A stretch of 45,582 bases of DNA from a virus. Under the pieces are notes generated by a model. It had not been told where the DNA came from, made no database searches, and saw nothing but the letters and a program-made list of their open reading frames with translations. The translations under genes were made by a program, and so were the position numbers. Position 1 is the first letter of the stretch. Every line of letters starts with the position of its first letter. The stretch lies in IMG/VR virus record IMGVR_UViG_3300030099_001444, positions 1 through 45,582 of that record; one strand, 5' to 3'. This document shows positions 1 through 45,582 of this stretch, piece by piece.

Positions 1-68
1 TCATCTACTAAATCAATCTCACCTTTTAAGAATGATTCTTTTGCTTTTGGATATATTGCGTTTGCCAT
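1..68 (-). CDS. Virion-associated protein, N-terminal fragment cut by window start
   Basis: The first 22 codons of a gene that runs off the left edge. They are identical to the start of the complete 133-aa gene at 39919-40320, including the AGGAGG ribosome binding site (complement of 73-78). The family is a small phage virion protein beginning MANAIYPKAKE. The fragment marks where the contig start overlaps its own right part, so it is probably the same gene as the complete one and not a second gene. Confidence 0.8.
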   Translation of the reverse strand, partial: MANAIYPKAKESFLKGEIDLVD

Positions 69-79
69 GTGTCCTCCTA
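1..79. repeat. 79-bp exact direct repeat, left copy
   Basis: Bases 1-79 match 40253-40331 without a mismatch; base 80 (a) differs from 40332 (t). The repeat covers the first codons and ribosome binding site of the 133-aa virion gene and the gap before the connector gene. It implies a unit length of 40,252 bp and is where the two versions of the head block begin to diverge. Confidence 0.95.
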
Positions 80-841
80 ATTTGGTAACTTTAATGTTAC
101 GTTTACTAATTTATTTATTTCGTCTTGTCTTGCAAAACTTGATAATAACAACTGTGCTGTTGTTAAATATTGCTGTGCTCTTTGTGCATCATTCAAATGT
201 AATCCCCAGAATAATGCAGATGTATATGTTATTAATGCTTGTGGATAGCTTTTTGTAATACTATTTTTATCACTATCTGATTGTAAGTCTGCAGGAAATA
301 ATCCTAACATAACTCTTATTTTATTATCTTGTTCAGAACTACCTGGTCTTGGGTATACATGTAAAGCATTGTTTACTCTGTATGCTAATTGTGGTATACC
401 TGTCATGTCAGCTCTAGTGCTTCGAGATGATTGATACCCTGGTCCAAATTTAATTGTATCTGTTCCATAATCAAAACTTGCACGTCCATATGTTGTACCT
501 AATTGTTGTGTAGATGATTCGTTAAAATCTATTGGTGACCTTATATGTAACGGATAATATACATCTTCGCTACCAGACACATCTATGTAATATGCGTCTA
601 ATATAACTTTAGTTCTATTTGGTAAATTATATTCGTCTGTTTTTGCAGATATTTCACTACTAGAAATTGTGTGTGTATATACAAATTCATCAAATACTGA
701 TTGAATTGTATTACCAAATAGCTCTACAGCTATATTAATTAAATCATTAATAATATCGTCTATACCACTAAAATTTCTACCAATAATACTTTTTACTTTA
801 GTTCGTATGTTACTTCTATCATAATTTAATTCACTACGCAT
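77..841 (-). CDS. Head-tail connector/adaptor-like protein, copy A
   Basis: A 254-aa protein without a named domain that I can be certain of. Its N-terminal part is helical (residues about 5-50), then a beta-rich middle containing two segments of the type seen in neck proteins, then a helical C-terminal part with an ALITYTSALFWGLHLNDAQR stretch. This build and its position after capsid genes and before tail genes resemble podovirus head-tail adaptor (tail tube A / gp4-like) proteins; that role is inferred. A diverged homolog of exactly the same length lies at 40329-41093, about 80-85 % identical by eye. The stop overlaps nothing; the start codon shares base 841 with the stop of the upstream 158-aa gene, so the two are translationally coupled. 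Confidence 0.6.
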   Translation of the reverse strand: MRSELNYDRSNIRTKVKSIIGRNFSGIDDIINDLINIAVELFGNTIQSVFDEFVYTHTISSSEISAKTDEYNLPNRTKVILDAYYIDVSGSEDVYYPLHIRSPIDFNESSTQQLGTTYGRASFDYGTDTIKFGPGYQSSRSTRADMTGIPQLAYRVNNALHVYPRPGSSEQDNKIRVMLGLFPADLQSDSDKNSITKSYPQALITYTSALFWGLHLNDAQRAQQYLTTAQLLLSSFARQDEINKLVNVTLKLPN

Positions 842-1317
842 TATTTACCACCATTTTGTTCTACCCAATCTTTTTTAATTTTTTCTCCACCAGGTATTTT
901 ATAATTGCTTGTATTTCTAACTTCTTCTCTTACGTCTCTGTGAGCTCCTATATTATAGTCACTTAGAGTTCCTATGTTCATATATTTAGTTTCAAATATA
1001 ATATGGTCTTTTATTCTTTGACATAATGTATATCCCATGTAACTAAATACTTTTTTGTTTCCTGTAAATCCTGCACGGCTAGCACTTGATAATTTAGTAA
1101 ACACTAATTGATACCAAGCATTGTCTTGCTCAGTCCATGATTTTACAAATTGCATAAGTTCTGAATTAGGTTCTGCTAATAAATATAATAATTCTAATTC
1201 TAAATCAGATTCAGTCATACAATTAAATACAGGACCAGAGGACAAAACTCTACAAATTTTGCCCTCTTTGTCCAATGGATTAAAGTGCACTCTATTTATG
1301 TGAACTCTATACCACAT
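841..1317 (-). CDS. Conserved head-block protein of unknown function (158 aa), copy A
   Basis: I do not recognise this family. The protein begins MWYRVHINRVHFNPLDKEGK and has no signal peptide, membrane segment or enzyme motif. It lies between the putative head decoration protein and the connector, so a neck, head-completion or chaperone role is possible. The homolog at 41090-41566 has the same length and is about 83 % identical by eye, with conservation spread along the whole protein, which shows the frame is real and selected. It sits one base from the preceding gene, within the leftward late operon. Confidence 0.6.
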   Translation of the reverse strand: MWYRVHINRVHFNPLDKEGKICRVLSSGPVFNCMTESDLELELLYLLAEPNSELMQFVKSWTEQDNAWYQLVFTKLSSASRAGFTGNKKVFSYMGYTLCQRIKDHIIFETKYMNIGTLSDYNIGAHRDVREEVRNTSNYKIPGGEKIKKDWVEQNGGK

Positions 1318-1725
1318 TTAGGCAACTCCATTACCGTCAGGAATTAACTCATAATATAAAAGATAAAACCCATCACCAGCTGTTGAACCACCAGCACCTT
1401 GAGTTTTTCTCTCAAAGTGTAGTATGTCAGTGTCTTGTACAAAAAACGGAGTTAAATCCGCTTCAATTGTTACACCAGCTGCTGTAGTATTTGGAACTGT
1501 CAATGTTACTTTTTCAGCTCTAGATACGCTGTTTACTGTGTCAGTAAAATCTAATGATACTACTGGGTCAGTAGACGTAGCTACAACTGCAGTTTGCACT
1601 ATGAATTCAAATCTATGAACTACCATAGGATGATTCACTTTGAAAGTAAAATCATCACCAGCTGTTCCATCAAGGTTAGCTGATACTGGAATCATAGCAA
1701 ATTGTACTTTACTATTAAAAGCCAT
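1318..1725 (-). CDS. Small head (decoration-like) protein, copy A
   Basis: A 135-aa, beta-rich, Thr/Val-rich protein directly downstream of the capsid gene. Position, size and composition resemble capsid decoration or head-stabilising proteins, but no specific family motif is visible. The homolog at 41567-41974 differs at only about nine residues (about 93 % identical), the most conserved pair of the duplicated block, as expected for a protein packing against a conserved capsid surface. The ribosome binding site AGGAGG (complement of about 1733-1740) overlaps the capsid stop region. Confidence 0.55.
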   Translation of the reverse strand: MAFNSKVQFAMIPVSANLDGTAGDDFTFKVNHPMVVHRFEFIVQTAVVATSTDPVVSLDFTDTVNSVSRAEKVTLTVPNTTAAGVTIEADLTPFFVQDTDILHFERKTQGAGGSTAGDGFYLLYYELIPDGNGVA

Positions 1726-1738
1726 GTTATTTTACCTC

Positions 1739-2683
1739 CTAGTCGTTAGAATGAATTCTAACTAAGTGATACTCACCGTCAGTTGAATTAGTCCAAACTT
1801 TTTTGAACCCTGTCAGTGCGTTCCAGGCAATACCTGTGAATCTACCAAAATCCCAAGATTCAATCATTGTAGATTCTGCTTGTGCAAGCACCTCTACTAC
1901 TGGCTCGAATCCTAAGATAATTGCTTCACCGTTGTGTGAAGACCCACCGATTGTGTTAGAAAGAACATTGTTTTCTTCTACCATTCTCATTCCAAAGTAT
2001 TGACCAATTTCTCCATTAATCATAGATTCTGGTTGGTCAAATTTGTGTAAGTCTACAATACTTCCAGTTGCAGTATCTTCAAATAGTTTTGCCATTGCAA
2101 ATGGTGAGAACACACCTAAGTAATTGTTCCCATCATATTTTGGTACATTATCAGTTTTAAGATTTCTGATAAGGTCTCTTATGTGTGCAGATGTTATACT
2201 TGCTCCTGCACCTGTGCTTACAGTTCCATCTTTATCTAATGTCCCTGCACTTGATGATGTTGGTGTATAGAATACATCAGCATTTTGGAATTCTGCACCA
2301 GCAATCTTATCCATAGATTCAGCAACGTTCATACTTAATATTTTCTTGAGTGTTTCATCAACAGAGTATTCCGCAAGTGTTTGTGCTTTTCTAGTGTAAG
2401 ATACACCGTTACCATATTCCGCTACTGTTGCAACTACAAAACCAACATTAGGTTTTTGCATAGGTAAAGACTGTAGTTCTGATATTGTTCCAGTTGCAGT
2501 ACCGAGTTTTTGATATTTTTCGATTTCAACTTGTGAACCTTTGTTTTTACCATATGATTGAATTGGCTTAGACAATGTTCTAAACTGCATCATGTTACCA
2601 GCTTGAAATCTGATATCAGAATCAATTTTGATTTTAGCAAGTCTAGCCTCTTCATTTAAGTAGCTTATAGCTCCTTGTGGCAT
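1739..2683 (-). CDS. Major capsid protein, copy A
   Basis: A 314-aa protein placed after a portal and a scaffold-like gene, the usual position of the major head protein. The central region (residues about 70-110) with GNGVSYTRKAQTLAEYSVDE followed by a long helix and MDKIAGAEF is typical of N4-gp56/HK97-fold capsid proteins; the family assignment is by resemblance. An upstream ATG at 2689 is in frame, but the copy at 41988-42932 starts at MPQGA and the GGAGG site fits this start, so 2683 is chosen. The two copies are about 85 % identical by eye. Confidence 0.8.
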   Translation of the reverse strand: MPQGAISYLNEEARLAKIKIDSDIRFQAGNMMQFRTLSKPIQSYGKNKGSQVEIEKYQKLGTATGTISELQSLPMQKPNVGFVVATVAEYGNGVSYTRKAQTLAEYSVDETLKKILSMNVAESMDKIAGAEFQNADVFYTPTSSSAGTLDKDGTVSTGAGASITSAHIRDLIRNLKTDNVPKYDGNNYLGVFSPFAMAKLFEDTATGSIVDLHKFDQPESMINGEIGQYFGMRMVEENNVLSNTIGGSSHNGEAIILGFEPVVEVLAQAESTMIESWDFGRFTGIAWNALTGFKKVWTNSTDGEYHLVRIHSND

Positions 2684-2705
2684 AATCAATAACCTCCTTT
2701 ATTAA

Positions 2706-3227
2706 TTATTGTTTTCTTCTAATGGTTGTTTGTTGTCTATAACGTTTCTCTAGAAACTTAAAATATTCGTTGTCGTCTCCTAGAGGAGCATCATTTTCTG
2801 GTGACAATAAATTACCATCAGGTGTAGGAGAAGGACTACCAGCTACATCCATTTCACCTTTTGGTGCTACTTTTGTAGGTTCAGTCTTTTCTCCTGCTTC
2901 TTCTTTTGTTTCTTCTTTTGTTTCCTCTTTCTTTCTTACTTTATTAAACTTGTCTAATGCTGAAGTAAATCTGTCTTTTACTGGAGCATCTTGTGGTGTT
3001 GCAAGCAATAATGCATCAAATACTTCTACCTCTTCTGGTGTCATATTTGCTACGTATTTTTCGTGTAGTGTAGATGCTTGTACCATATTAGATGTTAACT
3101 CCATTTGTTGTTCTGGTGTCATTTTTGACATATCGACACCCGGTGGAGTTAATTTAGCTGCTGCGTCTTTTGCAGTAATATTTACTCTTGCATCATCACT
3201 GTTGTTCTGGGTTGTTTCTTCTGACAT
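2706..3227 (-). CDS. Scaffolding-like protein, copy A
   Basis: A 173-aa, strongly acidic, Lys/Glu-rich and probably helical protein between portal and capsid, the classic place and composition of a head scaffold. Its middle holds a low-complexity KEETKEETKEEAGEK run, and its end carries a basic RYRQQTTIRRK tail, the type of C-terminus that scaffolds use to bind coat protein. Both copies keep ENDAPLGDD and the basic tail while the middle is very diverged (under half identical to 42952-43485). The gene overlaps the 3' end of the portal gene by 32 bases and has a GGAGG site. Confidence 0.7.
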   Translation of the reverse strand: MSEETTQNNSDDARVNITAKDAAAKLTPPGVDMSKMTPEQQMELTSNMVQASTLHEKYVANMTPEEVEVFDALLLATPQDAPVKDRFTSALDKFNKVRKKEETKEETKEEAGEKTEPTKVAPKGEMDVAGSPSPTPDGNLLSPENDAPLGDDNEYFKFLEKRYRQQTTIRRKQ

Positions 3228-4938
3228 TGTTTATAACCTCCATCATTTCTTCGGGTGACATTTCTTGTTGCCCATTAGCTTGTGTTGGATTTGCCATTGG
3301 GTTAGGTTGTTGCATCGGGTTAGTTGTTTGTTCTTGTTGTTGTCTCAACATATCCATATTTAGGATATCTTCGGGTAATTCATCGAATGACTCAAAGATT
3401 CTTTCTACAAATTTAATTGGGTCAATTGCTGCTGCAACTTGCGGCATGTTACCAATTACATTTACAATTTGCATAAGTTTGTTAAAGTTTGTCATTTTAA
3501 GTACTTTGCCAGATATGCCTCTAACTGTAATTCTAGCTTCTCTAATAATATCCATACGTTCATTAAAAGATAGCCCAAGTAATTGTTTGATAGGATTGTC
3601 TTCGTCTTGTGAATACATAGGTTCATGAGATAGGTCATCAATGTATATTAACTCTGTATGTAATATCATTTCTAACGATGGTTCAATAATACTACGTTCT
3701 ATTTCACTAGCTATGTCTGTAAAGAAACTAGCAGTCTCTTGTGACTTTTGACTAATTTCTTGTGCTGTAGGTCGTCCCTTACTTGTTGGTTGTCCTTGGA
3801 AAAACTCATTTTGAAATGACCTATTTTGTATTAACCTATCTATAACAAATAATAAATTTGTTGCGTTAGGATTTAAATTTTGATTATATACTTGATTAAT
3901 AGTGTTTGGTGCAGTAACTGGATACAAACGTCCAGGAGTAATAGACCCAAACAAATGAGCTTTACCGCTCTCTACATTTGTAGATACTAATTCGTATACT
4001 CCTAACGTTGACATACGAAATGCATCTAATAATAAATTCATGCTTTCTACATAAGACGATAACAAACTTCTTAGTTTCGATATGTAACCTCTACCATAAC
4101 GACCTTGTAATACTTTCATAGGAAATCCAGTTATATATGGAAATGCTCCATTTGGTAAATTGTTTTTACCGTAGAATACAACTGTTTCGTCTCCTGCTAT
4201 AATAAAATGTACGTTGCGGTCTAAGATAGCTCCTCGTTTATCCGAAATATATTTTGCATATACATAGCATAATTTAACTTGTGATAAATGGTTTTCTTCA
4301 TTGTCTCCATTGTACATCATGCTTCTTACTACTTTATTTGTATTGGTCCAACCGTTTACTCTAGCTAATCTTTCATAGTCAGCTAGGCTTACAGTTTTCA
4401 TTTCTATAATATAACTATCGCCATGTGGGTCTAGCATAATGTTAAATGGATTTATAGCAGACACAGAAGTTTTACCCATAATTTCAGTTTGTTCTTCTAT
4501 TTCGCCAGTTCCTTCATTTACTCTTGGAAAAGTTTGCTCATCATATGTATATCTAATTTTTGTATAATATGGACTTGTTAACAAAGAAAATTTTAAGGCA
4601 TCACCAAATATTAATGGGAACTTATTGTTTGATAATACTTGTTGTAATAATTTATTTAATGCACCTTGATATGCTTTGTTAGGATGTTCTATAGTAAAAT
4701 ATTTATTGTCAGTTGACATTAAGATACGTACAAAGAAGTTAGATAATCTAACAACTAAGTTATCAACTACAGGGTCTTTTATTTTTGTTTGCCAATCTAA
4801 TTTATTGTCAAAGTTATATTCATCCATATAAAAACGCATGTTCTCACGCCACTCTTGTGAATTTTGTGTAAACACTGGTTCTGCTTGATTTCTTATGTAG
4901 TTGAAAAAACTTAATATTATTTCTGGTTTTACACTCAA
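3196..4938 (-). CDS. Portal protein, copy A
   Basis: A 580-aa protein directly after the large terminase, with the size and build of podovirus portal (head-to-tail connector) proteins, which form the dodecameric ring for DNA entry. It contains a conserved stretch around RSFQNEFFQGQPTSKGRPTA and a Gln/Pro/Met-rich C-terminus (about 530-580). The start is a TTG (4936-4938) that overlaps the terminase TGA as TTGA. Alignment with the copy at 43460-45172, which uses ATG at the same place, supports the TTG start. The copies are roughly two thirds identical, with most divergence in the N-terminal half and tail. Confidence 0.85.
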   Translation of the reverse strand: MSVKPEIILSFFNYIRNQAEPVFTQNSQEWRENMRFYMDEYNFDNKLDWQTKIKDPVVDNLVVRLSNFFVRILMSTDNKYFTIEHPNKAYQGALNKLLQQVLSNNKFPLIFGDALKFSLLTSPYYTKIRYTYDEQTFPRVNEGTGEIEEQTEIMGKTSVSAINPFNIMLDPHGDSYIIEMKTVSLADYERLARVNGWTNTNKVVRSMMYNGDNEENHLSQVKLCYVYAKYISDKRGAILDRNVHFIIAGDETVVFYGKNNLPNGAFPYITGFPMKVLQGRYGRGYISKLRSLLSSYVESMNLLLDAFRMSTLGVYELVSTNVESGKAHLFGSITPGRLYPVTAPNTINQVYNQNLNPNATNLLFVIDRLIQNRSFQNEFFQGQPTSKGRPTAQEISQKSQETASFFTDIASEIERSIIEPSLEMILHTELIYIDDLSHEPMYSQDEDNPIKQLLGLSFNERMDIIREARITVRGISGKVLKMTNFNKLMQIVNVIGNMPQVAAAIDPIKFVERIFESFDELPEDILNMDMLRQQQEQTTNPMQQPNPMANPTQANGQQEMSPEEMMEVINNVRRNNPEQQ

Positions 4939-6449
4939 TTTAATGTCCTGCCTTTTTGTCCGAATCGCATATCATAATATTCGGGCTCATTTAATGGAAT
5001 GTCTTCTGTATTAACTAATCGTTTAGATATGTAATACAATCCCAACTTAAATGCATCAGATATGTGTTCATAATATTTATCTCGTTTTGGTATACCATTC
5101 TCGTCTCTTGTATAATTTGATAACGTTTCACAAAGTAGTTGTGCGTGTTTAGAATCTATTTGAATTCTTGGTATACCTTCTGCTAACATTTTTAATTCTT
5201 CGTTAGCTAACACTACACTTGTGTCTCGTTTTACATAGACTACATCTGTTTGTAGTCCTTTGTTTTCAAATATCATTGCACTCGTATTAGGAGATACATC
5301 ATATTTTCTGTTTGCATCATGTGGCAATAAATCCATTGTATTTAACAATTTAGGAAATGCTTCTGTTTGTTGTGTAGCAACTTGGTCAATAAAATCTGTT
5401 AATTGTATATTTTTACCAAGCACTGCCATTAATACATTTTTACGCCCAACTTTATCTACTTGAAATATAACGCATGCAGGTCTAGTGTATCCTAAGTCCC
5501 AAGCTCTCCATGCTGTTCGTAATGGGTCGTATTGTTCTGAAAGATTATCTACTACATGCATTTCATTAAAGTCAGGATATACTATTGGACCTTTAGGTTG
5601 TAGCTGAAACTTTCCGCCTTCGCTAAATCTCCAATGCATTGCAGTTTCTGTAAATCTTTTTTTGTATCGCTCTATCTCTTCTTTTTCTAGAGATAAATTA
5701 TCGTATACGTCTATAAAATGAAAACTGGTGTCTTTATCATCGCCTTGTCGTTTATAAATATCTTGTGGTATGTAGTTGCTAGTTGCATCTTCTACAATAA
5801 AACTCATCATCATTTTGCCTGACTTTCTTAACAATCTAGCTAGAATCTCGTCATGCATATTTTGTGGCGGGCACTCGTCAAACCAACAGAAGTCAATACC
5901 AGATGCTTGTAAGTTTTGTGTTTTCATTTCTGCAGATTTAAATTCTAGAATTGTACCATCCCAAAATTTTACAAAATCAATGCATCTGTTTTTACCCCAG
6001 GCTACTTTGCCGCCACGTTTTTCTATACTTTCGATTGATGGTAATAATCCTATATCATTAGGCGTATCAGTAGAAAAAAGGTGAACCTGACTAGACGTCC
6101 TCTGTATATCAAAAGAGGGACTAAATGCCCATATAATTCTGTTGCCATATTTAGGTTTTTGTATTTCATAATGTGGGTGCCAACCTATTACATTGTAAGC
6201 TGTAACAGCAGCACTGCAATATGACTTACCAGAACTATTATTCCCATGTACATACACACTAAAGTTATTATCGTTAACGATGGGCTTTTGTGCAGGGTAC
6301 GGACGAAAGAAGAAAAGGTTGCCATACCAATATAACAACTCTGCTTTAATTTTTGTATCAAAGTTTGCAAATTCTTCATCTGTCATGTTATGGACTTTGT
6401 GCCATAAGGCTAACATTTTTTTGTCCTTAAACCACCAATCTTTTATCAT
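4935..6449 (-). CDS. terL: Terminase large subunit
   Basis: A 504-aa DNA-packaging motor. A Walker A motif GNNSSGKS lies at residues 69-76 and a Walker B CWFDE at about 188-192, preceded by a coupling-type region. The C-terminal RNase H-fold nuclease shows AWDLGYTRPA (acidic residue 1), DLLPHDANRK (acidic residue 2) and YYEHISDAFKLG (acidic residue 3). Length and motif spacing are normal for TerL. The stop overlaps the portal start. A second, diverged C-terminal part of the same gene is cut by the right edge (45169-45582). The gene follows a block of small proteins and is about 1 kb downstream of the putative small subunit. Confidence 0.93.
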   Translation of the reverse strand: MIKDWWFKDKKMLALWHKVHNMTDEEFANFDTKIKAELLYWYGNLFFFRPYPAQKPIVNDNNFSVYVHGNNSSGKSYCSAAVTAYNVIGWHPHYEIQKPKYGNRIIWAFSPSFDIQRTSSQVHLFSTDTPNDIGLLPSIESIEKRGGKVAWGKNRCIDFVKFWDGTILEFKSAEMKTQNLQASGIDFCWFDECPPQNMHDEILARLLRKSGKMMMSFIVEDATSNYIPQDIYKRQGDDKDTSFHFIDVYDNLSLEKEEIERYKKRFTETAMHWRFSEGGKFQLQPKGPIVYPDFNEMHVVDNLSEQYDPLRTAWRAWDLGYTRPACVIFQVDKVGRKNVLMAVLGKNIQLTDFIDQVATQQTEAFPKLLNTMDLLPHDANRKYDVSPNTSAMIFENKGLQTDVVYVKRDTSVVLANEELKMLAEGIPRIQIDSKHAQLLCETLSNYTRDENGIPKRDKYYEHISDAFKLGLYYISKRLVNTEDIPLNEPEYYDMRFGQKGRTLN

Positions 6450-6509
6450 AATATTCCAAAGCGAGGATGTATTGGCGTGCCGAGTCTCCTTGGCTGTGCC
6501 ACATCCCGC

Positions 6510-6734
6510 TTAATACTCATTTAATTTATCCCAGGCTTTATTGTGTAAATTAATACACGCCTTGTAACTTTGTTTCTGATATGCCCAACATTCTACTTTA
6601 TCACTTGCATTACTACAGTCGGGAGCCTGTGGACACTCAGGTTTTACAAATTTTACTTTACTACTAAGAATTGAACAGCTACTAAGGCTTATCAAGATAA
6701 TTAGTAGGATTATTAATTCGTTTCTTTGCTTCAT
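6510..6734 (-). CDS. Small lipoprotein with six cysteines, possible outer spanin
   Basis: A 74-aa protein. It begins MKQRNELI, has a hydrophobic stretch and a lipobox-like LSSC at residues 17-20, so it is predicted to be exported and lipidated on that Cys. The mature part contains five further cysteines (around EC, DC, EC, AC), suggesting disulfides in the periplasm. An upstream in-frame ATG at 6773 would put 13 charged residues before the signal sequence and is less likely. Its 5' end lies inside the 3' end of the upstream 66-aa gene in another frame, the arrangement seen in Rz/Rz1 spanin pairs. A spanin role is inference. Confidence 0.55.
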   Translation of the reverse strand: MKQRNELIILLIILISLSSCSILSSKVKFVKPECPQAPDCSNASDKVECWAYQKQSYKACINLHNKAWDKLNEY

Positions 6735-6882
6735 CTTTTGATTGTACTTCCATAGTCTTAACCCAAATCTCATGTTTGGCAGACTTTAATTCTATATCTT
6801 TTTTATCTTCACTACGTTTACTCCACCAGCCAAATAAAAATTTAGATATAGACGGGACAATTTTTAACAACCACCAGGGCAT
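6682..6882 (-). CDS. Small membrane protein, possible inner spanin or holin-like
   Basis: A 66-aa protein with a Trp-rich hydrophobic N-terminus (MPWWLLKIVPSISKFLFGWW, residues 1-20) and a charged helical remainder. It starts right after the stop of the 48-aa basic gene (TAAATG), and its last 53 bases overlap the lipoprotein gene start. The N-terminal pattern is reminiscent of short three-TM holin-family starts, but only one membrane segment is visible. A lysis role together with the overlapping lipoprotein is a plausible inference. Confidence 0.55.
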   Translation of the reverse strand: MPWWLLKIVPSISKFLFGWWSKRSEDKKDIELKSAKHEIWVKTMEVQSKDEAKKRINNPTNYLDKP

Positions 6883-7029
6883 TTATCTCATCCCCATTTT
6901 CTTTTTCTTAGCTTTCATTATTTTATTCTTTAGTCCTGCTGGTAAGTTTTTTTGTTTACCTTTTAGCATACCATTTTTCTTTTTTGGTCTACCTTTTGTA
7001 CTTCCGTAAGTTCCTTTACCCATTGGCAT
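6883..7029 (-). CDS. Very basic 48-aa protein
   Basis: Too short for usual ORF cut-offs. It starts at ATG 7029 behind a clear GGAGG site (complement of about 7036-7041) and ends with TAA immediately before the next ATG. The sequence is Lys/Gly/Arg-rich, with GRPKKKNGM and a KAKKKKMGMR end, and has no hydrophobic segment. Small basic proteins of this type are common in the late region of marine podoviruses. A nucleic-acid or capsid-interior association is possible, but no function is assigned. Confidence 0.6.
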   Translation of the reverse strand: MPMGKGTYGSTKGRPKKKNGMLKGKQKNLPAGLKNKIMKAKKKKMGMR

Positions 7030-7043
7030 AATGTAATCCTCCT

Positions 7044-7346
7044 TTATGCTCTATTAGATTTTTTCTTTTTATGCCTTGCTGCAAAAGCTCTGGCTGCTTC
7101 TTTACTACCAAAACCCCATGCTTTCAAAGCAAGTTTTAATCTTGTTGGTCTTCCCTTAGAATCTTTTAATGGACCTGCCATGCCACCAAATCTAGCTGCA
7201 AAAGAAACACGTCTAGGGTTTGTGCCTGACTTAACTGGTGCTTTTAGGTTAGAACCTTCAGCTCTAGCACTGGCTCTACCTTTAGCATTTAATCCACCTT
7301 TAGGATTTTTTCCTTCTTTTCTTTGCCACGCTGGACTCTTTGGCAT
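7044..7346 (-). CDS. Conserved basic phage protein (DUF6321-like)
   Basis: A 100-aa Lys/Arg/Ala-rich protein starting MPKSPAWQRKEGKNPKGGLN, a beginning typical of a widespread small family in marine phages (DUF6321-like, from memory). The C-terminal half has a helical SKEAARAFAARHKKKK segment. It has an AGGAGG site just upstream. The positive charge and the late position suggest DNA or capsid association; the function is unknown. The 5' part overlaps a small ORF in another frame (7300-7473). Confidence 0.65.
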   Translation of the reverse strand: MPKSPAWQRKEGKNPKGGLNAKGRASARAEGSNLKAPVKSGTNPRRVSFAARFGGMAGPLKDSKGRPTRLKLALKAWGFGSKEAARAFAARHKKKKSNRA

Positions 7347-7473
7347 TTAGTGCCTCCTTCTTCTTTATTATCTTATTATCTTGTACCCATGCTGGTAAAT
7401 ATCTTCCTTCTCTCATTAAATGTTTAGATTCTGCATCATTGTGTACGTCTAGTTTATTGGATTTTTTCACCAT
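7300..7473 (-). CDS. Possible 57-aa protein overlapping both neighbours
   Basis: An ATG (7473) or GTG (7470) start lies inside the 3' end of the putative small terminase, and the frame continues for 57 codons into the next gene, overlapping it by 47 bases. It fills the 107-bp gap between those genes, which otherwise would have no coding content in a tightly packed operon. The middle reads AESKHLMREGRYLPAWVQD, which resembles real protein and not a random frame, and the end is Lys/Arg-rich. No function is assigned; the call rests on gap filling and composition. Confidence 0.45.
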   Translation of the reverse strand: MVKKSNKLDVHNDAESKHLMREGRYLPAWVQDNKIIKKKEALNAKESSVAKKRRKKS

Positions 7474-7939
7474 ACTCTTCCCAAGCCTCGTCTTGTAATG
7501 TTTCTATGGCTTTATTTAAGTAATTTTGTGTATTTTCTTGTGTTGTTGATGTTAAACTTGCACGCAATTGGTCTTTTAGTACAGCTAATTTAAGTTTATA
7601 GTAAGAAATAACTAACCTATCGTCATTTTTACTGGTCGCCGTTTTAATTTTTGCATCTAATTCTTGTAATGCTGTTTCATATCGTTGAAATATAGTAGAA
7701 CTAAAGTCGCCATCTGCAAAAGATTTAACTGTATCTTCTACTTTAGACATAAATATTTTATATGTTTCACTATCTTTACAAGAATCTAGTATATTCTTAA
7801 CTGTTTTGTGGTCAATCTTTAATTCTCTACCTGTTGCACGTAAAACCCATCCATTTGAGTAGCAACTTTCGAGAAATTTCCACATTTTTTTGTTATAATC
7901 GACTTCTTCTGGAAATAATTGGTTTAATTTATTGTTCAT
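7454..7939 (-). CDS. terS: Putative terminase small subunit
   Basis: A 161-aa mostly helical protein. Residues about 28-52 (SNGWVLRATGRELKIDHKTV and following) look like a helix-turn-helix, followed by a long helical oligomerisation region (about 60-140). This order (HTH, then coiled helices) and length fit phage small terminases, which recognise packaging sites and form a ring on TerL. It lies upstream of terL in the same operon with several small genes in between. Its start overlaps the end of the sigma-like gene by 11 bases. No catalytic motif; assignment by architecture and position. Confidence 0.55.
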   Translation of the reverse strand: MNNKLNQLFPEEVDYNKKMWKFLESCYSNGWVLRATGRELKIDHKTVKNILDSCKDSETYKIFMSKVEDTVKSFADGDFSSTIFQRYETALQELDAKIKTATSKNDDRLVISYYKLKLAVLKDQLRASLTSTTQENTQNYLNKAIETLQDEAWEEYGEKIQ

Positions 7940-8162
7940 AGCCTAACTGTGTCTCCCTTTTGCTTTCTCTGTTACGTCTTTCACGAAATTTACCAATGTA
8001 TTTAGATACACACCACTTATAATCGTTTGGTGTAATGTCCTGTTCAAGTATGTAAACACATGCATCATGCAAAATATCCTCGCAGTCTATTTTCTTTATA
8101 CCATACTTTGCTCCGTTTAGCAAACAATAATCTTTTAGCTCCTGATATTGCATTTCTGTCAT
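7929..8162 (-). CDS. Sigma-70 region 2-like mini-protein
   Basis: The first gene of the leftward late operon, 77 aa. Residues about 24-60 (KIDCEDILHDACVYILEQDI, then NDYKWCVSKYIGKFRERRNR) match the pattern of sigma-70/ECF region 2, where an acidic-aromatic helix is followed by a basic helix with Trp that contacts the -10 element and RNA polymerase. There is no region 4, so it is either a minimal sigma-like factor, an RNA polymerase-binding decoy, or a convergent helical protein. Its position at the head of the late genes would suit late-gene activation; that is inference. Confidence 0.4.
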   Translation of the reverse strand: MTEMQYQELKDYCLLNGAKYGIKKIDCEDILHDACVYILEQDITPNDYKWCVSKYIGKFRERRNRESKRETQLGYEQ

Positions 8163-8181
8163 AAATGAAACCCCGTATACT

Positions 8182-8212
8182 AGTATAAATAGCCCAGGAA
8201 CCTTAATGTCAA
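8182..8212 (-). promoter_or_regulatory. Candidate sigma-70-type promoter for the late arm
   Basis: On the minus strand a consensus TTGACA (8212-8207) is followed by TATACT (8187-8182) at 19 bp or the alternative TTTATA at 17 bp. It lies 20 bp upstream of the first late gene. It is the only TTGACA I noticed in this region. The spacing is slightly long, so an activator or a different -10 may be used. Confidence 0.4.
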
Positions 8213-8520
8213 GTTTTATTTATTATATGCATATATATTACACTATAGTTGTTTTAGAGTATATGATACTAAAAGAAACTGGCACTAGTTGCTTACAATT
8301 GGGTGAGCATTGGGCGGCGATGTAACTGCCCGTAATTATTAGATATTTATATATACAATAATTACTTGTGGTTTTAATGAGGAAGAGTGGGAAATCAAAC
8401 CATGTACTTTTATTAGGGGTGTGGGAGGTTGTGGCAATATAGGGGGGGTGCAAAAAAGGTAAATAATTTTTTACAAGTTCGGCAGACAAGGTATGTATAT
8501 TCATTAATTAAAATAATTCT

Positions 8521-8537
8521 GCGGGAGAATCCCGCAA
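8521..8537 (+). repeat. GCGGGA-N3-TCCCGCAA palindrome, copy 1
   Basis: Spacer GAA. It lies 23 bp upstream of the -35 candidate of the first early promoter, where an operator or activator site would act. Six-base arms are perfect; the outer T/A extends them to seven. Confidence 0.85.
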
Positions 8538-8559
8538 TTAATTAATTTTATTTGGGTAC

Positions 8560-8589
8560 TTGATATTATTGCTCCAACAGTCATACTAA
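8560..8589 (+). promoter_or_regulatory. Candidate early promoter of the 187-aa gene
   Basis: TTGATA at 8560-8565 and TACTAA at 8584-8589 with an 18-bp spacer. Transcription would begin near 8597, giving a short leader that contains the TAAGGA ribosome site for the ATG at 8624. This also argues against the upstream in-frame GTG at 8594 as the start. Confidence 0.4.
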
Positions 8590-8623
8590 TAGAGTGAGTA
8601 AGTTAGGTAAGGATAAAAACAAA

Positions 8624-9187
8624 ATGAGATTAAAAGATTATCAAAATACAATTAAGGAAATGCTCCGTGGAGATTCCTTATATCAATCTAACTTCAAAAA
8701 ACTAAGAGGGCTTATGGTTCAAGATTCCAAATACTTAGCGGATAAAAAATATAACTTATCCGTTAAGCATACAGATTGGAATGATGCTACCAAAAAGCTT
8801 GTTAAATCTTGGAAAGTATCACCTAATCATTATGATACAATTTCAAGGGCTTATCGTTCCTCTACAAAGCTTGGAGCTAACGGGAAGCTTAATAAAAAGG
8901 GAATGGCTTTATCCCTAAAATCTATCCAGAATTTAGGCTTAATTGAAGAGTCAAAAAAATCAGGATGGGAAGCTAAAAAACCAGAGGATAGAAAATCATC
9001 AGGGGAAAAACAACCTGATTATGATAGCATCTTGTCAGATGTTGTTGAAAAACTATCCATCTTAGCCGATGCAAAATACAGACCAGACCAGCATAGGCTA
9101 AAATATCTACAAGATAGATTTGATATCTACATGTTAGCTATTGAAAATATCGAAGCTTTTACAACCGTTATCAGCGGTAAAAACTAA
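8624..9187 (+). CDS. Monocistronic first early protein (187 aa), unknown
   Basis: I do not recognise the family. It is a basic, mainly helical 187-aa protein; residues about 60-110 (YDTISRAYRSSTKLGANGKL and on) could form a DNA-binding helical domain, and a charged linker is followed by a second helical domain with LSILADAKYRPDQHR near the C-terminus. It is the first rightward gene, bracketed by its own promoter candidate and a strong intrinsic terminator, with a palindrome copy on each side. That isolation suggests an early regulator, perhaps the protein that binds the palindromes. Start: ATG with TAAGGA upstream; an in-frame GTG at 8594 would add ten residues. Confidence 0.65.
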   Translation: MRLKDYQNTIKEMLRGDSLYQSNFKKLRGLMVQDSKYLADKKYNLSVKHTDWNDATKKLVKSWKVSPNHYDTISRAYRSSTKLGANGKLNKKGMALSLKSIQNLGLIEESKKSGWEAKKPEDRKSSGEKQPDYDSILSDVVEKLSILADAKYRPDQHRLKYLQDRFDIYMLAIENIEAFTTVISGKN

Positions 9188-9214
9188 AAAATTTATAAAA
9201 TCCTAACTACTCAC

Positions 9215-9239
9215 AAGCCCCGCAAGGGGCTTTTTTTTT
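9215..9239 (+). terminator. Strong intrinsic terminator
   Basis: AAGCCCC (9215-9221), a GCAA tetraloop and GGGGCTT (9226-9232) form a seven-pair stem followed by a T-run to 9239. It ends the transcript of the 187-aa gene and separates it from the small-gene operon. Confidence 0.92.
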
Positions 9240-9249
9240 GTCTAATTTT

Positions 9250-9266
9250 GCGGGAAAATCCCGCAA
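9250..9266 (+). repeat. GCGGGA-N3-TCCCGCAA palindrome, copy 2
   Basis: Spacer AAA. It lies 11 bp after the terminator; flanking T and A bases extend the dyad to nine pairs (TTTGCGGGA/TCCCGCAAA), the longest arms of the set. Confidence 0.85.
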
Positions 9267-9456
9267 ATTAAAACTATAAAATCTTAACTTTTGTTATTAT
9301 TAATATTTTGCAGAGGGTACTAGTGTTAACATGAGTAGCAACTGGTCATTTGACTTACTAGTATATTAGTGTATACTTATATGTATATATTAGTTACTAG
9401 TATATACTAGTTATTAGTATTTAATTATATTAGTAAGTATTAACTAGTAATTAGTA
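9267..9456. other. AT-rich intergenic region with repeated ACTAGT words
   Basis: About 190 bp with no gene between two palindrome copies. ACTAGT occurs five times (9319, 9357, 9396, 9406, 9443), and TTACTAGTATAT is repeated at 9355 and 9394, 39 bp apart. The run of TATA/TAGTA steps is easily melted. It could hold promoters, protein sites or the replication origin; none is proven. Confidence 0.5.
9350..9377 (+). promoter_or_regulatory. Candidate promoter of the small-gene/replication operon
   Basis: TTGACT at 9350-9355 and TATACT at 9372-9377 with a 16-bp spacer. It is the best sigma-70-like match upstream of 9495 and would give a leader of about 110 bases containing palindrome copy 3. Confidence 0.45.
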
Positions 9457-9473
9457 GCGGGAAACTCCCGCAA
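9457..9473 (+). repeat. GCGGGA-N3-TCCCGCAA palindrome, copy 3
   Basis: Spacer AAC. It lies 7 bp before the GGAGGTGAG ribosome site of the 92-aa gene, so in RNA it would be a six-pair hairpin close to the translation start. Confidence 0.85.
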
Positions 9474-9494
9474 TACAAATGGAGGTGAGATACC

Positions 9495-9773
9495 ATGAGT
9501 GAATTCCACAATACACTTAGTTATCGTGACCTAGTAAAGGGCGATAAGCTAAAGACTACTCAGTTAAGAGAAGTCGGTGTCGAACAACCTATTACATCCT
9601 ATTTATTGGAGTCACCTAAACAGGGCAAAGGATTAAAACGCACTGTCTTAGTTGATACCAAGGGTACTGAAGTAGGTTTCTTCGATGAGATGGGTTCTAT
9701 CTATGCCAGTCATATAATGGCAGTAGAACGAGATGGCGAGTGGTTGGCAGTAGTTGGTCAACCAGTTGACTAA
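9495..9773 (+). CDS. Small early protein (92 aa), unknown
   Basis: The first gene of the long early operon, with a strong GGAGGTGAG site. It is soluble, with a mixed alpha/beta composition, and no motif that I recognise; the second half (KRTVLVDTKGTEVGFFDEMG) looks like a small beta domain. It is flanked by palindrome copies 3 and 4, the latter starting right at its stop codon. Early small proteins in this position often modify host functions, but no role is assigned. Confidence 0.7.
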   Translation: MSEFHNTLSYRDLVKGDKLKTTQLREVGVEQPITSYLLESPKQGKGLKRTVLVDTKGTEVGFFDEMGSIYASHIMAVERDGEWLAVVGQPVD

Positions 9774-9790
9774 GCGGGAATATCCCGCAA
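9774..9790 (+). repeat. GCGGGA-N3-TCCCGCAA palindrome, copy 4
   Basis: Spacer ATA. It starts directly after the TAA stop of the 92-aa gene and precedes the AGGAGGTGAG site of the next gene, filling most of the intercistronic gap. Confidence 0.85.
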
Positions 9791-9821
9791 TAATACTATA
9801 CTAAAAAGGAGGTGAGTTCCT

Positions 9822-10244
9822 ATGGGTAGATACTATGATGGTGACATTGAAGGCAAGTTCTGGTTTGCTGTACAGAGTAGTAATGATGCGAACCATTTCG
9901 GTGTTCGAGGTACATACTTTGAGCACGGGAAAGATGGCGAGAAAAAGTACGGCGAAGCCGAGTATTATGATGGATTAGAGTATTACTTCGGCGAAGAGCA
10001 TCTGTCTGGTGTTGTCACTAAACTTAATCAAATCGTTGACATGTTGGGCTCTTACAAAACTGAGTTAGACAAGTTTTTCAAAGAGAACAATGGGTACAAT
10101 GATGAAATGATAGTAGAACAAACCAATATACCAGCAGAGGAAGTACACAAATCTTTGATGCTGTACGCTAGGTATGGTTTAGGTGTAGAGATTCGTGATT
10201 GTATCATGAAGAACGGGCAATGTGCCTTTGATGCAGAATTATAG
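9822..10244 (+). CDS. Conserved phage protein (140 aa), unknown
   Basis: The protein begins MGRYYDGDIEGKFWFAVQSS, a beginning I associate with a conserved hypothetical protein of marine phages. The N-terminal half is aromatic and acidic (Tyr/Phe/Glu-rich); the C-terminal half is helical with a LSGVVTKLNQIVDMLG segment. There is no catalytic motif. The ribosome site is AGGAGGTGAG. It lies in the early small-gene operon. Function unknown. Confidence 0.7.
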   Translation: MGRYYDGDIEGKFWFAVQSSNDANHFGVRGTYFEHGKDGEKKYGEAEYYDGLEYYFGEEHLSGVVTKLNQIVDMLGSYKTELDKFFKENNGYNDEMIVEQTNIPAEEVHKSLMLYARYGLGVEIRDCIMKNGQCAFDAEL

Positions 10245-10254
10245 GAGGTAAATT

Positions 10255-10428
10255 ATGCAACCAGATAAGAAAGATGCTGAGTTACTAGAGAAGTGTGCTG
10301 ACATGCTTAACGAATTGTATAATTATATTCATATCGTAAGCACCACACATCACAAACGCATGCGACTAGATGAAAGGTTTGAAGCACTCAGAGCAGACAT
10401 CAAGTCAATAAAAAAATTACTAAAATAA
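10255..10428 (+). CDS. Small helical protein (57 aa)
   Basis: A short ORF with an ATAGGAGGTAAATT leader, starting ten bases after the previous stop. It is Lys/Glu-rich, with heptad-like hydrophobics (LLEKCADMLNELYNYI, then a second helix to the end), so a helical hairpin or coiled coil is likely. No family recognised. Gap filling, the strong ribosome site and the tight spacing to the next gene support it. Confidence 0.65.
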   Translation: MQPDKKDAELLEKCADMLNELYNYIHIVSTTHHKRMRLDERFEALRADIKSIKKLLK

Positions 10429-10441
10429 GGAGGGAAGTGAG

Positions 10442-10687
10442 ATGCCTAGAGTAAAAGAATTACCACTACATCACATTGATAACTACATGTTTGATAGATA
10501 CCTTGCGGTTCAATACGAAGGTTCATATAATATGTACAGTCAAGAAGCTCGTGAGATGGCAGAGTTAACTCGTGATGAACACTTTACTATCATTAAAAAC
10601 TATGCAAGATTGATAGAACTGTTTCCACAAGTATACGAGCACTATGCTGGAAGAGATTCACTACACGATTACGACATTGAAGACTAA
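10442..10687 (+). CDS. Small early protein (81 aa), unknown
   Basis: A soluble, acidic 81-aa protein with many Tyr and His residues (HHIDNYMFDRYLAVQYEGSY). It has a GGAGGGAAGTGAG ribosome site. Helical C-terminal half. No recognised domain; one of the run of early small genes. Confidence 0.65.
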   Translation: MPRVKELPLHHIDNYMFDRYLAVQYEGSYNMYSQEAREMAELTRDEHFTIIKNYARLIELFPQVYEHYAGRDSLHDYDIED

Positions 10688-10705
10688 CAAAAGGAGGATT
10701 GGTAC

Positions 10706-10972
10706 ATGAGTAGACATTACCCAGTATGGAATATAATCAACTCATGTGCCTACCAGGGCAGTAAATCATACGGTGTAAAAGAAACTGGTGAAGTTGCAGT
10801 CAGGGTAGGTACAAGTGCAAAGAACTCTCATCACTTTGTTAAACATGTAGTTACACATCGTTTGCATGACAATGGTGACAGAGAGTACCGCTTTTATGTA
10901 GACAACGTAAATATTAAACGTGCAATACTACGTAGAGATGCGGTAGAACTAGAAGAATTACCACCAGTATAG
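10706..10972 (+). CDS. Small early protein (88 aa), unknown
   Basis: A basic 88-aa protein with several histidines around HHFVKHVVTHRLHDNGDREY, followed by a beta-strand pattern and a basic helix (NIKRAILRRDAVELEE). The ribosome site is AAAGGAGGATTGG. The His-rich stretch could bind metal, but the spacing does not match a zinc finger. Function unknown. Confidence 0.65.
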   Translation: MSRHYPVWNIINSCAYQGSKSYGVKETGEVAVRVGTSAKNSHHFVKHVVTHRLHDNGDREYRFYVDNVNIKRAILRRDAVELEELPPV

Positions 10973-10981
10973 GAGGATACT

Positions 10982-11209
10982 ATGGAAACACCATTAACAA
11001 ACCCATATAGTTTTAATTTTGGTGCAGACTTGTACGAATACTTAGAACGCTGTTATCCAGAGTATGCAGAGTGTCATGTCAGGTGGCACTCATGTATATG
11101 TCTGTTGATGAAAAGGAGAAAACTAGACCCGATACCTAGTCATGCAGTACATGTATGGTTACGAGATATCGGTGTAATTAGAAGTCCCTATTCCAAAGGA
11201 GGAAGATAA
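10982..11209 (+). CDS. Small early protein (75 aa), unknown
   Basis: A 75-aa protein with a Cys/His-containing centre (residues about 24-38: CYPEYAECHVRWHSCICLLM) that could coordinate a metal. It has an AGGAGG site, and its stop overlaps the next start as TAATG, so the two are coupled. No family recognised. Confidence 0.65.
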   Translation: METPLTNPYSFNFGADLYEYLERCYPEYAECHVRWHSCICLLMKRRKLDPIPSHAVHVWLRDIGVIRSPYSKGGR

Positions 11210-11382
11210 TGAAGAAAGGTAAGAAACCTATCAAGCGAATTGATTTAGATATCAAACCAGATGGTACAACTAAAGTATTAGATGTATGGTCTAGTGGTGA
11301 ATTAATCAATGAAGACAGACTTAATTCATTGAGCAAGTCAGAGCTTGACAAAGTAGCCAAGATACTAGATAAAATAAAATAA
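11209..11382 (+). CDS. Small basic protein (57 aa), unknown
   Basis: Starts at the ATG overlapping the previous TAA. Lys-rich N-terminus (MKKGKKPIKRIDLDIKPDG) and a helical C-terminal half (SLSKSELDKVAKILDKI). The AAAGGAGGAAG site lies within the preceding gene. Palindrome copy 5 begins at the base after its stop codon. Confidence 0.65.
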   Translation: MKKGKKPIKRIDLDIKPDGTTKVLDVWSSGELINEDRLNSLSKSELDKVAKILDKIK

Positions 11383-11399
11383 GCGGGAACTTCCCGCAA
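11383..11399 (+). repeat. GCGGGA-N3-TCCCGCAA palindrome, copy 5
   Basis: Spacer ACT. It sits exactly between a stop codon (TAA 11380-11382) and the AAGGAGG ribosome site of the next gene, whose AAGG begins within the conserved AA of the element. Confidence 0.85.
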
Positions 11400-11409
11400 G
11401 GAGGTAAAC

Positions 11410-11589
11410 ATGGACAAAGAGATAAAAACATACAAAGTATATCTCAGTAATATTCACTATTACGAAACCACTGTCGAAGCTAGTGATGAAGAGGAAGCCT
11501 ATCAGATAGCATCTGAGTTAACTTATGATGAGACAGGACCTGAAGTGTCAACTAATGGTTTTGAAGTAGACGAAATACAGGAGGACTAG
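11410..11589 (+). CDS. Small acidic protein (59 aa), DpnD/PcfM-like build
   Basis: A very acidic 59-aa protein. The pattern of a first strand (IKTYKVYLSNIHYYETTVEA), then SDEEEAYQIA helix, then an acidic strand resembles the short DpnD/PcfM-like phage proteins; the 65-aa gene at 11877 shows a similar build, so the two may be distant paralogs. The ribosome site is AAGGAGGTAAAC. Function unknown. Confidence 0.6.
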   Translation: MDKEIKTYKVYLSNIHYYETTVEASDEEEAYQIASELTYDETGPEVSTNGFEVDEIQED

Positions 11590-11591
11590 TG

Positions 11592-11702
11592 ATGAAAAAA
11601 ATAGAAAGGTGGATAAAAGAAAATCAATTTATTGTTGGACTAGTATTTTTTCTTGTTGGATTAATAATGATTGTACAAGGACTAGTCTATATGTTATATT
11701 AA
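11592..11702 (+). CDS. Single-span membrane micropeptide (36 aa)
   Basis: MKKIERWIKENQ is followed by about 20 hydrophobic residues ending VYMLY, so it is a one-pass inner-membrane peptide with a positive cytoplasmic N-terminus. The ribosome site is AGGAGGACTAGTG in the end of the upstream gene. Similar micropeptides in phages act as membrane-associated host or superinfection modulators; that is only an analogy. Confidence 0.6.
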   Translation: MKKIERWIKENQFIVGLVFFLVGLIMIVQGLVYMLY

Positions 11703-11725
11703 AAAAGACAGGGAGGTGTCATTGT

Positions 11726-11887
11726 ATGAGTAATGAATACAACGAAAGATTCTTAGAGTCACGATACGAAGAGTATCTTGAACAAGGGTATGACCCCAAG
11801 GATGCCGAGATTATGGCTCGTGAAGACTTGGAACATGATAATTATGTACCAGAGAAGGAAGATGGAGAGGAGAAAGATGATGAGTAA
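11726..11887 (+). CDS. Acidic 53-aa protein, unknown
   Basis: Begins at the ATG at 11726 behind GGGAGGTGTC; an upstream in-frame start at 11609 lies inside the membrane micropeptide gene and is not used. The protein is Glu/Asp/Tyr-rich with a helix (NERFLESRYEEYLEQGYDPK) and an acidic tail (EKEDGEEKDDE). Its mimicry-like acidity fits an early inhibitor, without proof. Confidence 0.6.
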   Translation: MSNEYNERFLESRYEEYLEQGYDPKDAEIMAREDLEHDNYVPEKEDGEEKDDE

Positions 11888-12077
11888 AAAATTCGTAATA
11901 AGAGCTAGTGAAGTCATAGAATACGTTGGGTTTTATGAAGCTGATAACATGGCGGAGGCAAAGGGTATGTTCTCTAGACAAGTATCAGAAGTAACTTGGA
12001 ACTCTCATAAAGATGTCGAAGTAGAGTACAACGGATTCCAATGGGATATCTGTGAGGAGGTCAAAGATGGAGAATAA
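11877..12077 (+). CDS. Small protein (65-66 aa), DpnD/PcfM-like build
   Basis: The start is ATG 11877 or the adjoining ATG 11880; a GGAGAGG site lies 6-9 bases upstream. A 66-aa protein with strand-helix-strand pattern (KKFVIRASEVIEYVGFYEAD, then MAEAKGMF) like the product of 11410. The start overlaps the preceding gene and the stop overlaps the next one, so it is fully embedded in the coupled small-gene run. Confidence 0.6.
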   Translation: MMSKKFVIRASEVIEYVGFYEADNMAEAKGMFSRQVSEVTWNSHKDVEVEYNGFQWDICEEVKDGE

Positions 12078-12252
12078 ATCAACAACAGACTGGTCTATGT
12101 CTATTAGATTTACAGCTAACACAATAGAGAATGGCATAGAAAAAGATTATTATTCTTTTGGTGGTGAAGTGCTTGATGAGAAGACATTGCAAGCAGTAAA
12201 AGAAGCCGTGCTTAAAGCTATGATAGACTATGATAGAAAGAGAGCAAAGTAA
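12067..12252 (+). CDS. Small early protein (61 aa), unknown
   Basis: Start at ATG 12067 after GAGGAGGTC; five upstream codons in frame overlap the previous gene and are not needed. Soluble, with a beta part (STTDWSMSIRFTANTIENG) and a helical end (LQAVKEAVLKAMIDYDRK). The stop overlaps the next ATG as TAATG. No family recognised. Confidence 0.6.
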   Translation: MENKSTTDWSMSIRFTANTIENGIEKDYYSFGGEVLDEKTLQAVKEAVLKAMIDYDRKRAK

Positions 12253-12479
12253 TGGGTAACAAAAGTAATAGAATAAATGGAATGAACGCTGCGTTTTACA
12301 AGTTAGTATATTATCCACCAACAGGTTATGACTTTACGCAAAACAGAAATGAAACGTTTTTTGAACGAATGCAAAAAAGTGAGGAGGTAAGTAATGCAAA
12401 AACAAGAAAAACAAGGAATGGAGATAACATTGCTAGCACTGCACGGCGTAAGAAGAAGACTAGAAAGAGAAAAATTTAA
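12252..12479 (+). CDS. Small protein (75 aa) with basic tail, overlapping next gene
   Basis: Coupled to the upstream stop (TAATG). The first 50 residues (with YYPPTGYDFTQNRNETFFER) look like normal protein; the last 28 are a Lys/Arg/Thr-rich tail ending KKKTRKRKI that is read from the start of the next gene in another frame. The 86-base overlap is unusually long here. Either the basic tail is functional or the gene has lost an earlier stop. Confidence 0.5.
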   Translation: MGNKSNRINGMNAAFYKLVYYPPTGYDFTQNRNETFFERMQKSEEVSNAKTRKTRNGDNIASTARRKKKTRKRKI

Positions 12480-12627
12480 TTACTATTGCGAGCTATGTCA
12501 GTGTGATGAAGTACAAGAAGAGTATTGGGACTGGTGGCAACGTGACCCAATAGGATTTTTTTCACATGTCAAAAATCTAAGAGAGCCCATACTATTAGAA
12601 CTAGTACAGTGGTCAAAGGAATTTTGA
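12394..12627 (+). CDS. Small protein (77 aa), unknown
   Basis: Starts at ATG 12394 behind a GTGAGGAGGTAAGT site inside the preceding gene. It is acidic and Trp-rich, with a CELCQCDEVQEEYWDWWQRD segment (two close Cys pairs) and a C-terminal helix. No family recognised. Its stop overlaps the next ATG (TGATG). Confidence 0.6.
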   Translation: MQKQEKQGMEITLLALHGVRRRLEREKFNYYCELCQCDEVQEEYWDWWQRDPIGFFSHVKNLREPILLELVQWSKEF

Positions 12628-12683
12628 TGAGCGAGATTATGTTAGTAGTATTGATAATATTATTTTTAGTAGGAGGTGAGTAA
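12627..12683 (+). CDS. Possible 18-aa membrane micropeptide
   Basis: An ORF of 18 codons, MSEIMLVVLIILFLVGGE, whose start overlaps the previous stop (TGATG) and whose last codons encode the AGGAGGTGAG site of the following gene. It is almost entirely hydrophobic and could be a membrane peptide, or it could be only a translated leader that couples the neighbours. Confidence 0.35.
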   Translation: MSEIMLVVLIILFLVGGE

Positions 12684-12684
12684 C

Positions 12685-12885
12685 ATGAGCTATTACAATG
12701 ACAAAAATGCTGAAGCCAGAGCACAAGCAGAAAAAGAAAAGCAAGAAGGTATAACTATATTAGCTATTATAAATTCTGCTATTGCTATGGAACAACACGG
12801 TTTAAATATTGATAATGTAAAACGTAATGTTGAACAGCTGTTAGAGTACAGAGATGAATTGTTATATGGAAAAGGAGAAGAGTAA
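12685..12885 (+). CDS. Small helical protein (66 aa)
   Basis: Start at ATG 12685, spaced correctly from AGGAGGTGAG; the in-frame GTG at 12676 lies within that site. Glu/Ala/Lys-rich and helical (ARAQAEKEKQEG, then IDNVKRNVEQLLEYRDELL). It directly precedes the helicase and overlaps its start by one base, so a helicase-associated role is possible but unproven. Confidence 0.6.
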   Translation: MSYYNDKNAEARAQAEKEKQEGITILAIINSAIAMEQHGLNIDNVKRNVEQLLEYRDELLYGKGEE

Positions 12886-13931
12886 TGGACAACGCATACC
12901 TAAACTTGATGACTTTTCTATTAAAAAAAGACAAGCGACAAGTATTAGAACCTATAGTAAAGAAAATTAAATTAGATGCACCATTTGATATAGTGTTAGA
13001 TGAGTTGATGCTAAGTAAAACTGACATTACCAAAGCGGACTTACTTGACTTTGTTAAGGGTAAACTTAACTCAACAGAGTTTAACTATCTCAAAGGTATG
13101 TCAGAACGAGTAACCACTGCAGTAGGGTATAGGTCTATTCATTACTTACAAACACTTACTCAACTTAAAGAAGTAGGTGACGTACTTAAATCACGAGTGC
13201 GACCAGAAAAGAAATTAGAAAAAATAAATGTAGCGTCTGATGTCAGAGCTATTACAACACAAGCAGTAGCTAAACCTATAAGTAAATTTATATCTGACAC
13301 AACTCACGACTTGTTAAGTTTATTTTATTATGGAATAAGTAGAGAAGAACTAGCTGTGCTGTGTGCATTTAGTGGACGTGGTAAAACTACTATACTGCTA
13401 TCACTAGTACGCCAAGCTATACGAGATGGACTTAAAGTTTTATTTGTTTCTGTACAGGATTTTTCTGAGGGTATGTTAAAAGAACGTATAGCAACTGCTC
13501 ATGAGTTTCCTGATTTTTATGCCGTGTGTTCATCTTCATTTGGAATACCTGAGTTAGAAGTAGAAGTAGATTCTTTAATGCCTGATGTAGTATTTCTAGA
13601 TTACATGAGTGTATTAGATGCACCGCCAAACAAAGAAAAAAGATTTCAATTAGAATATATATCTGAGAATCTTAAACGTGTAGCTCAAAATAAAAAGATA
13701 GCTATAGTTACTGCACACCAGCTAAATGCTGATGTAAATTTACCAAGTGAAAAAGAACTGTTAGAAGCAAAGGCAGGACTTTTAGCTCACACAGACTTAG
13801 TGCTAGGTATAGGTGGTGACATGTACGATACGGTGCGAAATGTTACTACAATTAAATCAAGAAGAGCAGCACCAGTAGATGTATTCAAAGTTGATATTGA
13901 CTTTGCAAATCTAAACACATCTATTTTTTAG
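12885..13931 (+). CDS. DnaB-like replicative helicase
   Basis: A 348-aa protein. The N-terminal part (1-150) is helical and does not match the canonical DnaB N-domain, while the C-terminal part is a RecA-type ATPase: Walker A SGRGKTT at about 163-169, Walker B VVFLDY around residue 238, and TAHQLN near 275, all as in the DnaB/gp4 helicase core. Expected to unwind DNA 5'-3' at the phage fork in front of the family A polymerase. It starts the replication cassette (helicase, nuclease, primase, polymerase) and is shorter than host DnaB (about 450-470 aa). Confidence 0.85.
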   Translation: MDNAYLNLMTFLLKKDKRQVLEPIVKKIKLDAPFDIVLDELMLSKTDITKADLLDFVKGKLNSTEFNYLKGMSERVTTAVGYRSIHYLQTLTQLKEVGDVLKSRVRPEKKLEKINVASDVRAITTQAVAKPISKFISDTTHDLLSLFYYGISREELAVLCAFSGRGKTTILLSLVRQAIRDGLKVLFVSVQDFSEGMLKERIATAHEFPDFYAVCSSSFGIPELEVEVDSLMPDVVFLDYMSVLDAPPNKEKRFQLEYISENLKRVAQNKKIAIVTAHQLNADVNLPSEKELLEAKAGLLAHTDLVLGIGGDMYDTVRNVTTIKSRRAAPVDVFKVDIDFANLNTSIF

Positions 13932-13939
13932 GAGAATAA

Positions 13940-14470
13940 ATGCAAGTATCAGAATCATCACCAGCTAATTACAATATGGATGTTCGTAATCTTAGTGGTC
14001 AAATAGCAAAACATGCGTTTGCAAAAGAAATATTACGTAAGCCTGGATGGGACGTAGCTTTTCCAGACTCACACATATCAGTCGTAGATGCGTTTGCATA
14101 CAGTAAAGACACAACACTACGTTTTCAAATTAAGTATGCTGGAGTGTGTAAGTGCCCAACTAGTGGTGGTAGTAAAGTTATAATTCCGTTGCGTAATAGT
14201 TATCGTAAAGATTACAGAGGCGTACTAGGTCACAAGGTATTGTATTTTGAAAATAATATTGATTGTATATATTGTTTTATACCTGATTTAGATAAAGGTA
14301 TTTTTATAACTGGTAACATGGTAAAACCAGGGCAGACTATGTTTCATTTAAGAGTGTCTGCTCCTATGAGATTAAGTAAACGCACACGTATGTGGTATCA
14401 TCACACAGATTTTAACCCGGAGGTATTTGATGGGAGTAGTAATCGCAATGGCTCATTGTCCGTTTCATGA
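13940..14470 (+). CDS. PD-(D/E)XK endonuclease-like protein
   Basis: A 176-aa protein with the signature of a restriction-type nuclease fold: an N-terminal helix with E30, D50 in SHISVVDAF, and Q63-x-K65 in RFQIKYAG, i.e. E...D...QxK. The core ends at about residue 120; the C-terminal 40 residues are basic. It lies between helicase and primase in the replication cassette, with AGGAG before the ATG, and its last 41 bases overlap the primase gene. Possible roles are recombination, host DNA degradation or genome maturation. No DNA-specificity domain is visible. Confidence 0.6.
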   Translation: MQVSESSPANYNMDVRNLSGQIAKHAFAKEILRKPGWDVAFPDSHISVVDAFAYSKDTTLRFQIKYAGVCKCPTSGGSKVIIPLRNSYRKDYRGVLGHKVLYFENNIDCIYCFIPDLDKGIFITGNMVKPGQTMFHLRVSAPMRLSKRTRMWYHHTDFNPEVFDGSSNRNGSLSVS

Positions 14471-15209
14471 CGATAGAACGCCATCATTAGCAATATATGA
14501 AGATTCATACCATTGTTTTGGTTGTAAGAAAACAGGTAAGTTAGAGCCTTGGATGACAGAACTAATTAGTGGTGTTGATATTCGTGAGAAAACAACGCCA
14601 ACACTAGACACTACTAAATATAGTTATCAGTTGAGTGATAATGTAAAAAAGTTTTTTGAAGATAGGCAGATACTTGAATACGCTACTGTTAATTATCTTG
14701 TAAAAGGCAAGGGAGATGTAGTGGTGTTACCATGTTATGACATTGATATGCAAGTTACTGGTTATCAAAAACGTAATGTTGTACGTAAAGCTAAAAACAA
14801 ATATATAACAGTGCCTATAAATAATATATACCCTGATTATTCTTGGTGTCCTTTTCTTGAAAACGCATCGCTAACAGACAACATAACAGACAGAAGCAGA
14901 GTTATTATTATAGTAGAATCAATAGTAGATGGGTTGTTTGTAAATAGGGTAGGTTTTGATGCTATTGCGTTACTAGGTACTAGCCCACGAGGCTCTCTAA
15001 TACCTCTACTTGCATCTTATGGATTGTCATGTATTATATTTTTTGACCCTGATGCAATAGTGGTAGCCTCTTATCTTAATGATAAATTTAATGCTCATGG
15101 TCTAAATAGTGTGGTACTAGATTCGGATGTAAAACCTTATGAGTGCGACCGAAGTACTTTATATAGAACAATAACAAAACTAAAAAAGGAGTTACAAAAT
15201 GGTGAGTAA
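14430..15209 (+). CDS. DNA primase (CHC2 zinc finger plus Toprim)
   Basis: A 259-aa primase. C10-x2-H13 (HCPFHDD) and C29-x2-C32 (YHCFGC) form the CHC2 zinc ribbon starting almost at the N-terminus. The Toprim core has a catalytic Glu in IIIVESIVDGL near residue 163 and DPDA near 206. It is shorter than DnaG and without a helicase domain, which is encoded separately at 12885. Start: ATG 14430 fits CCGGAGG at 14417-14423; a TTG three bases before is less likely. It overlaps both neighbouring genes. Confidence 0.88.
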   Translation: MGVVIAMAHCPFHDDRTPSLAIYEDSYHCFGCKKTGKLEPWMTELISGVDIREKTTPTLDTTKYSYQLSDNVKKFFEDRQILEYATVNYLVKGKGDVVVLPCYDIDMQVTGYQKRNVVRKAKNKYITVPINNIYPDYSWCPFLENASLTDNITDRSRVIIIVESIVDGLFVNRVGFDAIALLGTSPRGSLIPLLASYGLSCIIFFDPDAIVVASYLNDKFNAHGLNSVVLDSDVKPYECDRSTLYRTITKLKKELQNGE

Positions 15210-15429
15210 ATTTATTGATGACGTAACAGCTCAAATAATGACAGGACTTGAGTATGATAAACGTAGACTGAAATTTAAGTATGCCTTAGAAGAAGCTATA
15301 GTGCGTAGAATATTGGTAAGAAATTTAGATGCTTTATTACGTGAGTTACAGGAGAAGGTATGTCGTGGTGAGGCGGTGATAAATGACGTTCAAAGAACGG
15401 AAGAAGAAGTATCCAAGTTATCCAGATAA
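15199..15429 (+). CDS. Small helical protein (76 aa) between primase and polymerase
   Basis: A basic, almost fully helical 76-aa protein (ALEEAIVRRILVRNLDALLR, then an EELQEK helix) that overlaps the primase end by 11 bases and the polymerase start by 47. It is part of the coupled replication block; an accessory role to primase or polymerase is possible. No motif recognised. Confidence 0.55.
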   Translation: MVSKFIDDVTAQIMTGLEYDKRRLKFKYALEEAIVRRILVRNLDALLRELQEKVCRGEAVINDVQRTEEEVSKLSR

Positions 15430-17542
15430 TTGTTTGAAATGTGGTTTATTTGAAAATTGTAAAAGTTATAAATTAAAATACAAAAAAGTACAATCAGGTA
15501 ATAAAACTATTTTATTTGTTTTGGATACACCGTCACAATTTTATGACCACAGTGGTTCAATGAAAAATAGTAAAGTATTAAACACATTAGAAAAACTATC
15601 AAAGAACTGGTTACAAGAATTTAATGTGTATGTAACTCATGCTACTAAATGTAGACAAGCTGAGGGTACAATAAAGATTGCATCTATACGAGAGTGTAGT
15701 GTGTATTTAATCGAAGACATAGAAAAAATAAAACCAAATGTTGTTATAACTTTTGGTGATACGGCAAAGAAAGCAATGCAGGAATATTGCGGGAGATTCC
15801 CGCAAGATATCCAGGTACATAATGCTCCGTCAATAGTTGTTGATAATCAGACAACAGTTACGGAGGTATTGAATAGAGTGTGGCATGAACTTCACAACGT
15901 ATTGTTACCGATACCACTTACGACTAATTTGTCTAGAGTGTTATTGCAAGCAGCTAAATCAAAGTTGATAGCGTTAGACTTTGAGTGGAATCCTGATACA
16001 GGGATTGCACATTCGGTAGGACTAGCAGCAGGCACGGTAGCTGGTGGGTTTGTGTTGGACAGCCACACTGAAAAGGCAATAGAGAATATATTAATCGATG
16101 AGTCGATGACTATAGTCGGGCATAACATAGCGGAAGATGTACGACGAGTTATAGATAAATTTGGTACACGTATTCGTTGTCAATTCATAGACACACTGTT
16201 GTTAAAACGCCAGTTAGTTTTTAACTTACGACAAGGTGGTCTCAAATATTTTGCGGAGCGTTATTTACTGTTAGAAAATTATTGGAAAGAAATCAGTATA
16301 GATGATTTTACTTCTCCTTCACCTAAATTATTAAAGTATACTGGTGGTGATGCTTGGGCTACCTTATGTTTATATAATAAATTCAAACAAGATTTTAAGA
16401 ACGAATGGAAACATATGGAATATGCACGTGCTATTGATATGGAAATGATTTTACCTGTAGCTTATATGGTCCATGGTGGCATAAAGATAGATAAGAAAAA
16501 ATTAAAAAAACAATTGTCATCATTAAAATTACAAGAGAATAAATTGTTAAGTGAGTTTGAAACTATTCATAAAATAAATCCTGCAAGTCCAGCACAAGTA
16601 TTAGAGTTGTTAAAAAAACGTAAGCATAAAATTAAAAGTACAGGTATCGATGCTTTAAGTAAATTAAATGATGAGGTTGTAGATAAGTTAATTCAGTATC
16701 GCAAGCTGAGTAAATTAACAACCACCTATTTAGATAAATTAGGTGACATGACAGATGAGAATGATTTGATACATTGTAATTTACATTTAGCAAATACCAT
16801 TACGGGACGCATGAGTTCAAGTAATCCCAACATGCAGAACATACCTCCTGACGTGCGTCCCATATTTTCTAGTGTATTCGGTGATGATGGTAATTTAGTT
16901 ACAGTTGATGCAAGTCAAAGCGAATTACGATGTTTAGCATATTTAAGTAATAGTAAATATCTTATTGATGCATACAATGCTGGTACTGATATGCACACAC
17001 TAGTGTCACAATTAGCTGGAATATCTAGAAAGAACGCTAAAGTATTAAACTTTGCATTTGTGTACGGCTCTTCAGAGTTTGGATTAAAAAATCAACTAGT
17101 AAAAGCTGGTGTAGATATGTCAAAAGCAGATGATGTAGTTCAAAGTTTTATTAGTACAATGGATAAATTAGGAATACGTGAGTACCAGCAAAGGCTACTT
17201 GACAAAGCAAAAAAATTAAATTATATTTATTCTCCATATGGTCGTGTTGGTACTAGACTTAATCCTACTCAAGTTGTAAATTTTCCTATTCAATCGTTTA
17301 GTGCTGACTTAAATAAAATGAGAATTATTTATGTATTCAATCGACTTAGAGAAGAGAATCTAATATCACGTATTTGGTTAGAGTTTCATGATGCTATGGA
17401 GTTAGATATATACACACCAGAAAAAAAGAAAGTCTACAGTATTGTAGAAGAATTAGATTTAACAATACCCGATGTATTAAACAAAGGTATTGAAATACAA
17501 CTGCCTTTGGATGTCAAAGAGAATGGCGTCAACTGGCAATAG
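15383..17542 (+). CDS. polA: Family A DNA polymerase with N-terminal uracil-DNA-glycosylase-like domain
   Basis: A 719-aa replicative polymerase. Residues 1-175 resemble family 4 uracil-DNA glycosylases: cysteines C17, C20, C90 and C105 match the Fe-S ligand spacing, and HNAPS (146-150) recalls the HPS motif, but the usual GEAPG catalytic loop is replaced by LDTPSQFYDHSG. The 3'-5' exonuclease has D199/E201, N248/D252 and Y319/D323. The polymerase domain has TGRMSSSNPNMQNIPP, motif A with D509, motif B with R549, K553, F557 and Y561, and motif C H669-D670 followed by Ala in place of the usual Glu. F557 is equivalent to Pol I Phe762. Palindrome copy 6 lies inside the gene at 15789-15805. Confidence 0.9.
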   Translation: MTFKERKKKYPSYPDNCLKCGLFENCKSYKLKYKKVQSGNKTILFVLDTPSQFYDHSGSMKNSKVLNTLEKLSKNWLQEFNVYVTHATKCRQAEGTIKIASIRECSVYLIEDIEKIKPNVVITFGDTAKKAMQEYCGRFPQDIQVHNAPSIVVDNQTTVTEVLNRVWHELHNVLLPIPLTTNLSRVLLQAAKSKLIALDFEWNPDTGIAHSVGLAAGTVAGGFVLDSHTEKAIENILIDESMTIVGHNIAEDVRRVIDKFGTRIRCQFIDTLLLKRQLVFNLRQGGLKYFAERYLLLENYWKEISIDDFTSPSPKLLKYTGGDAWATLCLYNKFKQDFKNEWKHMEYARAIDMEMILPVAYMVHGGIKIDKKKLKKQLSSLKLQENKLLSEFETIHKINPASPAQVLELLKKRKHKIKSTGIDALSKLNDEVVDKLIQYRKLSKLTTTYLDKLGDMTDENDLIHCNLHLANTITGRMSSSNPNMQNIPPDVRPIFSSVFGDDGNLVTVDASQSELRCLAYLSNSKYLIDAYNAGTDMHTLVSQLAGISRKNAKVLNFAFVYGSSEFGLKNQLVKAGVDMSKADDVVQSFISTMDKLGIREYQQRLLDKAKKLNYIYSPYGRVGTRLNPTQVVNFPIQSFSADLNKMRIIYVFNRLREENLISRIWLEFHDAMELDIYTPEKKKVYSIVEELDLTIPDVLNKGIEIQLPLDVKENGVNWQ
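15789..15805 (+). repeat. GCGGGA-N3-TCCCGCAA palindrome, copy 6 (inside polymerase gene)
   Basis: Spacer GAT; arms extend to eight pairs (TTGCGGGA/TCCCGCAA). In frame it encodes CGRFPQ at residues 136-141, between the glycosylase-like strands, so the repeat is tolerated in a variable loop. Confidence 0.85.
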
Positions 17543-17551
17543 GAGGCAAGT

Positions 17552-17860
17552 ATGCCAAATTCATACACACCAAGAGCTGGGCGTGTAGCACGAGGAGCTA
17601 GTCTGAATAATGATTCAGGTGGCAGTGCTCCAACACAGCAGACATCAAACAATGATGGTAAAGCTAAACTAATACCATGTGGTGGTGGTTGGAAAACAAA
17701 CTGGGGATACTCATGTCAAATACAATTAAATGGCAGAGCATACAAAGTTATGGCTTTTTGGAATAACAAACCCAAAGGCTCTAACCCACCAGCTATTAAC
17801 TTTACTATCAGAGAAACAGATGTAGCAGGTGAAGACATACAGGTTAGAGAGGGTGACTAA
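17552..17860 (+). CDS. Small protein (102 aa) in the replication block, unknown
   Basis: The first 40 residues are disordered and basic/Ser-rich (PRAGRVARGASLNNDSGGSA); the rest is a probable small beta barrel (GYSCQIQLNGRAYKVMAFWN and on). A disordered tail plus a small beta domain between polymerase and nuclease would suit a single-strand DNA-binding protein, which is otherwise missing from the replication set. This is a guess from build and context; no OB-fold motif can be fixed by eye. The site is ATAGGAGGCAAG. Confidence 0.5.
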   Translation: MPNSYTPRAGRVARGASLNNDSGGSAPTQQTSNNDGKAKLIPCGGGWKTNWGYSCQIQLNGRAYKVMAFWNNKPKGSNPPAINFTIRETDVAGEDIQVREGD

Positions 17861-18675
17861 TGAGCCGTACGACCAAGCAATTTCTAACTAATCCAGAAAC
17901 TTTTATAGATAGTCTTAGTGATTGTACAGAAGAAATTTTGGATATCGAGTTTGATGCAAGGTTTGAAGAATGGAAAGCTAGGGGTAGCGACAAACAAGTT
18001 CGTGCCTCTAGTTTAGGTACTTGTATACGCCAAGCATATTATTCTTTTAATGAGCAAGCAGAGCGTACACCAGTATCAGACCCACTAGCTAGAAGACGTA
18101 TGTACATGGGTTTTATTAATGAAGAAATTATGGGAAAAATTATAAGTAGGATGCCTGGTCACACACATGGTCTTGATAGTGAAGAACAAAACGAGTTTCC
18201 CATACACGTAGATTTAATGAATGATGAAGATATACATTGTGCTGCTACTACAGATTTTGTAAAAGAATATCAAGATAAAGATGGGCAGAAATATTACATA
18301 CCTATAGAATTAAAATCAACTGATGTTTACAAATGGAAAGATTTTACATATTGGAAATATCATTTGAAACAATTATTATTGTGGGTATATATAGCTAAAG
18401 AAAACGGGTTAAACGTGCCGTATGCAATGTTAGTCTACACAAGACGTAGCACTATGGATATGAAATTTTGTATTATATCTGTAGATACATTGTATGCAAA
18501 AATGGGAAAAGTAGTAGAAAGTTATGAACATTGGTTTCCATTTATGGATGATTTAGTTAAAAGACTAAAGTGGTCTATAAGAAACAAACAAGTTCCTGCT
18601 ATGCCTACTGATGTCCCACAATACATATGCAAAACTTGTCCACATTTAGGCAAGTGTATGAATAATATAGATTGA
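17860..18675 (+). CDS. RecB/Cas4-like PD-(D/E)XK exonuclease with Fe-S cluster
   Basis: A 271-aa nuclease. C55 (SSLGTCIRQAYY) together with C257, C260 and C266 (CKTCPHLGKC) gives the split four-cysteine Fe-S site of Cas4/AddB-type exonucleases. The catalytic line is D132 (ATTDF), E150-x-K152 (IELKST) and a downstream Q171 (LKQLLLW). A role in 5' or 3' end resection for phage recombination or in host DNA breakdown is expected for the family. There is no CRISPR array or Cas1 in the window, so it is not a CRISPR Cas4. Its ATG overlaps the previous stop. Confidence 0.82.
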   Translation: MSRTTKQFLTNPETFIDSLSDCTEEILDIEFDARFEEWKARGSDKQVRASSLGTCIRQAYYSFNEQAERTPVSDPLARRRMYMGFINEEIMGKIISRMPGHTHGLDSEEQNEFPIHVDLMNDEDIHCAATTDFVKEYQDKDGQKYYIPIELKSTDVYKWKDFTYWKYHLKQLLLWVYIAKENGLNVPYAMLVYTRRSTMDMKFCIISVDTLYAKMGKVVESYEHWFPFMDDLVKRLKWSIRNKQVPAMPTDVPQYICKTCPHLGKCMNNID

Positions 18676-18676
18676 T

Positions 18677-19042
18677 ATGCCAAATAGAAAATACCAAGCA
18701 GGATACAGATTTGAGAAACGGGTGAACAAAGATGTATCTAGTATGTTAAATTCTATTAAGGATTTATTATATTATTCAATTGAATCTAGAGGTAGTAAAG
18801 GTAAAGCAGACATAGTTATAGGTTTGTTTAATATGCGTAGCGGGGGTCGTACTTGGTTAGGGATACAATGTAAAAAAGGTTTTATCTCTAAGCCAGAAAT
18901 GATGAGGTGCACTACAGCAGCTAGACAAGAAAATGGTATGTTTCTTTTCTTTGCTACCCTAGACAAAACAAAAAAACAAATTTTATACAACCCAAGTATA
19001 GAGGAGTGGGTAAAAACATGGATGACAGATACTATCATTTAG
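18677..19042 (+). CDS. Hjc-like Holliday-junction resolvase / small PD-(D/E)XK nuclease
   Basis: A 121-aa protein with the compact Hjc pattern: G9-Y-R-F-E13 in the first helix, RGSKGKADIVI with D45, and LGIQCKKGF with Q64-x-K66, i.e. E...D...QxK. Hjc-type enzymes cut four-way junctions during recombination and before packaging. It follows the Cas4-like nuclease by one base, so resection and resolution appear to be in one unit. Gln instead of the usual Glu is a tolerated variant in this fold. Confidence 0.7.
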   Translation: MPNRKYQAGYRFEKRVNKDVSSMLNSIKDLLYYSIESRGSKGKADIVIGLFNMRSGGRTWLGIQCKKGFISKPEMMRCTTAARQENGMFLFFATLDKTKKQILYNPSIEEWVKTWMTDTII

Positions 19043-19545
19043 ATATGTTAAAACGTTTAGGCATTGTTTGCTTGTTGTTAAAAGACAAATTTGGTGCTGG
19101 TCTATTAACTGGAAGTTTGTTTATGGACAGTCGAATAAGTTTATTATCTAAATTGTTGACAATGGTTTCTAACAATTGGGAAGAATTAAATTTAGATAGA
19201 TTCTTACCTGAAGATTTAGATTCAAATGAATTTATAAGTTACATAAATGACTTACGTGCAGAGTATGTAAATAAAGAAACATATGTACACATGACATATA
19301 AAAATGTAAAGAAAAGTGATAGTGTTTTATTTTATGAATTACCTGAGATATTAAATTACGAACGTGTTAACAAAGAAAAAACAAGAGTGTATTACAATCT
19401 AATACCTGACCGAATTATATACGTATTACAACGTATTAAGATTCCTAAAGTATTTGTAACTAAATGTTATTTGTATACTACTACGGATGACTGGGCTACT
19501 ATAGATAATTTATTACAAAGGAGTTATGAAACATATGGAGATTAA
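19018..19545 (+). CDS. Early-arm protein (175 aa), unknown
   Basis: A mostly helical, soluble protein without recognised motif. Start ATG 19018 is preceded by GAGGAG; an in-frame GTG (19006) would lie on that site. It overlaps the resolvase gene by 25 bases and the next gene by 20. A pair with the following, similarly sized unknown gene is possible. Confidence 0.6.
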   Translation: MDDRYYHLDMLKRLGIVCLLLKDKFGAGLLTGSLFMDSRISLLSKLLTMVSNNWEELNLDRFLPEDLDSNEFISYINDLRAEYVNKETYVHMTYKNVKKSDSVLFYELPEILNYERVNKEKTRVYYNLIPDRIIYVLQRIKIPKVFVTKCYLYTTTDDWATIDNLLQRSYETYGD

Positions 19546-20044
19546 ATACAAAAAAGTTTTAGCTAGGTTGTCTGATGTATTTTTAATTGACGATTATTTT
19601 TCCTTAGACACCCCTACAGACATAGAACAATCACTGATTAGTTTTTATGTAGATTTAGCAACCGTAGGTGTACGAGACAAAACTATTGGAAGTCTTATAG
19701 CGTTACTTGCAGCAGGACATGCTAAGATATGGTTTGTAGATGGATACCATGAGAATGTGTTTTACCGTTGCCAAGCTCTAATAGGGACATTGTTGCGTCA
19801 GATACTGGGCGATGGTTTGACAAAGAGTTTATTATCAAGTAGTATTATATACAGAAAGATTAAGACTAATTTAGAATTACAAAATACGTATATTGAATTA
19901 ACTCAAGAGGGTGAACATAATAACGAAACAGTCATTAATTTATCCCTTATGTCGTGGAAAGATTATATTAAAAATACCTACCCTGATATGTATGCTAAAA
20001 AGTATCAGGAGTATGACAAAGAGTATGAAGAAATACTCAATTAG
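19526..20044 (+). CDS. Last gene of the early arm (172 aa), unknown
   Basis: Starts at ATG 19526 behind AAAGGAG (a second ATG at 19535 is less well spaced). Helical, with a Leu/Ile-rich middle (IGSLIALLAAGHAKIWFVDG) that is not long enough for a clear membrane span, and an acidic Tyr/Lys-rich end. No family recognised. It ends 60 bp before the end of the converging late arm. Confidence 0.6.
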   Translation: MKHMEIKYKKVLARLSDVFLIDDYFSLDTPTDIEQSLISFYVDLATVGVRDKTIGSLIALLAAGHAKIWFVDGYHENVFYRCQALIGTLLRQILGDGLTKSLLSSSIIYRKIKTNLELQNTYIELTQEGEHNNETVINLSLMSWKDYIKNTYPDMYAKKYQEYDKEYEEILN

Positions 20045-20054
20045 TACCAACATG

Positions 20055-20118
20055 CTAGAGGCTGGGACCTTACCAATAACTCACAATCTCACTTCCTTGT
20101 TCTCAGTCTCTAGTTTTT
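20055..20118 (+). terminator. Weak candidate terminator at arm convergence
   Basis: CTAGAGGCTG (20055-20064) can pair with CAGTCTCTAG (20104-20113) with one G-U pair, followed by TTTTT. The loop of about 40 bases is long, so this is a weak call; it would end the early-arm transcript. Confidence 0.3.
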
Positions 20119-20357
20119 CTTGATTCAAAATCACAATTTATTTTTTGTATATCAACCCATCTATCAAAAGCATTTGCTCTTTTTTCAGCTATAAGGTTTG
20201 CTTCTCGTTGTGCATCAGCTAATTTTTCTAGTGACCTTGCTATTGTTCTAGCTACTTCAGCTGTACCATTACCGTTCTGTTGTTTCATAACAAGCCAAAC
20301 AATAATAACAAGAGCTGGAGCTTGTGATAACATTGCTATTAATTCTGTTTCCATCAT
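20103..20357 (-). CDS. Membrane-anchored coiled-coil protein (83-84 aa), possible lysis protein
   Basis: The last late gene. One hydrophobic N-terminal span (LSQAPALVIIVWLVMKQ) followed by a long amphipathic, charged helix with AEVARTIARSLEKLADAQRE and a basic end. It has two adjoining ATG codons. The same build (TM plus coiled coil) occurs in the neighbour upstream, overlapping by four bases. Such proteins at the end of a late operon are often holins, pinholins or inner spanins; no direct proof. Confidence 0.55.
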   Translation of the reverse strand: MMETELIAMLSQAPALVIIVWLVMKQQNGNGTAEVARTIARSLEKLADAQREANLIAEKRANAFDRWVDIQKINCDFESRKTRD

Positions 20358-20590
20358 CTACCTAATGGGTTATCTAAACCAGACCTAAACTCATCTAATT
20401 TAGCCTCCAAAACTTCTAGCTTTTTATCTAATATATTTACTTGTTGTTGTAATCTTTCTACATTGTCACTTCCTACAGCTTGTGAGATAGCATTTAATCT
20501 AGTATTAAACTCACCCCACGCATAGAATCCGCCGCCTATAGCAGATACAACTCCAATAATCATAGCGTATCTTTGTAATTTATCTAGCAT
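20354..20590 (-). CDS. Membrane-anchored coiled-coil protein (78 aa), possible lysis protein
   Basis: An N-terminal membrane span (YAMIIGVVSAIGGGFYAWGE, residues about 8-27) followed by a coiled coil with clear heptads (ERLQQQVNILDKKLEVLEAK). Coupled to the genes on both sides by short overlaps. It resembles type I-anchored spanin or holin accessory proteins. Together with 20103-20357 it forms a candidate membrane pair. Confidence 0.55.
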   Translation of the reverse strand: MLDKLQRYAMIIGVVSAIGGGFYAWGEFNTRLNAISQAVGSDNVERLQQQVNILDKKLEVLEAKLDEFRSGLDNPLGR

Positions 20591-21950
20591 ATTGTCTCCT
20601 TAAAATTTGTAATTCAATTTCTTTTTGTAGTCTTTTTTGTTTAGCATTTTGTAAATTTACTTGATATTTTAACACAGGGTCATTGATAGATATAGCTAAA
20701 AATTTATTATTATCTTGATATATTTCTAGGTCATAACCTTCTAAGATACGTAAATCTTCATATACATTACCTTCATACAGTTGTCTAGTATCTGTATATT
20801 GTTTGTAGTAACTAGATATATCTACTTGTTGTTTCTCCATTGCATCTGCTACAATTACATTAACTGTAGCAAGTTGTTTATCAATACCTTTTACTTTAAC
20901 TGCTACTTGTGCTTGTATGTCTTGTACATTTACAGCCAATGATTCTGTCTCAGATGGTTCACTTTTAGGTTCTTCCTGAACTGTTGCCACAGTGGTACTT
21001 TTAGTCTGTTCAGGTTGTTTTTCCATGAGCTCTTCTGTAACTGCAGTAGTTTCTGTAGGTGTTTCTTCTGTAGGTTCTGGCTCTTCTTCAACAATTTCTG
21101 GTCCTCCAAATACTTGTAATATTTCTACTTCTTCAAACTCTTCTTCTAACGTAGTAACAAGTTCTTCAAATACTATTTCTTCTTCTAATGGTACTATACC
21201 TAGCTCCTCTAATGCAATAGGCATAGGTATAAATTCTTCTATAAAAACTGGTTCTTCAAACAACTCTTGCCACTCTATAAACTCTTCTATTACCTCTTCT
21301 ATCTCTTCTATAGTTTGCTGTGGTATTACAGTAGGGTCATAAGTCATGGTAAGTTTAGCACCTAATAAGTTAGGTCCACCTAAATTTACAGAACTACCTC
21401 CGTCTACACCTTCCCACTCCCAGTAGAACTGGTTACTGCCTGTACCTGTATAGCTAACAGAATCTTCGTACTTAAAAGCATTGTTACCATATCCAGCATC
21501 ATTATTTCTAGTTTGATTTACTATGGCTAGAGTATTCCCTTCGTCATCTAATATCTTTACTGTTGTTGTGTAACTGTCTTGTCCTGCTCTGTGCTGACCA
21601 CATTGATAAGCAGAGCCAGTCCATTCACAATTCTGCACAATCGTAGTAGAATCTAATGTAATACCATTGTCTAGTTGTTGCTGTGTAGCATAGTCAATTA
21701 AGTTGCCAGTATAATTTATAGAGCCTGTGCCTGTAGTTTCTAACTCACCACCCCAATCTCTTACAGTTCCTACTACATTAAAACCATTTGTAGATATACT
21801 AGGTATTGTGTTGTCTACGTTTTGGTAAGAACTTGAGTTGCCTGTACCATTTGGTAACAGGTTTTCTGTAGTTAGGTTTTCTGCAGTGGCTGCCCACGTT
21901 ATCAATAATGCAATTAACAATAAGTAACCACATTTAATTATCATCTCCAT
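20580..21950 (-). CDS. Sec-exported protein with acidic repeat region (456 aa)
   Basis: Residues 1-23 are a signal peptide (MEMIIKCGYLLLIALLITWA, cut likely after ATA). The mature N-terminal part (24-215) is a beta-rich Gly/Ser/Thr/Asn domain with a C-pair (NCEWTGSAYQCG) that may form a disulfide. Residues about 220-330 are an extremely Glu-rich segment with EEFxE repeats, followed by Thr/Pro-rich linker and a coiled C-terminal domain. An exported phage protein is unusual; it could act in the periplasm or on the cell surface late in infection. An alternative start is M3. Confidence 0.6.
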   Translation of the reverse strand: MEMIIKCGYLLLIALLITWAATAENLTTENLLPNGTGNSSSYQNVDNTIPSISTNGFNVVGTVRDWGGELETTGTGSINYTGNLIDYATQQQLDNGITLDSTTIVQNCEWTGSAYQCGQHRAGQDSYTTTVKILDDEGNTLAIVNQTRNNDAGYGNNAFKYEDSVSYTGTGSNQFYWEWEGVDGGSSVNLGGPNLLGAKLTMTYDPTVIPQQTIEEIEEVIEEFIEWQELFEEPVFIEEFIPMPIALEELGIVPLEEEIVFEELVTTLEEEFEEVEILQVFGGPEIVEEEPEPTEETPTETTAVTEELMEKQPEQTKSTTVATVQEEPKSEPSETESLAVNVQDIQAQVAVKVKGIDKQLATVNVIVADAMEKQQVDISSYYKQYTDTRQLYEGNVYEDLRILEGYDLEIYQDNNKFLAISINDPVLKYQVNLQNAKQKRLQKEIELQILRRQYAR

Positions 21951-22557
21951 ATAGTTGATACTCCGTTTGTATAGGTTTAAATTCTGTTTTTTTATCTATA
22001 GCTGCTCTTCGTTTTAATTTTTGTACGTACTTATCATAGTCAGGTCTTTCTACATCATACTTTTTCCATTGTTCAGTTGCTGCTTCACCTATCTGTCCTT
22101 CAAATGGACAAGGAGTTCCAGCGTTTTCCATAGCACTAAACACTCTATCATCTTGACACAGTATAGCTATACTAGCTACACGCATATTAAAATCATACAG
22201 TAATTTACTTAGTTTCATTCTTTCACAGTTTTCATCTACTAAAAACGTGCCTCCAGCTACTCCAAAACCAGTTACCTGAACACCGCCACTTACTCCTACA
22301 ACACATAAGTCTTGAGAATAACTACTCATACTAGGTGCAATTGCAGAGCTTACAGGTATTGCTTGGCTTTCTGTATTGTTACTAGTGCTGTTAGTAGTAG
22401 TGTTGGTTTGCCCTCCCGAATAAGTATTTGTTGTGGTGCTAGTATACCCGCCGCTAATGCTAGTATTAGAACCACTAGCGTTTGTTTGATTACTAGTGCT
22501 ATTATCTGTAGCAAATACACTTATAGTTAAAAATAAAAAAATAATTAAATGTTTCAT
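21934..22557 (-). CDS. Sec-exported Ser/Thr/Asn-rich protein (207 aa)
   Basis: Signal peptide MKHLIIFLFLTISVFA (cut likely after residue 16), then a low-complexity Ser/Thr/Asn/Gly stretch to about 75, then a compact domain with four Cys (LCVVGVSG, DENCERMKLSKLL, ILCQDDRVF, GTPCPFEG) and a charged end. The domain is reminiscent of a conserved hypothetical family in marine phages, recalled and not verified. It overlaps the other exported gene by 17 bases; the two probably work together outside the inner membrane. Confidence 0.6.
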   Translation of the reverse strand: MKHLIIFLFLTISVFATDNSTSNQTNASGSNTSISGGYTSTTTNTYSGGQTNTTTNSTSNNTESQAIPVSSAIAPSMSSYSQDLCVVGVSGGVQVTGFGVAGGTFLVDENCERMKLSKLLYDFNMRVASIAILCQDDRVFSAMENAGTPCPFEGQIGEAATEQWKKYDVERPDYDKYVQKLKRRAAIDKKTEFKPIQTEYQLYGDDN

Positions 22558-23706
22558 CTATCTCCTTATTTGATTTATAAATTCTTTAATAATGTCTGGA
22601 TTAGGTTGTTCTTTTGGTGCCTCTGGTTCTTGTACAAATTTTGTTCTTTTAATAGTTTGATTTACTAAATTACCCTCTTGTAAATAACCGTCTGTTATTT
22701 CTTTTATCTGAGGAGGAAAATATTCTGTTAAAGGAACATCTGGTAATTTTTCTGCAGTAGGTTGGTTTACTAATTTTTTACTTCCCCAATATCCTATGTC
22801 ATGAGCAGACCTTGGATTAGTAAACATTTTTCTATACACTTCATTATACGTAGCTGTGTCGGTAAGTGCATTAATTAAACCTGAAGTAATAATAGCTAAC
22901 TTTGTAGGATTATGCACAGGTAAGATAGAGCTTGCTCCTGTTTTATTACCCAAAGCATTTATTCCTGTAAATACAGCTATTTGTTTTGCTAATTTACCAG
23001 GGTCTCCATAGCTACGTAATAAGGCTTCTGTTGTTACATACTTATTACTTTGTGACTTATTGTATATATCTCTGGCTACAGCTCTAGTCGCTAGTACATC
23101 AGAGTTAAATATATTATCGTCGCTGCCATAAAAAGGGTCTGTCATATTGAGAGGAATTAATCCTTTAATAGAATCCTTAAATGTAAGGTCCATGCCTTTT
23201 ATAGGTTTGATTTGTAATTCTTTTGCAATAGATACAACACGATTTGTAAATATTTTTGGGTCAATAACCTCATCATATTTATCGGCATAGTCTTTGAACG
23301 TGTAATATGCTTTCATAAACCAATCTTCTTGAGCAGCTTTGTCATGTTTTATGTTAGCTTTTCTTGATGTTAATGCTTTACTTAACTGTATGTTTCGTAT
23401 GGCTTTATCAAACGTATCTAAGACACCTTGTACATTAGTAAGTTCTCCACGTTTCATTAATACCTCAGCTGTGCCTGGTTTACCACCGCCTTTTATTAAT
23501 TTAAGAACTTGTTTCCCTAGTTTATCTACTTTTTTAATACGACCTGTAGGTAAAAAATCTAATATAAAATCTTCTAGACCCTCTCCATTTGGACCTGTTA
23601 GTTCGTCAAATGCTCTATTTATTTCATATCCTATATTTTTTACGTTATAAGACAGTGGTCCTAATTCTCGACGTATTATAGGGCTTTCTGTGTTTTTAGT
23701 TTCCAT
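22558..23706 (-). CDS. Probable virion/internal protein (382 aa), unknown
   Basis: A basic, helical 382-aa protein without recognised enzyme motif. Gly/Pro-containing N-terminus (RRELGPLSYNVKNIGYEINR), helical middle, and a Pro/Glu-rich C-terminus. It lies downstream of the 1823-aa protein in the late operon and directly upstream of the exported pair. A structural or ejection-associated role is inferred only from position. Confidence 0.5.
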   Translation of the reverse strand: METKNTESPIIRRELGPLSYNVKNIGYEINRAFDELTGPNGEGLEDFILDFLPTGRIKKVDKLGKQVLKLIKGGGKPGTAEVLMKRGELTNVQGVLDTFDKAIRNIQLSKALTSRKANIKHDKAAQEDWFMKAYYTFKDYADKYDEVIDPKIFTNRVVSIAKELQIKPIKGMDLTFKDSIKGLIPLNMTDPFYGSDDNIFNSDVLATRAVARDIYNKSQSNKYVTTEALLRSYGDPGKLAKQIAVFTGINALGNKTGASSILPVHNPTKLAIITSGLINALTDTATYNEVYRKMFTNPRSAHDIGYWGSKKLVNQPTAEKLPDVPLTEYFPPQIKEITDGYLQEGNLVNQTIKRTKFVQEPEAPKEQPNPDIIKEFINQIRR

Positions 23707-23735
23707 TAATTATATAACTCCTCTCTGCAAAAAAT

Positions 23736-23930
23736 TTATTTACCTATTAATTTTTTTGCTTCTGATGTAAACGTTTTCCATTCTTCTGGTGTTACTTTGT
23801 CATCTTCTATCATATCAGTAAATGTATCAATAACTTTTTTTAATTGTGTATATTTACCTTTGAATAGATAACCAGCGATTGTAAGTAATCCTGAAAATGC
23901 CCACGGTATGTATTCCATTATGCTATCCAT
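23736..23930 (-). CDS. Small membrane protein (64 aa), possible holin
   Basis: One N-terminal hydrophobic segment (YIPWAFSGLLTIAGYLF, residues about 7-23) followed by a charged helical tail (VIDTFTDMIEDDKVTPEEWK). A single-TM late protein with a short cytoplasmic tail could be a pinholin-like or virion-associated membrane protein. GGAGG site upstream. Confidence 0.5.
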   Translation of the reverse strand: MDSIMEYIPWAFSGLLTIAGYLFKGKYTQLKKVIDTFTDMIEDDKVTPEEWKTFTSEAKKLIGK

Positions 23931-23940
23931 CGTGTCCTCC

Positions 23941-26900
23941 TTAATATCTTGTATCTACTTCCTTAATTAATTCTCTTATTTCTTCTTTAAGTTTTGGGTC
24001 TAGATTTCTTGTTCTTTTCTTAAATTGACCTTGCGATTTAATTAATCGATTATATTCTTCAGTAGTAAGTCCTAAAGATTGTGCTAATGTAAATGCTTGT
24101 TCTTGGTTTCCTTGATTATACAGTTGTAATATCTTAGCTTTTGTAGCACGTTCTCCGTCTCTAAGTATTTGATTTCTAATTCGTGCATTTCTTAATATTT
24201 GTTCTAAACGTCCTTGTTCTGTAGTTTTTAATCCTATAGCAAATCGTAGAAAGTTACCAATCTTAGGAAACATTTTACCACTTAGTGCATCTATTTCCTC
24301 TCCTGTCATTTTTATCCCGCCAACTTGTGTGTTGTAATTATATAAGTCACCATACTTAGCATAATCTACTACGTCAACAACATTTTTTATAGCTTGTGGT
24401 AGTATTGGATATATTTGTTGTATAAAACTTGTATCAATAGCATCGCCTCTGTACGCTCTAGCAAATCTATTTAATGAATCCATTGCACCTTGAGCAAAAA
24501 TACCAAACGGTTGTGGGTCATCTGTAATCCCTTGAAACAATAATGATTGCACTGTTCCAACTTGTGCTCTTGAAGAAAAATCCCAACCAACCATTCCTGG
24601 TAATCCAGCATATCCAAATTTTCCTAATGTTTTGTACATAAAATCTTGAGCATTAGCTGTAGCACTGTCGCCTTGTGTAAATAAATCAGCAATAGCTAAT
24701 AATTCTCTAGCACCTGGTATAGCCAATGGTCCAGCTAGTAACCCAAGTATAGTAATCATTTCTGCAAATTCTTTTCTATTACGCACAGATGCTCCAAATA
24801 AACGCTCAAAATATTTAGTTGTAAATACTTTGAACTGTGTAGCAGGTTTTAATAATGGGTGATTTAATAATCTTGGATTCTCCATTGTGCTATAAATAAA
24901 GTTAGTGTCATTAGCTATTTCTATCATAAAATTTTTACGTAAATTTTCATCTGTAATCTTAAATTTATATTGGTCACCTTTGCCTGATACAACTCGCTCT
25001 ACCATTCTTCTTGGATTTTTTGCTGCGTCTTTGAATTTAGTTAAAGAGCTATAGTCTTTTAACAATAATAACATTCTATATTCTGCTGTATTTAAGTTTG
25101 TTAAACCTACTTGATTTCGTAGTTTATAAATACTATAAATTTCATCTTTAGTAATGCTATCTATAGTATGCCCTTTCTCTGCTAATTTTTTAACAACATT
25201 ATTATATACATCGTCTGCAGTTGAATGAGCCATCGATGCTGCTATACGTCTTGGAAATCTATCTCCTTTATTAAATAAATAAAGACTAGCATCTTCAACA
25301 TGATTAAATATAGTTTGTGCAGCATTTTTACTTAGTCCTGTTATGCCTTCAGTTAAATCTCTAACACCTAGTGTAGCAATACTTTTACCTTCGTCTGCTA
25401 TACCTATATATGGTCCTACTTCATCTAATGCTTTTGTTAGCTCAGAGTTATTACGTCTAAATAAATGATTAGCTATAGTTTTTGCTATTTTACCTGCATT
25501 ACGTATACCAAAAGCTGGCAATACAGATAAAGGTAACATGGTGGTTTGTACTGCTGCTGACAATAAATTAATACCTAAAGTACTGATACGTGATAAAGCT
25601 AAACTACTTGAAACTAAACTACGTAATCTTCGAGAACCTGGTTGATAATTTGTTGTACTAAACAATCTATTAATACCAGGAACTTCACGAATACCTTTTT
25701 CGATTATTCCTAATATAGCATCAATTTCTTTCTCTGCTCCGTACGGTCTACCAAATAATTCTCCTGCTTTTTTCTCTAAGAAATCAGCAAGTTCTTTACC
25801 AGCTGTACCAGGGCTACTAAAGTTTTTTAATTTAGCTATTTCAGTGTTTGCATCTAAGGCAAGTTTTGCATAATGTTTGTATCTTAATTGTTTAACAGCA
25901 TAAGTAAATGCAACATCCATAACATTAGTATCTATATTACGTAACTTATCAGAACGATTTTTAATATTACTATTATTGACTCTAAATTTATTAGCAAAAA
26001 ACTTTTTGTCTCCGCCTCGTATTGCTTTCTTTAACTCTGATACTGATACAGAATTAAGACCAACTTCGTTAAATAACGCTGCTCCTATTTCGGGTAATTC
26101 GTTATCTACTGTACCTAATGCACCATCAACTTCTAACACGCTAATACGTCCTGAAGATAAATCACCGTCAATCCCACGTAATGCTCTAGGTTTTGTTTTA
26201 CCAGCCAATACTTTTGTAATAAGTTTTTCTGCTTCTTCTGCACTTTGAACATACCCAATAGTTACCATATTATTATTAGAAGCTATATAACTAACCTTTA
26301 AGTCTCCTATTCTCATGTGTGGATAGTAATAAGGTATACGTCGTGGTAAAGCAAAATTAGCATCTTGTGTTCTCAGTATTCTACCTGCGGCGTTGACTTG
26401 CTCTCCTTTACGAATACTGTCTAATATTTCTTTTTCAGCAGGAACTAACACATCGTCCCAAAAGAAATCATAAAACTTTTTGTGTGCTCTTACAAAATTT
26501 TGTACATCGTCAGGTAGCGTAGCAATAATTTGGTCTACTTGTGGATTAATTAATTCTAATAAATCATCAAACTGTGCATTGGGATTTTGTTGAGATATAT
26601 CATCTGCTAACTTTTCTATTCTAATAATTGCATCATTTGCAACAAGTTTATTTTGTGAACTTAATTGTTTATAAATTGTTCTCATAGGTGCTATTGTAGT
26701 ATCTAACAACCCACCTCTAGTTAAGTCTAATTGAAATAATCTACTACTAGATTCAGCATTGTTTATAAATTTTATTGCTCCACCATATGCAGTATCTTGT
26801 ACCATTCTAGTACTTGACCTAAACAAGTTAATAAATTTTTTCATGCCTTGTAGTAAACTACTAGATGCAGTACCTAAATCAGTAGTAGTTTCTAATTCTT

Positions 26901-29412
26901 TTGCAGTAGTAGCTTCTAATATTCTTTGCTCTTCTTCGGCACTTGTTTGTTGTTTTTTATTTCTAACTTTTTGACCAGGCTGTGGTTTAATTTTATTTAG
27001 AGCTGCTTGCTCTGCTGTATTACTTGCATTTCTTGCAGACGTCATGTCAGCTTGATTAATTAATTTAATTATTTTATGCGGATTGTTTTTACTATTAATT
27101 ATTTCTGCCATGTGATGCAATTCATGGCTCCTAAAATCTTTACCTAATAACGCTCTTCTAAATGTAGGGTCATTATCTAATATTTGATTTGTAATTTTTC
27201 TTGCTAAAATATCTCTAGCAGATGCTTGTGCGTTTGCAGGTACATTTTGTATATTAACTAATTCACGTTGTGCTTCTAATATAAATCTATCTTGAGACGG
27301 ACTTTTTAATAAACTATCTAAATCTGTTTTTACATAATTTAATGTTAAATCTCGTAATTTAGATTCGTGTTTACCAATGTTAGCCGCATGGTCTTTTGCA
27401 CTTGCTGCTACTGTACGTTGTAAAGTATTTAAGTCAAAACCGCCAAACACAGTTTGACCTACTATATCATTTATTTGTTCTATTTTTTGTTTAGTTAATG
27501 GATTAATTTGTTTTGGATTTATAATAAGTGGCTGTAAGTCATCTACTATTCCACGTATTGCTATGGCTAAATTACCGTGGTGGTTTAAGAATTTGTTAGC
27601 TAAAATTAAATTACGTAAATTAGACATAGAATCTGCAAACTGATTAACTACACTCGTTGGACCTAAAGCACCTATCTCATCTAATTTGTCTAACTTTGTA
27701 ACTAAATCTTCTATCTCTTTTGCTTTTTTAAGTAGCTTAGGGTCAGAATCAAATTTATTAGTCATTTTTTCTGCAAATTTTATTAATTGTCTAGTTGCTT
27801 TTTCTACTTGTTTTGGCGTAGCATTTGGTGGTAAATATAAATTAAATTTATTTTTATAATTATTTGCACCTTCTAATACATTATCTACTAATTTTTCCAT
27901 ACCACTAAGATTAGTTTTAGGTATAGGTGTTCTAACTGTTTTACCTGCAGCTGTAGTTTTTCTCATTTTAATTGTTGAGCCAGCTAAGAAATCAATTTGT
28001 TCATTAAAAAATCCTATAACTAAATCTTTATCTAAACTATCTAAATGTTCATAACTACTACTGTTAACTCTGTTAGCCACTATTTTTTTATACTGTGCTA
28101 CGTTTTCACTAGTTATAATAACTTTACTACCAGACGGTCTTAAAATTTGTACATCTCTAGGACTAAACATTCCTGAACGTCTAGATGTATTAGCATCACT
28201 AATGTCATCTACAGATTTTTTTACTGCTTTTACAAATGCTTGGTAATTTTCTCGTAACGGTTTAGATAAGAAAATATTCATATCTCGTTTACTAATACCT
28301 TTAACTGGTACAGATTTATTTAAATTACCTGCAACTATTTTACCTAAACCTGAGTCTACTTCATCAATAAATGATTTTAATAGTTTTTCAATCTCAGCAA
28401 ATTTTTGACCTAAACCTGCAGTAAGATTTTTTACTTGCTGTGTTTGACCAAAAACTTTAGGGTCTAGCTGTCTAGCTTGTTGTACAGATAAATCATCTCC
28501 TTGTAAAATTTTACCAAGGGCTGCTTTTCCTGGTCTAAATGGCTCTGCTAATCTGTCTGCTGTTTTAGCCGTAGTAATTATAGCTTCATTAATTGATTCG
28601 CTTCCTTGTTTAGTTAAAGCTCCAATGTCTTCTAACAATTGATATTTGTGTGATGCAAACTCGCCATGTAATCTTGGATTACGAGGTGTATTTTTAATTA
28701 AACCTTGTATTCCTCTAACTAAACCGTGTCCTCCAATAGACCATACAGCAGATTCTACATAACTCATATCAAATAAATGAGCTCCTATAACGGTTTCACT
28801 TGTTAATTGTCCAGTTAATTTTGCTAACTCACCGCCTGTCATTCTACCTAAATTTGCTATAGGTCTTACACTTGCACTTGGACTACCTTTTACTATTTGA
28901 TTAGTTAATTTAGCTAATATAGGATTTTGTCTATACTCATCTAATTTTGTAACTATTTTTGCTGCACTAGATACATTTTTTGTTTCTTTAGCTATTCTAG
29001 AAAAATTAGCAATAGCAGCTCCAGTAGATTTAATACCAGCTCCAACCAAAGCATTACCACTAAGTATAGAGCCTAATGTACCACTAAATAATCCAAATAA
29101 ATTTGCTGCTTTTTCACCTGTAGTAACTGGTTCTACAAATGACAAAGCATTTTTTTCAAACACTGGTAAGATACCTAATGTGTATTCGTATAGCCCACGA
29201 CTAAAATTCATTAGCGAACCGTATTGAGGTGTTGATACGCCTACTGTAGGTAATCCTCCAATTCCATATCCATTAAACAAACGTCCTTCTTGTGCTAATT
29301 GATAACCTACACTATCACTTAATAATCTTTTTTCTTCTATTGCTTTTGATTTTGTTTCAACTGGAAGCAATCCATTATAAACTTTTTCAGCAATTTGAGT
29401 CTTATCAGACAT
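23941..29412 (-). CDS. Giant internal virion/ejection-type protein (1823 aa)
   Basis: The largest gene, 12 % of the unit. Long helical, Lys/Asn-rich protein with no catalytic motif that I can fix. A hydrophobic Gly/Ala-rich part near residues 100-130 and amphipathic segments in the last third (ITILGLLAGPLAIPGARELL) could insert in membranes. Size, late position after tail genes and composition match the big ejection proteins of podoviruses (T7 gp16-like in role, not in sequence). No lysozyme/SLT motif was seen. Its neighbours upstream (649 and 432 aa) are likely partners in the same ejectosome. Confidence 0.55.
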   Translation of the reverse strand: MSDKTQIAEKVYNGLLPVETKSKAIEEKRLLSDSVGYQLAQEGRLFNGYGIGGLPTVGVSTPQYGSLMNFSRGLYEYTLGILPVFEKNALSFVEPVTTGEKAANLFGLFSGTLGSILSGNALVGAGIKSTGAAIANFSRIAKETKNVSSAAKIVTKLDEYRQNPILAKLTNQIVKGSPSASVRPIANLGRMTGGELAKLTGQLTSETVIGAHLFDMSYVESAVWSIGGHGLVRGIQGLIKNTPRNPRLHGEFASHKYQLLEDIGALTKQGSESINEAIITTAKTADRLAEPFRPGKAALGKILQGDDLSVQQARQLDPKVFGQTQQVKNLTAGLGQKFAEIEKLLKSFIDEVDSGLGKIVAGNLNKSVPVKGISKRDMNIFLSKPLRENYQAFVKAVKKSVDDISDANTSRRSGMFSPRDVQILRPSGSKVIITSENVAQYKKIVANRVNSSSYEHLDSLDKDLVIGFFNEQIDFLAGSTIKMRKTTAAGKTVRTPIPKTNLSGMEKLVDNVLEGANNYKNKFNLYLPPNATPKQVEKATRQLIKFAEKMTNKFDSDPKLLKKAKEIEDLVTKLDKLDEIGALGPTSVVNQFADSMSNLRNLILANKFLNHHGNLAIAIRGIVDDLQPLIINPKQINPLTKQKIEQINDIVGQTVFGGFDLNTLQRTVAASAKDHAANIGKHESKLRDLTLNYVKTDLDSLLKSPSQDRFILEAQRELVNIQNVPANAQASARDILARKITNQILDNDPTFRRALLGKDFRSHELHHMAEIINSKNNPHKIIKLINQADMTSARNASNTAEQAALNKIKPQPGQKVRNKKQQTSAEEEQRILEATTAKELETTTDLGTASSSLLQGMKKFINLFRSSTRMVQDTAYGGAIKFINNAESSSRLFQLDLTRGGLLDTTIAPMRTIYKQLSSQNKLVANDAIIRIEKLADDISQQNPNAQFDDLLELINPQVDQIIATLPDDVQNFVRAHKKFYDFFWDDVLVPAEKEILDSIRKGEQVNAAGRILRTQDANFALPRRIPYYYPHMRIGDLKVSYIASNNNMVTIGYVQSAEEAEKLITKVLAGKTKPRALRGIDGDLSSGRISVLEVDGALGTVDNELPEIGAALFNEVGLNSVSVSELKKAIRGGDKKFFANKFRVNNSNIKNRSDKLRNIDTNVMDVAFTYAVKQLRYKHYAKLALDANTEIAKLKNFSSPGTAGKELADFLEKKAGELFGRPYGAEKEIDAILGIIEKGIREVPGINRLFSTTNYQPGSRRLRSLVSSSLALSRISTLGINLLSAAVQTTMLPLSVLPAFGIRNAGKIAKTIANHLFRRNNSELTKALDEVGPYIGIADEGKSIATLGVRDLTEGITGLSKNAAQTIFNHVEDASLYLFNKGDRFPRRIAASMAHSTADDVYNNVVKKLAEKGHTIDSITKDEIYSIYKLRNQVGLTNLNTAEYRMLLLLKDYSSLTKFKDAAKNPRRMVERVVSGKGDQYKFKITDENLRKNFMIEIANDTNFIYSTMENPRLLNHPLLKPATQFKVFTTKYFERLFGASVRNRKEFAEMITILGLLAGPLAIPGARELLAIADLFTQGDSATANAQDFMYKTLGKFGYAGLPGMVGWDFSSRAQVGTVQSLLFQGITDDPQPFGIFAQGAMDSLNRFARAYRGDAIDTSFIQQIYPILPQAIKNVVDVVDYAKYGDLYNYNTQVGGIKMTGEEIDALSGKMFPKIGNFLRFAIGLKTTEQGRLEQILRNARIRNQILRDGERATKAKILQLYNQGNQEQAFTLAQSLGLTTEEYNRLIKSQGQFKKRTRNLDPKLKEEIRELIKEVDTRY

Positions 29413-29420
29413 ATATCCCC

Positions 29421-31370
29421 CTACACTGTAGATTCAGTTTGTGTATTTATTGTGTTTATTACCATATCTTTGAATTTATCTTGTAATTCTACAGACATGT
29501 TTTCATCTATTTCTAGCGTATAAGCAGTAATAAATTTATTTAATAATCCTAAATCGTCTAACATATTATTTTTCATTATTGTACTTATTGCCGCATCTTT
29601 GAAATCATTAATTTCATTATCACTTACTGAATATCCTAAATCACTTTCTCCGTCGTCACTTGCAATACCGCTTTTTGGTGTAGATGCTACGGTAACGCTT
29701 TCTGCTAATGTTTCTAAGAAACTTGTTAAATCAGATTTTTCTTTTTCTGTTATTGTAAAACTGTCTGGTAATTCTGATGATACTCCTGATAAAGCCTTTT
29801 CTAAACTTATGTTAATTAATGAGTATCTTTCACTTACATCAAAGGCGTCAAAATAATTAGTATATCTTTGTTTTAATTCTGGATGCTTTTCTAATATTGC
29901 TACTGAATCTCGTTTTGCTGCACTAATTCTTTTCATAGCATTTTGAAATAAGACTTTGTTTTCTGATGATATTTTTAATTGTGTAGCTAAACTAACGGGG
30001 TCAATATTTTTTTGTCCTAAATCTTGTAAAAATTTTGTAAAAACAATTAAGCCTTTACCTAATAAAACTTGTTCGTTAGAACCAGCAGCACCTTTATTTA
30101 CTAAAGCACCTATCAAAATATTATCTAATTTTTTGAATAATTGTTCTTTTTGAGCTTCATCAAATTCAGATGTGTCTATTAATTCTTCTAGATTTAATTC
30201 TTCTTTTAATACTGATAACAGCTCAGAAACTTCTGGCGATGCTTTTACGTTAATCATAAATTGTGTATCTATATTTGTTGCTATATCCTTAAAGAAACCT
30301 TCTGATTTCAAACCTGCATCAGCAAAGCTGACTAACTCCGCATCACTAGCACTTGTAGTTTCTAGAACACTTGTAGCGTTTAGTCGTATTTTCGCTAGTA
30401 TTTCCTTAACTACAAAATCTTCTTGTTCGTTGGCTAATTCTATACCTTGTCTTTTAAGTGTTTGTCTAACTAAAGTTCGTACTCTATTATTAATACCGTT
30501 TTGTATATCATCACTTTGAATTCCAAGGCTATTTAATCCATCAGTATTGCCCATAACTAAATCTGGATTTGTTTTTTGTAGGTCAGCTAATATTTGAGCA
30601 TGTGTTAACTCTGTAGTTATAGGTTCAAAAACATTGTTAAATTCTAGAGCAGCATCTTTTTCAAAAAAAGCGAGTGTTCTACTAGTTGATTCAAATAGTC
30701 CTTTTTGTGGCTTATTTACACTTGGAACATTTATAACCTCAAAATCAATTTTATTTCTTGCTCTAGCTAAATAGTCGTTTTTTAGGTTTTGTCCTGGAGC
30801 AAGCTCACTTACAAAAACTCCTTGGTCATCTACTTCTAATGATTTTTTAGTGTTACCAATTGTAGTATTATAATTACTAATACTTCCTTTTAATGACGTA
30901 TCTAATGCATTGTTTCTAAGAAGGTCATCATCTGTTAAAACTCCAGATTTAGGGTCGTACAATTGTTTATATAAATTACTTACACGCATTGCAAACGCTT
31001 GTGGGTCTAACTTTTTATCTTGTAATTGTTTTTGTAATCTTTGTAGTTCGTCGGTTATGTTACTAAACGGTACTTTATTTAATTTTGGTTTAATTAGTTG
31101 TAATTTGTTAATCTCGTCTATATCTTGTTGCTGTTGTTTCTCCAGAATTGGAGCCAATTTTCCTAACTTAGGACTTATAGGACCAACAGTGGTCATGTAA
31201 TCTGATGAACCTTTGTTTGTTGAAGTGCCGCTAAACATGTCCATTATTACATCGTTTTTTGCATCACGTCTTTTATTGTCAGCTTTTCTATACCTTAGTT
31301 TTTCTAAATCATCTTTTGTTGGTATTGAAAATCCTAGAGTAAAATTACCTTTTTTAACTGTTATTGCCAT
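29421..31370 (-). CDS. Probable internal virion protein (649 aa)
   Basis: A helical, Leu/Lys/Asp-rich soluble protein with coiled-coil stretches (for example EELQRLQKQLQDKKLDPQAF near 110) and no membrane segment or enzyme motif. Directly upstream of the giant protein, eight bases apart, so co-translated. Podovirus ejection proteins typically form such sets of two or three. Function inferred by context only. Confidence 0.5.
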   Translation of the reverse strand: MAITVKKGNFTLGFSIPTKDDLEKLRYRKADNKRRDAKNDVIMDMFSGTSTNKGSSDYMTTVGPISPKLGKLAPILEKQQQQDIDEINKLQLIKPKLNKVPFSNITDELQRLQKQLQDKKLDPQAFAMRVSNLYKQLYDPKSGVLTDDDLLRNNALDTSLKGSISNYNTTIGNTKKSLEVDDQGVFVSELAPGQNLKNDYLARARNKIDFEVINVPSVNKPQKGLFESTSRTLAFFEKDAALEFNNVFEPITTELTHAQILADLQKTNPDLVMGNTDGLNSLGIQSDDIQNGINNRVRTLVRQTLKRQGIELANEQEDFVVKEILAKIRLNATSVLETTSASDAELVSFADAGLKSEGFFKDIATNIDTQFMINVKASPEVSELLSVLKEELNLEELIDTSEFDEAQKEQLFKKLDNILIGALVNKGAAGSNEQVLLGKGLIVFTKFLQDLGQKNIDPVSLATQLKISSENKVLFQNAMKRISAAKRDSVAILEKHPELKQRYTNYFDAFDVSERYSLINISLEKALSGVSSELPDSFTITEKEKSDLTSFLETLAESVTVASTPKSGIASDDGESDLGYSVSDNEINDFKDAAISTIMKNNMLDDLGLLNKFITAYTLEIDENMSVELQDKFKDMVINTINTQTESTV

Positions 31371-31384
31371 ATTATTCTCCTAAA

Positions 31385-32683
31385 TTAGCTGGGCATTCCT
31401 ATTACAGCTCCTATTACTGTTCCTAAATCTAAACTTACTTGGAAAGCAGGTTCACTAGCTGTTTGTACCCTATCTGTTTGATTTATTCCTGGTCCTACTG
31501 TAGCTAATGTTGTTATCATCTGTAAAAATGCTGCTTGTTTATTTATTCTACTTTGCCTTGATGCTCTGTACTCATCTTGAGCTAAACCTAACACATTAAA
31601 AAGAGATGTGTTTAACTGTTGCTGTAATGCTAAATGAGCTTGTATTTTTGCAGCTTGTATTGTTACTTCTGATTCTAACAATGCCATATCTTTTTGTAAA
31701 GATAATGCTTGCTGCGATTGTCCTATGCCTAATAATTCTTTTAGCATGCCAGCTGCAGTTTCTCTAGCTTGAACAGCAGTTTGTAAAAATTGTAATTTTG
31801 CCGCAGCAACTTTTGCATTAGTATCTTTTGTAAGTTCAATAAGTCCTTCTTTGACTACGTTTAATACAGCTCCCGAACTAGCTCCACCTAAATCAGCAAC
31901 TAAGTTTCCCATTGTGCTTTGTATAAACTCTTCGCCTTGGTCTTGTAATTGTTCAAATAAAGAATTAGCATATTCATCAACTCTTGCATCTATACTTTCT
32001 TGAGTAGAATCAACTAATAAAGAATTAATAAAACTAATTTGAGCTGCAGGTAAATTCTCAGTAATTTGAGCTACTACATCAGTTAACAATGGTGGGTCAG
32101 GTAATGAAAAAGCAGAGTTAGCATTTGCAGTTTCATATATTTGTCTAATTTGTTCTTCTGTTGCACCTTCTGGATTATTAGATATTTCTAAGGCTCTTGA
32201 TACAATCCCTGATGTAGTTGAATCTAATGCTCCTTGGTCATATGCATCATAAAAACTTGTGTAGTCCATTTGGTCAAAACCGTATTTTTGTAACAACTCT
32301 CCGCCAAAATTTGTAATACCTAATTCTGCATCGTTTTGACCTGAAGCTAATCCTGTTTGTATAAACGGTAAATCTTCTGCTGCCGTGCCTTCAGGTATAA
32401 AAATTGTACCATCTGCTAATCGTTGTATTCCCATACTATCAACTAATTCTTTGCTTTGAAAAAACCCTTCAACAGAACCTTGACCTACTTGTTCACGTTC
32501 TGGTACTCTTTTTTCTAATTCAGTAAATTGTTGAGTTTGCGGATTATATATTTGTCCTCCTATTCCCATAGATGCTGGACTTTGTGTTGTAAACAGTTTA
32601 CTTAAATTGCCATAAAAAGATTGCGTAATATTAGGTCCGCTTACACTTTTATCTACTGTTTTTTGTTTGCTACTACCACCCAT
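31385..32683 (-). CDS. Probable internal virion protein (432 aa)
   Basis: Begins MGGSSKQKTVDKSVSGPNIT; Gln/Ala/Leu-rich helices dominate from about residue 200 (e.g. AAKLQFLQTAVQARETAAGM and QAHLALQQQLNTSLF), with a hydrophobic C-terminal end. This build resembles small ejection proteins (T7 gp14-like role). Overlaps the GNAT-like gene upstream by 11 bases. Confidence 0.5.
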   Translation of the reverse strand: MGGSSKQKTVDKSVSGPNITQSFYGNLSKLFTTQSPASMGIGGQIYNPQTQQFTELEKRVPEREQVGQGSVEGFFQSKELVDSMGIQRLADGTIFIPEGTAAEDLPFIQTGLASGQNDAELGITNFGGELLQKYGFDQMDYTSFYDAYDQGALDSTTSGIVSRALEISNNPEGATEEQIRQIYETANANSAFSLPDPPLLTDVVAQITENLPAAQISFINSLLVDSTQESIDARVDEYANSLFEQLQDQGEEFIQSTMGNLVADLGGASSGAVLNVVKEGLIELTKDTNAKVAAAKLQFLQTAVQARETAAGMLKELLGIGQSQQALSLQKDMALLESEVTIQAAKIQAHLALQQQLNTSLFNVLGLAQDEYRASRQSRINKQAAFLQMITTLATVGPGINQTDRVQTASEPAFQVSLDLGTVIGAVIGMPS

Positions 32684-33086
32684 AATGTTCTCCTACTTCA
32701 TCAGTTTTTAATTCATAAATTAATACTGATGGTTTTTTCTTTGCTAAACGCTCTACCCATTTACTAGTTTTTTGATTTGCTTGTATTTCTACATTGTTGT
32801 AATTCCATTTTTTACAAAATTGAACTATCTTAGAAAACCACAAACGAGGGCGTTTTCTGTATTTTTTATCTATATATAAAAATTCTATATATAAAATATT
32901 GTCATCATAACCGTTTGTGTTTAAGTTATAACCCATAAGTCCTATAGGTTTTGATTCCCATCCACCTTCAGTTAATACATGCCATGTTAATCCTTTTGTT
33001 ATTATATGTCTTGCCTGAACAGGCTTTACTTCTTCCATGTACTTATCAACATAATATTCTTGATAATCATATATTACTTTTGACAA
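32673..33086 (-). CDS. GNAT acetyltransferase-like phage protein (137 aa)
   Basis: Starts at TTG (33086) with GAGGAGG seven bases upstream; no ATG start fits. The strand-helix order LYIEFLYIDKKYRKRPRLWF, then a helix KIVQFCKKWNY and a final strand matches the GNAT core around the acetyl-CoA loop, but the Q/RxxGxG/A motif is degraded to YRKRPR, so catalysis is doubtful. Proteins of this type occur in podovirus virion blocks. A modification or assembly role is possible. Confidence 0.5.
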   Translation of the reverse strand: MSKVIYDYQEYYVDKYMEEVKPVQARHIITKGLTWHVLTEGGWESKPIGLMGYNLNTNGYDDNILYIEFLYIDKKYRKRPRLWFSKIVQFCKKWNYNNVEIQANQKTSKWVERLAKKKPSVLIYELKTDEVGEHYGW

Positions 33087-33244
33087 TCACATTCCTCCTC
33101 GCAAGCACATTTAATTAATTCTTTAATTAACATTAATTGTCCTTGTAAAAACGCTGTAGCAGATTTAGACTGCTCAAAACGATTCTCTAATTCTTTTTCT
33201 TTTTCTTTTAATTTTTCTTTACTTTTACATTCACACTTATTCAT
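33074..33244 (-). CDS. Small Cys-rich coiled-coil protein (56 aa)
   Basis: Too short for usual ORF cut-offs. ATG 33244 overlaps the upstream TGA (ATGA), and the end overlaps the TTG start of the next gene; the frame fills the whole gap. Two Cys clusters (NKCECKSK at the start, KCACEEECDC at the end) flank a Lys/Glu coiled coil, so the ends could bind metal or pair by disulfides. Confidence 0.6.
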   Translation of the reverse strand: MNKCECKSKEKLKEKEKELENRFEQSKSATAFLQGQLMLIKELIKCACEEECDCQK

Positions 33245-34542
33245 TTAAACGTCTCCAATGTTACTAAAGTTACTGAGTATTCTAATACTACGCCGCTTGT
33301 TATATCAGGTCCATGTACTGCTGGTACATCCAAAGCTATTGTATAAGTTGTATCAGCTGCACTTGATATACTTCCTGCTGGGTTACCATCTAGAAAAGTG
33401 CCTGATACAAATTGATTTGATATACTGCCTTGAGAACCTCCACCAGCACTTTGTATTGCTACAGTATTAATAAACGTGTTTCCGTCTATTTGACATCTAA
33501 GTTGGCAAGTTTCTCTATCATCATCTCCGCCGCTTCCACCTATTGTTGCATTAACTGTAATTGTACCAATAACATTACCTCCTCTAGTTGATACAGTTAA
33601 AGCTAAATTACCAGGATAAGTATTTAAACCGTTAGCAGCTTTACTACCTGTTGTTACTGTAGGCACTGTAATAGCTCCATCTTGTATATTGCCTGTAGCT
33701 ATTATATCTCCTGTTACAGTAAAGTTAGTATTATCCCACTCTATTCTATCCCCTGCTGCAGTACCAAATCTAAACGTTCCATCAATATTTATATCTACAG
33801 TTTGTGTGCCATCTGCTTTATAGGCATTTAACCCACTTGTAGCTAATTCAACTCTAGCACCAGATGATGCAGTTTGTATTAATCCACCTGTTATAGTTCC
33901 TGCAGTTATTGTGCCTAAATCTGCAGATATAGCTGATAAAGTGCTTACATCAATTTTACCAGCAGTAACTGCACCAGCTGATAATTCAGCAGCGGTAATT
34001 GTTGTACTTGCAATTTCGTCAGCAGTAATTGTATCTGCAGCTATTTCAGTAGCTGTTATTGTGTTGGCATCAATCTGTGTTGCTGTAATAGTATCCGCTG
34101 ATATAATACCGCCATCTAGAAATGTACTTGTGCCTGTTTGAAATTTAACAGAACCTGCTGCATCAATTACTTGAATACCATATTCATTAGTAGCAGAAGT
34201 ACCTAATTTTCCTATTTTAACTCTTGTTCGTGGAGTGCCCTGATTATCATCTACGGTAATTAAATTATTTGGACCATCTAATTTTATTTTACTTTCTGCT
34301 CCAACAAATACCGTATTTAGAAACTGAGTATTGTTTGCAACTTTATCAGCACTTACATCTACTATTTGATTATTACTAATCAAAAATTCAGATTGTACAG
34401 CAGATATAAAATCTAATAAAGCTAAATATTGTGAATCTAAGAACTGTGGTAAATCTCTGCTTATATAACGCAGTGTATCTCCTGTTACAACTATAGGAGG
34501 AACTGGTAAAGATATATCATCAAACTTACTATAGACTGACAT
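33241..34542 (-). CDS. Tail fibre/tail spike-type protein with T-I-T-A repeats (433 aa)
   Basis: The N-terminal 100 residues look like a tail-attachment domain; residues about 150-200 contain a ten-residue tandem repeat of the type TITATEIAAD, which is typical for trimeric fibre shafts in phages. The C-terminal half is a Gly/Ser/Thr-rich beta domain ending in an immunoglobulin-like or head domain. Starts at the stop of the upstream nozzle gene (shared base). Host contact is inferred. Confidence 0.65.
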   Translation of the reverse strand: MSVYSKFDDISLPVPPIVVTGDTLRYISRDLPQFLDSQYLALLDFISAVQSEFLISNNQIVDVSADKVANNTQFLNTVFVGAESKIKLDGPNNLITVDDNQGTPRTRVKIGKLGTSATNEYGIQVIDAAGSVKFQTGTSTFLDGGIISADTITATQIDANTITATEIAADTITADEIASTTITAAELSAGAVTAGKIDVSTLSAISADLGTITAGTITGGLIQTASSGARVELATSGLNAYKADGTQTVDINIDGTFRFGTAAGDRIEWDNTNFTVTGDIIATGNIQDGAITVPTVTTGSKAANGLNTYPGNLALTVSTRGGNVIGTITVNATIGGSGGDDDRETCQLRCQIDGNTFINTVAIQSAGGGSQGSISNQFVSGTFLDGNPAGSISSAADTTYTIALDVPAVHGPDITSGVVLEYSVTLVTLETFK

Positions 34543-35984
34543 TAACTATCGCCTCCATCTTCAAGCTCACAGATAAATTCAGACACTTCCGTAAAATTTG
34601 TTGCTTTTATTGTAACATATCTACCATATACAGAAAAGTCTGCTTTAGGTGCTTTACCGTCTGTATCGGTAATTGTTTCATTAGTATATGTAGGTGTGTC
34701 TGTACCTAAGTCTGCTACACCAACTGATATAGTTGTGCTAGTTGGTGACGCATCTGTTTGTACTCTTTGAACTTGTATGTAATCTGAATCAGGGTCTTGT
34801 GCTAAAGGACCTTTTAATCCATAACTTCCATGATACGCTTTGGTTGCTATTGTTGTTTCTATTGCAGAACTACCATCTGTACCTGATGTATCTCTTTGTT
34901 TTACAATTCCAGAACTAGAACCAAAATAAACTTCTGGTATAGCTACTGTTCTATATCTATAAAAACCTGCGTATGCACTAAAGGTCCATTGACTCCATAC
35001 ATTAAATTGATAATTCCAAACAAAACATCTATCTGGTTCTTCGTTACTTCCTGTAGGATAATGAATAATTACTTCTCTGTTCTTAAAATCTGTCCAACAA
35101 TATACGTTATCTTTGTATGTATAATTTAATGTGCTAAAAAATTCACTGACAATTGTATCGTCTGCTATAGGTCGCAAAGCTGCACCGTTAAATACATAAA
35201 TGCCATCGTTACTAACAAACACTTGGGCGTTAGGAATATTAGTTACAGCTTTTGGTCCAAGAATACCTACTTGTTGTCTATTTTTTGGAACAAATATTAA
35301 TGGACTTCCTTGGTCTTGTAATGTTACTATTGAGTCAGACTTAAACACTGTAATAAAATTTTGTCCTAATACTTTTGCTGTAATAATAGGTGTGCCTGAA
35401 AAATTCAAATCAAGAAAATTTGTATTAGATATACGGTCAAAATCTGACACATCTGTGTATAAAATTCTATTAGGAACTTCTCCATCAGTACCGTCAGTTG
35501 TATTAAAAAATAACAATCTAGAATTAAATGCAAGCACTACATGAGCTGTAGTTAAGTTTCTACCTGAACTACTTGTATCCCAAGATACGTTACTAAATGC
35601 TCCTGTGCTAGATTTTGCAATGTTGTTTTTACCATCAGCTACATATATTTCATTATTTATTTCTGCAAAAAATAATTTTTCAGTTGATAAACGATTGCTA
35701 CCTGCTGCTAATCTAGCTGTGTAACTACTACCATTCCATTCAAATATATTATTTGTAGTAGCATGAAATCTACGAACTGTACCGTCATGTCTAATTTGGT
35801 CTGTTATTTCTAACACTTTGGCAGAATCACTTGTTGCCGTAAGAGCAGCAAAGCCATCACGTTTTTGCCATTTACCGCTACGATATACGCAGTTGTTAGC
35901 AACAGATAATTGATTGTCTTGTATTAAATGAGGTGGTCTAGATAAATTTAAGCCACCAGATAAATCTTTTATAAACCTTCTCAT
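34542..35984 (-). CDS. Tail nozzle/stabilisation protein (480 aa)
   Basis: Begins MRRFIKDLSGGLNLSRPPHL and continues with beta-propeller-like repeats (IYVADGKNNIAKSS, QVFVSNDGIYVFNG). The whole pattern, including NNCVYRSGKWQKRDGF, is that of tail tubular B / P22 gp10-like proteins that form the distal tube or hub of podovirus tails. Size is normal for the family. Overlaps the repeat protein upstream by four bases. Confidence 0.7.
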   Translation of the reverse strand: MRRFIKDLSGGLNLSRPPHLIQDNQLSVANNCVYRSGKWQKRDGFAALTATSDSAKVLEITDQIRHDGTVRRFHATTNNIFEWNGSSYTARLAAGSNRLSTEKLFFAEINNEIYVADGKNNIAKSSTGAFSNVSWDTSSSGRNLTTAHVVLAFNSRLLFFNTTDGTDGEVPNRILYTDVSDFDRISNTNFLDLNFSGTPIITAKVLGQNFITVFKSDSIVTLQDQGSPLIFVPKNRQQVGILGPKAVTNIPNAQVFVSNDGIYVFNGAALRPIADDTIVSEFFSTLNYTYKDNVYCWTDFKNREVIIHYPTGSNEEPDRCFVWNYQFNVWSQWTFSAYAGFYRYRTVAIPEVYFGSSSGIVKQRDTSGTDGSSAIETTIATKAYHGSYGLKGPLAQDPDSDYIQVQRVQTDASPTSTTISVGVADLGTDTPTYTNETITDTDGKAPKADFSVYGRYVTIKATNFTEVSEFICELEDGGDS

Positions 35985-36607
35985 AAACTACCTTCGTTCT
36001 CCACTTGTGTAAAATCTGTACTACTTGCTGCAGTTACTTGACTAAAGTCTGTACTGCTTGCAGCTGTTACTAATGACATGTCTGTGCTTGTAGGTGCAAC
36101 CACTACTTCCCAATCCTTAAATACTATTAGTGCATTACCTACAGCGTCTGTTTCTGCAAAGCCACTAAGTGTTACATTTATCTTAGAGCCTAATGTTCCA
36201 AATACAAAACTGTCTGAGATACCAGTAGTACCAGCTTCTAGTTTTGCTATAGTCGTACCAAAAACAAACGGGTCAGACAATCCTGTGTTACTTGCTTGTA
36301 ACTTTCCTATTGGTGTACCAAAAACAAAACCATCTGATATACCTGTGTTACTAGCTTGTAGTTTAGCAACACTTGTACCAAAATTATCTGCATCAACAAA
36401 TCCAGTAGCTGTTAATTCTAACTTAGTAACAGATGTACCAAATGCTACTGCACTTGCTAATCCTGTACCATTAACTTGTAACTTAGCAACTGGTGTACCA
36501 AAAGCGTTAGTTGTTGTAACAGAATCAGGTTCAACTTCTATTGCAGGCGGTGCTGCACCTATTGAAGTCTGATAAAGTCTAAATCCTGAAAAACTACCTA
36601 ATGCCAT
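35981..36607 (-). CDS. Tandem-repeat virion protein (208 aa)
   Basis: Contains six consecutive 20-residue repeats (residues 36-155) with consensus FGTxxAKLxxxxTGxxDxxV, a solenoid-like array. The C-terminal 35 residues are three 11-residue repeats (STDFSQVTAAS type). The region between (residues 156-173) contains FKDWEVV. Such repeat proteins in the tail block are likely fibre or adhesin components. The repeats are similar in DNA as well, so expansion/contraction is possible. Confidence 0.65.
   Translation of the reverse strand: MALGSFSGFRLYQTSIGAAPPAIEVEPDSVTTTNAFGTPVAKLQVNGTGLASAVAFGTSVTKLELTATGFVDADNFGTSVAKLQASNTGISDGFVFGTPIGKLQASNTGLSDPFVFGTTIAKLEAGTTGISDSFVFGTLGSKINVTLSGFAETDAVGNALIVFKDWEVVVAPTSTDMSLVTAASSTDFSQVTAASSTDFTQVENEGSL
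36143..36502 (-). repeat. Six tandem 60-bp coding repeats
   Basis: Six 60-bp units encoding the 20-residue repeat with a fixed FGT start and KL at positions 7-8 (four of six as AKL, others TKL, GKL, SKI). The third and fourth units are closest to each other, consistent with recent local duplication. Confidence 0.8.
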
Positions 36608-36928
36608 CTACGCTGTAAATATCCTAAATTTATAATCTCTATTTGTTCCACCTGTTTTTTGTATTGTTACTACAAAATTTTCTGTACTAGGTAGTGGTGG
36701 AAAGTAATATAATGGTTCAGTTTGTGCACCACTAAATGTATCTTGTATACATATAATATCACTACTATCTACCCTTACTTTTATTTTTATTACTATAGTA
36801 TCTCCTGCTGCATTGTTAGATAAATCTATATATCCTGTATAAAAATTATCATCAGTCTGTGCAGAACCTACAGTTTGTTCTGTTCCATCTGTTGTTACTG
36901 TTCCATTTAATATACTTGTTACTGGCAT
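36608..36928 (-). CDS. Small tail-block protein (106 aa)
   Basis: A beta-rich protein (TVTTDGTEQTVGSAQTDDNF, later a YIDLSNNAAGDTIVIKIKVR stretch) of the type often found next to phage fibres. No catalytic motif. One base after the stop of the upstream paralogous module and adjacent to the repeat protein; probably a structural beta-sandwich of the tail tip. Confidence 0.55.
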   Translation of the reverse strand: MPVTSILNGTVTTDGTEQTVGSAQTDDNFYTGYIDLSNNAAGDTIVIKIKVRVDSSDIICIQDTFSGAQTEPLYYFPPLPSTENFVVTIQKTGGTNRDYKFRIFTA

Positions 36929-37374
36929 TATACTGCTATCTCCATTAATGTTACATATTGAGGGGTGGCATCTACACCTATAAAGGTTGCTCCCATCCCT
37001 GTTGATATATTTCTGAAATATAATTTATAAGTTACTGAACTTGTTGTATTAGGATGGTCCATTAGTATCATAGTACAGTTAGCTTGAAATCTATCTTCAA
37101 AATCACCAAACTGTATTATTCCTCTATCATCTCTTCCTAAGTTTGTAGAATCTCTAAATATAGTTGTGCTTGTTTGTGCTCCATCTTGTGAATGATAAAT
37201 AGATGTAGACATCATAACTAAAATTTTATTAGCTGCTTTTGTAGGAGTTATGTCTGCAGTTAAATTAGATGCAGTCATTGAAGCAGCTGTCGTGGACGCA
37301 GCAGTTGTAGTAGATGCATGTACCATCTGTATAACTCTACCTGCGTATGTTCCTAATTCTCTTGCTTTACTCAC
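36928..37374 (-). CDS. Tail fibre tip-like module, paralog 3 (148 aa)
   Basis: Starts MSKARELGTYAGRVIQMVHA. Shares with the two upstream genes the order ITPTKAANKILVMMS, a FRDSTNLG strand, DHPNTTSSVTYKLYF and the ending TLMEIAV. It is therefore a diverged copy of the C-terminal fibre module of the 344-aa protein. These modules are probable receptor-contact domains; no receptor can be named. Confidence 0.65.
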   Translation of the reverse strand: MSKARELGTYAGRVIQMVHASTTTAASTTAASMTASNLTADITPTKAANKILVMMSTSIYHSQDGAQTSTTIFRDSTNLGRDDRGIIQFGDFEDRFQANCTMILMDHPNTTSSVTYKLYFRNISTGMGATFIGVDATPQYVTLMEIAV

Positions 37375-37892
37375 TATCCAGCTACCTCCATCAAAACTAA
37401 TTCACTTTGACAGCATCCTGCAAACAAATTGTCTCCATCATTATGAGACCTATTAATGTAAACTATTCCTGCAGCACCAGCTGTATAAGCATTTTTACCT
37501 TGTATCTTATATGTTGTTGCAGAAGTAGTATTTGGTGAATCTACAAAATGTCTGTTAAGACAATGCTGTCTATATTGCATTGAACCTAATGCTGTAAAGA
37601 ACCCACCTGCAAAAGCGTTAACATTGTTGCTACCACTATTACCTGTACCACTTCCGATTTCAGTGCTACCTCTTAATAATAGAAAAAACGGATAAGCGTC
37701 ATTCTGACCACCACTCCAAATTGTAGCATGTATAATTATTTTATTACTTGTTGATGCTGGAGTAATTGTAGCACTTAAACCTATGTCTACATAACTAGCA
37801 GTAGCAGAAGATGCAAATTTTGTAGTCAACTCGCCTCTTACTGTTTGTAATATCTTACCTGTATAGTTACCTAATTCTCTACGTTTACTCAT
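37374..37892 (-). CDS. Tail fibre tip-like module, paralog 2 (172 aa)
   Basis: Starts MSKRRELGNYTGKILQTVRG, the same beginning as the next gene. Motif line ITPASTSNKIIIHAT, FLLLRGSTEIGSG, DSPNTTSATTYKIQGK, YINRSHND and ELVLMEVAG matches the 344-aa protein's C-terminus (ITPRSTSSKIVVF, DSPSSTSELTYKVQV, YINRSVND, ITLMEVQG). Three cysteines in the middle and end are absent in the sisters. Shares a base with the next gene. Confidence 0.65.
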   Translation of the reverse strand: MSKRRELGNYTGKILQTVRGELTTKFASSATASYVDIGLSATITPASTSNKIIIHATIWSGGQNDAYPFFLLLRGSTEIGSGTGNSGSNNVNAFAGGFFTALGSMQYRQHCLNRHFVDSPNTTSATTYKIQGKNAYTAGAAGIVYINRSHNDGDNLFAGCCQSELVLMEVAG

Positions 37893-37895
37893 GCA

Positions 37896-38189
37896 TTACC
37901 CCTTTGGATATTTGTCTTTTACTGCTTTTATTGTTGTTTTCCAACCATCTATACCATTATGATATATGTCATCTAATTGGTCTTCTATGCTTGGATATTC
38001 TAATTTTCTATCTCTTTGATATTGCAAAGAATCATAGATTGTTTTTAACTCTGCTTGTTTAGCAATTATCTGGTCATTAGTAATGTTATTTGGATTACCG
38101 TCGTGCCATGTAATACTGTCTAAACTTTCTCCATTTACACTTACTTCTGCATCTGGGTCTAGAGCTAAAATTGCTGATATTATGTCCAT
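37896..38189 (-). CDS. Tail-assembly chaperone-like small protein (97 aa)
   Basis: N-terminal ALDPDAEVSVNGESLDSITW, then a helical region ending in the widespread YPSIEDQLDDIYHNGIDGW...VKDKYPKG pattern of XkdW/DUF4376-like phage tail-region proteins. Members lie next to tail fibre genes, as here, and are thought to help fibre assembly; role not proven. It starts at the stop of the 344-aa fibre gene and lies between two of the paralogous fibre modules. Confidence 0.6.
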   Translation of the reverse strand: MDIISAILALDPDAEVSVNGESLDSITWHDGNPNNITNDQIIAKQAELKTIYDSLQYQRDRKLEYPSIEDQLDDIYHNGIDGWKTTIKAVKDKYPKG

Positions 38190-39223
38190 TATCCTTGAAC
38201 CTCCATTAATGTTATTGTTGATGATGCTCTACCATGGTCTACACTATCTGTATCATTTACACTTCTGTTAATGTAGTATGTATTTGCCGCACTTCTAACT
38301 TGCACTTTGTAAGTAAGTTCTGATGTGCTTGATGGTGAATCTAATAGTTGATAACTATGTGTTTTCATAATGTTAGCATCTCCATATTGATACAAATTAC
38401 CAAAAGTACATCTTAGTCTTGAACCACCAGCATCACCCAAACCTAGGTCTGTTGAATCCCTTACAATTTTTAACCAAGTATTAGAATTGTTTAATGCACC
38501 GCTTACACTAACAAATACTACAATTTTGGATGATGTGCTTCTAGGTGTAATTGCAACAGATAAACCAATATCATTCCATGAACCTGCACCTGAACTTGCC
38601 AATGTATCTGTTTTAATTGAATTTACAACTTGTAATACAGTACCAGTTGGTAGTCTATCATTAGACAATGTGCCAGAGCCTATAGAACTAGCAGGTAGAT
38701 TAGCTATACTAAAATTTTGGTGTGCTACAATATCTACTAAATCTCCTGCTGTTAATGCAGTAGCAAATACTACCTGAGTACCGTTACTTGCTGTAACATC
38801 AGTGCCCACTTTCATACGTACTCCATTTAAGAATACGTCTACTAATCCTGCTGTGTAAGATAATGTACTACCACCTGCATCAGCTCCACTTACTGTAGTA
38901 GGTGTGCCACTTATTACATAATTAAATTCTGAACGTGTGCCAACTATAGCTGCAGTAGCAGAAGTAAACGTATCAAAAGTTACAGCTTCTACTATATCAT
39001 TAGCTGCAAGTGCACTAGCAAATACAAGAGTGCTACCTGATGTAGCTGTTACGTCTGTACCTACTACTTGTTTTACACCATTGAGATATACGTCTACAAA
39101 ACCTACATTGTAAGCTAAAGTTTTACTATTATCATCTGCACCACTCACAGTTGTAGGAGTGCCGCTAATAGTAAACACATATCTAAAATTTATAGCGTCT
39201 GTTAAACTTCCTGCTATACTCAT
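38189..39223 (-). CDS. Tail fibre protein with internal duplication (344 aa), paralog 1
   Basis: Residues about 14-85 and 88-160 are two copies of a domain with ISGTPTTVSGAD, then GFVDVYLNGVKQVVGTDVTA, and a DIVE/DLVD strand, a phage fibre repeat familiar from marine phages. The C-terminal 150 residues are the tip module shared with the two downstream genes. Overlaps the 43-aa basic gene by four bases (ATGA). Confidence 0.7.
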   Translation of the reverse strand: MSIAGSLTDAINFRYVFTISGTPTTVSGADDNSKTLAYNVGFVDVYLNGVKQVVGTDVTATSGSTLVFASALAANDIVEAVTFDTFTSATAAIVGTRSEFNYVISGTPTTVSGADAGGSTLSYTAGLVDVFLNGVRMKVGTDVTASNGTQVVFATALTAGDLVDIVAHQNFSIANLPASSIGSGTLSNDRLPTGTVLQVVNSIKTDTLASSGAGSWNDIGLSVAITPRSTSSKIVVFVSVSGALNNSNTWLKIVRDSTDLGLGDAGGSRLRCTFGNLYQYGDANIMKTHSYQLLDSPSSTSELTYKVQVRSAANTYYINRSVNDTDSVDHGRASSTITLMEVQG

Positions 39224-39351
39224 CTTTTCCTCGCTGTTTGTTTAGCTCTAGCAAACTGTGCTGCTGTTGGTGCACCTTTTGCACCTTTTTTTCTCATCTT
39301 GCCACCACGTTTACGTTTGGCATGTATGTTTGCATATAATCCTTTTCTCAT
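39220..39351 (-). CDS. Basic 43-aa protein
   Basis: Start ATG 39351 overlaps the upstream TGA; stop TGA overlaps the ATG of the fibre gene. Lys/Arg/Gly/Ala-rich (MRKGLYANIHAKRKRGGK beginning, then a PTAAQFARAKQTARKR helix). One of a chain of small basic genes in the late block; nucleic acid or capsid-interior role is a guess. Evidence is the perfect coupling at both ends. Confidence 0.6.
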   Translation of the reverse strand: MRKGLYANIHAKRKRGGKMRKKGAKGAPTAAQFARAKQTARKR

Positions 39352-39512
39352 TTCTTTTTCATTTTCCTTTCCATAGCTTTTGCTTTTTTATGTGCAGCAG
39401 TAAAACTTTTACCTGCTTTCATTTCTTTTCGCATCATAGCCATGTGTTTTGCTGTGTGATGTTTACTATGCTTTTTTAGTACGCTTTCTTGTCTTGCTGT
39501 TAGTTTTGGCAA
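39348..39512 (-). CDS. Small conserved phage protein (54 aa) with TTG start
   Basis: A strong AAAGGAGGAAC site precedes TTG (39510-39512), and the frame LTARQESVLKKHSKHHTAKH, then MAMMRKEMKAGKSFTAAHKK, resembles a widespread small late-phage protein (recalled, unnamed). If only ATG starts were allowed, the N-terminal 23 residues would be missed. It lies mostly inside the 3' end of the 87-aa gene in another frame (47-base overlap) and is coupled to the next gene by ATGA. Confidence 0.6.
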   Translation of the reverse strand: MPKLTARQESVLKKHSKHHTAKHMAMMRKEMKAGKSFTAAHKKAKAMERKMKKK

Positions 39513-39729
39513 CTTTAGTTCCTCCTTTTTTACCTAATAAGTCTTTGTCTGCTTTTCGAGCTCCACCTTTTCCTGATACAAAAGATTTTACTCTACCCAT
39601 AGCCCACGCATGAGCTGGTACATTTCTTGAACCTGAAGAATAATAAGCTCCCATTCCTCGTTTATATACTTTGTCTAATGTACTCTTAGAAAACCTACTA
39701 GCTCCTGGTATTGATTTATAACTAGGCAC
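39466..39729 (-). CDS. Conserved basic phage protein (87 aa), DUF5824-like
   Basis: Begins MPSYKSIPGASRFSKSTLDK; central VPAHAWAMGRVKSFVSGKGG is characteristic of a small basic family in marine phages (DUF5824-like, from memory). The C-terminus is a Lys/Arg/Thr tail. Overlaps the upstream 66-aa gene by eight bases. Function unknown. Confidence 0.6.
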   Translation of the reverse strand: MPSYKSIPGASRFSKSTLDKVYKRGMGAYYSSGSRNVPAHAWAMGRVKSFVSGKGGARKADKDLLGKKGGTKVAKTNSKTRKRTKKA

Positions 39730-39922
39730 GTTTCTTTTTCCTCCTATCCTTTGCTCTTGATTTACTTATCTTATCCATCATAGCTGGAGTTAACTTACCT
39801 GCTTTGTAGAGCTTACGAGTATTTTTTATCTCTTTTTCTCTAGCTGATGGATTCTTAGTACCTGCAACATATTTCTTAGGTACTCCACCTTTTGTCTTAG
39901 GTACTTTCTTAAACTTTCTCAT
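39722..39922 (-). CDS. Basic 66-aa phage protein
   Basis: Lys/Arg-rich (MRKFKKVPKTKGGVPKKYVA), with a helical KLTPAMMDKISKSRAKDRRK end. It overlaps the 133-aa gene by four bases. Similar small basic proteins occur next to the preceding gene family in marine podoviruses. No function assigned. Confidence 0.6.
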   Translation of the reverse strand: MRKFKKVPKTKGGVPKKYVAGTKNPSAREKEIKNTRKLYKAGKLTPAMMDKISKSRAKDRRKKKRA

Positions 39923-40320
39923 AATGCAAAGATTTTATTACTACCTGAATCAAAGACTATATCTATGTCTGCTCCGTTAGATGTAAAAGGTAACCCTGTA
40001 CCTGTATCAATGTATGCAATCAAATTACTTGTAGCTGTATTACCTGTGTCTTTGTAGATAATTAATGCTTCAATACTTGTACCTGCTGATGGTGTAGTAA
40101 ATGTAGCATCTGCTGCATCAAACACGCCGTCAGTTACAGTCTTACTTCCTAATGCTACTGGTGTACCCAATACTCCAGACACATCATTAAAAAAATCATG
40201 TGATGTGCTAAATGTGTATGTACCTGTATCTACCAAAGCAATCTTGATTGTATCATCTACTAAATCAATCTCACCTTTTAAGAATGATTCTTTTGCTTTT
40301 GGATATATTGCGTTTGCCAT
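39919..40320 (-). CDS. Virion-associated protein (133 aa)
   Basis: Begins MANAIYPKAKESFLKGEIDL, a typical start of a common small phage virion protein that continues with a TIKIALVDTGTY strand; the rest is beta-rich with a Gly/Ser/Thr loop pattern and ends in a DSGSNKIFAL strand. Position between connector and fibre genes suggests a tail or head-tail component. Its first 22 codons recur at the window start. Confidence 0.65.
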   Translation of the reverse strand: MANAIYPKAKESFLKGEIDLVDDTIKIALVDTGTYTFSTSHDFFNDVSGVLGTPVALGSKTVTDGVFDAADATFTTPSAGTSIEALIIYKDTGNTATSNLIAYIDTGTGLPFTSNGADIDIVFDSGSNKIFAL

Positions 40321-40331
40321 GTGTCCTCCTA
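40253..40331. repeat. 79-bp exact direct repeat, right copy
   Basis: Matches 1-79 exactly. It lies at the border between the single-copy genome and the diverged second version of the head block. Confidence 0.95.
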
Positions 40332-41093
40332 TTGTAACTTTATGGTTATATTCACGAGTTTGTTTATTTCGTCTTGCTTAGCAAAACTTGCTAACAGCAA
40401 CTGTGCTGTTGTTAAATATTGTGCTGCTCTTTGAGCATCATTCATATGCATTCCCCAAAACATTGCTGCTGTATAAGTAATCAATGCCTGTGGATAGTTT
40501 TTTGTTATGCTGTTTTTATCACTATCAGACTGTAAATCTGCAGGAAATAATCCTAGCATAAGTCTTATTTTATTGTCTTGTTCTGAGCTACCAGGTCTAG
40601 GGTAAACATGAAATGCATTGTTTACTCTGTACCCTTGCTGAGGTATACCTGTATAATCTGCACGAGTAGCTCCTGATGTGTTATAACTTACACCAAACTT
40701 TATAGTATCTGTAGAGTAATCAAAGGTAGGTCTACCATACTTAACACTTGGAGTATAATTACCTGATTCATTAAAATCTATAGGACTTCTTAAATGTATA
40801 GGATAATAAACATCATCACTTCCTGATACATCTATATAATATGCATCTAGTATTACTTTTGTTCTGTTAGGTAAATTGTACTCATCTGTTTTTGCAGATA
40901 CTTCACTGCTAGAAATTGTATGTGTGTATACAAACTCATCATATACTGACTGCACAGTATTACCAAATAGCTCTACTGCTATATTTATTAAGTCATTTAA
41001 AACATCATCTATACCACTAAAGTTTCTACCTATTATACTTTTTACTTTAGTGCGAATGTTACTTCTGTCATAATTTAATTCACTTCTACTCAT
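40329..41093 (-). CDS. Head-tail connector/adaptor-like protein, copy B
   Basis: 254 aa, the same length as copy A at 77-841 and about 80-85 % identical. Differences concentrate in the surface-type middle (residues about 110-145, YTPSVKYGRPTFDY against QLGTTYGRASFDY), while the N- and C-terminal helices are nearly unchanged. This pattern is ordinary divergence between related phages. Overlaps the 158-aa gene by four bases. Confidence 0.6.
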   Translation of the reverse strand: MSRSELNYDRSNIRTKVKSIIGRNFSGIDDVLNDLINIAVELFGNTVQSVYDEFVYTHTISSSEVSAKTDEYNLPNRTKVILDAYYIDVSGSDDVYYPIHLRSPIDFNESGNYTPSVKYGRPTFDYSTDTIKFGVSYNTSGATRADYTGIPQQGYRVNNAFHVYPRPGSSEQDNKIRLMLGLFPADLQSDSDKNSITKNYPQALITYTAAMFWGMHMNDAQRAAQYLTTAQLLLASFAKQDEINKLVNITIKLQ

Positions 41094-41566
41094 TTGCCAC
41101 CATTCTTCTCAACCCAGTCTTTACCTACTTTTTCTGCACCAGGTACGAGATGATTATTTGTATTTCTAACTTCTTCTCTTACGTCTCTACTTGCTCCTAT
41201 ATTATAGTCACTAAGACTGCCTATGTTCATATATTTAGTTTCAAATATTATATGGTCTGCTATACGTTGGCATAGGGCATATCCAATGTAGCTAAATACT
41301 TTTGCTTTACCTGTAAATCCAGCTCTTGTAGCACTAGACAGTTTAGTAAATACTAGTTGATACCAAGAGTTATCTTGCTCAGTCCAGGATTTAATAAACT
41401 GCATCAACTCAGAGTTAGTTTCTGCTAACATATATAACAGTTCTAATTCTAAATCTGTTGATGTATGACAGTTAAACGTAGGACCAGAGGACAAGACTCT
41501 AATCATCTTGCCCTCTTTGTCCAAAGGGTTAAAGTGTACTCTGTTTAAGTGCACTCTATACCACAT
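41090..41566 (-). CDS. Conserved head-block protein of unknown function, copy B
   Basis: 158 aa, equal in length to 841-1317. The substitutions are conservative (for example HLNRVHFNPLDKEGK), the frame is intact, and silent changes are frequent between the copies, so both versions were under purifying selection. No recognised domain. Its stop overlaps the start of the connector by four bases, where copy A shares just one base with its connector. Confidence 0.6.
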   Translation of the reverse strand: MWYRVHLNRVHFNPLDKEGKMIRVLSSGPTFNCHTSTDLELELLYMLAETNSELMQFIKSWTEQDNSWYQLVFTKLSSATRAGFTGKAKVFSYIGYALCQRIADHIIFETKYMNIGSLSDYNIGASRDVREEVRNTNNHLVPGAEKVGKDWVEKNGGK

Positions 41567-41974
41567 TTAGGCAACTCCGTTGCTATCTGGGATTAACTCA
41601 TAATACATGATATAAAACCCATCACCAGCTGTTGAACCACCAGCACCTTGAGTTTTTCTCTCAAAGTGTAGTATGTCAGTGTCAGATACAAAGAAAGGAG
41701 TTAAACTCGCTTCTATTGTAACACCAGCTGCTGTAGTATTTGGAATTGTCAATGTTACTTTTTCAGCTCTAGATACGCTGTTTACTGTGTCAGTATAATC
41801 TAATGATACTACTGGGTCAGTAGACGTAGCTACAACTGCAGTTTGTACTATAAACTCAAATCTATGGACTACCATAGGATGATTCACTTTGAAAGTAAAA
41901 TCATCACCAGCTGTTCCATCAAGGTTAGCTGATACTGGGATTATAGCAAATTGAAGTTTACTATTAAACGCCAT
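41567..41974 (-). CDS. Small head (decoration-like) protein, copy B
   Basis: 135 aa, differing from 1318-1725 at about nine residues, nearly all conservative (V/L, M/I, F/Y, D/S). The nucleotide sequence is also closest here, with long identical stretches. It follows the capsid gene by 13 bases, as in copy A, with the same AGGAGG site. Confidence 0.55.
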   Translation of the reverse strand: MAFNSKLQFAIIPVSANLDGTAGDDFTFKVNHPMVVHRFEFIVQTAVVATSTDPVVSLDYTDTVNSVSRAEKVTLTIPNTTAAGVTIEASLTPFFVSDTDILHFERKTQGAGGSTAGDGFYIMYYELIPDSNGVA

Positions 41975-41987
41975 GTTATTTTACCTC

Positions 41988-42932
41988 CTAGTCGTTAGAA
42001 TGAATTCTAACTAAGTGATACTCATTGTCAGTTGAATTAGTCCAAACTTTTTTGAACCCTGTCAATGCGTTCCATGCAATACCTGTGAATCTGTTGAAGT
42101 CCCAGTTTTCTACCATAGTAGATTCTGGTTCTACAAGAGCTTCAACTACTGGTTCAAAGCCACAGATGATTACTTCACCATTGTGTGATGACCCACCGAT
42201 TGTGTTAGAAAGAACGTTGTTCTCTTCTATCATTCTTAATCCAAAGTATTGACCAATCTCACCATTGATTAAATTCTCTGGTTGGTCAAATTTGTGTAGG
42301 TCTATGATTCCACCTGTTGCTGTGTCCTCAAATAGTTTAGCCATTGCAAATGGTGAGAATATACCTAAGTAACTATTCCCATCAAATTTTGGCACATTAT
42401 CAGTTTTTAGATTTCTGATTATGTCTCTGATGTGGGCTGCTGTAATAGCTGACCCAGCACCTGTACTTACAGTTCCATCTTTATCTAATGTCCCTGCACT
42501 TGATGATGTTGGTGTGTAGAATACGTCTGAATTCTGGAACTCTGTACCAGCTACCTGGTCCATAGATTCAGCTACGTTCATAGCTAATATCTTTTTAAGA
42601 GTTTCATCTACAGAATACTCTGCTAATGTTTGTGATTTTTTAGTGTATGATACACCATTACCATACTCTGCTACAGTTACCTGTACAAAACCTACGTTAG
42701 GTTTATTCATAGGCAATGATTGTAGTTCTGAGATAGTACCAGTAGCTTTTGTTAACTTCTGATATTTTTCAATTTCAATCGTTGAGCCTTTGTTTCTACC
42801 AAATGCTTGAATTGGTTTTGCCAAGTTTCTGAATTGCATCATGTTTCCTGCAACGAATCTAATATCACTGTCCATTTTTAACTTGGCAAGTCTATCGGAT
42901 TCATTAAGAAAACTAACTGCTCCTTGTGGCAT
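41988..42932 (-). CDS. Major capsid protein, copy B
   Basis: 314 aa from MPQGAVSFLNESD. It aligns end to end with copy A without gaps. Its start fixes the start of copy A. Substitutions lie mostly in the N-terminal arm and in a loop near residues 265-275 (EALVEPESTMVENWDF). An intact second capsid gene of equal length argues that the second block is a real viral sequence and not a decaying duplicate. Confidence 0.8.
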   Translation of the reverse strand: MPQGAVSFLNESDRLAKLKMDSDIRFVAGNMMQFRNLAKPIQAFGRNKGSTIEIEKYQKLTKATGTISELQSLPMNKPNVGFVQVTVAEYGNGVSYTKKSQTLAEYSVDETLKKILAMNVAESMDQVAGTEFQNSDVFYTPTSSSAGTLDKDGTVSTGAGSAITAAHIRDIIRNLKTDNVPKFDGNSYLGIFSPFAMAKLFEDTATGGIIDLHKFDQPENLINGEIGQYFGLRMIEENNVLSNTIGGSSHNGEVIICGFEPVVEALVEPESTMVENWDFNRFTGIAWNALTGFKKVWTNSTDNEYHLVRIHSND

Positions 42933-42951
42933 AACTTTTTCCTCCTAGTTA

Positions 42952-43485
42952 TTAGTTTATTGTTTCTTTTCTTCTAACAGTAGCCTGTTGACGATATCTC
43001 TTGAGCATGTAATCAAAGTAATCTTGGTCATCCCCTAGAGGAGCATCATTTTCAGGCTCCAATTTGTTTATTGGATTACCAGTAGTTCTGCTGGTTGTCT
43101 CCATATTCCCTTTTGGGGGAACTTCTTTAACTGCTTCTTCGTCCTTCTTGTCCTCATCTTTACCCTTCTTGATAGATTCAAACTTACTTACAGTAGACTT
43201 GAATCGTTCCTCTACAGAATTAGATGGGTCACTAGCAAGAAGTAAAGCATCAAATACTTCTTTGTCTAAATCAGCTAGACCATCTGTATGTTTTGCATAT
43301 AGTCTATCTGCCTTAGCCATGTTAGCAGTGTACTGAGCCATCTCTTCATTTGACATTTCATTAACAGATTTACCACCTGGTAATAACTGTTCAGCTGCAT
43401 CTTTTGCTTTGATTTGGATTCTATCATCCACCTCAGTAGCTGCTGGTTCTTCGACAGGATTATCCTGTTTCGTTTCTTCTGACAT
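42952..43485 (-). CDS. Scaffolding-like protein, copy B
   Basis: 177 aa, acidic and Lys/Glu-rich, with conserved MSEET start, KEVFDALLLA-like helix, ENDAPLGDD and a basic RYRQQATVRRK tail; the rest is strongly diverged and differs by small insertions from 2706-3227. Fast change of the scaffold body with conserved ends is typical. Overlaps the portal gene by 26 bases. Confidence 0.7.
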   Translation of the reverse strand: MSEETKQDNPVEEPAATEVDDRIQIKAKDAAEQLLPGGKSVNEMSNEEMAQYTANMAKADRLYAKHTDGLADLDKEVFDALLLASDPSNSVEERFKSTVSKFESIKKGKDEDKKDEEAVKEVPPKGNMETTSRTTGNPINKLEPENDAPLGDDQDYFDYMLKRYRQQATVRRKETIN

Positions 43486-45172
43486 TGTTTAAAACCTCCA
43501 TAAGTTGTTCTGGTGATTGAGGTTGAGTAGGTGAAGCTCCCTCTGCACCCGTTGGCGTTGCACCTGGTCCACCTTGAGTTAAGTTATCCATGTTAAGAAT
43601 GTCTTCAGGGTTCTCATCAAATGATTCAAATATCCTTGCAACAAACTTAGCAGGGTCAACTGCCTGTGCAACTTGAGGCATGTTACCAATTACGTTGATA
43701 ATCTGCATCAACTTCTGAAAATTAGTCATCTTCAGAACTTTGCCAGAGATGCCCTTGACTGTTAAAGTAGCGTCTTTAATTGCGTTGATACGCTCATTGA
43801 AGCTAAGTGTCTTTAACGCATTGAGTGCTTCTGAATCTTCAAGGGACTTGCTGTAATCAAAATGAGATTCATCATTCATGTAGATTAATTCTGTATGTAG
43901 AATTAATTCTAGAGTAGGTTCTATGATTGACCTCTCAATCTCATTAGCTATATCTGCAAAAAACCCAGATGTTTCTTGGGATTTTTGACTTATTTCAGAA
44001 GCTGTTGGTCTGCCTTTACTTGTTGGTTGTCCCTGAAAGAACTCGTTTTGGAACGACCTATTTTGTATAAGTCTATCAAGTACAAACAAAAGGTTTGTGG
44101 CATTAGGATTAACCGAGTTATTATAAACTTGGTTTATAGTTCCAGTAGAGGAGACTGGGTAAAGTCTACCTGGTACTACTGACCCGAATAAATGTGCTTT
44201 CCCTGTTTCAATATTACTAGTTACTACTTCGTATACACCTAGCGTATTTAATGTAAAAGCATCCAGTAGCAGGTTCATTGATTCAACGTAGGAACTTAAC
44301 AAAGACCTTAGCTTTGTTATGTACCCTCTACCATATCTTCCTTTTAGTACCTTCATAGGGAATCCTACAATGTAAGGAAACTGACCTTTTGGTAAGATAT
44401 TCTTACCGTAATAAACGACATGTTGATTATTAGCAATAATAAAGTGAACATGCTCGTCTAAAATTTTACCTCTTTCATCTGTTAAACACTTGCTAAAAAC
44501 ATAGTCTAAACTGACTGTAGGTCTATAGCTTGTATCCTCAGAATCTGAGACTTTGTAGAGACTTCTCATAACTTTATCACCGTTTTTCCAACCGTTGACT
44601 TCTGCCATGTTTATGAAATCACCTACATCAACTTCTTTTTTCTCTATAATATACTGATTACCCACTGGGTCTAAACGTATTTGCATAGGGTCTACAGAGT
44701 GTATTTCTGTTTTACCTACAATACTATTTTCTGTACCATACTCACCAGTTCCCTGGTCATATGTAGGGTAACTTTCAGATTTATAATTATAGTTTACTTT
44801 TGTTATATAAGGGCTTGTAAGTAAAGCCATCTTTAATGAATCACCAAAAATCATAGGAAACTTATTAGTTTTTAATACAGCTTCTACAAGTTTTGATAAT
44901 CCAGCTTTAATAGATGGATTAGGATGCTCTACTGTAAAGTATTTATTATCAGCAGACATTAGTATTCTTACAAAAAAGTTAGTCATTCTAACTATTAAGT
45001 TATCTACTATAGGGTCTTTTATTTTAGTCTGCCAAGATAACTTGTTTTCAAACTGGTATTCATCCATGTAAAACTTTAGGTTTTCTTGCCAATCTTTTCT
45101 TACAGCTGTAAAACCATCTTCAGCTTCTTTCTGTATATAATTAAAATATCTTAATATATCTGATTCTCTCAT
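43460..45172 (-). CDS. Portal protein, copy B
   Basis: 570 aa, ten shorter than copy A; starts with ATG overlapping the terminase TGA (ATGA), whereas copy A uses TTG. The core (FFQGQPTSKGRPTASEISQK) is the most conserved part; the first third and the Pro/Gly-rich C-terminal tail differ most. Confidence 0.85.
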   Translation of the reverse strand: MRESDILRYFNYIQKEAEDGFTAVRKDWQENLKFYMDEYQFENKLSWQTKIKDPIVDNLIVRMTNFFVRILMSADNKYFTVEHPNPSIKAGLSKLVEAVLKTNKFPMIFGDSLKMALLTSPYITKVNYNYKSESYPTYDQGTGEYGTENSIVGKTEIHSVDPMQIRLDPVGNQYIIEKKEVDVGDFINMAEVNGWKNGDKVMRSLYKVSDSEDTSYRPTVSLDYVFSKCLTDERGKILDEHVHFIIANNQHVVYYGKNILPKGQFPYIVGFPMKVLKGRYGRGYITKLRSLLSSYVESMNLLLDAFTLNTLGVYEVVTSNIETGKAHLFGSVVPGRLYPVSSTGTINQVYNNSVNPNATNLLFVLDRLIQNRSFQNEFFQGQPTSKGRPTASEISQKSQETSGFFADIANEIERSIIEPTLELILHTELIYMNDESHFDYSKSLEDSEALNALKTLSFNERINAIKDATLTVKGISGKVLKMTNFQKLMQIINVIGNMPQVAQAVDPAKFVARIFESFDENPEDILNMDNLTQGGPGATPTGAEGASPTQPQSPEQLMEVLNNVRRNETG

Positions 45173-45582
45173 AATATCCTACTACTTCCTCCGCCAAACT
45201 CTAGACCAAAGTACCTTGGTTCTTTTAGCTCAGTATCTGTTTCTGTTAATTTTCGTGACACATAGAAACATCCTAATTTAAATGCATCAGATATGTGCTC
45301 ATAATAATTATCTTTCCTAGGTTGACCTGTCTGCTCATGTCTAGTATAACCAGCTAAACACTGTGCTAATAATACACAATGTTTAGAATCTAACCTAAGC
45401 ATTGGCTCTCCCTTTGTAAATTTTTTAAGCTCCTCATTAACTTGTGCGTGTGACATGTCTCTTTTTACATATATAGTATCTGCTTTTAAGCCTTTACCAT
45501 CAAATATATCAAGAGCACTGTGAGGAGATACATCATATTTTCTATTAGCATCATGTGGGAGTATATCCATTTTTTCAACAAC
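45169..45582 (-). CDS. terL: Terminase large subunit, copy B, C-terminal part cut by window end
   Basis: The C-terminal nuclease part of a second TerL, open at the right edge (the frame continues upstream as VVEK before MDILPHD). It keeps DILPHDANRKYDVSP and YYEHISDAFKLG, the second and third acidic nuclease motifs. It is only about half identical to the corresponding part of 4935-6449, the lowest among the enzyme genes of the repeated block. Confidence 0.85.
   Translation of the reverse strand, partial: VVEKMDILPHDANRKYDVSPHSALDIFDGKGLKADTIYVKRDMSHAQVNEELKKFTKGEPMLRLDSKHCVLLAQCLAGYTRHEQTGQPRKDNYYEHISDAFKLGCFYVSRKLTETDTELKEPRYFGLEFGGGSSRIL

Follow-up and report, generated by a model that had tools for sequence, protein, structure and literature searches.

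Several described systems regulate a phage or plasmid genome through a short DNA element repeated along it. The L5-clade (Cluster A) mycobacteriophages carry stoperators, numerous dispersed sites that lie mostly off promoters and have a phage-specific consensus varying with the repressor (PMC6550527). In the Bacillus phage SPbeta, a short repeated intergenic element, SPBRE, is bound by the phage-coded master repressor MrpR (PMC10516654). On the plasmid RK2, the repeated OB operators of KorB are found both near to and far from promoters and mediate global repression (PMC11790492).

Here we describe a set of dispersed palindromes in an IMG/VR virus record of 45,582 bases and 34% G+C, the whole of which we call the window. 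The rightward early arm extends from about 8.6 to 20.1 kb, with genes for a DnaB-like helicase, a primase, a polymerase whose N-terminus resembles a uracil-DNA glycosylase (UDG-PolA) and a Cas4-like exonuclease; the late genes run leftward. The dyad GCGGGA-N3-TCCCGC is present in exactly six copies, at 8521, 9250, 9457, 9774, 11383 and 15789, all in the rightward early arm, and a seventh copy was not found anywhere in the 45.6 kb even when two mismatches were allowed. With that same tolerance, 100 dinucleotide shuffles of the window gave a mean of 0.13 copies and never reached six, while simple composition predicts 0.0001 exact copies. An earlier note on this DNA had listed these perfect copies exactly, and its statements that five of them lie between genes and that two directly follow stop codons are likewise borne out: only the copy at 15789 is genic, within the polymerase ORF (15383-17542), and the copies at 9774 and 11383 start directly after the TAA stops of p92 (end 9773) and p57b (end 11382), respectively. 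The sites and the features around them are as follows:

8520..8536, no strand assigned: putative operator site 1, TGCGGGA-GAA-TCCCGCA, upstream of p187; an equivalent site is present in the relatives G001, G003 and G004
8624..9187, + strand: p187, the candidate cognate DNA-binding regulator, 187 aa, lysine-rich and predicted to be helical, encoded between sites 1 and 2
9215..9232, + strand: intrinsic terminator, AAGCCCCGCAAGGGGCTT plus a T-run, directly after p187 and before site 2
9249..9265, no strand assigned: putative operator site 2, TGCGGGA-AAA-TCCCGCA, just past the p187 terminator
9344..9456, no strand assigned: AT-rich noncoding segment between sites 2 and 3, highly conserved and containing TAGTA repeats
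9350..9377, + strand: promoter-like TTGACT-N16-TATACT, inside the conserved leader and upstream of site 3; kept in G001, G003 and G006
9456..9472, no strand assigned: putative operator site 3, AGCGGGA-AAC-TCCCGCA, just 5' of the Shine-Dalgarno sequence of p92
9773..9789, no strand assigned: putative operator site 4, AGCGGGA-ATA-TCCCGCA, sharing the last base of the p92 stop codon and preceding p140
11382..11398, no strand assigned: putative operator site 5, AGCGGGA-ACT-TCCCGCA, between p57b and the Shine-Dalgarno sequence of p59
15788..15804, no strand assigned: putative operator site 6, TGCGGGA-GAT-TCCCGCA, within the polymerase gene

Each site spans 17 bp, with the half-site TGCGGGA on either side of a free 3-bp centre, so that the half-site centres are 10 bp, or about one helical turn, apart. 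The dinucleotide AA directly follows all six copies on the 3' side, as had been reported, but the common orientation read from it carries little weight, since most copies also have the mirroring TT on the left, complete or by half, and those that have lost it mainly have the A of a stop codon as their left flank. Across the window and G003, A always forms the right flank, and the left flank is T in seven of 12 sites and A in the other five, four of these A's being the last base of a TAA stop codon. Hence, the full element is best read as a palindrome, TTGCGGGA-N3-TCCCGCAA, with its left side eroded where stop codons overlap it. A leader of about 110 bases, containing the promoter-like sequence and the TAGTA repeats, is almost invariant across the window, G001, G003 and G006; as it is bracketed by sites 2 and 3, it appears to be the likeliest main target of the putative regulator, perhaps as an early promoter or replication origin.

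As for the contig itself, the window opens with 5.4 kb and closes with 5.3 kb that contain the same late genes in diverged form (71-83% identical), and beyond about 36 kb its best match switches from G004 to the G007/G010 group; two related phages are probably joined in it, as a chimera or in tandem. The site-bearing early arm lies well away from this junction, and several independent contigs show synteny with it.

Related contigs were gathered by polymerase, helicase and terminase searches of IMG/VR; named phages gave remote matches only, and a search for hosts with the terminase found no match in GTDB genomes. The closest relatives, G001-G004, with polymerases 89-92% identical, have sites in the same places as the window. 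The earlier note had named absence from close relatives with the same genes, or random placement in relatives, as grounds for discarding a dedicated function; neither occurred, the relatives carrying sites at equivalent places. The half-site comes in several versions, with one version used uniformly within a genome and different versions between genomes:

TGCGGGA, N3 centre: the window, G003 and G004
AGCGGGA, N3 centre: G001 and G002
GTCGGGA, N3 centre: G005, G006 and G011
GTCGGTA, N3 centre: G014
TCGGGTA, N3 centre: G015, G016, G017 and G022
GGGTA(C), as GGGTA-N3..5-TACCC: G012 and the second phage in contig G007 (G007b)

An unbiased count of dyads ranks these motifs first in each site-bearing genome tested, and relaxed scans recover many sites with zero to two mismatches, against almost none for shuffled half-sites. 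This phage group has 4-15 sites per genome. Scans of IMG/VR for the pattern returned mostly single isolated matches and, among the matches listed, several copies only in relatives; no comparable repeated dyad was found in the clade with 46-49% polymerase identity (G008, G010, G013 and G007a). Restriction to the early arm, another claim of the earlier note, holds for the window and breaks down in the TCGGGTA and GGGTAC relatives, where sites occur in both arms, including the coding regions of leftward late genes (portal-like p570, p456). All sites of the window's clade have a spacer of 3, as do the TCGGGTA sites, the latter having been scanned at that spacing. In the GGGTAC clade, GGGTA and TACCC are separated by 3, 4 or 5 bases and never by more; as a tendency seen with automatic gene calls, nearly all sites with spacers of 3 and 5 fall within coding sequence, whose reading frame would be shifted by altering the spacer by one base, and most clearly intergenic sites have a spacer of 4.

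The most telling comparison is between G011 and G014, which are about 88-96% identical in DNA over a shared 11 kb. All four of their sites differ solely by one G to T change and, in mirror image, one C to A; the remaining 15 of the 17 bp are the same at each site, including the centres CTG, CTG, CTA and CAG, and most flanks are unchanged. The half-sites are hence two-fold symmetric and have changed together on both sides at every site. Likewise, the window, G001, G003 and G006 share one codon position for the site in their polymerase gene but have it in three versions (TGCGGGA, AGCGGGA and GTCGGGA), and the encoded residues change with the version. The polymerase of G011 has an 8-residue gap where site 6 of the window sits. 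We had considered that all polymerase-gene sites descend from one ancestral site, and dropped this since the site in G012 and G007b is 36 alignment columns downstream of that in the window; given this offset, the two are probably separate acquisitions. A site is also found directly 5' of p59 in the window, G001, G003 and G006, as well as in G012 and G007b, where p59 has been relocated behind DnaB with its site still in front. Concerted symmetric change of this kind would need a sequence-specific, two-fold symmetric factor acting in trans. It is a prediction of coevolution with such a partner, and is not predicted by mobility, chance or purely structural selection.

The best candidate for this partner is the product of the p187 slot, which is flanked or overlapped by sites in every site-bearing genome that covers it. 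The slot holds a 240-aa protein in G011 and G014 and proteins of 230-270 aa in G012, G007b, G016 and G017, with sites around or within the gene start. The p187 homologues of G001 and G003 are 53-59% identical to that of the window, identity reaching 69-73% over the first 115 residues and the C-terminus being far more variable, while the replication and packaging genes are mostly 75-98% identical across relatives; some other small early proteins are as divergent as p187. Identity is 59% to G003, which has the same half-site as the window, and 53% to G001, which has a different one; divergence of p187 does not follow the site version cleanly. Slot proteins are up to 88% identical between close relatives and hardly recognizable between subgroups. 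Pairwise shuffles link p187 of the window to the proteins of G012 (z=4.9; 0 of 200 shuffles) and G007b (z=4.2), and support their being distant homologues, whereas a profile-profile comparison of the three slot protein groups gave no support for relatedness; in the pairwise shuffles the G011/G014 protein was not clearly related to either p187 or the G012/G007b proteins. Sequence searches of Pfam, PHROGs and PDB gave no match for p187, in which no domain is recognizable, and no significant one for the other slot proteins; no relatives of p187 were found in named phages. AlphaFold2 models both p187 (pLDDT 59) and the G012 protein (pLDDT 65, better in residues 60-160) as helical, and fold searches of PDB and BFVD with these models, which are of low or partial confidence, returned no match. 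By eye, residues 54-80 of p187 read like a helix-turn-helix, which no tool confirmed. The sister clade without sites has different genes in the slot region and no recognizable slot protein; by our reading of the sequences, these include MoxR- and VWA-like genes.

Both DNA operators for a phage-coded dimeric regulator, with p187 as a candidate, and RNA triloop hairpins had been put forward in the earlier note, and the comparative evidence favors the former. The 46 mismatched arm positions in the imperfect sites of 11 genomes comprise six G-T, nine A-C and 31 never-wobble pairs, matching the chance expectation of 1/6, 1/6 and 4/6, although homologous sites are counted more than once in this tally, which is to be read as a tendency rather than as independent samples. 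An RNA hairpin would be expected to tolerate G-U and avoid non-pairing changes; at six of 46, G-T mismatches show no such preference. Since, in addition, sites occur in late-gene coding regions of relatives and the arms are sequence-specific around a free centre, DNA operators appear to fit better than RNA hairpins, and half-site centres spaced 10 bp apart fit a dimer bound to a single helical face. Covariation of the arms, which had been suggested as support for RNA structure, cannot separate the two models, because covariation is equally expected of a hairpin and of a DNA site with two-fold symmetry; what is seen is that the arms switch jointly to one specific new sequence rather than drifting with pairing kept. 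It is accordingly rather improbable that the sites act within early mRNA as triloop hairpins which a phage protein binds or cuts in translation control, mRNA processing or nut-like antitermination, even though five of the six are presumably transcribed, several lying immediately 5' of a Shine-Dalgarno sequence, the copies of the window are all in one arm, the terminator between p187 and site 2 would suit antitermination and the GGGTAC-clade spacers of 3-5 nt resemble small loops. Against this, loops longer than 5 nt are absent, site 1 is upstream of the predicted p187 promoter and no known RNA family in Rfam matched the sites. In phage lambda, the boxB elements of the nut sites are 15-nt hairpins in early operons with a terminator nearby. 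The present dyads are alike in being hairpin-sized and in early operons with a terminator close by; however, boxB needs a specific loop, whereas in these dyads the three central bases vary freely and sequence specificity resides in both arms. Ordinary terminators had been excluded for want of a T-run, and we agree: the sense strand of the sites has none, and a real terminator stands separately at 9215-9232.

If the sites are DNA operators, they might serve a regulator other than the slot protein, either another small early protein of the phage or a host regulator whose specificity depends on the host. We regard this as unlikely but worth retaining, as several fast-evolving small early genes (p59, p75b, p76 and p140) co-occur with the sites, and p59 of the window is 95% identical to that of G003, with the same half-site, as opposed to 46% and 58% in G001 and G006, with different half-sites. 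Yet no other gene is as consistently flanked by sites at its own promoter region as the p187 slot, and a host regulator would have to differ between the hosts of the roughly 90% identical phages G011 and G014, and would sit oddly with sites inside phage polymerase and structural genes. That the sites instead load a sliding clamp of the ParB/KorB type, for plasmid-like maintenance and long-range silencing, would accommodate dispersed palindromes, some of them in genes, like parS and OB, and the profile of the G012-type slot proteins weakly matches the KorB structures 1r71 and 8qa8 (E 0.026 and 0.046). This strikes us as very improbable: these matches fall short of significance and are outscored by an unrelated ribosomal protein (E 0.009), the search with a single sequence gave no match and p187 gave none to KorB, Pfam shows no ParB domain, and ParA (PF13614) had no match in 14 records. 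A mobile palindromic repeat of the REP or RPE type, spread by insertion, could explain the polymerase copy as an 8-residue insertion relative to G011, but its copies would hardly keep positions common to relatives while changing sequence in concert; copy positions are non-random and no larger element surrounds the 17 bp. We reject this explanation as largely refuted, and give it scarcely any credence.

Taken together, we consider it probable, on comparative sequence evidence, that the six palindromes are DNA operators for a phage-encoded symmetric dimer, most likely p187, which would bind them to repress early genes and whose specificity would co-diversify with them. What the sequences show directly is the sites themselves, the conservation of their positions and their joint, symmetric change from genome to genome; a protein as the partner, its identity with p187 and repression as the result of binding are all steps that we infer. 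In such a mechanism, the dimer of the slot protein would occupy the 17-bp sites where genes start and within early operons, in most cases at a distance from promoters, and might there repress initiation or block elongation of early genes, including its own region. The outcome may be that early expression is limited or shut off, that related phages are excluded or that a non-integrated prophage state is maintained, with regulator and site specificity diversifying together among relatives. The GGGTAC-clade spacers of 3, 4 and 5 would be unusual for a rigid dimer. We would further suggest, more tentatively and at somewhat less than even confidence, that the p187 slot represents an undescribed family of phage DNA-binding regulators with dispersed palindromic operators, no integrase having been detected, which has repeatedly switched specificity jointly with its sites, including by a symmetric switch of two bases between close relatives and by an altered spacer length, to form a heteroimmune-like series. 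This would point to a family of regulators that sequence searches of Pfam, PHROGs and PDB do not reveal, and to a stoperator-like global regulator in apparently non-integrating phages, of which no cultured member was found. Moreover, intermediate stages are seldom observed when all the operators of a genome change in concert. In this group, close relatives are one mirror-image base change apart at every site and more distant ones differ by a full change of half-site and spacer, which makes the route of a specificity switch directly testable.

Among the described systems, the L5 stoperators resemble the present sites in having one consensus per genome that differs between relatives. However, they are asymmetric 13-bp sites for a monomeric repressor, oriented with transcription and numbering 20-30 per genome, whereas the present sites are 17-bp palindromes, 4-15 per genome, with an unrelated candidate regulator. 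Instead of asymmetric sites in one orientation, we find perfect or near-perfect palindromes whose flank asymmetry is mostly due to stop codons. Neither a homologous repressor nor the L5 kind of temperate lifestyle is apparent, the candidate regulator having no Pfam or PHROG match, and no integrase, resolvase or ParA having been detected in 14 phage records, several of them incomplete; this leaves room for an extrachromosomal prophage state. With SPBRE and MrpR, the shared features are a short repeated element in a phage genome and a phage-coded regulator, here a candidate. MrpR, however, has a tyrosine-recombinase fold, a domain (PF00589) with no match in the 14 phage records, where controls were positive, and SPBRE lies in promoter regions as opposed to the mostly intra-operonic sites described here. 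KorB is a ParB-type CTPase clamp with the partner KorA, in contrast to the present system, in which neither a ParB domain nor a ParA partner was detected and similarity to KorB is not significant. As affiliation with the L5, MrpR and KorB systems is not supported on defining points, namely site symmetry and regulator homology for L5, the recombinase fold for MrpR, and the ParB domain and ParA for KorB, the palindromes are likely to be a new variant of dispersed phage operators, and by analogy their logic would be that of the L5 stoperators, the SPBRE/MrpR system of SPbeta and the operators of KorB.

A palindromic site is kept upstream of p59, a small acidic protein of the window, or of its relatives in six genomes. 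The version of the palindrome arm, or half-site, that is found in the window is also that of the related contig G003, whose p59 is 95% identical to that of the window; in G001 and G006, both of which have other half-sites, the identity is 46% and 58%, respectively. p59 might be a second player, for example an antirepressor. The window features considered here are:

7929-8162, leftward: 77-aa protein, present in nearly all relatives
9344-9456: AT-rich noncoding segment of ~110 nt that contains repeats of TAGTA as well as a promoter-like sequence, TTGACT-N16-TATACT
11410-11589: p59
15383-17542: DNA polymerase, with an N-terminal uracil-DNA-glycosylase-like domain followed by a 3'-5' exonuclease and a family A polymerase

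The noncoding segment is near-invariant across the window, G001, G003 and G006 and partially conserved in G011 and G014; it is possibly an origin or an early promoter. By eye, the 77-aa protein reads like a fragment of sigma-70 region 2; Pfam and PHROG gave no match for it.

In the sister clade without the sites, the early region has, in place of the many small genes, genes whose sequences suggest an AAA ATPase of the MoxR type and a VWA/metallopeptidase-like protein. The early-region loci are:

G008, 28642-32838
G013, 9496-12563
G007, 26561-29612

The two ends of the window (1-5400 and 40250-45582) carry the same late genes twice, in syntenic yet diverged copies (71-83% at the nucleotide level), and beyond ~36 kb the window is better matched by another phage subgroup. 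Two related phages thus seem to be combined in this contig, either as a chimera or in tandem. A second example of related genomes joined within a single contig is the 83.7-kb IMGVR_UViG_3300030060_002972, in which two different phages of the window's group lie head to tail, their polymerases showing 48% and 55% identity to that of the window.
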